A stretch of 64,000 nt of DNA from Tetraselmis striata. Lineage: Eukaryota; Chlorophyta; Chlorodendrophyceae; Chlorodendrales; Chlorodendraceae. Below are positions 1-64,000 of this stretch, piece after piece. The stretch is taken from contig VCJN01001560.1 in NCBI GenBank assembly GCA_006384855.1, positions 78,227 through 142,226 on the forward strand. The letters are read 5' to 3'. The stretch's first letter is position 1. Each line of letters begins with the position of its first letter. The notes under the pieces were generated by a model that saw only the letters and a list, made by a program, of their open reading frames with translations, did no database searches and was not told where the DNA came from. The translations under genes and the position numbers were made by a program.

Positions 1-2607
1 CATGTATGGTGAGATTTCATGTAACCATAGGGCATGGCGTCTGCCTAGTCCTTCCTGTGTAGGCAAATGCCTCAATGTGGCATGGTCAGTTATAACTGTA
101 ATACGGCGACTGCCTTCCAAGTAGCAGTGCCATCCTTTCAGAGCACATACCACACCCAAGAGTTCTTGGTCATAGGTGGGATAATTTGTTTGTGCAGCCT
201 GCAATGTCTTTGCATAATAGCTGCAGGGGTGGAAGTGGCCATCAGCATTAGCCCGGAGCAGAACTGCACCTAAGGCATATTTGCTGGCGTCAGTAGCCAC
301 TACAGACTCAGCATCTTTGCCGGTGACAGGGCTTGCCAGCACTGGGGACTGGCACAAGGCTTGCTTCAGTTTTACAAATGCAGCTTGGCATTCAACTGTC
401 CAATCAAATATGTTATCCTTTCTTGTGAGGGCATATAACGGTGCTGCAATAGCAGAATAATTGCGCACATAGCGTCGGTAAAAATTGCAGAAACCAAGAT
501 ATTGTTGGACATTTTGAACGTTCTTAGGCCTGGGCCAATCCTGAACAGCCTTCATTTTATTAGGCGAGGGTCTTAGGCCAGCGTGTGATACCATATGTCC
601 AAGGTATTCTAGTTCATTCTTGGCAAACCAGCATTTCTGTAATCGTAGTCTAATGTCATTAGACTCGAGCATAATAAGAGCTGTGTCCAAATGTTGCAAA
701 TGTTCCTCAAGCGAGTTGCTAAAAATCAAGACATCATCCAGGTATACAAGTATAAAGGTATGCTTGTGTGGCTGGAGTATAGATGTCATCAGGCGTTGAA
801 AAGAGGAGGGAGCACTGGTGAGTCCAAATGGCATTACTAGCCACTCGAATTGGCCATAGACAGTTCGGAACGCTGTCTTAGGAACATCAGGTGGATTAAT
901 CCGGAGTTGGTGATAACCTAAGGCGAGATCAAGAGCTGAATAGACAGTAGCACCAGATAGCATATCAAGTAATGCATCAGCAGGTGGAACAGGGAACTCG
1001 ACCTTTTTGGTGTACTTATTCAATTGACGGTAGTCAATGCACATGCGCAGACCGCCATTGGCCTTGCGGGCGAAGAGAACAGGAGCTGCATATGGCGAGA
1101 AGGACTCCTGTATAAACTGTTTCTCAAGAAAAGAATTCAGTTGTGTTCTTAGTTCCTCTAATTCTGCAGGTGATAATCTGTATATTTTTCCTGCAGGAAC
1201 TTGAGCATCAGGAACAAGAGGGATCTCATGATCAAGACCAGGGCGTAATTGTGGAAGGTTGTCAAGTGGAGAGCATATTGGTTTATGCTTCCGCAATAAG
1301 TCTCTGATCTGAGCGGTGTAAGCTGCAGACTGGTCAGTGTCAATTGTATTTATCTCATCATCAATATCGAGCTCATCACTCTCTTTGGTGGCATTGTATT
1401 GTTTAACAATGGCGCAGAAATAAACTGTGTCAGGATCATGCTTGGCAATTTCTCTGGCCATGGCATTAGCATGAACCATTCTGACATTAGCCTGGCGGGG
1501 CTCTGTTTGGCATTGGACTTTTAGTCCTGTGGAAAATGTCATCAGACCAGATTCCCAATCAACATGTGGGTTGTGTTGTTTCAGGAATTGCATCCCTAAA
1601 ACCAGATTGAAATTATGTTGTAACGGTGTGACTGTGAAGTCAATGGGTATTGTGTAATTGTTGATATTTAATTCAAGGGTGATTTTTTGTGAGGCGAGAA
1701 CCATTCTACCATCAGCAAGAATAACTCTTACTTTGTTTTGAAGTGGTGTAGTTGGTATTTTATTTTCTTTGACATACTTGGTGCTGGCAAAGTTCAAAGT
1801 AGCACCGCTGTCGACCAGTACGGAAGGTGTTATATTAAATTCAGCACATGTTGGGTGTAATAGCAATAAGTCATGATCAGACTTGCTGGTAACAAAAAAA
1901 CTTTCTGTCATCATACGTGACTGGTGGGACTTTGTGGCTTTTGGTTTATATTCCTTACCTTGCTGTTCAGCCAGCATGGTTTTGAGTTCCTCAGTGGTAA
2001 CGACGTCATTAATTGCCTGGGCTTTGATATCTTGTTGCAGAAATGGTTTTTCAGCACTGCAATAATCTGAACAGACAGCATCATATGCTGAGGCACAGGC
2101 ATCAAAAGTGACTGGACCATAGGCATAATTCAGTCTCTTGAATTCTGCTTGGTCAAACACAACAGAGTCAGTTGGACATGCATTTGGTTTTGCACATTTG
2201 TCAATTTCAGTGTCATTCTTTTGATTACTGTTTTTGGTACGCATTCTGCGCACTCGAGATCTCTTTTGCATGATAGTCAGTTTGGCATGCAGTTTAGCAT
2301 GCGTCTTTTTGTCTTTGACATTTTTGTCGACATTTTCTCTGCACCCTGTCTCGTCCTCGATGTCGGCAACGAGGTGTGAATGAGCACAGGAACACCCATG
2401 AGCTTCATGCTCAGGTTGTGAGTCGGAGGGGTTCAGTGCCGCGGGAGCGCAATGCTCAACCATATCGACATCTGTATCCTCGATCTCATGCAGGGGCTGA
2501 GCAGGCAGTTTAGCAGTGCATGCATGTTTGCAAGGACTCGGCGACATGTCAGTGTCAATTGTCTCAATTACATTGAGAGGCACAGGTTGGCATGTCGCCC
2601 AACACCG
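1..2607 (-). CDS. pol: Ty3/gypsy Pol polyprotein (protease, RT, RNase H), partial at window edge
   Basis: Reading the minus strand from 2607 leftward gives one frame with no stop I could find down to base 1, so about 868 codons are visible and the rest (end of RNase H, integrase) lies outside the window. An acidic/Cys-rich linker comes first. An aspartic-protease signature (DSGATLNF) lies near 1800-1825, followed by the usual ADGRM stretch. The RT then carries CIDYRQLN near 1030-1055, a VMPFGLTSAPSSF block near 810-840 and the catalytic YLDD at 733-744. RNase H begins with VATDASKYALGAVL near 260-300. The order protease-RT-RNase H and the motifs are those of Ty3/gypsy (Metaviridae) elements. 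The long open frame suggests a young copy. The frame is the same one that ends Gag, with only a TGA between them. Confidence 0.93.
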
Positions 2608-2610
2608 TCA
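2598..2610 (-). promoter_or_regulatory. Gag/Pol junction: in-frame leaky-type stop UGA CGG
   Basis: Sense strand reads AAA TGA CGG TGT TGG GCG. The stop is TGA at 2608-2610, CGG at 2605-2607, and Pol continues in the same frame with no break to the window edge. UGA followed by CGG is one of the known efficient stop-codon readthrough contexts in RNA viruses. I infer that Pol is made as a Gag-Pol readthrough product. A downstream RNA structure, often required, was not modelled. Confidence 0.7.
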
Positions 2611-3656
2611 TTTGTTTTTATGTAAGTCGATCTTGTCGACTTGCTTGGCTAGCTTGTTAGCTGCCACTTTGGCTTTGAACTGTTCTTTGTCATGTTCAGA
2701 CGCATGGCGGCATTCATAAATTGAGTGGCCTTTTTTGCCGCATTTGGCGCACTCACCAGAGAAGCGACTCTTTTTTGTTGACGACTGGGGAAGCTGCTGT
2801 GAGCAACAGGACGACTTGGGGCAGAGCTGGTTGATGCTCCGTTGTTGCGTGACCACGGGTTTGTGGAGGTTGGCATGTGATAACGACCTGAATACTCCTC
2901 GTAGCGACGCTTGTGTTTCTTGATGTTGGCTTGCCTCCTTTGGGCAATCTCGACAGCGACGCGGTGCTCCTCGTCGATAGCCGAGAGATGTCTGAAAAGT
3001 ACTTCATGAGTCAAGACAACCTCGTTGTTGTGGTTAGCCATCCTTTGCACCTCGGCTCTCTCGTGCTTGGGAATCGCCTGCAAAATACGCTGCACTTGCA
3101 AGTACTCAGGCACAACAAAAGGTTCATGCAGCAAAGCAAATGCAGCTTGTAGCTTGCGCTGCAAGTCGACACAGCAAGTAGCCATCTTGGGGTCGCTCGG
3201 CTTGATGCAGATGTTACGCGCATAGTCTCCGACAGTTGTCTGAATGCCGTTGGGGAAAGCGGCCTTGAAAAAAGCTTGTTTCCAATCTTGATAGTTGACA
3301 AAGTGAGTCAGGACCTCGCAACCCATAACAATGTGAACTTGAAGCTCATGGCTGTTGAGTACAAGTTGGTGGGTGTGAGCCGCGATAGAATCGGTCTTGA
3401 ACTGGCGACCGAGCCATGCCTCCGTCTCAGGAACCCAAAGCTTGTTGCGGTCGGAAATCTCCTTGTCGACATTCTCCAGAAAGGCCTTGACTGCTGGGAA
3501 GTCATGAACGTCGGCGAGCTTGTGAGAGATGTTCTGGGTTGGTGCCACAACGCGGGCTTCCAGCATCTTCTTCTCGACAATTTGACGCATAGACTGCTCG
3601 GCGGGTGGACCACCGGGAGGGTAACCGGCTTGACGGGCGCTCCGGTGCGATGCCAT
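2608..3656 (-). CDS. gag: Ty3/gypsy Gag with CCHC zinc knuckle; one -1 frame break
   Basis: The N-terminal 290 or so residues start at 3656 (MASHRSARQAGY) and look like a retrotransposon capsid. The nucleocapsid zinc knuckle, CAKCGKKGHSIYEC (C-x2-C-x4-H-x4-C), lies near 2700-2745 but in the -1 frame relative to the capsid. The frames overlap between 2649 and 2856, and they can be joined at an A6 run on the sense strand (T6 at 2771-2776). The knuckle frame then ends at TGA 2608-2610. The A6 region does not fit the classical X-XXY-YYZ heptamer in the capsid frame, so a one-base indel is more likely than programmed -1 shifting. Capsid assembly and RNA packaging are the expected roles. Confidence 0.85.
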
Positions 3657-3811
3657 GGCGACACAGAATTTCGGATAAAGGTTGAAGGGTACAGAATCGT
3701 TACCAAGGGTCGATAGGACCTGCGAAATCGCGAATGTATCGTCGTGCGTGCGATAGCAGGTCGCGGTGGGTCGGCAGGTGGAGATGGATCGTAACAGGAA
3801 GCCGAAACCAG
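3657..3811 (-). other. Gypsy 5' leader between LTR and Gag start
   Basis: Non-coding leader expected to hold the primer-binding site and packaging signal. Apart from the candidate PBS next to the LTR, I see no recognisable motif. Confidence 0.4.
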
Positions 3812-4162
3812 TGTAAGTACTCGTGGCAGTACTTAGTGAAACAGGGCTCTTACTCGTAGCGTTTGGCGAATTGAGTTGGTTGCAGAATGTAATCTCTTAC
3901 AACATGCTGGTGGCATTGGATATTTATCCTATAGCGGTCGAACTGGGCACCGCGGACAGGCAGCTAGTAGCGCTATCCTGATGATTAGGAGTTGTAGCGC
4001 GTACTGTATGTTACAAGGAATATTTATTACTGGCGCCTGGTTGTGGCCGTACCAGTACATAATACGCGTGCTGAAATACAGCAGTACAATACAACAGTAA
4101 GATTACTTGGCCATAAAACGTCGCAGGTGGTATTAGGGTAGTCGCTAGGCGCAACCCTAACA
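3812..4162 (-). repeat. Putative 5' LTR of the gypsy element
   Basis: On the minus strand this block starts TGTTAGGGTTGCGCC and ends CTTACA (TG...CA). Its outer edge at 4162/4163 is exactly where homology to the second Gag-YR copy (around 8436) begins, which supports it as the insertion boundary. One base inside the inner edge, 3797-3810 reads TGGTTTCGGCTTCC on the sense strand, a candidate primer-binding site starting with TGG. The priming tRNA is not identified. The partner 3' LTR is outside the window, so the inner edge is tentative. Confidence 0.5.
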
Positions 4163-5169
4163 CCAGTAAGTCCCTTGGCAAAGAACATGAAGTTGACAAA
4201 CGCGGCCACGAGGGCTCGGACCGAAGTCGTGTTGGTACTCTGGGGTGGGAGCAGACACATTCAACTCGGCCTTCTCGACGAATCTATAAGCTACACCAGC
4301 ATGCAGAGGAATTCGCAAAGGGGCGACTTCCAGACGGCGCTGCCGCAGCATCAGCCCACGCCTTGCCAAAGTGAGGTGTAGGTTGTCCTTGGCGATTGGG
4401 TCGAGGTTGTTCAGCTCGAAGAACGTGTTGATTGCAAGTAGGGTTGCAGTGACTTAGCTTCAGTGTGCCCTCGCTCACCAATCTAGGCAACGTACCGGAC
4501 GACAGTAGAAGTGGTCGCCTCCGGCGGGCTGATGTTCTCGGAGTCGTGGCAGAACTCCGCGAACTGAGACAGTCTGCCGGGGTAGCTCTTGAGTGTCTGA
4601 GCGGTGAGGGAGCGGGAGAGCAGGTCGAGTGTCCGTTGTCCTAGCTCGTCCGAGCCGAAAGCATCATGCAGTCGAGATCGCAGTGAAGCAGCCCAGGGAG
4701 CGACAGCCTCGGGCTCGTCAATTACGTAAGTGCGTCGTCTTACCGACAGAGTTCCAGAGGTGCGACTACTGTTTGCAAAGCACTCGGCAGCAGCGGTTAG
4801 GTTCCCGGCGGCTGGCCGGCAGTTGCTGGACGGGTTTGCAGTAGGACCAGTACGGGTTTGCGGGGCTAGGTTCAGGTAGGAGGGCCGCCCCGAGCGCCCT
4901 TCGCGCTCGTAGCGCCTATCACGCGCGTAACGTACACGCGCGAAGCTTGGTCGTTGCGAACCGGTTGTGACACGCAATGTAACAACCGACGGACGCAGTG
5001 AGGAAATGGTACGGGAAGCGGTTGGTTGAGCCGCCATGTGCAGGTGTGCGGATGGTTGAGCCGCACTCGGCTGTAGCTGTAGGAAGCGCCACACCGAGGA
5101 AGGTCTAAATGAAGTCTGTAAGGTGGGGGGGGGGGGGGGGGGGGTCAGGTCCAGACATAGGGCGCTCAT
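4163..5169 (-). pseudogene. Tyrosine recombinase of Gag-YR copy 1, truncated
   Basis: The frame begins at ATG 5167-5169 and passes through a C20 tract (six prolines). It carries a recombinase core-binding domain (SLTAQTLKSYPGRLSQFAEF) near 4560-4620 and reaches TAG at 4483-4485. Downstream, small deletions relative to copy 2 (for example near 4436-4440) shift the frame, and the catalytic R-H-R-Y half is lost at the gypsy boundary. It cannot encode an active recombinase as it stands. Confidence 0.75.
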
Positions 5170-5263
5170 CCCGCCGTTGAGGTGCAAGGATGCGTTTTGC
5201 GGCGGTCACCAAAAGGTGGCCTCGCAAGGCTCCAGCAGCTCCGACGAAAGGCGCCCCACACCG

Positions 5264-6139
5264 TCACTCGTGCTCACCTTCGCAGCCACGCCCACATCCA
5301 CCGCCACGTCCTCGTCCACGTCCGCGACCTGCAGTTGCTGCCGCCACCCGAGCAGTAGCGGCTGCTTTGGCGCTGCTAGCCACGGTCGCCTCGAAGACGC
5401 GACGCTCGTAGTCCCTCATGAGGTCCCCAAAAATCGCGGAACCCGTATGCTCAGAAGCAGGCTGAAAGTGCTGAGCTCGCCGCACGTCCAGGACACCGCC
5501 TTGGTCACCGTGCACACGCTTGACCTCATTAAGCCTCCGTAGGAAGGCCAAACGAAAGCGAAACGCCTTGTCAATGGCTTCGGCGTGGTTCCGAGCTCTC
5601 GCGAGGTAGGGGGTGAAGTCCAGAATGGCAGCAGGGACGTAGGGCAGCAGCTCGTCGAGAGCCACGAAAAGTGCGGCCATGTGGGCGCCGAAACACGACA
5701 TCCATAGATACTCCTCCTGGGCCGGCAGACGCCGGTCATCATGCTTGAGGTACTCGTTCGTTAGGTCGGTGCTCAGGGAGAAGAGCCCAGGCACTCGGCT
5801 GACAGGTCGAACGGCCTCGTAACAAGACTCTGCTCGCTGCAGTAGCTCTGGCACCGCGAGGTAGTCATCCTCGTCACTCACGGATTTTGCTCCGACACGG
5901 CCGCTCTGGGCTAGCTCTAGCAAGTCGGGGCGCTATGCGGCTCCCCCGTTGCCTGTCGGTTGTCCCGCGATGCGCTGCCCGGAACCGGAACCATGTGCTC
6001 CTCCATCAACAACGCGCTCACGAGCCGTAAGTTGGGCGAACGCTGTAGCAAGCTCTCGCAATAATGTAGACTGGGCATTCACGTCTGCGTGCAGCGACTC
6101 GAGCGTCGGCTCAACGACGGGTTCTTCTCCATCTGGCAT
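5264..6139 (-). CDS. Gag-like protein of Gag-YR element copy 1, with in-frame TAG
   Basis: The frame starts at ATG 6137-6139 (MPDGEEPVVEPTLESLHADV), a short stretch with heptad-like leucines that could be coiled coil. It meets TAG at 5933-5935 and continues in the same frame for another 220 codons. The second part has a helical central region (EYLWMSCFGAHMAALFVALDE) and an Arg-Gly-rich tail, features of DIRS-type Gag proteins. It ends TGA CGG at 5264-5261. The same TAG is present in copy 2, so it was inherited, not acquired in place. It may be a nonsense mutation in the mobile source copy or a read-through or suppressed codon. I identify Gag by position, tail composition and resemblance to the Gag upstream of the RT at 16.7-17.5 kb, not by a named domain. 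Confidence 0.6.
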
Positions 6140-6253
6140 TGTAATGCACGGGCGTACGGATGAGAATATCACAGACGGGTGGTGAGCCGGGTGTGGTCTT
6201 GAACAACCTGGGGTGACCTTACTCGCAACAGGTTACGATACAGTTTTAACATC

Positions 6254-6445
6254 GCTGCGTGGAACGCAGCGAAAACTAGAAGATGGCAGGCTCGGCTGTT
6301 ATGGCTGCTTTTATGTCTACTCGTGCTGCACCCAAAAAGGGCGCAACGACAGGTGCCTAGCTAGTTCCCGTACCACTGAGCAGCACTTGTAGCTGAAAAG
6401 CGGTTAGGTCAAGGGAGGAAACCCCATAAACTAGTTTAGATCATT
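6254..6445 (-). repeat. Terminal repeat of Gag-YR copy 1 (right end)
   Basis: 192 bp, nearly identical to 10544-10735 and to 7599-7784, all in the same orientation. It opens with a 7-bp inverted repeat around 3 bp (GCTGCGT GGA ACGCAGC, 6254-6270) and ends CTAGTTTAGATCATT. The palindrome is a candidate recombinase binding/crossover site. Confidence 0.8.
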
Positions 6446-7598
6446 ATTTTGGAGGACGCTTTGAATACGAGGAATACGAGGACCAGTCGCTAACTTGTAC
6501 TTGAATTTTGAGGGGTTTGGTACTACAATTATACACGGGGCTGCAGATGAGTGCTGGCGGGCCGAAGGCAAAGTACTAATCCTTACTAGTCGCTACGACG
6601 GGCGGCAGGCGCAGGGGGCGACCCGGCGGGGGCAAAGCACTACAGACGACAAGTACCAGGGCCGGCGGAGCGCGCGTGGCGTCATCCGCCGGCAGACGAA
6701 GGGCCGGCGGGGTTCTCTCGGAGGTACGGGTACTTCGCGAAGAACACGTGCATGGCGATGGACAGTCGGGCCGTTTAGCGGCGTATGGACCGTCCATACA
6801 ACGACAATCAGCTGCTTAAATGTAGCAAATGTAGCAAGCAAGCAACGACATCAGCTGCTGAAATGTAGGCTTTTTCCTTCCCCAATACTTTCCGTGCATT
6901 CTCTTGACGCTCTCGCTCCCTATAACGAAAAAGATTGACATCACCTGTGCGCGCAGGGCTTTCCAGGACGGGGCGAGCGCAGTCGGCCTCACGATACACC
7001 GCGTCCACCCAGCTCGCGGAGCAGAGCCAAGAAGTGCTCACCCAAACGCCCGCCCTCCTCCATAATGCACGGCACGAAACGGTAGTGGTGGCGTTGTACT
7101 GGGCGCGCGGACTTGGCGTCGAGAGAGAACTTGCGCGCTGCGTAGCCCGGCTGAGAGGCGGCCTGAACGGCGATGTTGTTGAACGACACCATGTGCACCC
7201 CCGCCCCCCAAAGTCCCGCCAGTTTTTTTGAATTTTGAACTTGAATTTTCCCTTTACTACTTGAATTTTCCTGTCATATGGGGAAGCTATAAGAGTTGAT
7301 CCACAATAATGTAAAGAGGGGGCCTTTGCGAACTTCATTTGGACGCTCACTTTGGATGAACACGTCAGCAATGGCGGTACACGTCAGCCCGTACACCCTC
7401 GCGTACACGAAGATTGGACGCTACTTATCGTTCAATCTTCGATTAACGAGAATTGGGGCCTATTGGCCATGTTAAGGACATTCTCAACTGTATCCAAGCT
7501 AGGTTCAACATGACGGTCCTCCCGACCCAGGATATGGGAAATGTATCTATAGGGCTATCTGCCACAAGTCGTACGGCTTGATTAGTCGACCGGACGTA
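6446..7598. other. Spacer between the two Gag-YR copies, with a LINE-type remnant
   Basis: No intact gene. On the minus strand near 6989-7198 is a decayed reading frame with FVPCIMEEGGRLGEHFLALLRELG. This resembles the nuclease-like C-terminal segment of LINE-type polyproteins and also YYPFVVEDHGRLGKSAL at 22.3 kb. A 45-bp block at 7305-7355 recurs inverted at 11343-11390. Confidence 0.45.
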
Positions 7599-7784
7599 GC
7601 TGTGTAACGCAGCGAAAACTAGAAGATGGCAGGCTCAGCTGTTATGGCTGCTTTTATGTCTACTCGTGATGCACCCAAAAAGGGCGCAACGACATGTGCC
7701 TAGTTCCCGTACCACTGAGCAGCACTTGTAGCTGAAAAGCGGTTAGGTCAAGGGAGGAAACCCCATAAACTAGTTTAGATCATT
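7599..7784 (-). repeat. Left terminal repeat of Gag-YR copy 2
   Basis: Same repeat as 10544-10735 and 6254-6445, with a slightly degenerate opening palindrome (GCTGTGT A ACGCAGC). It is a direct repeat, unlike the inverted ends of classical DIRS1. Confidence 0.8.
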
Positions 7785-7903
7785 TCAAAGTTGAGTCTGG
7801 ATTTGCCAGTCATGAGCGAACGGAGAGAGCGGTGGATTGACGGAGAAGGGGTAGCGCCAGGTCATGAAGGAGGCACCGGGAAGGCCACCGCTGCGGAGTC
7901 CTG

Positions 7904-9456
7904 TTAGACTTGGAAGTGGCGCAGGGGGGCGATGTGGCCAAAGAAGAACCATGCGCCAGGTGAAGGAAGAACGTTGGGGTCGATGTAGTCCAGAATGACG
8001 TCGGAGTTAGTGGCCCGGTCGCCTTGGTAGCGAATGTGGGACAATGGAACTCCGATGGTATTGGCAGCATACGCTGCTCCCTTGCGAAGGCTGTGTGAGG
8101 TCCAGGAAGTGCCGGCGGGAGGGGCAGCACCGACAAGACGGACGGTTGTAGACAGCCAGTCCGACATTGTAGCGGCGGTCCAAGGGTTTGACTGCTCGCT
8201 TGGGGTGGCCGCCCAGAAGTTTGTTTCAGCCAAGGCAACAGTAACCAGGGAAACATATTGTATCGTGTCGATGAAGTGGTGCAGGAGACGTGCAACTCGG
8301 GGGTGTTCTAACACCGGAAGGAGAAGCACGCGCATGTCGTCGGGTCCCTGTCGGCCAGCGCGGCCTCTCTCGCGGTACACCTGCAGGGTAATGTTGTAAT
8401 CGTCGACATGCACATCCCGCACTCGGCAGGAGACGCCAGTAAGTCCCTTGGCAAAGAACATGAAGTTGACAACCGCGGCCATGAGGGCTGGGAAGTCGTG
8501 TTGGTACTCTGGGGTGGGAGCAGACACAATCAACTCGGCCTTCTCGACGAATCTATAAGCTACACCAGCAGGCAGAGGAATTTGCAAAGGGGCGGCTGCC
8601 AGACGGCGCTGCCGCAGCATCAGCCCACGTCTAGCTGCAGTAAGGTGTAGGCAGTCCTTGGCGATTGGGTCGAGGTTGTTCAGGTCGAAAAACGTGTTGA
8701 TTGCAGACAGGTAGGGTTGCAGTGACTTAGCTCCAATGTGCCCTCGCTCACCAATCTAGGCAACGTACCGGAAGACAGTAGCAGTAGTCGCCTCGAGCGG
8801 GCTGATGTTCTCGGAGTCGTGGCAGAACTCCGCGAACTGAGACAGTCTGCCGGCGTAGCTCGTAAGTGTCTGAGCGGTGAGGGAGCTGGAGAGCAGGTCG
8901 AGCGTCCGCTGTCCTAGCTCGTCCGAGCCGAAAGCATCATGCAGTCGAGATCGCAGTGAAGCAGCCCAGGGAGCGACAGCCTCGGGCTCGTCAATTACGT
9001 AAGTGCGTCGTCTTACCGACACAGTACCAGGGGAGCGATTATTGTTTGCAAAGTTCTCGGCAGCAGCGGTTAGGTTCCCGACGGCTGGCCGGCAGTTGCT
9101 GGATGGGTTTGCAGTAGGACCAGTACGGGTTTGCGGGGCTAGGTTCAGGTAGGAGGGCCGCCCCGAGCGCCCTTCGCGCTCGTAGCGCCTATCACGCGCG
9201 TAACGTACACGCGCGAAGCTTGGTCGTTGCGAACCGGTTGTGACACGCAATGTGACAACCGACGGACGCAGTGAGGAAATGGTACGGGAGGCAGTTGTGC
9301 GCCGCACCGAGCCGCCATGTGCAGGTGTGCGGATGGTTGAGCCGCACTCGGATGTAGCTGTAGGAAGCGCCGCACCGAGGAAGGTCTAAATGAAGTCTGT
9401 AAGGTGGTGGGGGGGGGGGGGGGGGGGGGGGTGAGATCCTGACACATGGCGCTCAT
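7904..9456 (-). CDS. Tyrosine recombinase of Gag-YR copy 2; one TAG and one frame break
   Basis: The N-terminal part starts at ATG 9454-9456 and runs through a C23 tract (seven prolines). A small sequence change near 9290-9310, relative to copy 1, puts the upstream part in another frame. The core-binding domain (SLTAQTLTSYAGRLSQFAEF) is followed by TAG at 8756-8758, then in the same frame by SLQPYLSAINTFFDLNNLDP and the catalytic domain. That domain has HSLRKGAAYAANTIGVPLSH, with the H-x-x-R signature, and a candidate tyrosine nucleophile in ILDYIDPN. The related recombinase at 12.7 kb has Trp (SSWAADHG) about where this one has TAG, so TGG to TAG is the likely change. Integration by strand exchange is the expected role. 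Confidence 0.8.
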
Positions 9457-9550
9457 CCCGCCGTTGAGGTGCAAGGGTGCGCTTTGCGGCGGTCACCAAA
9501 AGGTGGCCTCGCAAGGCTCCAGCAGCTCCGACGAAAGGCGCCCCACACCG

Positions 9551-10429
9551 TCACTCGTGCTCACCTTCGCGGCCACGCCCACATCCACCGCCACGTCCTC
9601 GTCCACGCCCGCGTCCTGCAGTTGCTGCCGCCACCCGAGCAGTAGCGGTTGCTTTTGCGCTGCTAGCCACGGTCGCCTCGAAGACGCGACGCGCGTAGTC
9701 CCTCATGAGGTCCCCAAAAATCGCGGAACCCGTATGCTCAGAAGCAGGCTGAAAGTGTTGAGCTCGCCGCACGTCCAGGACACCGCCTTGGTCACCGTGC
9801 ACACGCTTGACCTCATTAAGCCTCCGTAGGAAGGCCAAACGAAAGCGAAACGCCTTGTCGATGGCTTCGGCGTGGTTCCGAGCTCTCGCGAGGTAGGGGG
9901 TGAAGTCCAGAATGGCAGCATGGACGTAGGGCATCAGCTTGTCGAGAGCCACGAAAAGTGCGACCATGTGGGCGCCGAAACACGACATCCATAGATACTC
10001 CTCCTGGGCCGGCAGACGCCGGTCATCATGCTTGAGGTACTCGTTCATTAGGTCGGTGCTCAGGGAGAAGAGCCAAGGCACTCGGCTGACCGGTCGAACG
10101 GCCTCGTAACAAGACTCTGCTCGCTGCAGTAGCTCTGGCACCGCGAGGTAGTCATCCTCGTCGCTCACGGATTTTGCTCCGACACGGCCGCTCTGGGCTA
10201 GCTCTAGCAAGTCGGGGCGCTATGCGGCTCCCCCGTTGCCTGTCGGCTGTCCCGCGATGCGCTGCCCGGAACCGGAGCCATGTGCCCCTTCTCCATCAAC
10301 AACGCGCTCACGAGCTGTAAGTTGGGCGAACGCTGTAGCAAGCTCGCGCAACAATGTAGACTGGGCCTTCACGGCTGCGTGCAGCGACTCGAGCGTCGGC
10401 TCAACGACGGGTTCTTCTCCAGCTGGCAT
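9551..10429 (-). CDS. Gag-like protein of Gag-YR copy 2, with in-frame TAG
   Basis: The frame starts at ATG 10427-10429, meets TAG at 10220-10222 and continues in the same frame to TGA at 9551-9553, followed by CGG. Apart from a few substitutions and one extra codon before the TAG, it matches copy 1, including the Arg-Gly-rich tail. The conserved TAG and the conserved TGA-CGG terminus are the notable points. Confidence 0.6.
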
Positions 10430-10543
10430 GGTAACGCACGGGCGTACGGATGAGAATATCACACACGGGTGGTGAGCCGGGTGTGGTCTTGAACAACCTG
10501 GGGTGATCTTGCTCGCAACAGGTTACGATATAGTTTTAACATC

Positions 10544-10735
10544 GCTGCGTGGAACGCAGCGAAAACTAGAAGATGGCAGGCTCGGCTGTTATGGCTGCTT
10601 TTATGTCTACTCGTGCTGCACCCAAAAAGGGCGCAACGACAGGTGCCTAGCTAGTTCCCGTACCACTGAGTAGCGCTTGTAGCTGAAAAGCGGTTAGGTC
10701 AAGGGAGGAAACCCCATAAACTAGTTTAGATCATT
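10544..10735 (-). repeat. Right terminal repeat of Gag-YR copy 2
   Basis: 192 bp. Begins with the perfect palindrome GCTGCGTGGAACGCAGC (10544-10560). No target-site duplication is evident next to it, as expected for recombinase-mediated integration. Confidence 0.8.
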
Positions 10736-11572
10736 CAAGCCGGTAACATGTAAGGAAGAGTGTCACCCAATTGGCCACACCAACAATTGGCCATAAAAAC
10801 TAGATATCACAGAATAACTTTGTAAAAAAACGAATTTGCCCCAAAACCTTGATACCCTCGGATTCCTCAGCTCCTCAGCTTTCCGTGGATGGTCTCAACT
10901 CTGGGATCGGGCCCCTGACCGGCCGGCTACGGTCAGCGGCCCGGCCCGATGTTAAGTGATCCGGGTTCAAAATCAGCACATTGGTAAGCACTCGCACCAC
11001 ATGCCCGACCTCTCCGCTCGCCACCGACCTCCCCCACACATCCGAGACGTCTTTGGAGGTGTCCTCGGAGCTATGGCTCGTCGCGTGCCGCCCCAGGCGG
11101 TTCGTGGCGTGCCGATGAGCGTGCCGTTTTACAACGCGAGTTTTCTGTTATTTTTGCTGCCGCTCATGGCGCTAGTCGTTTTAGGGGTTTTAGGGGCGGG
11201 TGCTTCAAGAGCGGCGGGTGGAGGCGGTCGTGGCGGCGTGGGCGGCAGGCGACGCACGTAACAACCACGACGGCGCTGGGAATCCGCGTGAGGATGTAAC
11301 GATGACATGCTGACTAGCCCCGCACGAGACGTGGCACGCTAATATGTTGATCCAAAGTGAGCGTCCAATTTTTGCGAAGGCCCCCTAAGTTTTGGGACCC
11401 GGGCCCGGGGGCTCAGGATTTACATTGGGCTACAGGTTCCCAGCACCTGTCGGCCGCGCACGTTCAAAAGGCCGGCAGCGTTGCGAATCGCGCGTAGAGC
11501 AGTTCATCTCCACAACTACCTCTACATGGCATAGCTAACCTTACATGCCGAGCCATTTCTTAACGTTATTGC
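10736..11572. other. Intergenic, no supported gene
   Basis: A plus-strand frame of 101 codons (10956-11261) has a hydrophobic stretch and a Gly/Arg-rich end, but no family resemblance and no context supports it as a gene. 11343-11390 is the inverted partner of 7305-7355. Nothing else is recognisable. Confidence 0.3.
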
Positions 11573-11668
11573 GGTTAGACACAGTGCGAGTCGTGTTTGC
11601 CAAAGGAGCGTGTGACTTGATTACAAGGCACCATGCACACCTAACGAGCAAGGTGGGATGAGGTCGGT

Positions 11669-11963
11669 GCGAGAAGCTCTACAACAAAAGGGATGAGCGC
11701 AAGAGCACCTCCAGCACCACCCAAGTAGTGCGGGAAGGTTCGCGATTAGGGAGGTCGGGAGTTGTCGACGGTCAGCTGGCAACATACGCTAGCCACCGCC
11801 ACTACTCTAGAAGACTTTGGAAACTCCTAGAATGCTTCAATGCTTGTCCAGCGCGTCGTGCTAAATCGCAACGACATGGGGCAAAAGGTTTTTACGAGTA
11901 GCGGCATGAATTGTCCGAGCCGCTCTGCATGTTTGACTAACCTCAGATAACTATTGAACACTG
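11669..11963 (-). repeat. Left terminal repeat of the DIRS-like element
   Basis: Matches 21187-21472 with many substitutions and small indels, for example the shared blocks GAGTTGTCGACGGTCAG and ACGAGTAGCGGCATGAATTG. Confidence 0.65.
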
Positions 11964-13310
11964 ATTAGACACAGTGCGAGTCTCGTTTGCAAGGGAAAAC
12001 CGAAAGGGACGACAGACTACGACCGGACGGTAAGGGGAGTGCCGATGACGGCGGTGGCCGACATGCCGGCGGGATTGAAAAGGAGAAGAAAAACTTGCCG
12101 GGGGCGGAGTCCAAAATTCCGGGGACGATGTAGGTGTGTGGACGACGCTTCTGCCGTCCACTTAGTTGCCGAGCCAGCAGATCTTGGGCAGGGGAACGCA
12201 AGCGGCGGAAGCCGCAGAGGCCCTGCGTTTCGCAGACTGTGCGACGTCCAAACGAAGCCGTGCGGTAGTGGCCGTTCGTTGAGGGCCCGGCAGGACATGG
12301 TAACCCAGTGGGTAACCGTGTCCGACGCCCAGGAGCCTCGTTAAGGCGCGGAAAACGTACCAATCGCATTTGGGGTTGTCTCGTAAGGCTTGCGCACGAC
12401 GTATACTCGCACCGAAGGGTGACGTTCGCTGGCTTGAGGGGCACACGGATGCCCGCCACTCGGGAATGTATCCACCTTGGCGAGTTTCAAGCCGTTGACT
12501 ACGTGATTGACCATAGGGCCGAGGGCAACGGGTTCCCGGGTGTGGTCGTGGAGGAAGGCGTTGACCGCGGAGAGGTAGGGCTGGAAAGCCCGGGCCTTGT
12601 TGCGGCCGTGGTCGGCCGCCCATGAACTGTAGCGGACGATGAAGGGCGTGTCTGCGTCCATCGGGAAGAAACCTTCCAACGCGCAAAACTCCATGATGAG
12701 GTTCAGCTGCGACGAGTAGGTCGCGACCGATCGCGGCTTCAGGGAAGCGGCCAGGAAGTCCACTGCCCGTTGGCCGATGTTGTCCGCGCCAAACAGGCGG
12801 ATCGCGCCCGTGCGCATGCTGGCCGCCCAAGCCCCAAGGCACCGGCGCGATCGCGCGTATCGTAGCGCATACCCCGGCGGCGCGTGATTGCGCATGCAAG
12901 CAGGGGCGTCGGGGCGGGGGCACGCTCCAGCGCCGCGGCCCGATGCCGGCGTGCTCGTCTCGCCGTCCGGGAAAGAACAAGTCGCGGGAGGGCAGTGTAG
13001 CACCTCGGTAGCCAGGTCGTGCAACTGCGGCATCCACGGTCGATCGTACCACGCTAGGGCGACCACCGTAGCCGCTGCGCCCGATTGTCGCAGCTTGCGG
13101 ACGAGATCGCCGTCCAGCATGCCGATGAAGGCGGGGGGGGGGGGGGGGGGGGGTGCACCAATTTACCTCGCTGCGCCACGTGTCGTCCGGTAGAGAGAGG
13201 GAGTCGACCGCCTCGGTACGAGGGTCCCACCATCGAGAAGTGTACCGGGGTACCAAGGCGTTCTCCATGGTGGCGAAACGGTCCACCGTGTGCTGACCCG
13301 CCCACAACAT
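11943..13310 (-). pseudogene. Tyrosine recombinase of the DIRS-like element, frameshifted
   Basis: Homologous to the recombinases at 4.5 and 8.8 kb but clearly diverged. A 259-codon stretch (12341-13120) holds the core-binding domain, with AFQPYLSAVNAFLHDH aligning to SLQPYLSAINTFFDLN in copy 2. The catalytic part follows in other frames: WTSHSLRNAG near 12220-12260 and fragments of the terminal region near 12080-12130. Several frame changes and a G22 tract at 13133-13154 break the gene. Confidence 0.7.
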
Positions 13311-13568
13311 GTCGACGTACCGAAAAAATACCAGTATCTATCGCCAAATAATCCGACTCATCCACCACGAGGGAGAGCATGTCCGCCCATGCGTTCGCTA
13401 TTGAGCGAATGTACCGAACTCAAATCCGGATGTCGTGTATGTCTAGTAAGTAACACAGTTTCCGTATCTCCGCCATCAATATGAAGTAACTTGACAGTTG
13501 AATCAGCGATGCCTCGATTTTTCAGAAAATTTTAAAAGAACGGGTTCTATATCACTGGCCTACAGTTC

Positions 13569-15055
13569 CATGAATTGCGTTGCCAGCGCTTTGAAGTACC
13601 AGCAGCGAGCGTTTGCATTGCCAGCGCTTTGAAGTACCACAGTTTTTTTCCATTACCAGGAGCGAGTAGCGAGTACCACTACCACTACCACGCCAGATGG
13701 AGCGGGAAGTGGAGGCTGCGTCGGGCTCGCAAACGGAGCTGACGGCATTTCTAGACCAGGCCAACAACTCTCGGCTTCGAAATGAGGTGTGCAATCTCCC
13801 TGCCACATGTAGGGAGCGGATCTTGTTCAACCAGCTCGACGCGGCGTCAGGCATGTGGACAGTGGCCATCCCCACCGCGCGGACAGCCATGACTCCGCAT
13901 GAGCTGCGGGAGGTCGCTGCCGGGTACTTCTTTCTGCCTAGCCCGTGCTTGGCCCCGGTGGTTCGGTGCCAGATCATTCTGCCCTCGACGGAGCACAACC
14001 CCGTCATTGTTGATCTATACGGCGACGCGCTCATGAACCTCCCGGCGCATGGAGACGCTCACTGGCGTGTACAGCACGACGCTATCGCAGATGCCTTCCG
14101 CGATCACTGTGTTCACGACCTAGGTATCGCGGTACGGCGGGAGGTGGATGACTTGTTTCAGCATGCAGTGCCTCTCGGCAACACCGTACCCAGGGATGAA
14201 CTCAAGGACCTAGTGCCGGACGCAGAGCTCTCACTTCCGGCGTTCAACGTCGTGACCGGGAGCTATGATCCCCGGAGCTTGAAGTCCACGCTGCTGGAGT
14301 TCAAGACTATGCGGTACGGGGTCAAGTACACTTCAGTGCCCCGGGCCACAGTTGTGGATCGGTTTGAGCGCTCCCTGTTTGGCGACATACAACGGGGGTT
14401 GGCTGCGCGGGATGCGGCGTGGCACAACACGGATCCCGGACAGAAGGGTCCTCTTCGAGACATCCTGGATATGTCGGAGTACACGGGCATGGTCTTCGGC
14501 ACGGTGGGTGAGGTGAGCAAGGGGGTGCACCGCACAGTGCGTGGTATCGCATGCTTGGCTGCGGATCGGGGTGCCCTCTCATCGCGGGGCACTCGGTGCA
14601 TCACCCGGGCTCACCAGGAGGCCTTGCTCGCAAGAGATTTCCTCGGGGTCCTGAGCTTGGTGGCCGCTCGAGAGCGCGCTCGCTGCCTCATCAGACGGCG
14701 CAGATTCGTCTGCCATCCCGTTGCTGAAGATGCACAGCACGTCCGAGGATCACCCACACACACACGTGCTCGCGTGGCCCGGACTCTGAACCGTGTGCGC
14801 ATCACTCATCCATCCCGCCTTATGCGGGATGCGGGCCGCTTTTAGGCGGCTTGCTGTGTTGATTTTGTAATTTTGGGGAACTGCCCTTTTTGTAATTCAC
14901 AGCAGCAATATCATCAGTACCAGCAGTACCAGCAGCGAGTAGCGAGTACCAGTACCAGCAGCGAGCGTTCGCATTGCCAGCGCTTTGAAGTAGTCGCTAC
15001 TAGAGTTGTTTTTTCCATTACCAGCAGCGAGTAGCGAGTACCAGTACCAGTACCT
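13569..15055 (+). mobile_element. LINE-like insertion with flanking ~110 bp direct repeats
   Basis: A 382-codon frame is bracketed by similar blocks (13569-13690 and 14935-15052). These share GCATTGCCAGCGCTTTGAAG and TTTTTTCCATTACCAG plus runs of AGCGAGTAGCGAGTACCA. It interrupts the DIRS-like element between its RT and its recombinase, on the opposite strand. Confidence 0.5.
13697..14845 (+). CDS. C-terminal region of a LINE-type polyprotein (nuclease-like), stand-alone frame
   Basis: 382 codons from ATG 13697. The order of features resembles the segment after RT in LINE-type elements: SGMWTVAIPTARTAMTPHELREV, then a degenerate remnant of the Cys/His and D-x-x-GD region (VDLYGDALMN, then WRVQHDAIADAFRDH), then STLLEFKTMRYGVKY and a basic C-terminus. 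The RT itself is absent. The 3' end has a hairpin (ATCCCGC CTTAT GCGGGAT near 14810-14832) that is also conserved in the fragment at 37.1 kb. It could be a self-contained non-autonomous unit or a 5'-truncated insertion that happens to keep an ATG. Function beyond the family resemblance is not claimed. Confidence 0.5.
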   Translation: MEREVEAASGSQTELTAFLDQANNSRLRNEVCNLPATCRERILFNQLDAASGMWTVAIPTARTAMTPHELREVAAGYFFLPSPCLAPVVRCQIILPSTEHNPVIVDLYGDALMNLPAHGDAHWRVQHDAIADAFRDHCVHDLGIAVRREVDDLFQHAVPLGNTVPRDELKDLVPDAELSLPAFNVVTGSYDPRSLKSTLLEFKTMRYGVKYTSVPRATVVDRFERSLFGDIQRGLAARDAAWHNTDPGQKGPLRDILDMSEYTGMVFGTVGEVSKGVHRTVRGIACLAADRGALSSRGTRCITRAHQEALLARDFLGVLSLVAARERARCLIRRRRFVCHPVAEDAQHVRGSPTHTRARVARTLNRVRITHPSRLMRDAGRF

Positions 15056-15059
15056 CCCA

Positions 15060-15690
15060 ACCGTGAGATCGTAATCGGACGGCTGTGTAATTAAGGACCG
15101 TGGGCGGGCGGGCGGGTGGGTGGATTATAGTACTTAGTATTATATGCCAGTAGATAAGCGCTTTAGTCATGCACCTATAGGCCCGATCCGCTGCACTATA
15201 CGGGTACCCGTACGGCAATAAAGCTCACCGCCGAAAATTCGACGCTTCGCTGGATTACGGAGCGGGACGTGAGGTTGGAGAGCACGTGGACTACCTACAG
15301 CCCGTTTGTCCTCGTGCAACAGTACATTGCGGCAAAGCAAATGAGGGAGAAAGGCATGTATCGCGAGACGTATTGCTTTCAATTCCTTGTACGTTGTGTG
15401 TTTTTGCCGGTGGTCCTCGTATTAGAATCCGCGCGCCTCCTTGTTTTCGTTCAGCAACGCACCCCAGCCGTATTGGAGTCGGTGTGCAAGTAGCAGGATT
15501 CCACGGGCTGCAGAATCGGGGCGCCACCGCGCCGAGTCGGCACATCGCGCCACCACTCAAGGTCGCTTCATAACTATCGCATTAGCTTCATGTCCCTGCC
15601 CCACGCCGAGCAGGAACCTAGGACGTTGTGCGCCTCCCGGAGGTAGAAACGCGCCAGCGAGATAGCAAGGTACGAAAACTAGCCTTTTCC
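15060..15690. other. Interior of the DIRS-like element, no recognisable coding
   Basis: Contains several overlapping frames on both strands with no family resemblance. RNase H of the element would be expected here but I cannot recognise it. Confidence 0.3.
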
Positions 15691-15692
15691 TG

Positions 15693-16674
15693 TCAGCGTG
15701 GCGAGCAAGCGCGCAGGCACTCAGCGGCGGCGGCGGGCAGGGCGGCAGAGCAAGTCGCGGGCGAGCGCGGCCATCCGGGGGAGCTTGTCTGGCGGGGCGA
15801 TATCCAGCCCCGGGTGATGGATACGCTGGGTAGTCTCAGGGGTGGGCCTTGGTGAGGTGGCGGGCGAGGCCCAGGCGCCCCCATAGGCGGTCCACCATCG
15901 CGCGCATACGCAGCGCAATCTCGCGGGACGGGGCTAGTAAGAGGAAATCGTCGACGAAGGGCGGCATGCAGAACCCGTGCGCTTTGCGACGACGCAAGCG
16001 GCGCAGCGAGGGGCGGGCGGACCGCCGCGCGTATGCCGCGAAGTCCGGTTGACGGAGGTAGCTCACCATTATGCCGACTAGGGTGCAGAAGTAATAGGGG
16101 CTGAGGGACCAGCCCATGGGTAGGCAGCGCGTCGAAGCGCCACAAGGTGCCGCGTACGTTGATCGTGAAATAGTCCCACACGTCCTCTCTCAGCCCTAGG
16201 GCGAATAGTAGCCGTCCTGCAAGTCGAAAGAGAACGCCCAGACGCCTCGGCAAGCTAGGTACAGCAAACGCCGGAGCGTCTCGAACCGCATGTTGTAGAC
16301 CGCGCAATAGAGGTTGAGCTGGCGCAAATCGATTACAAGGCGCCAGTTGTTGCTGCCCTACTTCGTCGGAACTGGAAAACTCTCGACAGGTAGCGCCTCG
16401 TCAATTCAGGTTCTAGGGCTCCGACATGGACTAGTATGGAACTCCCCTCGGTCCACCACCGAAGCTGCGCGTCTCCGTAGCGTCCTGCAAGGATACGCCG
16501 CGGTAGAAACGAGGAGGTGGGCCGGCGGTGAAGGGCACCGGCACGCCCTCCCGTATCCACCGTAGCACGTGCCTGCTCCTCCCAATTCGCCGTCATTCGC
16601 GCCACTTCTTCCGCACTCTGTGGCGCAGGAACGTAGGCACGCGTGGCGGGGAGCCGAGACGGCGGACCGTGCCG
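15693..16674 (-). pseudogene. DIRS-type reverse transcriptase, frame-broken
   Basis: The minus-strand region directly follows Gag. After the Gag TGA-CGG the same frame stays open to about 16333 (MTANWEEQARATVDTGG). RT motifs then appear in alternating frames: LRQLNLYC near 16320, FSFDLQDGYY near 16220, MGWSLSPYYFCTLVG at 16080-16117, the catalytic FVDD at 15947-15958, and HHPGLDIAPPDKLPRMAALARDLL near 15750-15820. The FVDD and the thumb-like segment match DIRS-type RTs. Small indels explain the frame changes. Confidence 0.75.
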
Positions 16675-17538
16675 TCATCCGTCGATTTTGGCGGACTTGG
16701 GCTTGTTAGGCTTGAGTTTGAGGTCCTTGGAGTCTTCCGGGGGGGCGGGGGCGGCGGGGATGGCGGCGGGGCTTGGGGCGGGCTCGTCGTCGGTGAGGGC
16801 GCCGCCGAAACGTTTGGTTGACGGCCGCCTTCGCCGCGGCGGTGACGCCGTAGTCGGCTTGTCGTTGGAGACTCTCCTCTCGCGGAGCGCTGCCACTGCC
16901 GGCGAACCGAAGTCAGCGTAACGGGGTCGGAGGAGGCGTGCGCGTCTAAGATCGGCGAGCGTCTTGTCCCCCGCGTCCACATCGCCCGCCGCCTTAAGGC
17001 GTAGGTAAGCGACGAAGTCGTGGCGGTGCTGGTTGCTGGCGCCGAAGGCCACAATTGCTGCTTTCAGGACGCCAATGTCCGCCGCATTAGGGGGGACCTC
17101 CTCGCTAGCCGCTCCTTCAATCGCCGCTGCCGCCTCGTTGAGGGCCGCGTGAGCGACGGCATGTAGAAGCCATATAGCAGTATAGCGAGCGGTACTGGTC
17201 CATCTAGCCAAGTGCCGCTTCTCGGTAAGGATGCGGCTCGTCTCGTCAGCCTCAATGTCGTAAAAATCCGGCGTCGTTGACAGGCCGGGCGCCGGCTGAA
17301 TCGCAAAGCCGGGCGCAATGATGGAGGTCCAATCCTCCCACATGAGGGAGTCGCCGTCGGAGAGGAGAGGGCGCGCAAACGTCACCGACGCATGGGGCGG
17401 ATCGTATGGCGGGTCGTAGCGCTTCGCGGCAGCGCCTAGGGCGGCGGGCGGGCGTGGCTCCGAAGTGGTGTTGCCGTCAAGCCGTTGAGGGTTACGGGCG
17501 AGCGAGCAGGCGCGCAACAAAGCTGCGAGATTCACCAC
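16675..17538 (-). CDS. DIRS-like Gag, ending UGA CGG
   Basis: 287 codons with an Ala-rich helical centre (ARYTAIWLLHAVAHAALNEA), a segment LRRARLLRPRYADFGSP and a Lys-rich tail. It has the same position and general layout as the Gag of the Gag-YR elements. It ends GGA TGA CGG (TGA at 16675-16677), and the downstream RT region starts in the same frame. No zinc knuckle is visible. Confidence 0.6.
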   Translation of the reverse strand: MVNLAALLRACSLARNPQRLDGNTTSEPRPPAALGAAAKRYDPPYDPPHASVTFARPLLSDGDSLMWEDWTSIIAPGFAIQPAPGLSTTPDFYDIEADETSRILTEKRHLARWTSTARYTAIWLLHAVAHAALNEAAAAIEGAASEEVPPNAADIGVLKAAIVAFGASNQHRHDFVAYLRLKAAGDVDAGDKTLADLRRARLLRPRYADFGSPAVAALRERRVSNDKPTTASPPRRRRPSTKRFGGALTDDEPAPSPAAIPAAPAPPEDSKDLKLKPNKPKSAKIDG

Positions 17539-17639
17539 CGAGGCCTCCAGCTCGGCGAAACGGGCAGGAGAGGCGGTGGACGAGCCGGTGCTCGCCGCAA
17601 GTTGAAATTGAAACTGAAATTAAAATCGATTACAACTGC

Positions 17640-18751
17640 TAGTCTGTTGCATCCACTGGCCTATACTGAGTTGTTCTTAGGACATGCTATCTCTGACCAT
17701 GATAGGGAGCACTAGGTGTAATTACAACTCAAGCTAACGGCCTTCCGCCAGTGTGCCCAAGCCCCTCCTCCTTCCAGTGGGCTGAAGCTAGGACAGCAAC
17801 GCCCCCCTGCTGTCCCTACCTAAGTCAGGCCTATCCCATTCAGAGCTCAACAGGCAAGCTTAGGCAGTCGAAGCGTCCCGCCTGCAGCTACCAAGGTGAG
17901 ATGGGGGAAGGGGGCTGACCGAAATAGCTATGTGGTGCTCAGTATTTATCCACCGCTGAGCCGGCTAGTATGATTGGTGGGGGCTGCGATGCCCTCCGAC
18001 ATATAATTGGGTAGGTGTTGCATGTGGTGGTTGTGGGAATCAGCGGTGGGTGCTCTGTGTGTGTGTGTGGTGAGTTTCTGGGTGTGTGTTGATATATGAG
18101 CTGCACCGGGCACAGAGTTAGTGGTGGGCTGTGTTCCTGAGTCAGCATGCTTGGTTGTCGCTGCGGTGGCTCGCTCAACAGCTTACTAGTGCGAGCTGCT
18201 AGACGGGTGGGCTGCATCATCGTCCGTTTCCCACTCGCTGTCTGAGCCGCGGGTGCCAGAGAGGCGTGGCTTGCTCCTGCTGTGGTTGCGGGTGGCGCCG
18301 TCCGAGCGGCTACGGCCCCTGGGCTGCTTCTTCTTATGTTTGGTTGATGTGGCTGCCTTGCCCTTGCCTGCTGGGGTGGGCTGGCTGGGGTGACGTTCCA
18401 GCTAGATGGAGAGGCACTGTGGGTTGCGCAGCTGGTGTGACTCCGCTGTGAGGGTTGCCAATTCGGCGGCTATTGCGGGTTGACTGGCAGGAGAGGACTA
18501 TGCAAGCAACTCTGTGGTCGCGGTGGTGAGGTGGTGGAGTTATGCCAGTCGTTCTGTGGTGCCATCGGGTGTGCCCTCCCGAAATGCGGGGTGCATTGTT
18601 GAGCATTGGGGGGGATCGAGGGATAAGTCAGCTAGACCTTGTGTCTCTGCCGCTGCCCGCTGGGCGGTGTCCACCTCCATGGCGCTGTCGTTCTCCTCGT
18701 AGTTGAGTTCCAGTTCTTCTTCGTCGTCCGCCTGCGCTCAAGGCATGGCAA
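17640..18751. other. Interior of the DIRS-like element, non-coding or unrecognised
   Basis: No gene supported. Contains GT-rich and C-rich stretches. The reverse strand has only short low-complexity frames. Confidence 0.3.
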
Positions 18752-20797
18752 TTACCGCTGGGCTGTGGCTGTAGGTGCAGGGGCTGGGTGGGCTGTTCCG
18801 GGGGCGCGCTCCGTTGCTGCTCTGCGCTCGTCGATGGCTGCCACTGCGTCTGCAACCGCTCCGCTCCTCGGTGTTATGTGCTCGAACCCCACGGGGGGGG
18901 GGGGGGCGGGGGGGGGAGAGCGTCTCTGACCTGGGGTGTGGTCTGGACTGCTGGGGTCGCTGGAAGTGGCAGTTGGTTTGGGCTTGCTGGTGGTGGGGCT
19001 GGCGATGTGTCGGCAGGGCGCCTCTTGGCTGATACCGGAGGTGGCTCGGCCTTGATCTTCCCGCACGCTGTTGACACTGTCTTGCGCCACTGTTCTATCT
19101 GTTCTGTCGGTGCCGCGGGTGCCACCGATGACGCTGTGATGGTGGGCGGCCAGCTGCAAGGTGAGGGTGCAGACTGTGCGTCCGGCGGCTCGTAGGGCGG
19201 AGGACGCTGGGGCGGTCTTCCGAGCCTTCTTACGCAGGCCTATCGCTGCGCGTCGGATCTGGTTGTGGCTAGTGTTGCCTCCCAATTCTCCCGCCTCCCG
19301 GATCGTCTGGCTGAAGGGGTGGATGAGCAGCTCCAAGGGGTCGAAGTCGGACTCCGTGAGGTAGATGACGATGGTGCGGAGGCGTATCGCCCGCAGTAGT
19401 GCGACATCAGGGGAAGTGAGGGTCATTGCCAGGCGCAGGGTGTCCGCGAACTCCTCGTCTTCTTGGCCAAGGGAGATGGCGCAGAGGTTTTCGTCTCCCA
19501 CTCGCATCAGTGTCGGCTCGGTGTGGTGGTGGTGCATGTCGACGCTTGCAGCTGTCATGGTGTCCGTCAGCCACTGCGCGTGTTGCAGCTCTGGAGGTGT
19601 GTTGATGCGCTGGCTGGTGGAAGCTGCGATGGCCTCCGTCAGCTGCTCTACCGTCGGCAGCTCCAGGTTGGCCAGGGGGGGCGGTGCAGATCGTTTTGGC
19701 CGTCATCGCGCATCGGAAGAGCTGCTTGGATATTGCCGGGGGCAGTACTCCTGGGAGCGGGGTGGTTGGCTGGTCCTCTCGGTCCTCGCTGTGTTCGACT
19801 GTGACTTGGATCACTGCTCGGCCATGCGACTGGTCGCCAAACGGCAGCGCCAATACTGCGTCGTGGCACACGTCCTGTAGTAGGCGCGCTGCATCGGGAT
19901 CAAGGAGTTCGAGGCGCACCGAGTCGGCTGAGCGGCGGGCTTTCCATACCTCGCGGACCTTCAGGAGGGCCAATAGTGTGCGGGTCGGGGGGCAGATGAC
20001 GGCGTCGACTGCGTCTGCGTCGGCCTCGTATTCGGCCCAGGTTCTCACTCATGCGAGTGCCAAGACGTCTGCCGGTGTCGCCGCCAGTTGGTCTGTCGCC
20101 GCTTCGCTTGGCTGGGATTGGTCGTACGCTGGGAGGAGGCCCTCCGCCAGGTGCAGCCACATGTCGGCCTCAGTGAGGCCTCTGAACGAGGGGGAGCGAA
20201 GCCACACCTGGTGTACCGGTCGCTCGATGTCGTCGAGGTGCGGCGCTCCGAGCAGGCGAGTGGAGCAGCGGCGGCCCTGGCGGTCGAGGATCGTTGTGCC
20301 CTCTCCTGTCCATTGGGTCTTTAGAACGCTCGCGGCTGTTTCTCTGCGGGCCAGTCGTAGGATGACGGACCCGGTGGTGGTGGGAAGCCTAGTGCCACTC
20401 GGTCCGGTGGGGTCGGCGGCGGCGGGCTTAGGGGGGTGGCGAGTCACCACTCTGACGTCTGTGGTAGTAATTGAACGCCGATTTTGGGGCTGAGGGTGCG
20501 GATCAGGTTTGTCACAGTCCGGCTGAGCGACTCCTCGTCCATAGCTTGGTGTTGGGCCACCAGATCGCCGAACAGTAGGGCCACATAGGTGGCATCGTCC
20601 GTGCCGGCGGGGAGGCCGGTTAGGAGTAGGTGAGATAGGCGTTGCAACACGCGTATGTGGTGGCGAGTGGCTGGTGGGAGTTGGGTGCCTGCGATTTTTT
20701 TTGCAGTTACGACCGTGCGGATCGTTGGCTGTTGCACTCTGCCGCCTCGTAGCGCGGCCAGGAAAGGTGCTAACCCCGGCGTCCTGTTGCTCCTCAA
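18752..20797 (-). pseudogene. Unrecognised long coding remnant with several frame changes
   Basis: Consecutive minus-strand frames carry protein-like sequence that passes from one frame to the next. They are 20444-20797 (TRHHIRVLQRLSHLLLTGL), about 20049-20450 (LTEADMWLHLAEGLLP), about 19690-20048 (EYEADADAVDAVICPP, then DPDAARLLQDVCHDAVLALP), and 18752-19558 (FADTLRLAMTLTSPDVALL, then a Pro-rich tail). The whole looks like one protein of about 650 residues broken by indels, one near a G7 run at 19674. I do not recognise the family. Its place at the 5' side of the DIRS-like element suggests an extra element-encoded protein, or a host gene captured by it. Confidence 0.4.
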
Positions 20798-21186
20798 ATA
20801 TGCATGTGTCCATGCTGGATGACTTGTGGTGGTGTCCTCCTAGAGGGCCGGCTCTTCACGCCACTATGGGCGCAGGCCGGCAGTTGGCCTTGCGGTGGGT
20901 CGTCCGGTCGTCGGACGGTCCGCCGTTTCACAGGACCACGCTACCAATAATAGTTGGCGCGCCGGCTCGCCCGGATTTAGTACGTGCGCAGTACTTCGCC
21001 CTGTGTTAAGGGCCGGCTGGAAAGTGAGAAGTCGCTCGCCGCATGCTCTTTGCCTTCATTTACCGTCATCGTTGCCGGGTAGACTGAGCCGGGCGAGTGC
21101 CGCGCAAGCAACGTCGTATTGTCACGGGCGGCAGGTCAAGTCGATAGACGCTCCCTCATAACGCAGTGCGTTGTGCGATTGATGTA

Positions 21187-21472
21187 GTGCGAGAAGCGCT
21201 ACAACAAAGGGGATGCATGAGCGCAGTGGCACCTCCAGCATCACCTAAGTAGTGCTGGAAGGTTCATGATTAGGGAAGTCGCCGGGAGTTGTCGACGGTC
21301 AGATGGCAGCATACGCCAGCCACCGCCACTCTAGAAAACTTCGGAGATTCCTAGACTGTCTAGCGTGTCGTGCTAAATTGCAACGACGGGCGGCAGAAGG
21401 GTGTTTACGAGTAGCGGCATGAATTGCCCGCGCCACTCGGCCTGTGTGAACAGCCTCAGTTAAGTATTGAAC
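21187..21472 (-). repeat. Right terminal repeat of the DIRS-like element
   Basis: Partner of 11669-11963 in the same orientation. Confidence 0.65.
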
Positions 21473-21629
21473 AATGAATAAGCTCTATACATGATATACG
21501 ACGAGTTAATATACGAGTTAATACGACAGGATAATATGGAGCTAGTATGGGAGTGAGCTCCGCGGCTCGGGGGTTGGGTGGAACGGCATGCCGCCCTCGT
21601 GACTGCCCATGTTTGTAAATATATGATCT

Positions 21630-22690
21630 CGAGGTGCGATTCGCTTGCGTGACTTCGTGGCCCTCGATCTCAGCTTCCAGCGTACTGGTGCCGCGGCCTC
21701 ACGACTTGATACCTTGCGCATGTACAGCGCGTGCGGGCCGGGCTCCCTATCGCTTTTCCAGTCGGATCACGAGTCAGCCCGCAAGATTCCCCATGCTGCT
21801 TATTCGGCCGCCGCTGCGCGGGTACTGGGCCTTTGCCCGCGCGGAGGTTCCGCGCTTGTCACTTGCTCTGGCCCCACGTGTGGTATTGATCCCTTATGGC
21901 TTCGCTCTACGGATGGCTCGAACCGGAGCGCTACGGATTTCATCGTGGATCATCTACCCATATGCCCGGTAGCGAACTACAAGCACCGCATGCAAACCGC
22001 TTTGAAGAATCTGTGGGCATCCGTGGCAATTGATGCGGGGGCGGTGCTTGACCGGGACCGCTCGGGAGCCGGCGATTTGACCCTTGAGACGAGTGGGCTG
22101 CGCCCAGCGGACCGCTCGCGGCCGTCGGACTTGACGCTGGCGGGGGGGGGGGGGGGGGGGGGGGGTGCGATTACATGATCGACTTCGCGTGCGTGTCCTC
22201 CACGACCCCCACTTGGAGCAACGACCCCCGCTAGTGCACCCCGGGAAACGCGGCGACCGAGGCGGAGCATGGTAAGTTGGCAGCGGACCGGGCGTCTTCC
22301 GCCCCAGTGCAGGGTGTTCACCAGTACTACCCTTTTGTGGTTGAGGACCACGGCCGTCTCGGGAAGTCCGCTTTGACGGTGGTCTACATCTTCGCGGTGC
22401 TGTTGGCTGTGCGCAACTTCCCTGGCAGTCCTTCCGCCCCGACCTCATGCTTCCTTCGTGGTCAATCCGTTCAGGCACTTCGGAACTTTGTCGCTGGCCA
22501 ACCTGCTGAGTTCCGCCGTCACCTGTCGCGCACACGGCGGGGGCTGTTGCAACGGGTCTCGGCTTGCGTGCATGGTACCCGAGTTGGGCGGCATTCTCCC
22601 TGCCGATGTGCAGATGGCCAAGTCTGATGCGTGGGCTCGTGCCCATTTCGCGTCTTCTCATGTTACTGCTTCCACCTCGCAGTCGTTGTA
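21630..22690 (+). pseudogene. LINE-type polyprotein C-terminal remnant
   Basis: Plus-strand frames 21645-22178 and 22277-22627 together show SGLRPADRSRPSDLTLAGG, then a short IDFACVSSTTPTWS stretch, then QYYPFVVEDHGRLGKSALTVV. The pattern (R-P-A-D-L, a hydrophobic D-F-A segment, then the F-V-E-x-x-G-R-L-G block) is typical of the nuclease-like end of algal LINE-type polyproteins. A G25 tract at 22141-22165 and a frame change near 22185 break it. No RT is present. Confidence 0.5.
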
Positions 22691-23649
22691 GAGGACCTTT
22701 CTGATTGTCCTTTTTGGTGATTTCCTGATATCGCCTTCTGCTGCTTGCTCATGCAATTATAGTATATGACGAGTAGCGACGACATGTAGGGCCTCGAAAA
22801 TTTTAAGTTGACATAATATTTTATCCAATTTTATCATTGAGCTTAAAAATAAAACCCTAGCTCGAAAAATATTTGAGCCCTAGCTGGGACATTGGGACTG
22901 GCGGTACGAGGTGAGCCCATCAGCAGAAGCAACTGCCGGTATCCCTGTACCGTACCGGTATACCGGCGGTAAGGATTATACCTGTACCAGTACCCTGTCC
23001 TGTATCCGGTTCTGATCCGCTGATATGGCTGCCGCTGACATCTGTCGGCTGCGGCTCGCATAAAGACAGCGCGGGAAGCCCCAACGATACCGCCGCGAGT
23101 ATCCAGCAACGGCACGCCCGCACCGCAGGATATGGCGCGCCAAACACCTACTCCACAACCCTACGCCTTTACGTGCTGTCGTTTCGTCGCGTAAGGCTCA
23201 AGGCCACAAGGCTGTGCCGTAGCCACCAGTTGCACTGGGCTGCCAGCGCCTAGCAGTGAGCGAGGGACGAGCGGGTGGCTGGGTGTCAAGGTTTACCGGT
23301 AGGAGTCGTGCGGGTGTTGATCTTCTGTCGCTCATCTGTGGGCGACCGCCCCGCTGTCCGTATACGTGTTTCTGCCAGCCTGGACTGGGTACACTTAAAA
23401 CTTGTTCGCGAGAGGCGCAGCATACTGGTGGATACGGGCGCCCCTCCGCTGCACCCACCCCAGTACCCGTCAACTACCTTCCCACTCGGGGCCGCGCGCC
23501 TATCTTGACAGCTTGTCTTTTCTGCCCTTCCGAGTTTCTGGCTCGGGGGGGGGGGCGGCCACGGTTGGCTGCACGTGCGAGGGCTGCCGCTCGCAGTGCC
23601 AGAAAGTCCGAGCGTGCGGAGCACCAGCTGGGGGGCGGCAACCGGGGTT
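22691..23649. other. Upstream region of the RRM gene
   Basis: No gene recognised. Presumably holds the promoter of the RRM gene, but I see no clear TATA or other core element. Confidence 0.3.
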
Positions 23650-26143
23650 ATGTCGATGGAGGAGCCGATGGCGTCGCCGGGCGGCAATGAGCCCCGCATC
23701 GATGACGAGGAGGTCGTGGATGCCCCGCCACAGCAGTCGGATGATGACGAATTTTCGGCGCTGCTGGGCGAGGGCGAAGAAGTGGAGGAAGGGGAGGAGG
23801 GCGGGGAGCTGCCTGAGGCTACGGAAGCCGACGACGCGGGACCGTCGACTAAGGCGGAGGGATCCCCGGAGCCGGGCGAGGCGTCTCGGGAGCAGCCAGG
23901 GCGCTCGGAGATGGACGCCGGCCGGCCTGGTCGCGGGGAAACTCCACAAGTCGAGGGGTAATGCCTCGTCCTGCGTCCGCTCTTCGGCTCTTCACCACGT
24001 CTCCTGAGAGCACACAACTAGCTGTCATTTTTTCCTGCGCGCTGTGCCGATATCGAGCAATTTATATGAATAAGGAGAATTCTGTCACAATGCCACTGCG
24101 TGGCAACGGAGGGCACGACTCTCTCGGACGCCCCGCGTTGATGTTTTGGATAAACGCGTTTTGCAATTTCGCCTGTGCCGGCTTCTCCCCGTAAGGACGC
24201 CGGCCGTGGCGGGTTGGCGAGGGGTGTGGCCGTGCGGGTGGACTGACGGGCTGCGAGGAGCGCTGACGCTGGATGCCCCCCCCCCCCCCCCCCCCCCCAC
24301 CTCATCCGTCGTGCAGTCCCGGCATAAAGCTCTTTCTCGGCGGGCTGTCCTGGGACACGACCGAAGGTATTGTCACCCCCCACGCTGCGTCGCGTTGGCG
24401 ACTCCCGCCTTGCGCGCCCCCTCGCCTGCCAAGCGCGCCGCACCTGACGTTGTGATTGCGTTCGAACCTTCAGAGACACTGCGGGAACACTTCGGGCGCT
24501 ACGGGCAGGTCATTAAAGTGGTGAGCCCCCTCTCCCCCGGCGCTGTTAAAACCATAGCCCAATGTCTCCCTGTAATCCCTCTGTCGCATCCCTGACAAAG
24601 TGCCCATTTCCCTATGCCCACTCTGTAGGAGGTAATGAGGGACCGTCACAGCGGCACTCCTCGCGGCTTTGGATTCGTCACCTACGCCGATGAGACAGCT
24701 GCGGAGGAGGTCACCCAGATGAAGCACATCTTGGACGGCAGACATGTACACGCAGCCCACACCGCTCTTACCCTCCTCCTCCTTTCCGATGTTGATGTTT
24801 TCCAACTACCGGCCTCGCTTACGTGGGCTGCCCGACTGCGCTTGCAGATTGACGCCAAGCGCTCCGTCCCCCAAGGCAACTTGGCGCACAAGCCAAAGAG
24901 CCGGAAGATATTCGTGGGCGGGCTGGCACCAGAGACCACTGACGGTACGCCTAAGCCGCTGCCAGGCAGGTGCTTGCCTGGCCGCTGTGGCTGATTCTGG
25001 GTGCTGATGCGCGGATGTGGTGGTGGTGTTCCTGCAGACCAGTTTCACGAGTATTTCAGCCAGTTCGGCGAGGTGGCGGAAGCTCAGATCATGCAGGACC
25101 ACATCAGCGGCCGGTCGCGTGGCTTTGGGTGGGGCCCTTCACGCTGTCTAGCGATGCCCGATTCTTGCGCGCCCAAACGCACCGCCGGCATTTGCCCCGC
25201 CTCTGCTGAGTAATGTTGCCGCTGTCGTTTTTTGGCAACCAGGTTTGTGACATTTGAGACCGAGTCTTCAGTCGAGAAGGTGTTTGCGGGAGGATACATG
25301 CATACGTTGGCTGGGAAGCAGGTGGAAGTGAAGACCGCCACACCGAGGTGGGTTGCGATGCCATGACCATCTCCGCTCTTTGTGGCATGCGTGCCTATGG
25401 CAGCAAGGAAATCCCTGCGTGGGTCGCGCTGTTGCGAGTGTACAGCGGCACCCACGTTTTACAACCGTACACACTGGTGCGCTTTCGGCGTGGATGCAGG
25501 GCTGACGTGATGCTTGATGCGGCGCTGCAGGGGGCAGCAAGGTCAGAACCAGCGCGACAGTGGCCGCGGCGGCGCGCGTGGTTCGTTTGGGAGCAGCCCC
25601 CGCGGCAGATCCGAGCCGCACGGCCCTCGGGGAGGCGGCGGTGGACGGGGCGGCGGCGAGCGCGCGATGATGGCTGGCAACATGCCCGGTGTCATGGTGC
25701 CCCCGGGCATGATGGGTGCCTATGGCATGATGCCGCCTCCTTACGGCATGGGCGCCTATAGCGGCATGCCGTTTCCTGGCCCGTACGGCGCGTACAGCGG
25801 CATGATGATGCAGCAGATGGGTGCTTACGGCTACCCTCCCCAAGTAGGCCTCCTTTCCTCACAATGTGCCCATTGGTGTCCGAATTGCATCCGTACACCG
25901 GATCCGGCACTGATCTCAGGCAGCCCTACGGCTCTCTGGACTGACAGCCGGCTGCCGCTTTGTGTGCAGGGCTATGGTGGGAACTTTGGGTACGGCGTGG
26001 GCATGGCCATGGGCTATGGCATGCCGCCAGACCAGATGAATAGCTACTCTGGCAACGGAGCGCCTTCCGGGGACTCGAGTGGCGGTGCGGATCAGAGCGG
26101 GCCTGGCAGCCGGTATCACCCATACTCCAGGCTGAGTCCATAG
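23650..26143 (+). CDS. Two-RRM hnRNP A/B- or Musashi-like RNA-binding protein
   Basis: Nine exons with GT-AG introns: 23650-23957, 24317-24366, 24474-24520, 24629-24745, 24848-24944, 25038-25128, 25243-25347, 25531-25843, 25970-26143. Phases agree throughout, giving 433 residues. Residues 1-103 are acidic (EGEEVEEGEEGGELPEATEA). RRM1 (about 106-180) has RNP2 KLFLGGLSW and RNP1 RGFGFVTY. RRM2 (about 194-270) has RNP2 KIFVGGLAP and RNP1 RGFGFVTF. The C-terminus is Gly/Arg-rich, then Met/Gly/Tyr-rich (PPYGMGAYSGMPF), a low-complexity segment common in splicing and mRNA-handling proteins. An upstream in-frame ATG at 23575 would add 25 residues; 23650 was chosen because the acidic domain starts there. 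Intron 1 contains a C23 run. Role inferred from family: nuclear or cytoplasmic mRNA binding. Confidence 0.9.
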
Positions 26144-28352
26144 CGGCGGCGAGCTCGTGCTGGAAATAGCAGTGTGTGTTGGCAACGGCGCGGCAGCTAG
26201 TACTACGTTTCGTCACTCGACGGACGTGATGATCTGGCGATCACCGCTGATCATCACATAGACATTCATCCAATTCGCCACTCTATTCCTACTGTTTCCC
26301 TCGGTGCCTACGCAGCGAGCAGCACTGGCGTAGCGCGGCTGAGCAGAGGCCCAATATGGAGTTATGTTGCCTCTAGTGGGGTACATGTGTCATCAACGGG
26401 CGGCGCGCGGCCGCCCACTTTCCAGGAACTGTTGTATGTAATAATGAAACTGCCCTGCTCACTAACACCACTGCGCGTTGCAGTGCCTGGACTCAGCTCA
26501 ACAGCGCCTGGTTGGGAAGGCAACGACGCGGGCATGCTATTCTACCATGGCCCTACTCGGTGACAATGCAATACACCTCGGTGCAGGCTTGTTACTATGA
26601 CCAGCTAAAACAACCCCCACCTGATGCCCGGCATGTTGCAACACATCGTTGTTGTGACATGAGTACGAGTAGTATGGAATGATACTGTGATAATTCTCAC
26701 GACTCTTAAGAGCTGCATACAAACTATGGGAGGATCAGAAGAGTGCTAATTATTTTATTATCATTGCGAGCTCTCGTTCACGGGTGCCGACGCATTTGAA
26801 AAAGAGCAACGCAAATCACTGCCCCTGGCCTTTAGTCAGAGGGCTGCATGTCACGGGCTCCGGCCGAAGCTATGCGGGTTCATCATTCATGCAGCCGGGC
26901 CGTAAGACAGCTGGCCTGGTTCGACCGGGAATAAAGTTTCAACAAACTTCAATCTTTTCGATTTCAGTAGCGTAAATCATAAGCTGCCCGGCCTGCCCAT
27001 CAGAGGTCAGATGGTGTAGACCGAATTCAAGCGAAAGTTCTCATAGTATGTTGCGGGCACGCTCTATTCGAAGCATGTAGAAAAGATTCTTATACGTGTG
27101 TTGACGTCTGTTTTTCTCCGCCGGTATGCGCTGTTTGAATCCGGTTTTGATAGCTACTAGCCAGGGACAAGGGAACACATTAGGGGTTTACAGCAAACAC
27201 AAGGGTATGTTATATCTCGAAAAATTTTGTGATATACTTACGGTTGTCCAGGGTCTTCGCATTGTTGGCTTACCGGATGGTTTTACTCAGCACGTTTGTA
27301 ATAACTGGGCGTCTGTTCATCGGTCTGCGCGCGCGGACAAAGAACTGGCGCTCGAGTAGAAGAATAGATAGGCTTACGACGAGTGGACACGGCTGGGGCG
27401 AAGACCTTGGAGAGGATATTGCTTACAGCTTCCTCAATCAGCAGAGCGGTGGAGTTATATTCACATACAGCATCATCGTCGTCACCGCCCTTTGTTAGGG
27501 CATGCGTCCAGAATGCCGCCTGTCATGGGTTTCGTCCGCACGAAGACGACGGCACTGCGCGCTTATACAGATAAAAAAACAGCCTCACTGCTGCGGCTGG
27601 TGCGGGCCGGTACGGGTTAAACGATATGTCGCGACGAGTCGTCGGACGACCGCGTCAACAATCATCCGCTCACGGCAGTTCAGAATTACTCATACTCCTA
27701 GGCGGTCGCTACCTGTCCCTGCGATATCAGCAGCGCGCACCTGCTGCTCCGCCTTCTGCTCCTCCCTTCCCCCAACCAACTCCATCAAGCTCATCCGCCT
27801 CCTGCTACGAGTACGAGTACGGGTATGCTTATTTTATATTGCTACTGCGGGCTCCGCCTGGTTTATGGCATGTCGTACCGTTCCGGCGGCCCATCTTTAA
27901 AACGTTCGTGTCACGTTATATACACGCGTCGACAACGTTGAATACTTTAAAGCATGCTATGATAGCGTGTGGACGCGTCCCACCGGATCCGGCTCTCATC
28001 GACATCATCCGCGGCGCCGGCTGGGCCGCGCGTGCGCGCGACACGCTGTCCGCCACGACAAGTTACCGGTATTAAGACGCCCTACAGGTACGGCGCCGCG
28101 GCACAAGCGATCTTCCCTACTCAGCATCGTTTCGCCCGCTGGCCCACTTCCGACACTCCGTCGTCGCGCGAGCACAAGCAACGGCTTCGATACCCGAAAC
28201 CAAGACCTCCTCCCACGGTCAATGCCTAGCTTTCCCCTGGCTCCGCTGCAGCTTGTCGACTGACGGGACGGTACGGCTGTGCGCGCGACATCTAGTAGGC
28301 GGCCTGTCAGTGTGCTTTTTAGCTTGATAGAAGGCGGCGCGCCGCGGAGCCG
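26144..28352. other. Intergenic, no supported gene
   Basis: Frames up to about 150 codons exist on the plus strand near 27.5-28.2 kb but have no recognisable domain and no consistent splice pattern. The 3' UTR of the RRM gene and the promoter of the PDI-like gene should lie here. Confidence 0.3.
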
Positions 28353-31300
28353 ATGGCGCTCCCCATGCCGCGCCGGCGGGCGGGCGGTGCCGCGGCGCTG
28401 CTCTGCCTGACGGCCCTCCTAGCGGCCAGCGGGCTCGCGGCGGCGAAGAAGGTAGTGGAGCTTAGCCCGCAGGCGTTCGCCAACATGCGCGATAAGTCGA
28501 AGAAGCTCCTGCTGGTGGAATTTTACTCTCCGGGTGCGTGCGTTCGACCCCCCCCCCCCCCCCCCCCCCAACACCCCGGCCGGAGACTCCGAGCTGCCGA
28601 CAGCGGGGCCTCCCCGTGCCGCCGTCCACCCCTCGTCTCGGCGCTGAAATTCGATTCATCCCACACAGACTGCTATCATTGCCAGGCGATGGACCCAGTG
28701 CTGGAGGGCGTGGCGGAGAAGCTGGGAAACAAGGTGACGGTGGTGAAGATCGACTCGCGCTCGGCGCACGACCTCAACCGCGAGCTCAAGGTCCGCGGCA
28801 CGCCAACGATGCTGATGTTCAAGGACGGGCAGGAGATCACGGAGGCACGCGAGGACATCCAGGTGAGCGCCCCCGCCTCTTTCCACATATCTCTTGCCTA
28901 ATTCGTTGTTCTATGAGCGTATGAGCAGTTGGAAGCAGGTCTGACCCCCCCCCCCCCCCCCCCCCCCCTCCTCCCGTTCGCCCCTCGTTCCTTGGCATGG
29001 CGGCAGGGCTACCGAACCGTGGACGTGTTGTCCTCCTTTGTGGCCAGGCACATGGTGCCGGAGGTCACGGACGTCAGCAGCGTGGAGGAGGTGGACGAAC
29101 TGGTGGAGGAGGAGGGCCTCGTGGTGATGGGGCTGTTCAACAATGCGACGGACAAGTACACGCAGACCTTTGGCGAGGTGGCCAAGAAATGGCGGCGCTA
29201 CATGCGCTTCGTGCGCGTCGCGGACACCGCGGCCGCCACCAGCTTCGCGGAGGCGTACGAGGTGGACGAGGTGCCCGCGGTGCTCATCGTGAAGCGGCGC
29301 GACGTGGTGCTACAGTATGACGGCCAGCTCACCAAGCGAGCGGACCTCGAGGACTTTGTCAACATGTATGGCTTCCCGCTGGTGGGCAAGTGGGGCGTGC
29401 TCACCTACTACCGCTACAAGAACCGCTCGACGCCGCGCGTGTACCTCTTCCACACCGCCAACCAGGCGCAGGCGATGGAGAGCGCCATGAACGCCCTCGA
29501 GGAGGTGGCCGCCGACTTCGACGAGGTGGGCGTCCCGGATCCTCAGCCCCCTCCCGCTACCCCCCCCCCCCCCCCCCGCCCGCCGTACTTCGCGCTCCTC
29601 CCCTCTCTCTGACAGTGCTCATGGGGGGCCAGAGTCTGAGCACAGGGCGCATACCCACGCGGCGCACAGGTCAGCTTCATGACCGTTAACCACGAGGCTT
29701 CGGAGAGCGACAAGATCCGCATCATGCACAAAGTGGGCCTCACCGACTTCAGCATGCCGGCCATTGCGGCCGCGCCCGCCAGCGGCGAGGGCTCCCTCGC
29801 GATGGACCAGCTGCAGGTGCATGCCCACCCCCCCTTCGCCCCCAATACCCCTGCATCGGCTTTCTGTTTCCCCTCCTGCTGGCCTCCGCTGACGACGCTC
29901 GCCGCCTTGCCGCAGAACATCACCGCCGACAGCGTCCGCGCCTTCATGAACCGCTTCGCCTCGGAGGGCTGGTTCGACAAGAAGCACCGCTGCGACGTCA
30001 TCCAGGTCGGCCTCATTCCTCGCGCCCTCCACTCCCTCCCTCATGGCAGCATGCATGCAGCGCCCGCCTGCCAGCTCCCTCTGCTTCGGACCGGCTTCCT
30101 CGCGTGCATTGCGCCCTCTGACCCCCCCCCCCCCCCCCCCCTCTCCGCCCTTCTCCGCCCCCCCCTCCTTAGTCGCCCAATGATCGCGAGGGCAACTACA
30201 CCGGCGTCCTGCTGGACAACTATCGCAGCTACGTGGAGCGTGAGAAGTCGCGTCTGGGGCTTGTGGAGACCGAGATCCGCGAGATCGACGAGTACGCCTT
30301 CCGCAAGGTCCGCCCGCGGGGCCAGCCCCCCCCCCCCCCCCCCCCCTCACCCCTCTCCACCCGCACAAAACACACACATGCCGCAGAGTTGGCCGCTGCA
30401 TGTGCGGGCCGGGGGTCAGGGGCTTTTCCGCTCCGCCGCCTGGAAAGGACTGTCAGGGTCATCGGTTTGATCATTCTGGCCGATCTCAGCCCCGTTGCGC
30501 CCTGTCATGACACACCTTGGGCTCGATTTGCTCCATGCATGCCATGTAGGCTAGGCGTTCCGGTAGAAGGGTGCTGTGCCCAGGTTAGGAACGGCTCTGG
30601 GGGGTGTGCCGCTGACCCTTCACCCCCCCCCCCCCCACCCCCCCTTCCTCTTGGCCCCTTTCTGTTATTTGCTGGCACGCAGGTGGCGCAGAAGACGTGG
30701 CGCGACGTGCTGACGATCTACACCTGCCGCACCTGCCTGCACTCGCTGCACCTGGAGGACACGCTGCACAAGATGGTGCGCCGCGGCGACCTGGCCGACC
30801 TGCTGGAGGAGGAGCTCATGATCGTGAAGGTGGACGTGGCGCTCACCAAGACGCTGCCGCAGAACCACATCAAGGAGCTGCCCGCCATGAAGTACACCTC
30901 GGCGCGATACAGGTGGGCGCCTCTCCCCCTCCCCCCCCCCCTTTTTATCCACGGGGAGATTTGTTGGTATGAAACACACGCTCACACACACATGTGCATA
31001 TATTACATGTATCAAGATGGTTTTATGTACCGTATTCACCGTGTGCATGTATTTGTACATATGTAGACAGTGTGTAGTTACAATATATGAAACATGTAAT
31101 ACATTAGAGTCGGGGAAGCGGGGGGGGGGGGGGGGGGGCTCTCGCAGCCCCTCTTGTGGGTCTGATGGGCAATGTGGGGCAACAATGGGTCAGGTGAAGG
31201 AACGGGTCGGCCATGAGTGAGGGGTAAGGGGCGCTGGCCGGGTCGCGGCAGAAGAGGGTGCGGGGCCAAGGCGGCCTTCCCGCGCTCGAGTGCCCTCTGC

Positions 31301-31607
31301 ACCTCTGAACTCCGCCGCCCCATCCCCCCCTTTGCGCCCGGCTGGCAGGGACTTCCCCAACTGGTTCCAGGGCTCCCCGTACGAGCCGGAGGACATCTTC
31401 CAGTTCATCCGCGCGTACCACAGCATGCGGCACGTGGAGATCCCGGGCGAGGGGCCGTCGCCCTTCAGCAAGAAGCCAGACCGCAAGCTGGCGGAGGACG
31501 CGCTGGACCAGGAGCTCGCGGCGCGCACGGACGACCTGAGCGACGAGGAGATCGAGGAGCTGGAGGCGCTGGCGCGCAACGTGGGCATCAAGCGGGACGA
31601 GCTCTGA
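28353..31607 (+). CDS. PDI-like thioredoxin-fold protein of the ER lumen (C-terminal RDEL)
   Basis: Eight exons: 28353-28533, 28669-28862, 29007-29525, 29670-29816, 29916-30005, 30173-30307, 30683-30912, 31349-31607. The frame is consistent across all junctions, giving 584 residues. An N-terminal signal peptide (basic start, then AALLCLTALLAASGLAAA) is followed by a thioredoxin domain with active site CYHC at residues 62-65 (FYSPDCYHC), where canonical PDI has WCGHC, and the cis-Pro motif GTPTMLMFKDG. Further thioredoxin-like regions follow without a CxxC pair, then a CRTC pair at about 437-440 (TIYTCRTCLHS). The C-terminus is GIKRDEL, a KDEL-type retention signal. The expected role is disulfide exchange or chaperoning in the ER. 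The non-canonical active-site residues make oxidase activity uncertain. Several introns carry C15-C23 runs on the coding strand. Confidence 0.9.
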
Positions 31608-32025
31608 GCTGGTTGGTGGAGCCAGTGCCGAGACTGCCTGGGGAGGCGGGGGCTTTGCCGGGAGAGGGTGGCAAGCGGCCGCGCCCGCAGGGGTGTGTGT
31701 GTGGGGGGTCGTGACCTCTGCATCCTGGAGCATCTTGAGGGCGGTTACCGGGTAGCCCCACCCCGGGCTCTCCCCCTTCCCCCTCTCCCTTTCCCCTGCT
31801 AGCACCCCACGCACAGCCAGCTGCAGCCGCAACGGATGCGCAGTGGGGGCGTGTGAAGGCCTGCGCCCCAAAAAAGGAGAGTAAATTAAGAAGGGAAGGA
31901 ATCTTCCGGCCTCCGCGGGCGCTATGCACCCCCACTCCCACCCCATCCCTCTCCCCCCTTCCCCCTTCCCCTTTCCCCCTCTAATGGCAAGCCTCTCGCT
32001 AGTTGTGGCTGGTGACCCCTCCCCC
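31608..32025. other. Convergent 3' region between PDI-like and UCH genes
   Basis: Both 3' UTRs and polyadenylation sites should be here. The stretch is C/T-rich, with no clear AATAAA signal that I can assign. Confidence 0.3.
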
Positions 32026-32661
32026 TCACTGGGCGCTGGAAAAGGCGACAAGGTTGAAGTTGAGGCTGTCCGTCCTGCGAGGGGGGAGACACAGCAAAGA
32101 GAGGGCGGCCGAGGGGAGAGGGGATTAGGGCTTGCTAGGGCTAACTCAGGGTTTTGTGCCATGCAGCGCTGGCCCACAGGCTACCATGGGGACAGGACAT
32201 CAAGGAGCGGAAAGGGGAGGGGAGGGGGTTGGAGGGTTTAGGGCTTGATCGGGCGGATTCAGAGTTTCATGTGAGGCAGAAATGGCCCACAGGCTAACAT
32301 GGAAACCTGGTAGCAGGTACCATGGGGAAGGTCATCAAAGACAGGAAGGAAAGAAGGCGAGGGGGGGGGGGGGGGGGGGTGCTTGCTAGGGCCAAGTCAG
32401 GGCTTTATGTGAGGCAGCACTGGTCGATATGCTACAATGGGAATCAGGTACACCTGCACCATGGGAAAAGACATGACCTGTACCAAGAGAGAGAAGGGAA
32501 GGGAAGGGCCCCCGCCCCGCGCACCTCTGCATGAACTGGCGCACCACGCCGCACGCGTCCGACAGCAGGGTGGCCTGGCTGGAGGGCCCGTGGTTCACGG
32601 GTGCGCTCTTGCGGCCGTCCAGCTCGTACAGGCAGCCTGCCGGCGCGGCGGCACAGCGCGG

Positions 32662-32695
<34 letters not shown>

Positions 32696-34506
32696 GAGCA
32701 GCCTGGCCTGGGCAGCCGGCGGCAGCGTGATGTCGGCGGGAGCGCCTGCAATGATCGCAATGTATTGTAGTTACATGCTCGTGCGCGTATGTGAATGTAT
32801 GTGATCGCATTTGCGTACCCTATTTAGCATTGCTTATATATGCATATGTATAGATATATATGTGTATATATCATAGAAAATATGTGTGTGTGTGAGTGTG
32901 TGTGAAGACGGGCGTTTGCCGCGGTCCCATGTGGTCACAAGCGCACCGGGAAGGGTGAGACAATCAAAGGTTGACACCCTGGATGGGACCGCCATCCCGT
33001 TGCCTATGCACACGTGGTTTGGCAGCTTAGCACCCGTGTAGAGTGGTTAATATACACATACCGATATATACAGCATACATGTAGAGGTTTCTGTAATGTA
33101 GGTATCAGACACGCTTGAGAACTGTTGTTATATGGGCGGACTTAGTGGAAAGGATGGATGAGGTCTCTGTAGTCAGAGTGGCGCCCTGCGCACCGTCCTT
33201 ATGCACAAAGGTCACAAAGTGCAGGTTGATGTTCTCCAGGTCCTCCGGCGGCGCCGAGTCGCCCCCCGCGGCCGCGGCCTGGTGCGCCTCCTCGATGTCC
33301 GGCGCGCCCTCCGGCGGCTCCTCCAGGTACTTGGCGCGCTGCATGGGGTCCAGCGCGCCGCAGCCCTGGCAGGCGTTGGCTCACAGCGGCCGCGTCAGCA
33401 CGAGCCATGGCATTTAAGGAGGGAGGGTGGGGGGGATGGGAGGGGGGGGGGGGGGGGGGCGCTCACCGCGAAGAAGCGGTCGAGGAAGCTCTCCGGCGCT
33501 GGAGGGAATGGGGGTGACAGGAGGGGGCAGTTAGGACAGGGCGGAGGGCTCTCAGGCAGGCCGCTGAGGTAGCCTGGGAGGTGGGCTGCGCTGGCCACGG
33601 CGGCGACAGGCGTGCACCCACCGATAGACAGCAGCTCGCGATTGTTGGCGATGGAGTGCAGCAGGCCCACGGTGCCGCACGCATTGCCCACCGTCTGCTT
33701 GGTGTACCACACGCCGGGCGACACCGTCTGCCCCGCCAGCGTGGCGTCCTCTGTTGCGGCCGGGCAGGCGCGGCCAGGGCGGCTCAGCGCCGCGCCCGCT
33801 GGTCAGGTGATGGAGGGCAGGTTGGGGGGGGGGGGGGGGGGGGGGGGGTGGGGGCATCTGGGCCGGGAGTCAAGGCAGGGAGGCGCACAGACCCTCCGCG
33901 CGCGCCTTTTCCGATGCCTCGGTGATGGGGAACACCATGAGCACCGCCAGCACGGGTTGCGGCACCATCGCCAGCAGCTCCTGCCGTTGCCGTCACGACA
34001 AGCCAACGTGTCAACCGTACAGCCTTCCGAGCGCGGACTCAACTGCGGAGAGGGCACAGTGGTGTACATAGGCACCCGTGCGGCACGCATCCAGCGCTAC
34101 CACCGCGGCCCTGCGGCCCACAATGCCAGCAGTGCACACGACCCACCCGCCGCCACGCGGCCCGTCACCGCTTGCAGCCCGCGGCGCACCTCGTCCATGC
34201 CGAACACGTCAGTGAAGGCAAAGTTGCTGGTGTCCATGCCGAGCTTGCCGACGAAGGCGTTCATCACCTGCACGCGACAAGGCACCGCCACGAATGTCGG
34301 GTAAGGGAGGAGACCGGCAGCTGGAAACCCGCCCCTGACGCCACTCGGGCCAGCAGCCCTGCCTTAAGCACGGAGAGGGTCCGCTGCTGGCTGCGAGAGT
34401 CGGTGCACTGCGCGCGGCGTGTGCCGCGCTTGCTGTCAGGCGGGCGGGCGCGCAGCACCTCCGGGTTGCTCTCCAGCGGCAGCCAGCGCTTGTGGGCGCC
34501 TCCCAT
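32026..34506 (-). CDS. Ubiquitin C-terminal hydrolase, UCHL3-like
   Basis: Eight exons on the minus strand: 34506-34459, 34267-34190, 33980-33893, 33750-33622, 33498-33467, 33365-33194, 32636-32525, 32074-32026. All phases fit, giving 235 residues, close to the ~230 of animal UCHL3. The peptidase C12 residues are present: oxyanion Gln90 and nucleophile Cys96 in [14 protein letters not shown], His174 in [11 protein letters not shown], and Asp189 in LYELDGRK. The C-terminus [12 protein letters not shown] matches the family end. The enzyme should cleave small adducts from the ubiquitin (and possibly NEDD8) C-terminus in the cytosol. It is convergent with the PDI-like gene, with about 420 bp between stop codons. 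The residues 140-168 loop ([20 protein letters not shown]) corresponds to the crossover loop over the active site. Confidence 0.93.
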
Positions 34507-35259
34507 GATGGTGACGTGGTCCCGGCGGGGCAGTGCGGGGGCTGGATTGCTGCGGCCAATGAGACGGCGGGCAGGAGAGCGTTCGAGTGTGACGGTGAGT
34601 AGTGAGCAGGGAGTGCCAACGAGCGACCGCTGGCGGACAACGAGGCTCTGGGATCAGCCAACGCATCGTCAGCTGCCCGTCCCCAGATCACAATAAAGCA
34701 ATAGAGCTTCTCGGCACGGGCGCAAATCCTGCAGTGCAGTATTGTACGTACATTATGGATTACATGAGCTAGCAGCAGAAGGCGATATCGGAAATCACCA
34801 AAATAAAAGGTACGTACGTACATTATCCACTAGATAGTCGCTACATCGAGGATTGTACCCTGGTGCTGCAGCTGTAATATCGACTAATCCTTAATTAAGT
34901 CGTTACATAAAATAAGGAATAACGCGACGAGTCGACCGCCATGCAGCAGACGGACCGCCGAGGAATATTGGGCTTTAAATATATTTTGTTCATAAATAAT
35001 AAACGGGTAGATCTGGTATTTATTAGCCCGCATTTCAGTTTAAGTACTAATAAACGCTGCAGACGTAAGTAGTCGTAAATAGCAGACAGACATAATAGAT
35101 AGCCTGAGTGATTCGAATCACGAGTATTTTTAGTCGCATAAACAAGTGATGTCCGCATTTCACCTCCTGGCGCAATCCTGCAATCTTTTTGCCCCCAGCC
35201 CGCACAGCGACCATTTGATGTAGCGACGACTTAAATAGAGCAAGCATTCATTTATGTTC
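34507..35259. other. Upstream of the UCH gene, AT-richer intergenic DNA
   Basis: Presumed UCH promoter side. No further gene seen. Confidence 0.3.
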
Positions 35260-35390
35260 GCCTTTCAGTGTCCGCATTTCGCTTCCTGACTGCCGTCGTC
35301 CAGAAATTTCGCATCCCGCCCGCACATTAGCGACTACTTGTAGGCCTCTCAGTCAGGTTTATCCAGTGTCCGACTGTCCGCATTTCCAGG
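35260..35390. repeat. Dispersed ~90 bp repeat, isolated copy
   Basis: Contains the blocks CAGTGTCCGCATTTCGC, CCGTCGTCCAGAAATTTCGC and TAGCGACTACTTGTAGGCC, the same modules as the array at 37.5-38.1 kb. Confidence 0.6.
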
Positions 35391-35661
35391 AAGGGTGGGG
35401 GCGCAGCCACACTGCCGAAAATATGCTTTGGCATAATTACAAGCCTTTTGGAGGGGCCAGAGGGCCCAAGAGGCAGACCCGCAAACTTGAACGAAAAGAG
35501 GGGAGGGTGGGCGTGGCTGTCGCGGCGCGACCCCATGGTGGGTGCGCCGCGACAAGGAAAGATGGGGATAGGCAAGCACACCGGTGCTTTAAGCACACAA
35601 CGAAGCAACATGCGGAAGCAACGCTACCCGGGATGGATGCGTCGGGAACCGCACGCGGGTA

Positions 35662-35815
35662 GTGTCGTACGGGAGTACGGTGTTGATGCAACTACTCGAG
35701 GCGTTGCAGGGTCGATGCATTTCCTCGGGCGGTACGGCATACTAGCACCGGACATACTGCCGTGCACCGCGTCTGCTAAGTAGACGACAAGGGAATGGAA
35801 ACCTCAACTACTAGT
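35662..35815 (+). repeat. Left flanking direct repeat of the 67-bp minisatellite
   Basis: About 154 bp, from GTGTCGTACGGGAGTA to CTACTAGT. It recurs in the same orientation at 36766-36931 with substitutions and small indels. Confidence 0.75.
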
Positions 35816-36009
35816 CTTAAAATTTCAAGGAATAAGGGTAGGGGTGCAGGCACATTGCCAACATATCTTGGGCGCCGGCCGGGGGGCGCCGGCCGGGCGG
35901 GAGAGCAGCACCTGCCCACGAGAAAAACCGGTGGCTACCGTCGCAAGGCGGGGCGTGATAAGGGCGGGCGGGGGAGAAGCGGACAATGTAGTAGTAGCCA
36001 TTTCCAGGC

Positions 36010-36765
36010 AGCGACGGATTGATGGCGTCGACCAACTGAGTGTCCGGGGGCTGCGAGAGTAACTTGGGCACAATATGCGGCGGCGGCTCGATGGCGAAAA
36101 ACCAGTTGCGTGCCCGGGCTGCGAAAGCGACCGGGGCACGGGGTGCAGCGGCGGCCCATTGGCGCCGACCTACTGCGTGCCCATGCCGTGAAAGGCTCCG
36201 GGCCCATGATACAGTGGCGGCACGATGGGGCCGGCGAGCTGCGTGTCCGGTCTGCGGAGGCGACCGGGGCACATGGTGCAAGGACGGCTTGACGGCGCCG
36301 ACCAGCTGCGTGCCCGGACCGCGGAAGCGACCAGGGTTTAGGGTTTTAGCCACCATGGTGCAGTGACGGTCCGTTGGCGCCGACCGGCTACTGCGTGCGC
36401 ATGCCGCGTAAGCGACCGGGGCGCATGGTGAATGACGGCGTCTTGGCGCCGACCAGCCGCTTGCGCAGGCCGCGGAGGCGGCTAGGGCACATGGCACAGG
36501 GACGGCTTGACGGCGTCGACCCGGTGCGTGCCGGAGGCTGCGACAACAACCGAGGCACAGCGTGCAACGGCGGCCCGTTGACGCCGACTAGCTGCGTTCC
36601 CTTGCCGCGGAAGCGACCGGGACACATGATGCGCTGGCGGTCTGATGGAGCCGACCTATTGCGTGCCCCACGAGGCTGCGACAGCAATCGAGGCACAACG
36701 GCCAGCGGCGGCCCGTTGGCGCCGACCAACTGCGTGCGTAGACCGCGGCAGCGACCGGGGCACAG
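36010..36765 (+). repeat. Minisatellite, about 11 units of ~67 bp
   Basis: Diverged tandem units carry the ordered blocks TTGGCGCCGACC, CTGCGTGCC, GCGGAAGCGACCGGG and CACATGGTGCA. Unit length is not a multiple of three and the reverse frame across it (35817-36497) is an artefact of base composition. One unit near 36330-36350 contains a TTTAGGGTTTTAG insert. Confidence 0.8.
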
Positions 36766-36931
36766 GTGTCGTACGGGAGTATGGTGTCGATGCAGCTCCT
36801 AGAGGCGCTGCGGGGTCGATGGAGCTCCTCGGGGGTAACGGCATACTAGCACCGGACATACTAGGACCGTATTTGCGCCGTACCGCGCTTGCGAAGTATA
36901 CTACATGGGAATGGAAACCCCGACTACTAGT
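36766..36931 (+). repeat. Right flanking direct repeat of the 67-bp minisatellite
   Basis: Partner of 35662-35815. The pair brackets the array like the ends of a small non-autonomous element. Confidence 0.75.
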
Positions 36932-37059
36932 AAAAGCCATTTCGCGCGCCTCCCGCCGGTCGTCGTCCAGCAAATTCGGCTCCCGCCCCTACATGTACTA
37001 GTGTATGTGAATTACAAATAAGGCAGTAACAAATCCACCGCGAAAAGCAATACTAAAGG

Positions 37060-37490
37060 ATCAACAAAGCAAGCCGCCTAAAAGCAGCCCGCATCCCGCA
37101 CAAGGCGGGATGGATGAGTGATGCGCGCACGGTTCAGAGTCCGGGCCATGTGTGCATGTGTGTGCGAGGGTGGTCCACGGACGTGCTGTGCAGCTTTGGC
37201 AACGGGATGGCGGACGAATTTGCGCCGTCTGATGAGGCAGCGAGCACGCTCTCGAGCCGCCACCGAGCGCTCAGGACCCCGAGGAAATCTCTTGCCAGTA
37301 AGGCGCCTGGTGAGCCCAGGTGCAGTGAGGGCCCTGCAATGAGAGGGCACCCCGATCCGCGGCCAGGCATGCGACACCGCGCACATTGCGTGCGCACCCT
37401 AGCTATTGCTAACCTCACCCACTTTGCCGAAGACTATGCCCATGTACTCCGACATATCCAAGATGTCTCGAAGACGGCCATTATCAACCT
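37060..37490 (-). pseudogene. Fragment of the LINE-like element seen at 13.7-14.9 kb
   Basis: The minus-strand frame contains AARERARCLIRRRKFVRHPVA and ARTLNRARITHPSRLVRDAG, matching the C-terminus of the 382-codon frame. The 3' hairpin (CATCCCGC ACAAG GCGGGATG) and the following GGCGGCTTGCT are also shared. Homology ends near 37490, so it is 5'-truncated, as LINE copies often are. Confidence 0.75.
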
Positions 37491-37514
37491 AAACATGTAC
37501 CGGTAGCGACTAAT

Positions 37515-38110
37515 CCTTATGTATTCGCCTTTCAGCGTCCGCATTTATTCGCCTCCCACCCGTAGTTGTCAGCCAGCAATTTCGCATATTAGCGACTATT
37601 TAGCGACTATTCGCCTTGATTGTTTGCATCTCGCCTCCCGCCGGCCGTCATCCAGCAATTTCGCATCCCGCCCACATATCGGCGAATATTTCTTCGCTTG
37701 TAGTCGCAATTCAGTGTCAGCATTAAATTTCGCCTCCCGCCCGATTCATAGCGAGTAGCAAGTAGCGAGTCTATATTATTCGCTCTTATTCGCTATTATT
37801 ATCAGTGTCCGCGTTTCGCCTCCTCCCCGCCGTCGTCCTGCGATTTCGTCTCCCGCTCGCGTATCAATGACTATTTACAGGCCTTTCAGTGTCCGCATTT
37901 CGCCTCCTCCCCGCCGGCGGTCGTCCAGCAATTTCGCGCCCCCCCCCCCCCCCCCCCCCCGCTTGCTACGATAGTACATGTAGCGACTATATTTATTCGC
38001 CCAGTGTTTCAGTGTACCCCGCATTTCGCCTCCTGCATGCCGTCGTCCAAAAATTTCGCCTCCGGCCAGACTCCCGCCAGCACATGTAGCGACTGCTCGT
38101 CGCTATGTCT
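37515..38110 (+). repeat. Array of the ~90 bp TTCAGTGTCCGCATTTCGCC repeat
   Basis: Roughly six degenerate units. Each has a CAGTGTCCGCATTTCGCCTCC block, a CCGTCGTCCAGCAATTTCGC block, a CCCGCC block and TAGCGACTATTTATTCGCC. Other copies lie at 35.26 and 39.44 kb. A C20-type tract sits at about 37940-37960. Confidence 0.75.
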
Positions 38111-39439
38111 TTATTTTACACCCCTCCACATAAGTATGGGATTTGCAAATTCGATGCACATGCCCATGCTCGGCTACACCGAGACCGTGGGCGTGTGCAT
38201 GCATGTTCCTCAGAGTCGTACGGCTGGGGGGAAATGCCGCGATAGCGCAATACACCCCATATTGCCACGCGGCAGCCGTTGCCGTCAACACTTTCATTTA
38301 CGCACTAGCGCTAGCACTTCAAAACCACAAATTGCGCCACTCGTGTGCATAAACAGGCATGGGACACCACGGCCCCCGTATTCATACCACATCACCCTTG
38401 GTATGATAACTATCCACCATACACGCCAGGCATTGAAATTTGGCCATTCACGACCTGGACCAAGCTCCACGTGTCGATTATGATGGTTTATGTGCAAAAT
38501 CATGGAAAAAATGCGGATGTGATCGCTGCACGCGCGGGCGGGAGATAGAGGGTTCTCGCGGCCTCCGTGCCGTAGGGCAAAGCTTTTCTATAGTAGTGCA
38601 TGGCCGCATGCTCATAGCGCGCCATGGTGAGCCCAGTGGGACGGCAATGGCGTGCACCTTTCTGCGTCGATGCTGATAGAAGTAATGTTGTGAAAGGGGG
38701 GATTTGGCATGGCGGCCATGGGCATCGCTGAAGGGGGATGTGCCAAGTTTGAGTGGTCCGTGCCCGAGTATACAAGCAACGCACTGTCCCGCCTCCGCGT
38801 ATCAGGTTTTGAGACCCACTTGGCGTAAAGTTTTATGCCAATGTGTTGACAACACGCTGACACAAACGTCAGATTTCGACCTATTATTTCTAAAAAGTGC
38901 CGGAATGATCTCAGAGAACCGTGCTGAAGCTGAAGACGTTGTAGCCATGCTCCCATATATTTAGTGGTATTTATATTGTTTGACGTTTTCTCGCAACTAA
39001 CGCACTGAGCGATACCGCGAGTTCGAGAGTTGCACCACAAGGCGGCACTGCAGTGGCGATGGTATCACGCCATGCATGGGCGCACGCCACTATGGCTCCA
39101 CCCTACCCAAGAATACCCTAGCCTCTTTGCTCACATGTTTCCTCGCCCACCCATGGCCATCCCACCATGCAATGGTTTATGCATGCACGGCGGGACGTGC
39201 GGGGCACCCACCCCCGTTGTTTTGGGGGTACTGAGAACGCTCAATGTAGCGCGCAAATATTATAGGACACTTGTTATGGCCAAAGGGCTTGCTAACACTA
39301 GGGTGGTAAAGGCTGAGTATAAATGTGCAACATCCCAGGATTTCAGGTCATAAAGCCTAGATTTGGCTGCTCTACTATTCGTAAGCTCGGATTTGGCGAG
39401 ACAGCGGCCTGGGACTTTTGTGCAGGGGTGTAGTTTATA
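38111..39439. other. Intergenic, no supported gene
   Basis: Frames up to about 160 codons on both strands lack recognisable domains. The segment lies between two occurrences of the dispersed ~90 bp repeat. Confidence 0.3.
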
Positions 39440-39585
39440 GCAGCGGCTTTATTTCATTTTTCGCGTTTCAGTCTCAGCATTTCGCCTCTTGCCCGATCTC
39501 GTTGTCGTCGAGGAATTTCGCCTCTCGCCAGCATGGTAGCGACTATTTATCCGCCCTTCAGCGTCGACTTGTTCAGCATCATTTT
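39440..39585 (+). repeat. Further copy of the dispersed ~90 bp repeat
   Basis: CAGTCTCAGCATTTCGCCTC, then GTTGTCGTCGAGGAATTTCGCC, then GTAGCGACTATTTATCCGCC, matching the 37.5 kb array. Confidence 0.6.
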
Positions 39586-39618
39586 TCAGTGTAACATGAA
39601 TGTTAAGCACCCTCTTTT

Positions 39619-40981
39619 ACATGGGCGGCGGCACGCCGATGGCGGTGGGCGACCCGCATAGCGTGAGTAGCACGGGCGGGCTGGGCTACTTTCCGATGGG
39701 AACGAGCGGCGCCTTCCAGCATAGACCCGTTATCTAGTTCTCCAACTTGTTCCCCGCGCACAAGGCCTGCCTTATCAGCATGATTGTCACCGCTTCTGAG
39801 CTCTCCACTCGCGTGTCTTACCTCTACAACGTCGTCGCCAACTGTTCCTTTGGCATAAGCGCCAGCGCACTGTTTGCCGCCTATCGTTCCTTGGGCATCT
39901 GCATCTTCTCTACCGCGCTCACCATGTGGCCCCGCACGTGGAGCCCAGCACAGGCACATCGGAGTCGGAGGAGGATAAGGCGGCCGCGGAGGCGGCGGCA
40001 CATGCGGAAAGGTAGGGCGCCGCCGTATGGTGTTTGGATGGCATGCTGCCGCTCATCGATCGCGGCTTTTGGTCGCAGGTCTTCTCCTGGGAGTTTGCGT
40101 ATATGGCACTCTTCTTCGCCGTGCACAACTTCACGCATGGCGTGGTGCTCACGACGACGGGCATGCAGGTGGCGCATTACTACTTCCCAGACTAGCGCAC
40201 CGGCGAGACGACGGCATCAACCTTCAGCATTATCGTGCCGATGGGCTTCCTGCCCGTACTGTTCTGCACCCTCAACGGCATCAGCAGCGTCATCCTCAAC
40301 CGCCCACAGCTCGCCTTCCTGGTCGTCTCGCTCATGAGCTGCACCTACGACGGCATGTTCCTCACCTGCTACCCCGTCATGATTGCCATCCTCCCAATGG
40401 CGCGCCAGTTTGGCGCCCCCCCCTTCCTTTCCTACAGGGCCACCACCTTCGGCTACCGCTTCTTCGGCGTCCTCGCATTGGCCTTCACATTGCTGGCCTT
40501 GTGCATCTGCCCCCGAATGTACACGTGCCGATGGTGGTCAGCGACGACGTGGCCTTCACATGGGGGCAGACGGCCCTGGTCATGTGTATTGTGCCCATTA
40601 TACCGCTCACCCCCTCAGCATCCATTTTCAGCTTCAGTTGCTCTGCCGTCCCGCTTGCCGGTGCGGCTCCGACGGGCGGCCGCTGCTGGGGGACACCGGC
40701 GACGATAATCTATAGGTCGCGCACACCGACAACGCCGGCCGCCCGGTGGCTATCCCCGCCATAGGCACTATCAGCTCGCACAAGATTGGCTCCATGTGAG
40801 CGACTCGTTCTTCCAAGGCGGATCCCCCATGCCCCCTATCCCCAACCTCGGCTACCCCTCCCTCTCCTACGGCCCCAAGCCCTTCATGCTCACTGGCAGC
40901 TTGGCAGACAGCATGGACCCCGAGGAGCACCTGATGCGCTCGCCTCCCAACCGCGGCGGCGGCCTGCTGCATTGCGGCTGA
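39619..40981 (+). pseudogene. MFS transporter remnant (SLC43-like)
   Basis: Plus-strand sequence shows transporter helices and loops: NLFPAHKACLISMIVTASEL near 39740-39800, ALFAAYRSLGICIFSTALTMWP near 39870-39930, an acidic cytosolic loop near 39940-40010, FSWEFAYMALFFAVHNFTHG near 40085-40140, then FSIIVPMGFLPVLFCTLNGIS and RPQLAFLVVSLMSCTYDGM to about 40520. A C-terminal tail (SLSYGPKPFMLTGSLADS) may be at 40796-40981. TAG at about 39734, TAG at about 40194 and at least one frame change interrupt it, and the N-terminal half is missing. I read this as a dead or 5'-truncated transporter gene. The family call (major facilitator) rests on helix pattern and the NLFP and RPQLAFL blocks. Confidence 0.5.
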
Positions 40982-42146
40982 GCCAATGCTGATGCCCTCG
41001 GCTTGCGGCTCTAATTCTATGTCATCCACAAGCATAAAGTACGCGGGAGAAACCATACGGTTGAATGCTTACCCCGCACGTAGTAACCCCCCTCCCCCCC
41101 ACCTTTGCCTTGCGCACTTGACAAGATGGCGTTCGCTAGATGATGTGCTCTTAGCATACAAGCAGCTATTGCCTGTATTTTCAAGGGAGCCCTAGCGGCT
41201 CACTTCCCCCCCACCGGCATCCATGTCTCGCCTGAGCCATTGGCATGCGGGCCAGCGTGCTTGCCGCAAGCGCAAACAAATTCGTCAACTGTCATTAATG
41301 ACTAGCGCGTAGGTGGCAACTAATTTCAATGGCGGGGCCTAGCCGTTTTTGATTGCCACCCTTCTAGCGTTTTTTTCTAATTCTATTCGATTCCAGTATT
41401 ATTCTGTTCTACCATTCTTGTTTTTGCTGAGTTTATTCCATCATTGTAGATTGTTTACGCGATACTAAGGAATATGTGATCGATCTTTCATGCCTACACT
41501 GCTTGACTACAAACGCCGTGTATGTAACCCTTGTTACTGAACGGGCCGTGTATACTCAATGCGAGTAGATACGCGCTGTATCCGAGGTAATTTATTATGT
41601 ATACCGGTACATGTACTAGGAAGGAATACGACAATACGAGAAGGATAGTACGGTTTACTGATAACGCGCCGCAATCGTTAACGCCATGTTATCGTTGGGC
41701 ATCGGTCCGCATTCATGTTTTGCTACTTAGTTTCCAACGGTGGACGTCTACTTTTTACTGAATAAATGGGTAATACCCGATCAAAGAGTGTCCTTAGTGC
41801 TGTCCGATACCAATTCGCATCGGTATTAGTGCGATGCATCTAATTAGTGCGATCGGTATTAGTGAATTCGCCATACGACTACATGTAATTGAAGGATTCC
41901 CAAGAAAAATCAGTTTTCTTTCATGGAAGTCACACTTGATCAAGACATTTTCTATTGCTAGTGCTTGCGGCACTGCCCACTGCCCCATGCAACTCATGGG
42001 GAGTCCTTCATGTAGGCAGCTACTCACACTGAATTACAATGCACCAGGCCTGTCATAAGAGGCGCGCACCAGGTGCTGCTCAATGACTGCCATGCGCTCG
42101 CGCCGGGTCTCAGCTCTTGGCGAAGTGATGCTGTTGATTTGCACGA
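40982..42146. other. Intergenic, no supported gene
   Basis: AT-richer than its surroundings, with short frames only. The 3' UTR of the DEAH helicase should lie just left of 42147. Confidence 0.3.
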
Positions 42147-45100
42147 CTACATCAAACTGCAGTTTCGATTTTCAGTCTTGTTGGCAGCACTCCCATTGGT
42201 GCTAGAGGAAGGGGTGCTTTTTTGCATGCACTCACGCCGGGCTGTGGCGACTTTTTCATAGCCGGTTTGCTGTCTGGCTGCTGCCTCTGCGGCGGCCTTC
42301 TTAGCAGCCTCTGCGGCGGCCTTCCTAGCAGCCTTAGCAGCGCTTCTTTCAGCAATGGATCGCTGCCTGGCTTCTGCCTCAGCGGCAGCCTTCTCATCCG
42401 CGGCTTGTTGCTTGACCTCCTGAATGGCGTTTGCAAGGACAATGGGCGCGATGGGGTCCGGCTTGCCCAGCGGCAATGATGTGTCATGCCTCCACTCGAT
42501 CGGAACCGCGGAGGTCTGCGCACTGTGGCCTGCATTAGGCACGGAGGATCCCGTCCTGGATGGCTGGAATCCAGCCGGACCTGGGCGCGCAGCAACTTCC
42601 AGCGCGGCACGTAGATCAGGGCCAAGGTTTCCAACAGTCCCATTGACCAGTGTATCAATGAAAGCCCCCTGGATGGTCTCAGCTGCCCTCAGTGCCGTCT
42701 CATCCAGAGGGTAGAGCCGCACAGCCAGGCCATTGTCATGCAGTAAGCGCACCGCCCGCGGTTCTGCCCCTTCAGCGGTCTCAATGAGCAGACGGGGGGC
42801 GAGGTGCTGCTGACGCGTCAAAGGCAGGCAGGCAAGCAGCAGCATGGATGACAAGCCGCCCTGGCGCGGCAGTAGGGTTGTGTACGCTGCGTGGAGATTA
42901 TCGTTCTTGGACTTGCCGAGAGCGGTCAGCTGGTGCGTCACGGCCACAAGATCGCCGCACTCTCCACAGGCGTCGCCGCCCATAGCCGCCAGAGGGCCTC
43001 GCACGTCCGGCATCACCCGCTGAGGTGCGCCTTGGCCGCCAGCCGTCACCCGGTGCCATGCAATCGGCAGCTTCCAGTCGGCTCGCTGGATTATTGACTC
43101 GGCGCCATCTTCATCAAACAGCCGGATGCGGGCTGTGTACTCATCTTTTCCTTGTATCCAGGCGTCGCCGGTGGCCAGCATAAGCTTCGCAGCCCGTGGA
43201 AGATCGTTCCTCGGGAGGTGAGGGCACCTGTCATCATCCTCAGCCGCTCTGTTTGCATTGGCCTTGAACTCCACCAAAGCATAGCCGCCGCCGATCACAC
43301 GGCAGCCCGTCACTGTGGCCCGGCCCCGTCATGTGCTCGATGGTCCGTTGCAGGGTCGCTTCGTCTTGCAGCTGGCTCGGTAGCAGCGGATCCTTCTTCC
43401 CGCCGCGCAGGCGCACGGTGCGCGTGGCATCCAGGCAACTGCCGCGGAGTGAGTTCTCCCAGGAGTGGTTGCCCCGCTGCGGGATCCCAACTGCCATGTT
43501 GGGCGCGAACGCCAGCCCACAGAGGCACCACATGACCACCATGTCTTTGCGCAGGTCGCGGAGCGCGGTGAGCAGCAGCCTTTGGCTGCTGGATGGTTTC
43601 GGAGCGGCTGGGGCACGACCCCCCCTGGCTTGGGTCTCACGCCGGCCCGCCTGAGAGGACTCCACCATGGACAGCGCATGCAGCTGACGCCGGCACTCAT
43701 CCCTGACAATGAGACCGGCGTGGTCCATGGCGCCATCCAGCCTCAGGCACAGCTCCACGACCCCGGCCTCAAACTCCTTCATGCGCCGGATGTTGACTCC
43801 GTGGGTCTTGGCCCACTTTGAGGTCTTGGGCGACTGCATCCATTCCTGGAAGCAGCGTATGAGCATGAGCGGCTCGCAGTATCCGCCGTCCTCAAAGCGC
43901 TCCCGGTCGCTCTGCACCTGCCTCATGTCCGTGACGTACACCTTGGCAGTGCTTAGCTGGCGCTTGGGCCTGGAGAAGGGCTCCGTCCTCAGGCCCATGC
44001 CCGCAGCCACAACCACTGCGGCGAGCTCGCAGCAGCCGGACGCTAGCCCGAGGTGGATGAGGCGAGAGAGGGACACCGAGGTCGGAAGGCGTGCAGCCAG
44101 GCGGCCCAAGGCGGTGATGCTGTCATCGTGCGCGCGGAGGGCGCCCGTCTTGTACAGAAACTCCAACGCGTAGACAACCTTCTCGGGGACAGGTGGCTGG
44201 GGCGCCTCTTGCAGCAGGTCAGCGGCCTTCCCCAGCTGCCGCATCCGCGACTCGAGGCTCAGAACAGTGCCTGCCAGGCTCTCGCGCAAGATGGCTGGCA
44301 GGTCATACTCTTGGTGCGCCTCGCGGCACCTGCTGCTAACCATGCGGACCACCACCCCCGGGGCCACACGCCCCGCGCGCCCGGCCCGCTGCTTCTGGCT
44401 CGCAAGGCTTGTCCACTCCAGCTGCAGGACCTCCGCCTCCCGCACCGTGTCGTACGAGGAGACGCGCTGGAGGCAGTAGTCAATCACCACCGTGACGTCC
44501 GGGATGGTGATGCTGGACTCGGCAATGTTGGTAGCTAGCACCACCTTGAAGCAGCCAAGGGGTGGCAGCTCCATCGCCTCATCCTGCTCCTCCGGCGGCA
44601 CCACCGAATGCAGGATACACAGATGCATGCTGTCCTCCACTCCAAGCTCCTGCGCCCTGGCCTGCAGCGCCGACCTCAGCTGCCCGATCTCGTGCATCCC
44701 GGGAACAAAGACGAGGACCGCCGCCCCGCTTGTGCCAGCTCTGATGGCGAGTTGGGCGCCGAGGTTGGCAAGGTGGTCAGTGATCTCGGGCTTTGGCAGC
44801 TCCCGCGGCGCCTGCAGAAACTTGGTGAAGACCTGCAACGCCGCGGCTGCCACAGCACTCACCGCAGCCTTCCGCGGGCCCATGCCCTTGAGCAGGCCCA
44901 CTGCCGCCGCGCCGCACACGGCGGCCAAAGCCTCCAGTATGACCCTGGGGCACTGCAGCATTGAAGCCAACCCCAAGGCAGCTGCCTTTGCCACGTTGCC
45001 GCTGTCCAGAATGATCAAGTCGTCCAGCGTCAGCTCCATGACAGGGTAGCGGCGGCCGCCCACGGTCAGCGGCTCCGGCACGTGCCCCATGGCGACCTCC

Positions 45101-45975
45101 CCGCCAAAGTACTTGGCGAAGACGCCCGCCTCCATGGTGGCCGACATCACCACCACGGTGGGCGACACCGCGGGGCTCACTGGCTCGAGCGAGCGCCGGT
45201 TGCGCTTGATGAGCAGCGCCAGCATGTCGAGATCCACCGTGCGCTCGTGCGCCTCGTCCATGATGACGTGGGAGAAGTCCGTGAGGAAGCTGGGGTCATG
45301 CAGCAGCTTTTCCCGCAGCCAGCCGGTTGTCACAAACAGGATGGAGGAGGACTCGTAGCCTTCAGACACGTCTTGGCCGATCGCATATGCCACACTCTCG
45401 CCCAGTGGCTCGCCCAGGGTCGCCGCAACGCGCTGCGCGAGCTTGGTTGCGGCCAGGCGCCGCGGCTGCGTCACCACAATCCTGCCCTGCTTGTCCTGGC
45501 GCCGCAGCTCTCGCATGAGAACAACGGGAAGCCCGGTGCTCTTGCCGCAGCCGGTGTGGCCCGCAATGCACACCGCCTGGCCCATGAGCGCAGCCTCCCC
45601 CCACACGAGGTCCACAATCTGTGACGTGTACTTGAACACCTCGAGGGGCTCCGCTCGCGCGTTGCCCCCCGCAGAACTCGCATCGCGGCTGTTGCTACTC
45701 TTTCCAGAGGAGCCCCGCCGAGGCGGCTGCCCCATGTTGGCGGAGGGCGCCTTGCGCGACTGCTGCTGCGGAGCCCTCTGCTTGCCTGATGTAGGCTGTT
45801 GGGTCGAACAAATCTTGGCAGGGGGTGGTTCCTTTGCTGGCTGCCGCTGCCCTGGGGGGGCACAGTCGCGGCCTCTCCGTGCGTCTGCAGCAGACGGCTG
45901 ACATCCCGGAGCACTCTGCTCCGCGCGCAAGTCGTAGCCCTGCGCAACACAGCGCAGCGACCCTGTATTCTTCAA
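42147..45975 (-). CDS. DEAH-box RNA helicase with RRM-like and coiled-coil C-terminus; one frame break
   Basis: The first frame (45975 to 43240, 911 codons) carries all SF2 helicase motifs: I GHTGCGKST (139-147), Ia TQPRRLAA (169-176), II DEAH (240-243), III SAT (278-280), V TNIAESSITIPD (482-493) and VI QRAGRAGR (529-536), with a long Ala-rich insert at about 325-395. An HA2-type region follows. Near 43313 the homologous-looking sequence moves to another frame (43313 to 42147) that starts with an RRM-like CRVIGGGYALVEFKA. It goes on with SSMLLLACLPL and ends in an Ala/Glu/Arg-rich coiled coil. A one-base indel in the G/C-rich stretch around 43315-43335, or a very short intron, would join them into roughly 1,280 residues. 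Helicase plus RRM-like region recalls plant DExH8-type proteins; this is not certain. Expected role: RNA remodelling. Confidence 0.85.
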
Positions 45976-46427
45976 ACACTAGCAATGTGTTTCACGTGGC
46001 AAACACGCCGGACTGCGCCTGGTCTAATACATGCTCTGCCGTCAGGGCCGCACCTGGTGCTCTGCGGAGCTCCCCGCTCCGGTGGAGGCGGTGGTGCTGG
46101 TTTCAGGGCAGAACTCTTGGGCTGTGGCCCTCAGCATCGTTGACGTATTGTCAGTCCGCTCCGCAGCCAAAGTCAACCCGTTTGGATGGTCAACTGGCGG
46201 TGACGCCGTGGCCGAGTCGTCTTCCGCAACACTGGTAGAAGGATGGAGTGTGGTCGTCGTAGCTGTGGCCTGTACAGTCTTTGGGGCGGAGGCAGGCAGA
46301 CGTTGCGGCCAAATGAGCTCATCCTCTGTTGGAGATAAAAGCCTTGGCAATGAAGTCCCGCATTCTACAGAGGACTGCATCACAGTTTGACGACAAAGAG
46401 GGCAGTATGTTTAGATATTCGATCCGA
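45976..46427. other. Between helicase and hypothetical gene
   Basis: A minus-strand frame of 113 codons (46042-46383) could be a further exon of the hypothetical gene at 46428-47383, but I see no convincing splice pair. Otherwise this is the helicase promoter side. Confidence 0.3.
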
Positions 46428-47383
46428 TCATGAGGCCGCAAGTGCGTGGTTACGGCACACTCTAGCGATGTCTGGCGCGATACTCAAAATCTCTAGGCGG
46501 CATACCTTTGGCTGCCGCCCCTCTGGCAGCGAGGGGGGCATTGCGGTCTGTTCCAGTTGCGGGTCTTCCTCTCCAACCACCCCGTGCTCGTCTTCGCTTG
46601 GCTCGTGTGGCACTGTTGGTGCCGCAGCTTGCTGTTGAGGCCCATCTCGCCCATTCCCGTGTTTGTCGGAGAGCTGCCACAGCATAGCAGGATCCTGTGC
46701 AGCGGGCGAGCTCTGTGGCAGCGCAGTGGCTTCATCTGTCCCGCCACCGGGCTGATCTGGTTTGGTGGCTGCGGAAGTCTGAGAAGGTGTACCAGCGTGA
46801 CGGTGACTTCCAGGACGATGTGTAGCAACACTGTGACTCGGCCTAGTGGGCGCTGGAAGATTGGCAGCAGTCTTATCTGGGGAGGTCTGAGATCCTGGTA
46901 TCCGGATACTTGGGTGCGGTAGAAGTGCTTCAGCTCCCTTTACCGTGAAGACCAGCTTGAAGCAGCTATCTTCCTCTTCCTCCTCCAAGACATCCCCTAA
47001 GTGCTGGTTCTTCATTATACTTCGATAAAGCTCGCCACATTGCACCTTAACCGTCATAAGCTTGACTGATTCCTGTGCCGCGCAACCAGATCATCATAGA
47101 TTAATGGTTCGCTATAACTTTTCCTGACACTGTGCTCCCAGGAGTATTGACGAGCTTACACGGGGCTTACCAGCAGAGTCGGGAGCTCGTCGGCGTCCAG
47201 ACCACACTCCATGAAGTGGTCCTCAGCGGCCTGCCCCAGCAGTTCCTGGCCGTACACAAGCAGCTCCTCTCGTGTACTCTGCAGTAACTTCCCCACCTTG
47301 GAATCCGTCAATAGCAGGTCGAAAGGGTCAGGGCTGACACTGCTGGGAGGTCTGAACTGGATGTCGAACCTTTTCGCCGGCAT
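46428..47383 (-). CDS. Hypothetical two-exon protein
   Basis: Exon 1 is 47383-47171 (ATG at 47381-47383, MPAKRFDIQFRPPSS), ending in a consensus donor CTG|GTAAGC. Exon 2 is 47072-46428, beginning after GCGGCACAG. The phases agree, giving 285 residues. The first 110 residues look globular (LGQAAEDHFMECGLDADELP, then CGELYRSIMKNQHLGDVLEEE). The rest is Ser/Pro/Gln-rich and probably disordered. I do not recognise the family. It lies head-to-tail with the helicase on the same strand. The single intron with good splice sites is the main reason to believe it is a gene. Confidence 0.5.
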
Positions 47384-49414
47384 CCTGCTGTTCACCCCCC
47401 AACAAGCAGCCGCACAGAACGATTGTGAAGCAGAGACGCAAGCGGAGGGACCGCGGGCTGTGGTAGAAACGACAGAGGTCTAAAATATGGCGAACTTCAG
47501 TGTCGAAAGTCCAGAGCCGGGTCTTCCAGCTGTAGAGGTTACGCGCCACGGGACTTCAGTCAGCTGCCAGAGAACGCGGCGACGCTTCGGCGCTTCGGTG
47601 GATAGATATTGTAGTGGTCGCGGGCGCGCCGCAGGCTGCTGTTGATGCCAATGCTACTTTGATTCTGCTGGAGGACGCCCACTGCGGTCGGAAAGGACCT
47701 CGAAAGGTCTCGACCTGCGTCAAAGTATTGCTGGGAGGTCTCTGGTACTTCTGGTGCGTCTGTGTTCTGCTTCAGAGTTCAGACACCGAGCGAGGTCGAG
47801 CGGCAGCAACACCAGCTGATGCCGCTTTGGGATGGCTCGCCTGACTACCCTAATTCACGTCGATGTTCACAACCTTATCCTGCCGACGATACGACGAAGT
47901 CCTATCTGGACATCCTACGGCTCGCAGCATGATTTGTTTTTCCGCCCACGGGACAGGCCAGCATGATCCTACCTGAAAGGTTTCTAGGGTTCAGTCTAAA
48001 TGCCAGTATCCCATGGCGATACCATGAGGCAGCTTGTGTTGGTCTTATCTAGCGCGCTGCATATAGCTATATTAGCGGTGGATTTGCTATTTCTGCTGGC
48101 CTTTCATGCTGTTCGAATAAGGCTGTCTATGTGGCTTTTTCCCACCAATAATTACTGTCTTAGTGCAACCCGTAATGCGGTTTGCTGGTGATTTCAGTAC
48201 GGGCTGCCCCATCGCCCGTGAGCCATAATTTCCCGGCCGGAGAGCTACTATTGTACTTAGGACAACTCGCATGCCATCTTCCAGCTCGTTGCCTTCGGCA
48301 GCGGCTTGATTTGCGTGCATGTGCGCGTCAGGGTCACTTGGTCCGCACCGGGGACCAAGTTGTTGGTGCGAGTCGTCGTGGCACGCTCATGCGTTACTTC
48401 ATCGGCCGCGACAGACAGCCCCCCGGCAATTGTGGTTTACCTGGTTTGTGCACCTGATGGGGGTGGTTTCCCATTTGCCCCGGTTTGGCAGCCGAGACAG
48501 TTTTGATGACCATATGCACAACGAGGTGGTGGAGCTATGGGGTCCCCGTTGCGCGCGCGGGGGAGGGGTGGGGGGTTAAACTACAACACCCGTACCCGAG
48601 TCACACTTCGGGCTTACGGGCTCCCGCCTCGTCCAGTGATTCAAGCTTTGGACGAGGTTAGGTGTGGCGGACGCACGCATTACCATGGCAGCCGTGCATC
48701 ACAGTCGACATATGCGATGACATCTGCGGCTACCGCAATAAAACCGGTACGGACGGAGGACGTCCGCGTCATCGGAGCGGCCGTTGCTATCATGCAAGAC
48801 ATTCCCCGCGTCGCGCGCCGTCGGTAAACATGGCATCGCGACATCGGTACATGTGTGTAGTGGCGTTCTTTGCGCTACACTTGTGCATTGCCCGACTTGT
48901 GGACTGGGGCCGCTCATGCGCGGGTGTCTTGAGAGAGAAATCGTTGCTCTCACTCTATAGTGCACCAGCAACACTATGTGTTATTGTAGCCGCATTCGAA
49001 ATGCCCCGTGCGTTGTCATCGCGTCGCACGGCGGCGGCGTCTATTGCACCCCGTCGTCAACTCGACACCCCCTTCGTAATCCAACTACGAAGGGCTGCTC
49101 GTCGTCGGCGGTGGGGGCGCAGCCCACCTACTTTATGCACCCGACTTATATGGTGTTGACCTAACGTTATCTCACACCGAGATTGTGTGCAACGGCGCAT
49201 GTTGGTGCACCAGCGAGAGCACTCTCGCCACATCTCCTCGTGTTTTTGTGCTACTCGTCGACGTCGGTTGGCCTCCCGCTGGAGCAAGCCGCGACCCCGC
49301 CCGCTACATGAGCGGCCCGTCAGGGGCATCCTACCCACTAGATGCGCTAAGCAGCGTCTCGTGGTGACCGTCACGGTTTCTCGTCGTAGGTTGTACGCAA
49401 CGGCGGTTGTGGCT
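47384..49414. other. Intergenic, repeat-bearing, no supported gene
   Basis: 48110-48300 is similar in the same orientation to 52465-52680 (shared CAGTACGGGCTGCCCCATCGC and AGCTCGTTGCC). Frames of 60-165 codons show no recognisable domain. Confidence 0.35.
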
Positions 49415-49419
49415 GGTGC

Positions 49420-49645
49420 TGTTGGAATCTGCCCGATACCCTAGCACCAGCCGATACCCTAGCACCGGCCGGGCACATGTCCCGCGCGCCTTTGCGCGCG
49501 CGGGCCTGTCTCCCGGCCCGCCGGGCGCTCTGCTTTCACTCTCTTCCTGTCCACAATCCCCGCAGCTCGAGCCCGGCTCGCTGCTCCCACTGTAAGATGC
49601 TCCGAGCACTTCCACTTACCATCACCTCCGCGGTTGAGCCGTTTA
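49420..49645 (+). repeat. 5' LTR of the small copia-like element
   Basis: Starts TGTTGGAATCTGCCC and ends GAGCCGTTTA. The TGTTGGAAT start is typical of copia-type LTRs. Confidence 0.85.
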
Positions 49646-49657
49646 GGTTATGGGCCC
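49646..49657 (+). promoter_or_regulatory. Primer-binding site, half-tRNA type (initiator Met tRNA)
   Basis: GGTTATGGGCCC immediately after the LTR is complementary to GGGCCCAUAACC of the eukaryotic initiator-tRNA anticodon stem-loop, not to a tRNA 3' end. Drosophila copia and yeast Ty5 prime from a cleaved initiator tRNA at this same place. Confidence 0.75.
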
Positions 49658-50750
49658 TCACACGTCACGTGGGCGCGAGCGGGGTACAGGGAGAAGTCCG
49701 TGCGTTCGGCGCACGTCCGGAGTCGTTCGAAAAACGGCCGAGGCGGCTGCCACAAGGGCGCCGAAAACTAGCCCACAAGGGGCGAGGGATGCACGCTGAG
49801 CCTCCGGGGCCAGTACACAACCCTCCCGACACCGTATCGGGGTTCCGCCTACCGGCCCGAGAGAGCCAGCCTCCGGGCTGCGTTCAACAGACAAGTCCCC
49901 GGGATTTTGTCGAACCACTGCTGTACTTAGCTTGTAGATTCAAACCTCAAAAATAGAATTTGAAAACACACCATGCGTCGAGCCAGGCCGTCACACGTCG
50001 TGGTTCCACTAGGAGTACCGGAGGCATACGGCGAAACGACCGGCGAGCCCGCTGGTGGCTTTTGCTTTCTGGAAGGACCGCCGGACGATCGTCGCGGAGC
50101 TGCTGTGCGGACCCTTGGACCCCGGACAGCGATAACACAGTGGAGCGTTTCAGCGGAGCGCGTCCTTTACCAGCCATCCAAGATCGTCGCAGCGAGAACC
50201 ACACGCGAACCGCACAGGCGCCTACCTACCCAGGTCCCGCCTATCACGTCCTGCCTGCCACCTTCGACGGAGTGAACGACCACTGTGGTGCAGCTGTCCA
50301 CTCGCCGACCGCGCGTATGGGGCTAGCAACTGCGAGGCAGCACTGCTACTGGGTGCCAGCAGCTCAGCTACGAGCAGCCGCCCGCCCTGTGCTCCCCCGC
50401 CTGCGCGTTGGCTACCAGCAGCTCGTGCTCAGCAGCCCCGCCGCTCGCGGAGAGGCTGCCACAAGCATCTTGCGCAGCGCATTTCCCGGCATCGCACATG
50501 GCACGAGGATGACGCCCTCGCGGCCTCATCACTAGCCAGCTCCGGCTCACCAGCTCCACAGTGGGGCGACAGTACAGGATGGAGCAGTGCACGCGGAAGC
50601 GCGTCTCCCGGAAGCTATCAAGAATGTATAGAGTAGTCGCTATTAATTACTGCTGCTATTCAGTACTGTATTAGCGACAGATTCCGAATATTGTTCCAAT
50701 TGCACACAGCGGTCAAACGGAGATGACCCCCGTGTACAATTGAGGGGGGC

Positions 50751-50976
50751 TGTTGGAATCTGCCCGATACCCTAGCACCGGCCGATACCCTAGCACCGGC
50801 CGGGCACATGTCCCGCGCGCCTTTGCGCGCGCATGCCTGTCTCCCGGCCCGCCGGGCGCTCTGCTTTCACTCTCTTCCTGTCCACAGTCCCCGCAGCTCG
50901 AGCCCGGCTCGCTGCTCCCACTGTAAGATGCTCCGAGCACTTCCACTTACCATCACCTCCGCGGTTGAGCCGTTTA
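50751..50976 (+). repeat. 3' LTR of the small copia-like element
   Basis: Same length as the 5' LTR with about four substitutions. Preceded by the polypurine tract. Confidence 0.85.
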
Positions 50977-50981
50977 GGTGC

Positions 50982-52740
50982 AGCAGTGGCAACCCTTTAT
51001 GGTGTTGACATTGCCTCGCCGCAACCCTTTATGGTGTTGACACCGCTGATTGCCGTCGGCTGGCCTCGTCCCGCACGGGAGCCAACCGCTAACGCTCCGT
51101 CCAATACTAGGCACACGTGTCCTTGTATGGCCTCCACGTTCGTTTGTCCCTCGCCCGTGTGTCTACTGCGCTCAATGACGCCTCGGTGACACGGTCGACG
51201 AAGACTACATGGACAGCGGCGAGGACCTCTACAAGCCCCATGTCCACGAACACCCCATGCCTTAGCGGCACGCACGCAACACAACCAAAACCAACCCATG
51301 GACCTTGACCCCACCACACCTCCCATAACATAACCACCCTTCCCACGAGGCTTGAGACGGCACCCCATCCGGTGGCGGAGACCCATTTACGGAGTGCAGG
51401 ACAGGGCGGGACGCCTCGGCTGCCTCAGACCGACTGCGCTTCCTCGACGGGACATACCCCACCGCTGGGAATGGGCGGCGACATGGCGCCGCCTAGCTAG
51501 ATGCCTACCCGAGCAACGGGTCGAAGTTGCATGCAGAGGATTAAACACCCGCAGGACGCCTGGGGCTCTACGAATAATTGGACGCGGCCGCCGGAGAAGC
51601 CGCGAAGTCGGAGATAGTAGGCCGGAGGGGCAACCCAAGGCTGCACGGATGGAGGCGAGATTTTAAAACAAGAGAGGAAGGCTGGCAGCCTTAGTTGCAA
51701 TACACACTAGTGTCCCTATCATGGTTTGAAGTGGCAGGCCCCGAGAACAACCTGGCGGCCTGTCGATTAGCTATAGGCCGGGGCGGCGAAGAGCTATCGA
51801 TTGGCATGTTGTAACAATATCAAATTTCAAATTTCGACTACGCTCATTCGCTACACACTTAGTCGGCAGTCGATAATTCTCAACTACGACACCTCCTACG
51901 TCTTGAAGCCCGGGCGGGCTTCAAATTGGCTGTGCCCCATCGTTTGTGTTCGAAACACGCGCGACGGCGCTCTGGGATAGTGTTGCATGTGCAGCCTCGC
52001 CCCATACATCCGCCCTCCGGTGCATCCTGCCCGGCCGGCTTCCTGAGGCGTCGTCACCGCCACACTGTCACCCGGTCGTACGTTACGGGGCAAGATCATT
52101 TCGCGTATAGTCGTGGTGCGCCCCCGTGCGTGGCCCTTTCCTGCGTCAGATTTGATGAGGCGCGTACGTTTCCGGTACTCGCACGAGTCCCGCCCGGTGT
52201 TACACCGCGTCGCGTTGCTGCACTACGCGCCACACCGCCGCTCAGAGTTGGTGCCGCTCTAAGTTCAACATCGAAGACATCAACAAGACCTACACGACCC
52301 GCAAATAATGCCTCGCCCCGTCTGACTGCGCCTCGCGTGCCCTCCGCGACCTCGCCCGCCGGCACGCATGTTGGTCTGCATCACGCTCCCAAACCGCTCC
52401 GCGGACCGCGTGCGTGTACCTTGCACAACCAGACTCGATTGCATGTTTGAAACGTTCTTTACATGTTTATGTGGTTTCCCACCAATGTTGAATGTCCTAG
52501 TGCCACCCGTACGGTCGGGTGGTGGTTTCAACCGGTTGAGTTACCGGTGCCACCACGTTTCAGTACGGGCTGCCCCATCGCATGTGAGCCTTGCTTTCCC
52601 GGCAGGGGAGCTGCTTAGGACGGCCACTACAGCTCGCTTGCCATCTTTCAGCTCGTTGCCAATGGCAGTGCCCTCCCGTCTCCGGTTCCGTGCTCTAAGC
52701 TCCCACCTCCGATCCTCTCCCCTTCTAGCCATGGGAGTGA
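50982..52740. other. Intergenic, no supported gene
   Basis: Contains a doubled CCTTTATGGTGTTGACA motif just right of the LTR element and the second copy of the 48.1 kb repeat (52465-52680). No gene recognised. Confidence 0.3.
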
Positions 52741-52890
52741 TCTCGTGTGGTGTGGTGTGGTGTGGTGTGGTGTCGTGTGGTGTCGTGTGGTGTCGTGTGG
52801 TGTCGTGTGGTGTGGTGTCGTGTGGTGTGGTGTGGTGTGGTGTCGTGTCGTGTCGTGTCGTGTCGTGTCGTGTCGTGTCGTGTCGTGTCC
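52741..52890 (+). repeat. Pentanucleotide satellite (GTGTG/GTGTC)n
   Basis: About 30 uninterrupted 5-bp units. The left two thirds mix TGTGG and TGTCG; the right end is pure TGTCG. Long frames through it on both strands are satellite artefacts. Confidence 0.95.
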
Positions 52891-53743
52891 AGTGCAAGCT
52901 CTATCGGCTCCGCGACCGTTTCGGCCAAACTGTCGGCCGGCGTTGCCTTCTTAGGGTCCGCCGCCTTCTTGCCGCATGCCATCGTAGCGTGCGCAAGTGT
53001 CTTGATGGAATACTTGTCGTCGAGACCGTCCAGTCGTAGAGATGTTCACACCTTGCAAACCTACGAAAGGTGTGATCGATGCGGTTGCGCTAGCTGGTCA
53101 GTTGGCGCAAAGACAGAAGGTGGACTCCCCTCGTGGTGCGGGTGAGTCATGTAGCAGGGCTGTCGCATGCTGTCGCTAGCGCCGCTTGACGTCGGGAAGT
53201 CCAAGCGGTACGCGTACTGCGACTACATGTACCGTAGCTAACATTCAAACTATAATCTTCACGTTACCAGTACCGGTGACAGAGTAGCCCGGTGTAATCA
53301 AACCTCTATATGAGCAATATGACCATAAAACTGAACTCTTCGGTGTAAACAACCCTTCGCACCTTCTTTGCCTAAACCAGACTCGATTGCATGTTTGAAA
53401 TTTAGGCCAACAACATGAGGTGTGCTGATGAGCTATCGCTGTTTTCGCCCCGTTTCGCAACAGTGAAATCCTTGCAGCGTCATCACTATAACGCCCATTT
53501 AGGCGCGAAAAAATTTAAAAAATTACGATTCTCCAACAAATCCTTAGTCGAAAAAGTCGTAAAATTGCTTTTTTTATTCTTCTAATCCGACAGGGGAAAG
53601 GCAATAGATTTTGCCGGGCGGTACATTGGCATCCGGGAGCAGCAGTATATTTAAAAGCCCAGGCCGGGGCGTGACCGTGGTAGGGAATCAAATGTTTGGC
53701 ATATTTGTGTATGTTTAGGTGGGAGGGATCGAATTTGTTGGGT

Positions 53744-55314
53744 TTATTCGGTAGACTGATCGGTTAGTAGTAATAGCGGCAATGCCATTATGAATGGATT
53801 GGGCATTTGTTCCTTCCGTTGCGTCGTTTTTGCGAAGCACGGCGCTAAAGAATACGGTGTCGGGATCTTTTTAAAGTATTTCACGAGCCATGGTTTTGGC
53901 ATGAATGACGACGTCGACATTATTGAAGCGGGGTTCAATAGGGCATGTGACGGTGTGGCCGTCGGGATGTGTGAGTGAACCGGCGGTCCAATTAAATTCG
54001 GGTCATTTTTTTGAAGAAAGACATGCCCCTGAAGGCGTCGAAGTTATTTTGTTAGTTTGTTCAGACAAACTCAACATCGGCTTGATATTTTTTCATATTG
54101 CAGGACCGTGACGCAAGTGTCATGCGGCCGTTGGCCATAATGACTCGTAATTTATTTTTTGAGCGGCGCGGTTTCATATTTGCGCAGGCGAACGAATAAC
54201 TCTTTTGTAGAACACGGTGTTGCGCCGGTTCCAGTAGCATAGCGGGCGGCGGCAGGTCCGGGAGATCTTGTAGTTGGGATTTAAGGAACACTGAATCGAT
54301 ATCGGAGATAGAGGTTACGAATGCTTTCTTCGGTTTCAAAGCAGGGCTGGTGAGACTTCTTAAACGTCTTAATGAGCACATATATAGGTCTTACCTTCAG
54401 AATCTAGCTCACGAGCTTGATGTGTTCAGAGCGCATACTGTCGTTGTGCGGCGTGGCCGGCTACTCGTCGACATCATCATTGTCGGCGAGGTAAACAAAC
54501 ACGATCAAGTTAGTCGGTGGCATGGGCAAGTCATCGGTGGAACATGTGGCAGTGTGGAACAGGTAAGCGCAGGCGGGATTTGAGTTAATCAGGCGGTACT
54601 TCGATAATAAGATGGGACGCCGGGAGTTGCCGAGATCGCTATTCCAGCGGGGTAAGACAAGAATAGCACGAGTATCGGCGACATGAGATTCATGGCGCTG
54701 AGCCTCAACGTGTACAAGCATGCGCATTTATCATACGGGGGATGAATGAATACAGTATGATAGATAGAATACAATATGACAGATAGCGGAACTGGAAGTA
54801 ACGGGTTATTGCGTGAACAAATCAAACAGACCGCGTCAAATGCGGAATAAGCACGAGCATGAGGAGTAACCGGGCCATAATTATAATTAAGGCGGGCAAA
54901 ATCATCACGATCAAAGGTAGTGCAGTCAAGTGGGCAGGCACGTGGCCGTGTAGGCTTTGTTATATTGCCAGTGCCTAGGTGGTGTCGGTAAAACTTCCGA
55001 ACGGCAACACGTTTTTCAATCGCGGATAACTTGGCAATAGTTGTATCAGCTAGGATGGCAAAGTCGACATTTGCGAAAATGAACCGAATCAGCTCGCGCA
55101 AAGGCATCGAGTGCGTCGACTTGACATGCAACGGGCGTGACGAGGTGGCCCCGTCACGCGCACACCGGCACGCACGGCTAGGCCGCGCTGTCGGGAGTTC
55201 CACTGGGCGTAGGCCAATAGGCACAATCTCGGGAATGGGGGACGGGCTCGGCCAGTAAGACAGATGGTCGATTGATTTACAATTCAAAATCGAATATAGG
55301 CTGGCCCCAAACCG
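53744..55314 (-). pseudogene. Second gypsy copy: decayed pol (linker and protease region)
   Basis: Sequence collinear with the 1-2607 element but strongly diverged. It has DDFARLNYNYGPVTPHARAY (cf. AEFKRLNYAYGPVTFDACAS) near 54850-54910, the protease segment LRVIMANGRMTLASRS (cf. VRVILADGRMVLASQK) near 54100-54150, and AKTMAREI plus DPDTVFFSAV near 53830-53900. Frames change several times, and RT and integrase are missing, so the copy is dead. Its value is as an independent comparison for the gag-pol junction. Confidence 0.75.
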
Positions 55315-55317
55315 TCA
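55309..55317 (-). promoter_or_regulatory. Gag/Pol junction of the second gypsy copy: UGA CGG
   Basis: CAA TGA CGG TTT GGG GCC, with the downstream frame continuing in phase to 54589. The hexamer and most of the next ten bases match the junction at 2598-2610 although flanking protein sequence has diverged widely. Confidence 0.65.
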
Positions 55318-56280
55318 TTGACCGTCCGGGCGGTTCAAGTTCAGCTTGGTTATACCCATAGCTACGTTGTTGGCGGCCACTGTCGGGCGAGAGGCATGCT
55401 TGTCAGCCTCGCTCATTAATGAGCATTTCATGATAGAGTAGCCCACTTGGCCATAGCCATCGCACTTGCCTTCATAGCGGTGAAAGCGAGACCGGCGAGG
55501 GGTGAAGGGGGGGGCAGATGTGGGAGGCGAGCATGTGATAGCGAGAGTAGTCGGGGGGCGGGGGGGGGGGGGGGGGATAGAACGGACCGGCACCCGGACG
55601 GGTGTATCGGCGAGGCGGCTCGGCAGCTGGCAGCTTGCGCTTGCCAAGGGCGGCAGCGGCGAACTCGATGTCGATGGCCCCGAGGTGGCGGCAGGTGGTA
55701 GCGTAGAAGGCGGTGGGCTCGTTCGCGCGACGGCCGGCGGCCTCGAGGGCAGCTTGAGCTGAGTTGGGGAGGCATGCTTGGATGACGCCAACAATGGTAA
55801 ACCCGTTGTAGCAGATAGAGGTGCTCCGGCAAGCCTATCGAAGGTGCGCCGCAAGTCGTGGGCGAGCTTGATGGCGTTGCCCGGCAGGTGAGGATGGTCG
55901 GGGCGATGCGCATGCCAGTGGCGTAGCGCATGATGACGCCGAACATGTTAGAGTTGGAGTGGAAGCACGCCACAAGCTTGGACTAAAGTCGCCGATGTCG
56001 GCAAAGACGACGGTGGCAAAACTAACGCCATGTGCGACGTCACGAGGTACGGGACGATTTGTCGGCAAGTAGGCTGTTGGGATATATCATACCGGCGTGC
56101 GACTCCGGCGGGATCCGACGCACGATCTAGGCCTCCGGAGCAGGGGTCCAGTAGATGTTGGTGGTAAGCTCCTTGAGGTATGTAAAAAACGCCCTGAGCG
56201 GACGAACGGATGTCGATCTTCGTGGCGTCTTGGCCACCGACGGCGGCGCCAACGACGGCGGCGGCTTGGTCGGCCATGGT
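55315..56280 (-). pseudogene. Second gypsy copy: decayed gag
   Basis: The terminal part aligns with the first gypsy Gag over the degenerate zinc knuckle (CDGYGQVGYSIMKC) and the following EADKHASRPTVAANNVA (cf. EHDKEQFKAKVAANKLA). It ends CAA TGA CGG with the stop at 55315-55317. A possible start (MADQAAAVVGAAVGG) lies near 56280. Indels and a G-run at 55558-55577 break the frame. Confidence 0.65.
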
Positions 56281-56344
56281 AGCAGCGGCGGCGGCGCGGC
56301 GGGTGATGGACATACCCGGTGGAGACGCAGGGGGGGGGGGGGGG

Positions 56345-58929
56345 TTTATAAACCAGAGTTCAGCGAAACCAATGCAAGCTTTAAGCGGGAGGCTTAAGCG
56401 TTGGCGAGGGACAGGTTCGCAGCAAAGGAAATAGTTACAGTGTACTGGGGCGTACACGGCTTTATACATATATTGGCTTTGAAGCCGGTTGCAAGCATGC
56501 TCCAGGCTTGGAGATGAAATACAATCTTTACACCATCGGGGATTGCTGCGGACAGCCTTGGGCATTGGGCACAATTATGCGGGCGTACTTTGGTCGGACG
56601 GTGGTGGGACGTGTAACATGTACAAGTGGCGTACAAGCATATGAGCAGACGAGCAAAACGGGTATATGAGTATATAGATAAACGAGTATGCATGTGTTTA
56701 CGAGTATCGGTACGAGTATGAGTCTGCAGGTTGGGGTTATGATGGTAACTCTAAAATCCTCCTAGCGCCGCCGGGCAGCAACGATGTACGGGGGCGGCTG
56801 AAAATCATTCATGTACGACCTCGGCCTAGCGTCGGCCTCTCCGAGATCCGCTTACGGCATTACGGTTTGGAAGAGGGATTGTCCGGCTCAGACAGGGAAA
56901 ACATACTCGCGAGGGGTGCTCGGGAATGAATTCGTGGTCCGCAACTAACGTGCGGAAGATCAGGCGTACCCCCGACCCAATGTGTTCCACATGCTACTAC
57001 TCCGAGCATGTTGTCTTAGTACTGGGGATTGTTCGGCCGTGTCGATCATGTGGTCGACGCGTTTGGAAACGCCGGGGAACCCTGAGCCGCCCCTTGAGGA
57101 CGGGCGAGGGCGGCGAGCGGCGAGGAGGTAGGGGCCCGGCGCTTGAAGGCGGGGAGGGCGTCTGTGGGAAGAGAGGCCGGGCCGCGGGAGGAATCCGCTG
57201 GCGGCCAGCCCGGTCTAACCATGGACGGGTGGCTACAACGATGAGGCACGCCGCGGCGGCAATCGACGCGAATAACTGCATGACCGGCATGCTGGCCACG
57301 GAGCAACGTCACTCGGATGGGGAAGGAGGGTGAAGGGGGGGGGTGTGACCGCCTTTCCCCTCCAACCCCCCTTGGGGCCCCTTCCGAGGACGAGGCTTCA
57401 AACGGGCGAGATGGCGGCAGCAGCGGCGGACTGTGGCCTAGGCCATCCGACCGCCACAACCGGCGCGGTGAGGGCATCATCGCCGCGACCTGCAGGATAT
57501 TCTAGCAATGGCGGCAAGTGGGGCCAAGACGCAGGGCGAACGTATCATTGTGCGGTGCCGGTAGATTACTAATTTGCAATAAAACCTATACATGGGTGGG
57601 GCGAGGACGGCATTAGTGATCCCCGCACTGCCAATCAGCGGTAGCCGCTCATACTACCCGTTATAGTTACCTAGAAATGACAAAGTTTTGAACACGTGAT
57701 AGAAAGAGGCGGGAGTTGGAAACGAGAGAAGCCGGCTGTAGCTTTAGCTGTGATTATACTATGTGTTTCCAGCGCCCGCCACCAGCCAGCGGTTCACATG
57801 GAGCGGAGGATCATGAGTGCGGCAGGCATGGCGGCACCCACCCCACCTCCACGTGGTGGGCGTTGGTAGCCCCTAAGCCTCGTGCCCGGCTGGGTGCGGT
57901 AAGCGGGGTGGCCGGTTGTCGCTGAACGATCCTCGGATCTTTCGACGACCGCGGAGTCTTATGGGGGTTGCTCAAATAATACTCGTAGTCCCGGTAGCGC
58001 CTACACGTGCCGCCGGGCATGAGCTCTATATGGCAGGGGGCTCTTAAAATGATTCATGTACGACCTCAGCCATGCGTCGTCATCTTCGAGATACGCCTAC
58101 AGGTGGGGAGGGGGATCTGCACGACTCGGAGGGGGGCAGCCTACTCGCGCGGGCCGTTCGAAGTAAAATCGCGTGTTTTAATACTTCGGTGCGACCGCCC
58201 GGTACTGGGCACTTGTACTCGGCACAGCCTTGCACGGTGGCGGCTGTAATAAATTCAACCGTGCAAGGGGCGTAAAAAACCGCCCCCGGGCGGTGACCTC
58301 GGCCAGGAGCGTGGGCAGGTGGCTGCCGCGCATCTGGCGATCCGGCACTCGTGTATTGCACATGATCGGCGAGCATACGGTCAACGGTGCATGGGGTGTT
58401 GTCCCCGCCTTCACCTCCGAGCTCAACCGGGGACGCGGCTCGCAGCAACTCAACACGGGGGCTGATCTCAGCAACGCAACGGCCGGGCGGCCTAGCCGCT
58501 TGGCCATGGCCTGTGGAGCAGGCTGCGACTTCCGGGGGAGAAAAAACGGCGGGAATATGATCATATATACGGCGCGGTCATGTGATCACGGGTGGCTGCG
58601 GCGGGGCTAGCGTGTACATGTTGGTGCCCTTGTACGCGCGTAAACCCCCATATGACCCGCGTGTAGTGTAGCGTACCATCGATGCAAAATTAGTAGTACA
58701 TGTAACGCAACATACATGGCCTTCTGAGGGTTGCACGCTACGCGACTTCATTAGCGGACCCTATGCGGGCTGGTGTAGCCGGGCCGTACGACAGCTAGAA
58801 AAGGGCAATATTCGAGCATTTTTTGTCCAATCTACGACCGCGTAAAATTTCCCACTAAAATGGTACGATCTACTGAGCTGCGGGCGATGTCCTTTACTAC
58901 CGGAAGATAAGTACAGCGCAAAGTACTAT
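56345..58929. other. Intergenic, no supported gene
   Basis: Short frames only, none with a recognisable domain. Similar short stretches (GATTCATGTACGACCTC near 56810 and 58050) hint at an internal dispersed repeat. Confidence 0.3.
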
Positions 58930-59137
58930 TTCACTAGCGCGCGCTACTGCGCCGCCGCCAACCGCCACTATGCGCACGCGAGTGGGGATGCCAGGCAGTC
59001 CGCCCTATCATGCACCACCAAGACTGGCTAGAAGCCATAGGGAGGGCAATTTGGATGCCAGCACACAAACGAACACACGCGACACAACCCTCTAGCGTCT
59101 TAACCCGCACAAAATGGCACATACGCCCGGATCGGTG

Positions 59138-59688
59138 TCAGGAATTGACGCCGTGTACCTTCGGCGTAGGTCCGCCCCGCTGGTAAGCAGGATACACCGC
59201 CGCATCTTGCATGCATCGTCGGCGAGGCGCAGGGCGTCGACCGCGGGTCACGTCAACGTGCGTTGTAACGGGGCAAGAGGGCGTTTTTTTTACGTCGCGA
59301 AGCGGTCGAAAATGAGGGCGCCCCACTTATCAGTGAGCGAGGCGAATCGAAGGGGGTTGAACTGCCAATCGTCGAAGTCAATCTCGTGACTGAGGCGGTC
59401 AGCCCAAATATTCCCCGCGGAATAACGGATGTAGCGCACGGACGGTGTAATACCGTGCGTGTCCATGAGGTACCAGACATGTTTTGCGCATCTAGACCAT
59501 GAGACGCGGGGAGCAAGAGGTGAGGTTGGTAAGGACGCCGACAACCACTTGGCTATCCTCGTGCAAGCCGATGTGACGGTTACGGAGCATGGGATGGAAG
59601 GACTCAATAGCCAGACGGACGACTGTGAGCTCTTTGTTTGTACTGTGTGCAGAGTGGCCATTGTCGTTCCAAAAACCACGAGCCCCAT
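59138..59688 (-). pseudogene. DIRS-type RNase H / C-terminal region
   Basis: The minus-strand frame has VRYIRYSAGNIWADRLSHEID, then DDWQFNPLRFASLTDKWG and FDRFAT. This is the pattern at the end of RNase H in DIRS-like polyproteins (N-x-x-AD-x-LS, then DW, then W-G, then D-R-F-A). It joins the inverted segment described separately. No recombinase is recognisable to the left of it. Confidence 0.65.
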
Positions 59689-59889
59689 TGACCGCCCTGT
59701 CGAAACTGGTTACTTGCACTTCGACTGTTCGTCGTACGGTTGGGGCGCCAATCTGAACAAACACCACAAGGCTCGTGGTTTTTGGAACGACGATGACCGC
59801 TCTGCGCACAGCACCAACAAAGAGCTCAAAATCGTCCGTCTGGCTATTGAGTCCTTCCATCCCATGCTCCGTTACCGTCACATCGGCTT
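59565..59889. repeat. Fold-back inverted repeat within RNase H
   Basis: Arms 59565-59684 and 59769-59889 are about 92% reverse-complementary, with an 84-bp spacer. The plus strand across spacer and right arm reads YLHFDCSSYGWGANL, then ARGFWNDDDRSAHSTNKELK, which is RNase H N-terminal sequence in the orientation opposite to the neighbouring RT. One arm is therefore an inverted copy. Confidence 0.85.
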
Positions 59890-59946
59890 TAGGGTTTTAC
59901 GGTTTTTACGGGTTTGGGGTTTAAGGGTTTGGGTTTTTAGGGTTTG
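59888..59946 (+). repeat. Interstitial telomere-like tract, degenerate (TTTAGGG)n
   Basis: About 60 bp of TTTAGGG-related units (TTTAGGG, GTTTTACGG, GGGTTTGGGG, TTTAAGGG, TTTTTAGGG). It sits exactly at the junction between the fold-back repeat and the RT. Confidence 0.75.
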
Positions 59947-59949
59947 AGT

Positions 59950-61090
59950 GGGCGTTGTGTTGAGTGGGCACGCCCACCCACCATTGCACGCGGCCGAACC
60001 AAGAGTCGCGAGCTTTGAGCACATCATTAAGCTCAAGGAGGTATGAACGGGCAGAGGCGCTGACCAAGTAGAGTAACTGGCAGTTGCCTGCGAGGGCGGC
60101 CAACTCGCCAGCATGCAGGCACCGGCGGTCGCGTCTTGCACGCTGGATCGGGTATTTTGTTGTACGAGCAATGGCGGCGAGTTTCTCAGCGGGCGCACGA
60201 AAAGTAGGCGACCCTATCGATTCAAACCCAAGGCGCACGAGCTTATGGGCGGGCTCCCAGACGCCCTTGTTGGGGTTGCGCATCAAACCAAACTTCGAGA
60301 TGTAGTGGCGTTGCCAGATGGCATCATCCTGAGTCCGAGCTATAATTCTAGAAACGCAAAATCGTCCATGTAGGGCAACATGCAAATGCCAAATCGGCGC
60401 CGGGGGATCGGTGTGCCGTGTGCTTCAGTCGGGTTACAACGGAATACCTTGGTGAGGGTGTTGGTGAACTAATAGTGGTGATAAGGGAACAAACCTAGCC
60501 TCCAGAAGGCTTCATGCTTTGCACTTGCACTAGTGGACCATGTGCGGGTTCGTGCGGCCCGGCCATGAGTCATGTGGCATGCTTAGCACCAAAGCCTGAA
60601 ATAAAGTTGTAAGCAATTTCTGAGGAAACAAAGACCAGCCCATGGGAAGGCCGGCCAGTCGGTACTGAGTGCCGCGGTACTCGACCATGAAAAGTCCCTG
60701 TCCTCAAGGGCGATTCCAACCGTGTAGAATCCATCCGGCGTGTCCATCTGCATAATGTAACCCCCAAGGCGCGCCAAATTGCGCTAATGCGAAAGCGTCT
60801 CGAACGATTGATTGCACGTCTCGCAGTAGCGGTTCAGGGGGCGAAGGTCAATGATGAGCCTTAGTCCATTGGTTTGTTCCAGGCTTACGAAATTGGAAGT
60901 GCCGGGACAGCCATTTTGCGCAGCAGTAGCCTCGCTCCTAGACCCCAACGGCCAGGAAGCGAGCCAATTTACCGTCCATAAACTTCAGTTGAGCCGGAGT
61001 AGCATCCTCCATGGACACCCCCCCGATGCAAAGAGGGGGCGGGCCCGTAAAAAAACTGAACGCGTACACCTTCAGAGATCCATTTGAGAA
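59950..61090 (-). pseudogene. DIRS-type reverse transcriptase, frame-broken
   Basis: In minus-strand order: LKWISEGVRVQFF near 61040-61090, LIIDLRPLNRYCET near 60825-60860, TPDGFYTVGIALEDRDF near 60690-60740, GLPMGWSLFP near 60620-60650, the catalytic YMDD at 60361-60372, FGLMRNPNKGVWEPAHKLVRLG near 60230-60300, and ELNDVLKARDSWFGRVQWW near 59985-60040. These are the RT and thumb of a DIRS-like element. Indels and stops interrupt it. It is distinct in sequence from the RT at 15.7-16.6 kb (FVDD there, YMDD here). Confidence 0.75.
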
Positions 61091-63394
61091 CACGGCGATT
61101 CGCACTAGCGGCTTGATAGTTGCCGATATGACTACGGACGCGATGTGTCATGAGGGAGTCGGGGGTACATGAATCGGCGCGATGGATGTCGCGAGGGGGG
61201 CGAGCAGAGCGCCCTGTCGCTTTGCTAGCCCTCTCCGCGTCGATGTCACGGTCCGCAGCAGTGCGCGGCACAAGAGAAGTGCCGCGGCGTGGGAGTAGCC
61301 ATGACGACAGTCATTGGGCGCTAGCTTGGACACTGGTAGTGTAGTATCACTATGTACTCGCATGTGCACTAGCCGGTGGGCATGCGCCGCTGGCATGCGC
61401 CCCAGTCGGAGCGCATCTCGGCACCTACTCCAAGAAGCGGCTCGTACATATCGAGCCATGCCCACACGGGAGGGGCAGCCAGTGGTTACTGCTAGTCGAC
61501 ATTGGCCGAAGGGTTTGGACCTTGTTCCGCTGAGTGGGGAACTGCTGCGGCTTCGTCCTCTCCTCGTGTGAATCGAGTAATCACTAGCTCGTTTGCGGGC
61601 AGCAGTTAGCACGTTCATCAACCACACAAACCCTGACGGTTTTTTCCCGGGGTGGGAGAAAGGCTACGCTCATTGTACATGGTACGATGGCGAAAGACCG
61701 GCACCCTGCGCGGCAAAATGCCGCGACTTTGCTGTGGTGCGCTCGATGGAGCGTGCCATAGCCAAGAAGAGTGGACCAGTCGGCCGCCGTATAGGCAGGT
61801 GGCGGTCCTGACCGACCCCCGTAAACATGCGCGCACATGCGCGCACGGGCGCCGCGCTAGGGCTATATCGAATAGGGAAAGAAACCACTTAAACCCCTAG
61901 TTTATAACATTACAATTGTAGCTGCTGATGCTGCTGCTGCTGCTGCTTTGCGGTGCTGCTGACGACATTTCGTAGTGGCTACCGTACATGTACCTGTAAT
62001 CTTCATCCCGCGGGCCCGTACCACCGCCCTTTCGTCGGCATGTCGACTACCCGCGGCGGTATAGTACGGGTGGTCGCTGCTATAGTGCTATACTGGCACT
62101 TAATGCAATTGACTGATGGCAACTGGACATGCTGGAACGCAATACATATACATCGGCAGATACTGCATGAGCATCGCCTCAGAATGGCACATACATAGGT
62201 TATATGACATTACAAGAGTAGCAAGCAATGTGTGCATAATAAATGCATCAGGCTTGACCCGGGGCCTAAAAGCCGAAACGGGCATCACGGAAGGCATCCG
62301 GATAGACGTTAGTTATAAAATCAACGTTTGGATTAGAGGCCTCGCAGAAGAATAGTATAAACCTGAAGCGAGAATTGGTTAACACAAAATCGCATCATCA
62401 CCCACTCCCGGATGAGCCACACCCCGCGTGCTTGCCCGCCGTCACATGGGTCACGAGCCCAGTACGCAAAGCAATTGCGAAGACGTGTGCCAAGATACTG
62501 TGTGGGGGGGCACGCGACGCGCTACCCTCGCAACACCCAGTAGCAGCGCAAGCACCCGCCCGCCCCAAGCCATACGACCAAGAGAGATGGAGAGAACAAC
62601 GCATAACAGAATTAATGACCAGCAAGGGCGGCAGCGGCAACGGCGCGGAGGGGCAGTTACACAGTAACTACGCAACAAACCGGCAAATACACTAGTCCAA
62701 AAAGCACTGGTACATATCCCAGCCATGGTCGAAATGTAAATGCTGCGTCGAGAGTAATGTGCAGACTGACACATCGGTTCGCGCCATAAATCGATATCAT
62801 TTTATACTTTATAAATCTTAAATGTCCAAGAACACACGTTAGGCGGGCGGAGACATGGTCCACCCGTATGCACTCTGATCAGTTAACTCATCCCTACCGA
62901 GTTGTAAAAGGGTCAGCACCTGTTGGTGGGTCGGGGCCGTATTTTGCATCAGGTCTGCAGCGCTCCCATCGCTCATTGTACCGCCGCCCTGTTCATTGTG
63001 GAGGAGCTGGGCCGGCTACTGATTTTTTTTCGTCCCCGTGATAGGACTGGCACCGGCTACTGGTACTTGGTGCAAATGCCCTTAAAGCTGCCCGCGCCTT
63101 TCAGAGGCGCCTAACACCGTTCGGGCGTTGGGAGCCGCCTCTACCAGCCTGCCCATCCCGGCCCGCCGTCCTGCACACAGCGTGACATTGGAGAACAGGT
63201 CCAGAATTGGCACGAAAGCCACTCCACTCCCCTCCTTTGTCGTCGAATCGGAGCTGTTCTAAGACGCCACAGCTGGCAATAAAGAGCGGCTTCCGCTTCG
63301 CTGCCGGCGCCGGCGTGGTTCGGCCGCTAACGAGCCTTCCAGCTAGGACTAGGGCTAGGGCTAGGGCTTTAGCGGATGTCTCTATGTGTGCGGA
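61091..63394. other. Intergenic/element 5' remnant, no supported gene
   Basis: 61148-61627 on the minus strand may be the decayed Gag of the adjacent DIRS-like element, by position only. 61920-61965 is a short CTG/GCTGCT microsatellite. 63345-63370 has three ACTAGGGCTAGGGCTAGGG-type units. Nothing else recognisable. Confidence 0.3.
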
Positions 63395-63701
63395 CTACAG
63401 GTCGCCCGGCGCCGCCACCTTGAACAGCAGTAGCCCGAAGCCCACGCCGCCGAGGATGAACAGCAGCACCGCCATCACCTGCGGGCACCCGGGGAGGGGG
63501 CAGGTCAGCGAGGCGTGCGAGGGCGTCGGGGGCGCGGGTGGGGTGGGGTGGGGTGGGTGGGGCGGGGGGGGGGGGGGGGGCGACCTTCTTCGCGAGCTGC
63601 AGGCGCGCCTTCATGACCTTCTTCGCGTCCGCCTGCTCCTGGGCCGCCAGCCGCGCCAGCCGGCGCTCCTCTCTCTCGCGCCGCTTATCTACCGGCGCGA
63701 C
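63395..63701 (-). CDS. 3' end of a small tail-anchored membrane protein gene
   Basis: Two terminal exons on the minus strand: 63701-63585 (39 codons: VAPVDKRREREERRL, then ADAKKVMKARLQLAKK) and 63478-63395 (27 codons plus TAG: VMAVLLFILGGVGFGLLLF, then KVAAPGDL). The acceptors are GCCAG and CCGCAG, the donor is AAG|GTCG, and phases agree. A charged helical segment followed by one hydrophobic helix about 7 residues from the C-terminus is the layout of a tail-anchored protein. The 5' exons are not found. The intron holds a G-run (C on the coding strand). Family not recognised. Confidence 0.5.
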
Positions 63702-64000
63702 CTGGCAAATACGGCCGGATGCCACTCCAGTCAGGTAGTAGCCGCATGTCGAAGGTTGTAGTTGCAGACGACACAGCCCTGCAAAGCTCTACCACCACGA
63801 AATACAACGCAATTGTCTAATTTAAATATGCATAGATGTGTGGGTCGATGCCGTTAGCCACCTATATCAGGTGCAGACCACAACAGCACATGCGTGTGGA
63901 TAAGTAGATTTAATTTATCTGCAGATAAGTGTATGTGAGTTGATGGACGTGACTTGTTTGTGGATAAGTGTATGTGAGTTGATGACGTGAATGTTGTGGA

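What the first reader, a model, noticed from the sequence alone, without database searches (positions are those of the whole stretch)
2598..2610. Gypsy gag and pol are in one frame, split by UGA CGG: likely programmed readthrough
Seen: TGA at 2608-2610 is followed by CGG, and the same frame then stays open for 868 codons to the window edge through protease, RT and RNase H. Known: UGA-CGG is a leaky-stop context used by several RNA viruses, and readthrough is one of the ways retroelements make Gag-Pol (murine leukaemia virus uses UAG). Inference: this element expresses Pol by UGA readthrough. Every other Gag-type frame recognisable in the window also ends in TGA CGG (5264, 9551, 16675, 55315): five loci from at least three element lineages. 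Chance TGA alone is about 1/3 per stop and CGG after it about 1/64, so five of five is very unlikely by chance even allowing that two loci are recent copies and two are homologous.
Basis: partly seen in the sequence, partly recalled or inferred. Interest (0 to 1): 0.9.

Follow-up and report, generated by a model that had tools for sequence, protein, structure and literature searches.

The report
Leaky stop codons in algal retroelements
Mobile elements of two unrelated kinds in a green alga separate their first protein from the next with the same 'leaky' stop signal and following RNA hairpin that some RNA viruses use to let ribosomes read on, so the next protein is probably made as a minor fusion product.

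Summary
The stop is real and very likely a programmed readthrough site, judged from sequence alone. The genome is probably that of the green alga Tetraselmis striata. In the gypsy family (A), 30 of 30 copies fetched by similarity have TGA CGG at the gag end; in 12 of 31 distinct copies full-length gag and pol share one frame, split only by that TGA. The window copy has lost one base, which puts most of gag out of frame. A second abundant family (B; ORF1 plus tyrosine recombinase, no RT seen) has TGA CGG in 28 of 30. Two more families keep it in 29 of 31 (A') and 4 of 5 (C). A and B share TGACGGTGTNGGGCG, then a strong predicted stem-loop starting 6-8 nt after the stop: z < -3 in 42 of 54 B copies, at most 1 of 54 at each of four other offsets. 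In B, third-codon-position bias runs through the UGA in one frame, including the 71 codons before the first AUG, against reinitiation and splicing. These are hallmarks of viral 'type II' readthrough. Against: no covariation excess, no stem in A', mixed in C, A uninformative on coding bias, no protein evidence.

The parts
2608..2610 (-). UGA stop at the gag-pol junction of gypsy family A, followed by CGG (2605-2607)
   Evidence: TGA CGG in 30 of 30 copies fetched by similarity
2600..2607 (-). 8-nt spacer CGGUGUUG between stop and stem
2540..2599 (-). predicted extended stem-loop: 9-bp base GGCGACAUG/CAUGUCGCC, 7-bp upper stem UCUCAAU/AUUGAGA
   Evidence: z -2.0 to -4.5 in five overlapping windows, -4.5 in the one starting at the stem; second lowest of 217 sliding windows in L070
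1..2607 (-). gypsy A pol (protease, RT, RNase H; runs off the window)
   Evidence: Pfam
2611..3656 (-). gypsy A gag, ATG at 3656-3654; one base missing near 2776 shifts the frame in this copy; zinc knuckle in the last part
   Evidence: zinc knuckle PF13917 E 1.4e-4, below its cut-off, in L070
7602..10735 (-). YR element B, copy 2, about 3.1 kb, with direct terminal repeats of about 185 nt (7602-7784 and 10549-10735)
9551..9553 (-). UGA before CGG ending ORF1 of B copy 2
9446..9544 (-). region of the extended stem-loop of B copy 2 (weak in this decayed copy, z -1.85 for +8 to +108)
9551..10219 (-). B copy 2 ORF1, RG-rich C-terminus (322 open codons in better copies)
7904..9550 (-). B copy 2 tyrosine-recombinase region, broken in this copy
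   Evidence: PF02899 E 4.6e-8 in the L067 copy
5264..5932 (-). B copy 1 ORF1 ending in UGA (5264-5266) before CGG
16675..17619 (-). DIRS-like element C: gag-type ORF of 314 codons ending in UGA (16675-16677) before CGG; RT-like peptides follow, read by eye
   Evidence: TGACGG in 4 of 5 related places
54589..55947 (-). gypsy family A' (homologue of A): ORF of 210 codons, UGA (55315-55317), CGG, 241 open codons
   Evidence: TGACGG in 29 of 31 places

Best explanation
The UGA is a programmed, leaky stop of the viral type II kind. Most ribosomes end at the UGA and make Gag (ORF1 in B). A minority, helped by the UGA-CGG context and the stem-loop 6-8 nt downstream, decode UGA with a near-cognate tRNA and go on in the same frame to make the Gag-Pol fusion (in B, the ORF1-recombinase fusion). 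Shown by sequence: the conserved UGA-CGG, the shared 15-nt cassette, open frames on both sides in preserved copies, the predicted stem-loops in A and B, and coding constraint across the stop in B. Inferred: that readthrough happens, its rate, the tRNA used, and that a low fusion-to-Gag ratio is the purpose.
For: TGA CGG in 30 of 30 fetched A copies (210 candidates, 40 scored, 30 fetched). With stop and next codon left free, 45 of 49 readable A places (4 more withheld) and 29 of 31 A' places are TGACGG; TGA itself is kept in 48 of 49 and 31 of 31. B: 28 of 30 fetched by similarity (L031-L060) and 687 of 734 places with exact flanks. One frame across the stop: 12 of 31 distinct A copies have at least 363 open codons before and stay open for all 562 fetched after; 4 of 56 B copies have at least 315 before and 395 after. 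Shared cassette: A and B match at 8 of the 9 bases after TGACGG; of 66 unrelated TGACGG sites in the window and the loci found by similarity, none matches A or B at 7 or more of 9, and 1 of 2145 pairs of such sites matches at 8 of 9. Stem-loops: A z -4.5 and best B copy z -6.8 in their best windows, second and third lowest of 217 sliding windows; B at +8 to +108 z < -3 in 42 of 54 copies, against 0, 0, 0 and 1 of 54 at four other offsets. Coding through the stop in B: shared substitutions fall in third codon positions in 17 of 20 (last 105 nt before the UGA), 6 of 8 (+3 to +107) and 11 of 15 (+108 to +215); 17 of 23 over the stretch before the first AUG, binomial p 8e-5. Type II definition: PMC3542737 and PMC11166343, passages seen.
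Against: No compensatory-change excess in B: the pair counts equal the shuffles, and the RNAalifold consensus has 27 pairs, none compensatory, without the outermost helix. Family A is too young: no third-position bias in the last 499 nt of gag (7:11:7) nor in +63 to +600 (7:3:6), though further out there is some. The window copy of A' has no stem (z -0.6 to +1.1); C is mixed (five windows z +1.3 to -3.2; -0.7 in the window starting at +9, -2.6 at +45). One C place and one A place have TGG instead of TGA. One of the first 30 places with the cassette (L082) is a chance site in neither family. In Tca2 of Candida albicans a UGA with a predicted 3' pseudoknot looked like such a site, yet the junction gave no readthrough in S. 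cerevisiae (PMC2194720, passages). Conservation among young copies is weak evidence by itself.
Confidence: 0.83

Rival explanations
1. Pol (or the recombinase) starts afresh at a downstream AUG by reinitiation or leaky scanning; UGA-CGG is an ordinary stop.
For: In A the first in-frame AUG is codon 21 after the stop, and A gives no coding-bias evidence near the stop; the metagenome relative P0001 is listed as a 1509-aa protein beginning with M.
Against: In B the first in-frame AUG is codon 72, yet the codons before it show third-position bias in the gag frame. Neither the shared CGG nor the stem-loop is needed for reinitiation.
Confidence: 0.08
2. A rare splice removes the UGA and fuses the frames.
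For: Splicing was considered for Tca2 by its authors (PMC2194720, passage); some T. striata gene models join distant parts of these elements (P0168, read by eye).
Against: In B, coding bias is strong in the 105 nt just before and present in the 105 nt just after the UGA in the same frame, leaving little room for an intron; the shared context and stem are unexplained.
Confidence: 0.03
3. UGA is decoded as selenocysteine or is reassigned in these elements.
For: UGA is followed by a stable stem, as in some selenocysteine redefinition elements (recalled).
Against: No SECIS family among the 3 Rfam matches up to E 5 in L067, L070 and L083 (element ends not covered). Context and spacing match type II readthrough.
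Confidence: 0.02
4. Coincidence: stops of unrelated function that happen to read TGA CGG in GC-rich DNA, kept because copies are young.
For: TGA CGG also ends 9 of 226 other ORFs of 100 codons or more in the window; A and B copies are mostly recent; host-gene stops and other RT families were not surveyed.
Against: Shared 15-nt cassette in unrelated elements, stem-loops, coding through the stop in B, and A' places of differing flanks that keep TGACGG.
Confidence: 0.04

Closest known systems
Type II stop-codon readthrough of RNA viruses (alphaviruses, tobraviruses, furoviruses, pecluviruses, coltivirus segment 9)
   Same: UGA then CGG; extended stem-loop about 8 nt (6-12 nt) downstream; same-frame extension (PMC3542737, PMC11166343, passages seen)
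   Different: here in retroelements of a green alga; the spacer CGGUGUNG shared by A and B was not seen in those passages
Fission-yeast Ty3/gypsy elements Tj1, Tcry1, Tosmo1-3
   Same: Ty3/gypsy; in-frame TGA between gag and pol with conserved flanks; the paper infers readthrough and says the stop of Tj1 is essential for transposition (PMC10085805, passages)
   Different: context GAA TGA CT(A/G), not CGG; no downstream stem-loop mentioned in the passages seen
Tca2 of Candida albicans
   Same: UGA between gag and pol with a predicted 3' structure (PMC2194720, passages)
   Different: 8-nt purine-rich spacer and pseudoknot; the junction did not give readthrough in S. cerevisiae
Murine leukaemia virus gag-pol
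   Same: in-frame stop between gag and pol, read through at 5% (figure in a PMC2194720 passage)
   Different: UAG, compact pseudoknot (type III in PMC3542737)
DIRS and other tyrosine-recombinase retroelements
   Same: B encodes a tyrosine recombinase; C has DIRS-like RT peptides (by eye)
   Different: no RT seen in the 3.1 kb of B; I know of no YR element described with UGA readthrough (recall; none recognisable in the 15 papers listed of 26)

Membership tests
Type II readthrough signal | UGA stop | tested here: met
Type II readthrough signal | CGG or CUA directly after the stop | tested here: met
   CGG in A, A', B, C (same calls)
Type II readthrough signal | stem-loop starting about 6-12 nt downstream | tested here: met
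   met by prediction in A (8 nt) and B (6-8 nt); absent in the window copy of A', mixed in C
Type II readthrough signal | covariation in the stem | tested here: inconclusive
   B counts equal shuffles; A has almost no variation
Type II readthrough signal | translated extension in the same frame | tested here: met
   open frames in A and B; coding bias across the stop in B; A uninformative near the stop
Type II readthrough signal | measured readthrough | not testable with these tools
   needs reporter or proteomics
Ty3/gypsy (family A) | protease, RT and RNase H in that order | tested here: met
   Pfam
Ty3/gypsy (family A) | integrase after RNase H | not tested
   lies beyond the window edge; the 61%-identical relative P0001 lists PF00665 and PF17921, integrase-type by recall
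Ty3/gypsy (family A) | LTRs | not tested
   only one end in the window
DIRS retroelement (family B) | tyrosine recombinase | tested here: met
   PF02899 (SAM-like N-terminal domain) E 4.6e-8, above cut-off; catalytic part by eye
DIRS retroelement (family B) | reverse transcriptase | tested here: not met
   none recognised by eye in the translations, no Pfam RT in the 503 codons scanned; so B is not filed as DIRS

The most novel reading that the evidence does not exclude
Elements of unrelated classes in one host (Ty3/gypsy and a tyrosine-recombinase element, perhaps DIRS elements too) have converged on, or exchanged, one 15-nt cassette UGACGGUGUNGGGCG plus stem-loop. That would mean the readthrough signal is set by the host's translation machinery, with UGA-CGG unusually leaky in Tetraselmis. 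In B the readthrough product would be an ORF1-recombinase fusion, a use of readthrough I know of nowhere else.
Probability: 0.35. Interest if true: 0.75.

Novelty: new variant of a known kind. Interest (0 to 1): 0.6.

Why it matters
Type II UGA-CGG readthrough is described in RNA viruses; gag-pol readthrough at UGA is reported for a few LTR elements, with other contexts (papers). Hundreds of copies in one alga, in two unrelated element classes, give a ready mutational series for which bases around a leaky stop matter, and a test of whether a host's ribosomes dictate which recoding signal its parasites use.

Tried and rejected
Viral contigs: one scan with the RT part of pol gave 3 pattern matches and no relative. 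AlphaFold of the B recombinase from a single sequence failed (mean pLDDT 32.8), so no fold search was made. PDB sequence search: two weak matches to unrelated proteins (E 0.06 and 0.29). Covariation in the B stem: negative. Coding bias near the stop in A: no power. A first background control for the shared cassette was unfair, because I had filtered out sites resembling the motif and used loci found by the motif; I replaced it. This hints at a UGA at its gag end too, but 13 of the 48, the best ones among them, have no stop, and the following codon could not be read. A related fragment in the window (60911-61042) has no TGACGG in the 790 nt read. B ORF1 against C gag, and P0170 against C gag, gave no significant similarity. 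Of papers I saw passages or listings only. Searches for prior reports; nothing I recognised in their listings reports UGA-CGG readthrough in a retroelement or readthrough in Tetraselmis elements.

Full report
What was claimed and what is there. On the minus strand the window holds part of a Ty3/gypsy element (here family A). The bulk of gag (ORF 2649-3896) is in another frame, because this copy lacks one base near 2776 that 28 of the 29 other copies fetched have. The genome (224 Mb, 2903 contigs) is unnamed; all 10 relatives of the A gag found are gene models of 'Tetstr1', at up to 100% identity, which I read as the chlorophyte Tetraselmis striata. Family A has at least 210 candidate places, of which 40 were scored and 30 fetched. 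TGA CGG stands at the junction in 30 of 30. With one further copy there are 31 distinct copies; 12 have at least 363 open codons before the TGA (gag from its ATG is about 349) and remain open through all 562 fetched codons after it.

5264 and 9551 are two copies of family B, a 3.1-kb element with direct terminal repeats of about 185 nt. Its ORF1 (322 open codons in good copies) ends in TGA CGG, and the same frame continues as a tyrosine recombinase (PF02899, E 4.6e-8). I saw no RT in it. B has 1948 candidate places, 40 scored and 30 fetched. Those 30 have TGA CGG in 28, TGA TGG in one and TGT CGG in one. 55315 (family A') is a gypsy homologous to A. 16675 (family C) is DIRS-like by RT peptides read by eye. 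With the stop and the next codon left free in the pattern, A' has TGACGG in 29 of 31 places (the others TGACAG and TGATAG). C has 6 matches, one unrelated by its letters; of the remaining 5, 4 are TGACGG and one TGGCGG. A has 45 TGACGG of 49 readable places, 4 more being withheld. B has 687 of 734 with exact flanks.

Chance. In the window, CGG follows 58 of 1661 TGA stops, and TGA CGG is 58 of 3816 of all stops. Among stops ending ORFs of at least 100 codons it is 14 of 231, or 9 of 226 without the five loci. Even at 4% each, three of three is unlikely. The stronger point is that A and B share 14 of 15 bases, TGACGGTGTNGGGCG, downstream but not upstream of the stop. As a control, TGACGG sites in the window and in the loci found by similarity, junctions dropped by what precedes them and copies collapsed, gave 66 sites: none matches A's or B's next nine bases at 7 or more, and 1 of 2145 pairs of sites matches at 8 of 9 (an earlier control was unfair and is withdrawn). 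Genome-wide the pattern TGACGGTKTNGGGC occurs 1226 times against 19 for its reverse, which mainly reflects copy number. Of its first 30 places 26 are B, three A, and one (L082) neither.

RNA structure. Type II readthrough in RNA viruses is defined by UGA generally followed by CGG or CUA and, often, an extended stem-loop about 8 nt downstream (PMC3542737, passages; 6-12 nt in PMC11166343, passages). In A a 9-bp stem starts exactly 8 nt after the stop. Five overlapping windows give z -2.0, -3.4, -3.1, -4.5 and -2.0, and the window starting at +9 is second lowest of 217 over 2.6 kb. In B the best-preserved copy (L067) forms a stem-loop of about 100 nt from 6-8 nt after the stop (z +0.4, -2.0, -6.8, -3.8 and -4.1 in the five windows, the first being too short to hold it), third lowest of 217, behind two windows near -1050. 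Over 54 B copies (56 less two without the exact junction motif), the fixed window +8 to +108 has mean z -3.8, with 42 of 54 below -3, against 0, 0, 0 and 1 of 54 at four other offsets. Against: pair counts in 49 distinct B sequences show no covariation beyond shuffles (90.5% of cells paired, 39-48% when slid), and RNAalifold found no compensatory pair and left out the outermost helix. The window copy of B is weak (z +0.5 to -1.85), A' has none (z -0.6 to +1.1), and C is mixed (+1.3 to -3.2; -0.7 in the window starting at +9).

Is the stop crossed by translation? If pol or the recombinase began at a downstream AUG, the stretch between UGA and AUG would not be coding. In B the first in-frame AUG is codon 72. 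Substitutions shared by at least 5 of 54 copies fall in third codon positions in 17 of 23 cases in that stretch (p 8e-5; at least 4 copies 24 of 37; at least 3 copies 30 of 56). Split finely, the bias is 17 of 20 in the last 105 nt before the UGA, 6 of 8 in +3 to +107 and 11 of 15 in +108 to +215, all in the gag frame, while both other frames carry stops within +3 to +215 in L067. So the same frame looks protein-coding right up to the UGA and right after it, which also leaves little room for an intron. In A the copies are too alike to tell: 7:11:7 over codon positions in the last 499 nt of gag, one site in the first 60 nt of pol, 7:3:6 in +63 to +600.

Mechanism. I conclude that UGA-CGG plus stem-loop is a programmed readthrough signal, setting a low ratio of Gag-Pol (A) or ORF1-recombinase fusion (B) to the first protein. 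Shown: sequence, frames, predicted folds, coding constraint in B. Inferred: readthrough itself and its rate. For A' and C the case rests on position and context only.

Compared with what is known. UGA between gag and pol is known in fission-yeast Ty3/gypsy elements (GAA TGA CTA/G; PMC10085805, passages) and in Tca2 (PMC2194720, passages), where the junction alone did not cause readthrough in yeast: a warning against trusting sequence alone. [quoted passage not shown] I recognised no report of UGA-CGG in a retroelement in the listings of my searches. So: known mechanism, new setting, and an unexpected sharing of one cassette between unrelated element classes. In this version I lowered confidence by 0.01 for the C and A results now told in full.

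Noticed in passing
window 7602-10735 and 4160-6445: Very abundant 3.1-kb element (1948 candidate places) with direct terminal repeats, an RG-rich ORF1 and a tyrosine recombinase but no RT seen; its class is unclear.
   Followed up: partly
window 60911-61042, minus: Fragment related to another DIRS family (P0170, a T. striata gene model); in that family many copies seem to carry a TGA at the gag end (29 of 48 listed alignments that cross the spot).
   Followed up: partly
genome-wide: 506 places with a gypsy-type YxDD RT motif, in about a dozen spellings among the first 100 listed; the commonest spelling is not that of A. Apart from A and probably A' none was read at its gag end.
   Followed up: no
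window 43240-45978, minus: DEAH-box helicase-like host ORF, 99% and 71% identical over 86% to two unnamed proteins, then about 36% or less over most of the query to nearly all other listed hits, first named ones dinoflagellate spn-E.
   Followed up: no
window 28323-31714, plus: Protein disulfide isomerase-like host gene in several exons, with C-rich introns (read by eye).
   Followed up: no
window 12162-13337, minus: A second, different recombinase-like reading frame without a gag-type partner nearby (read by eye).
   Followed up: no
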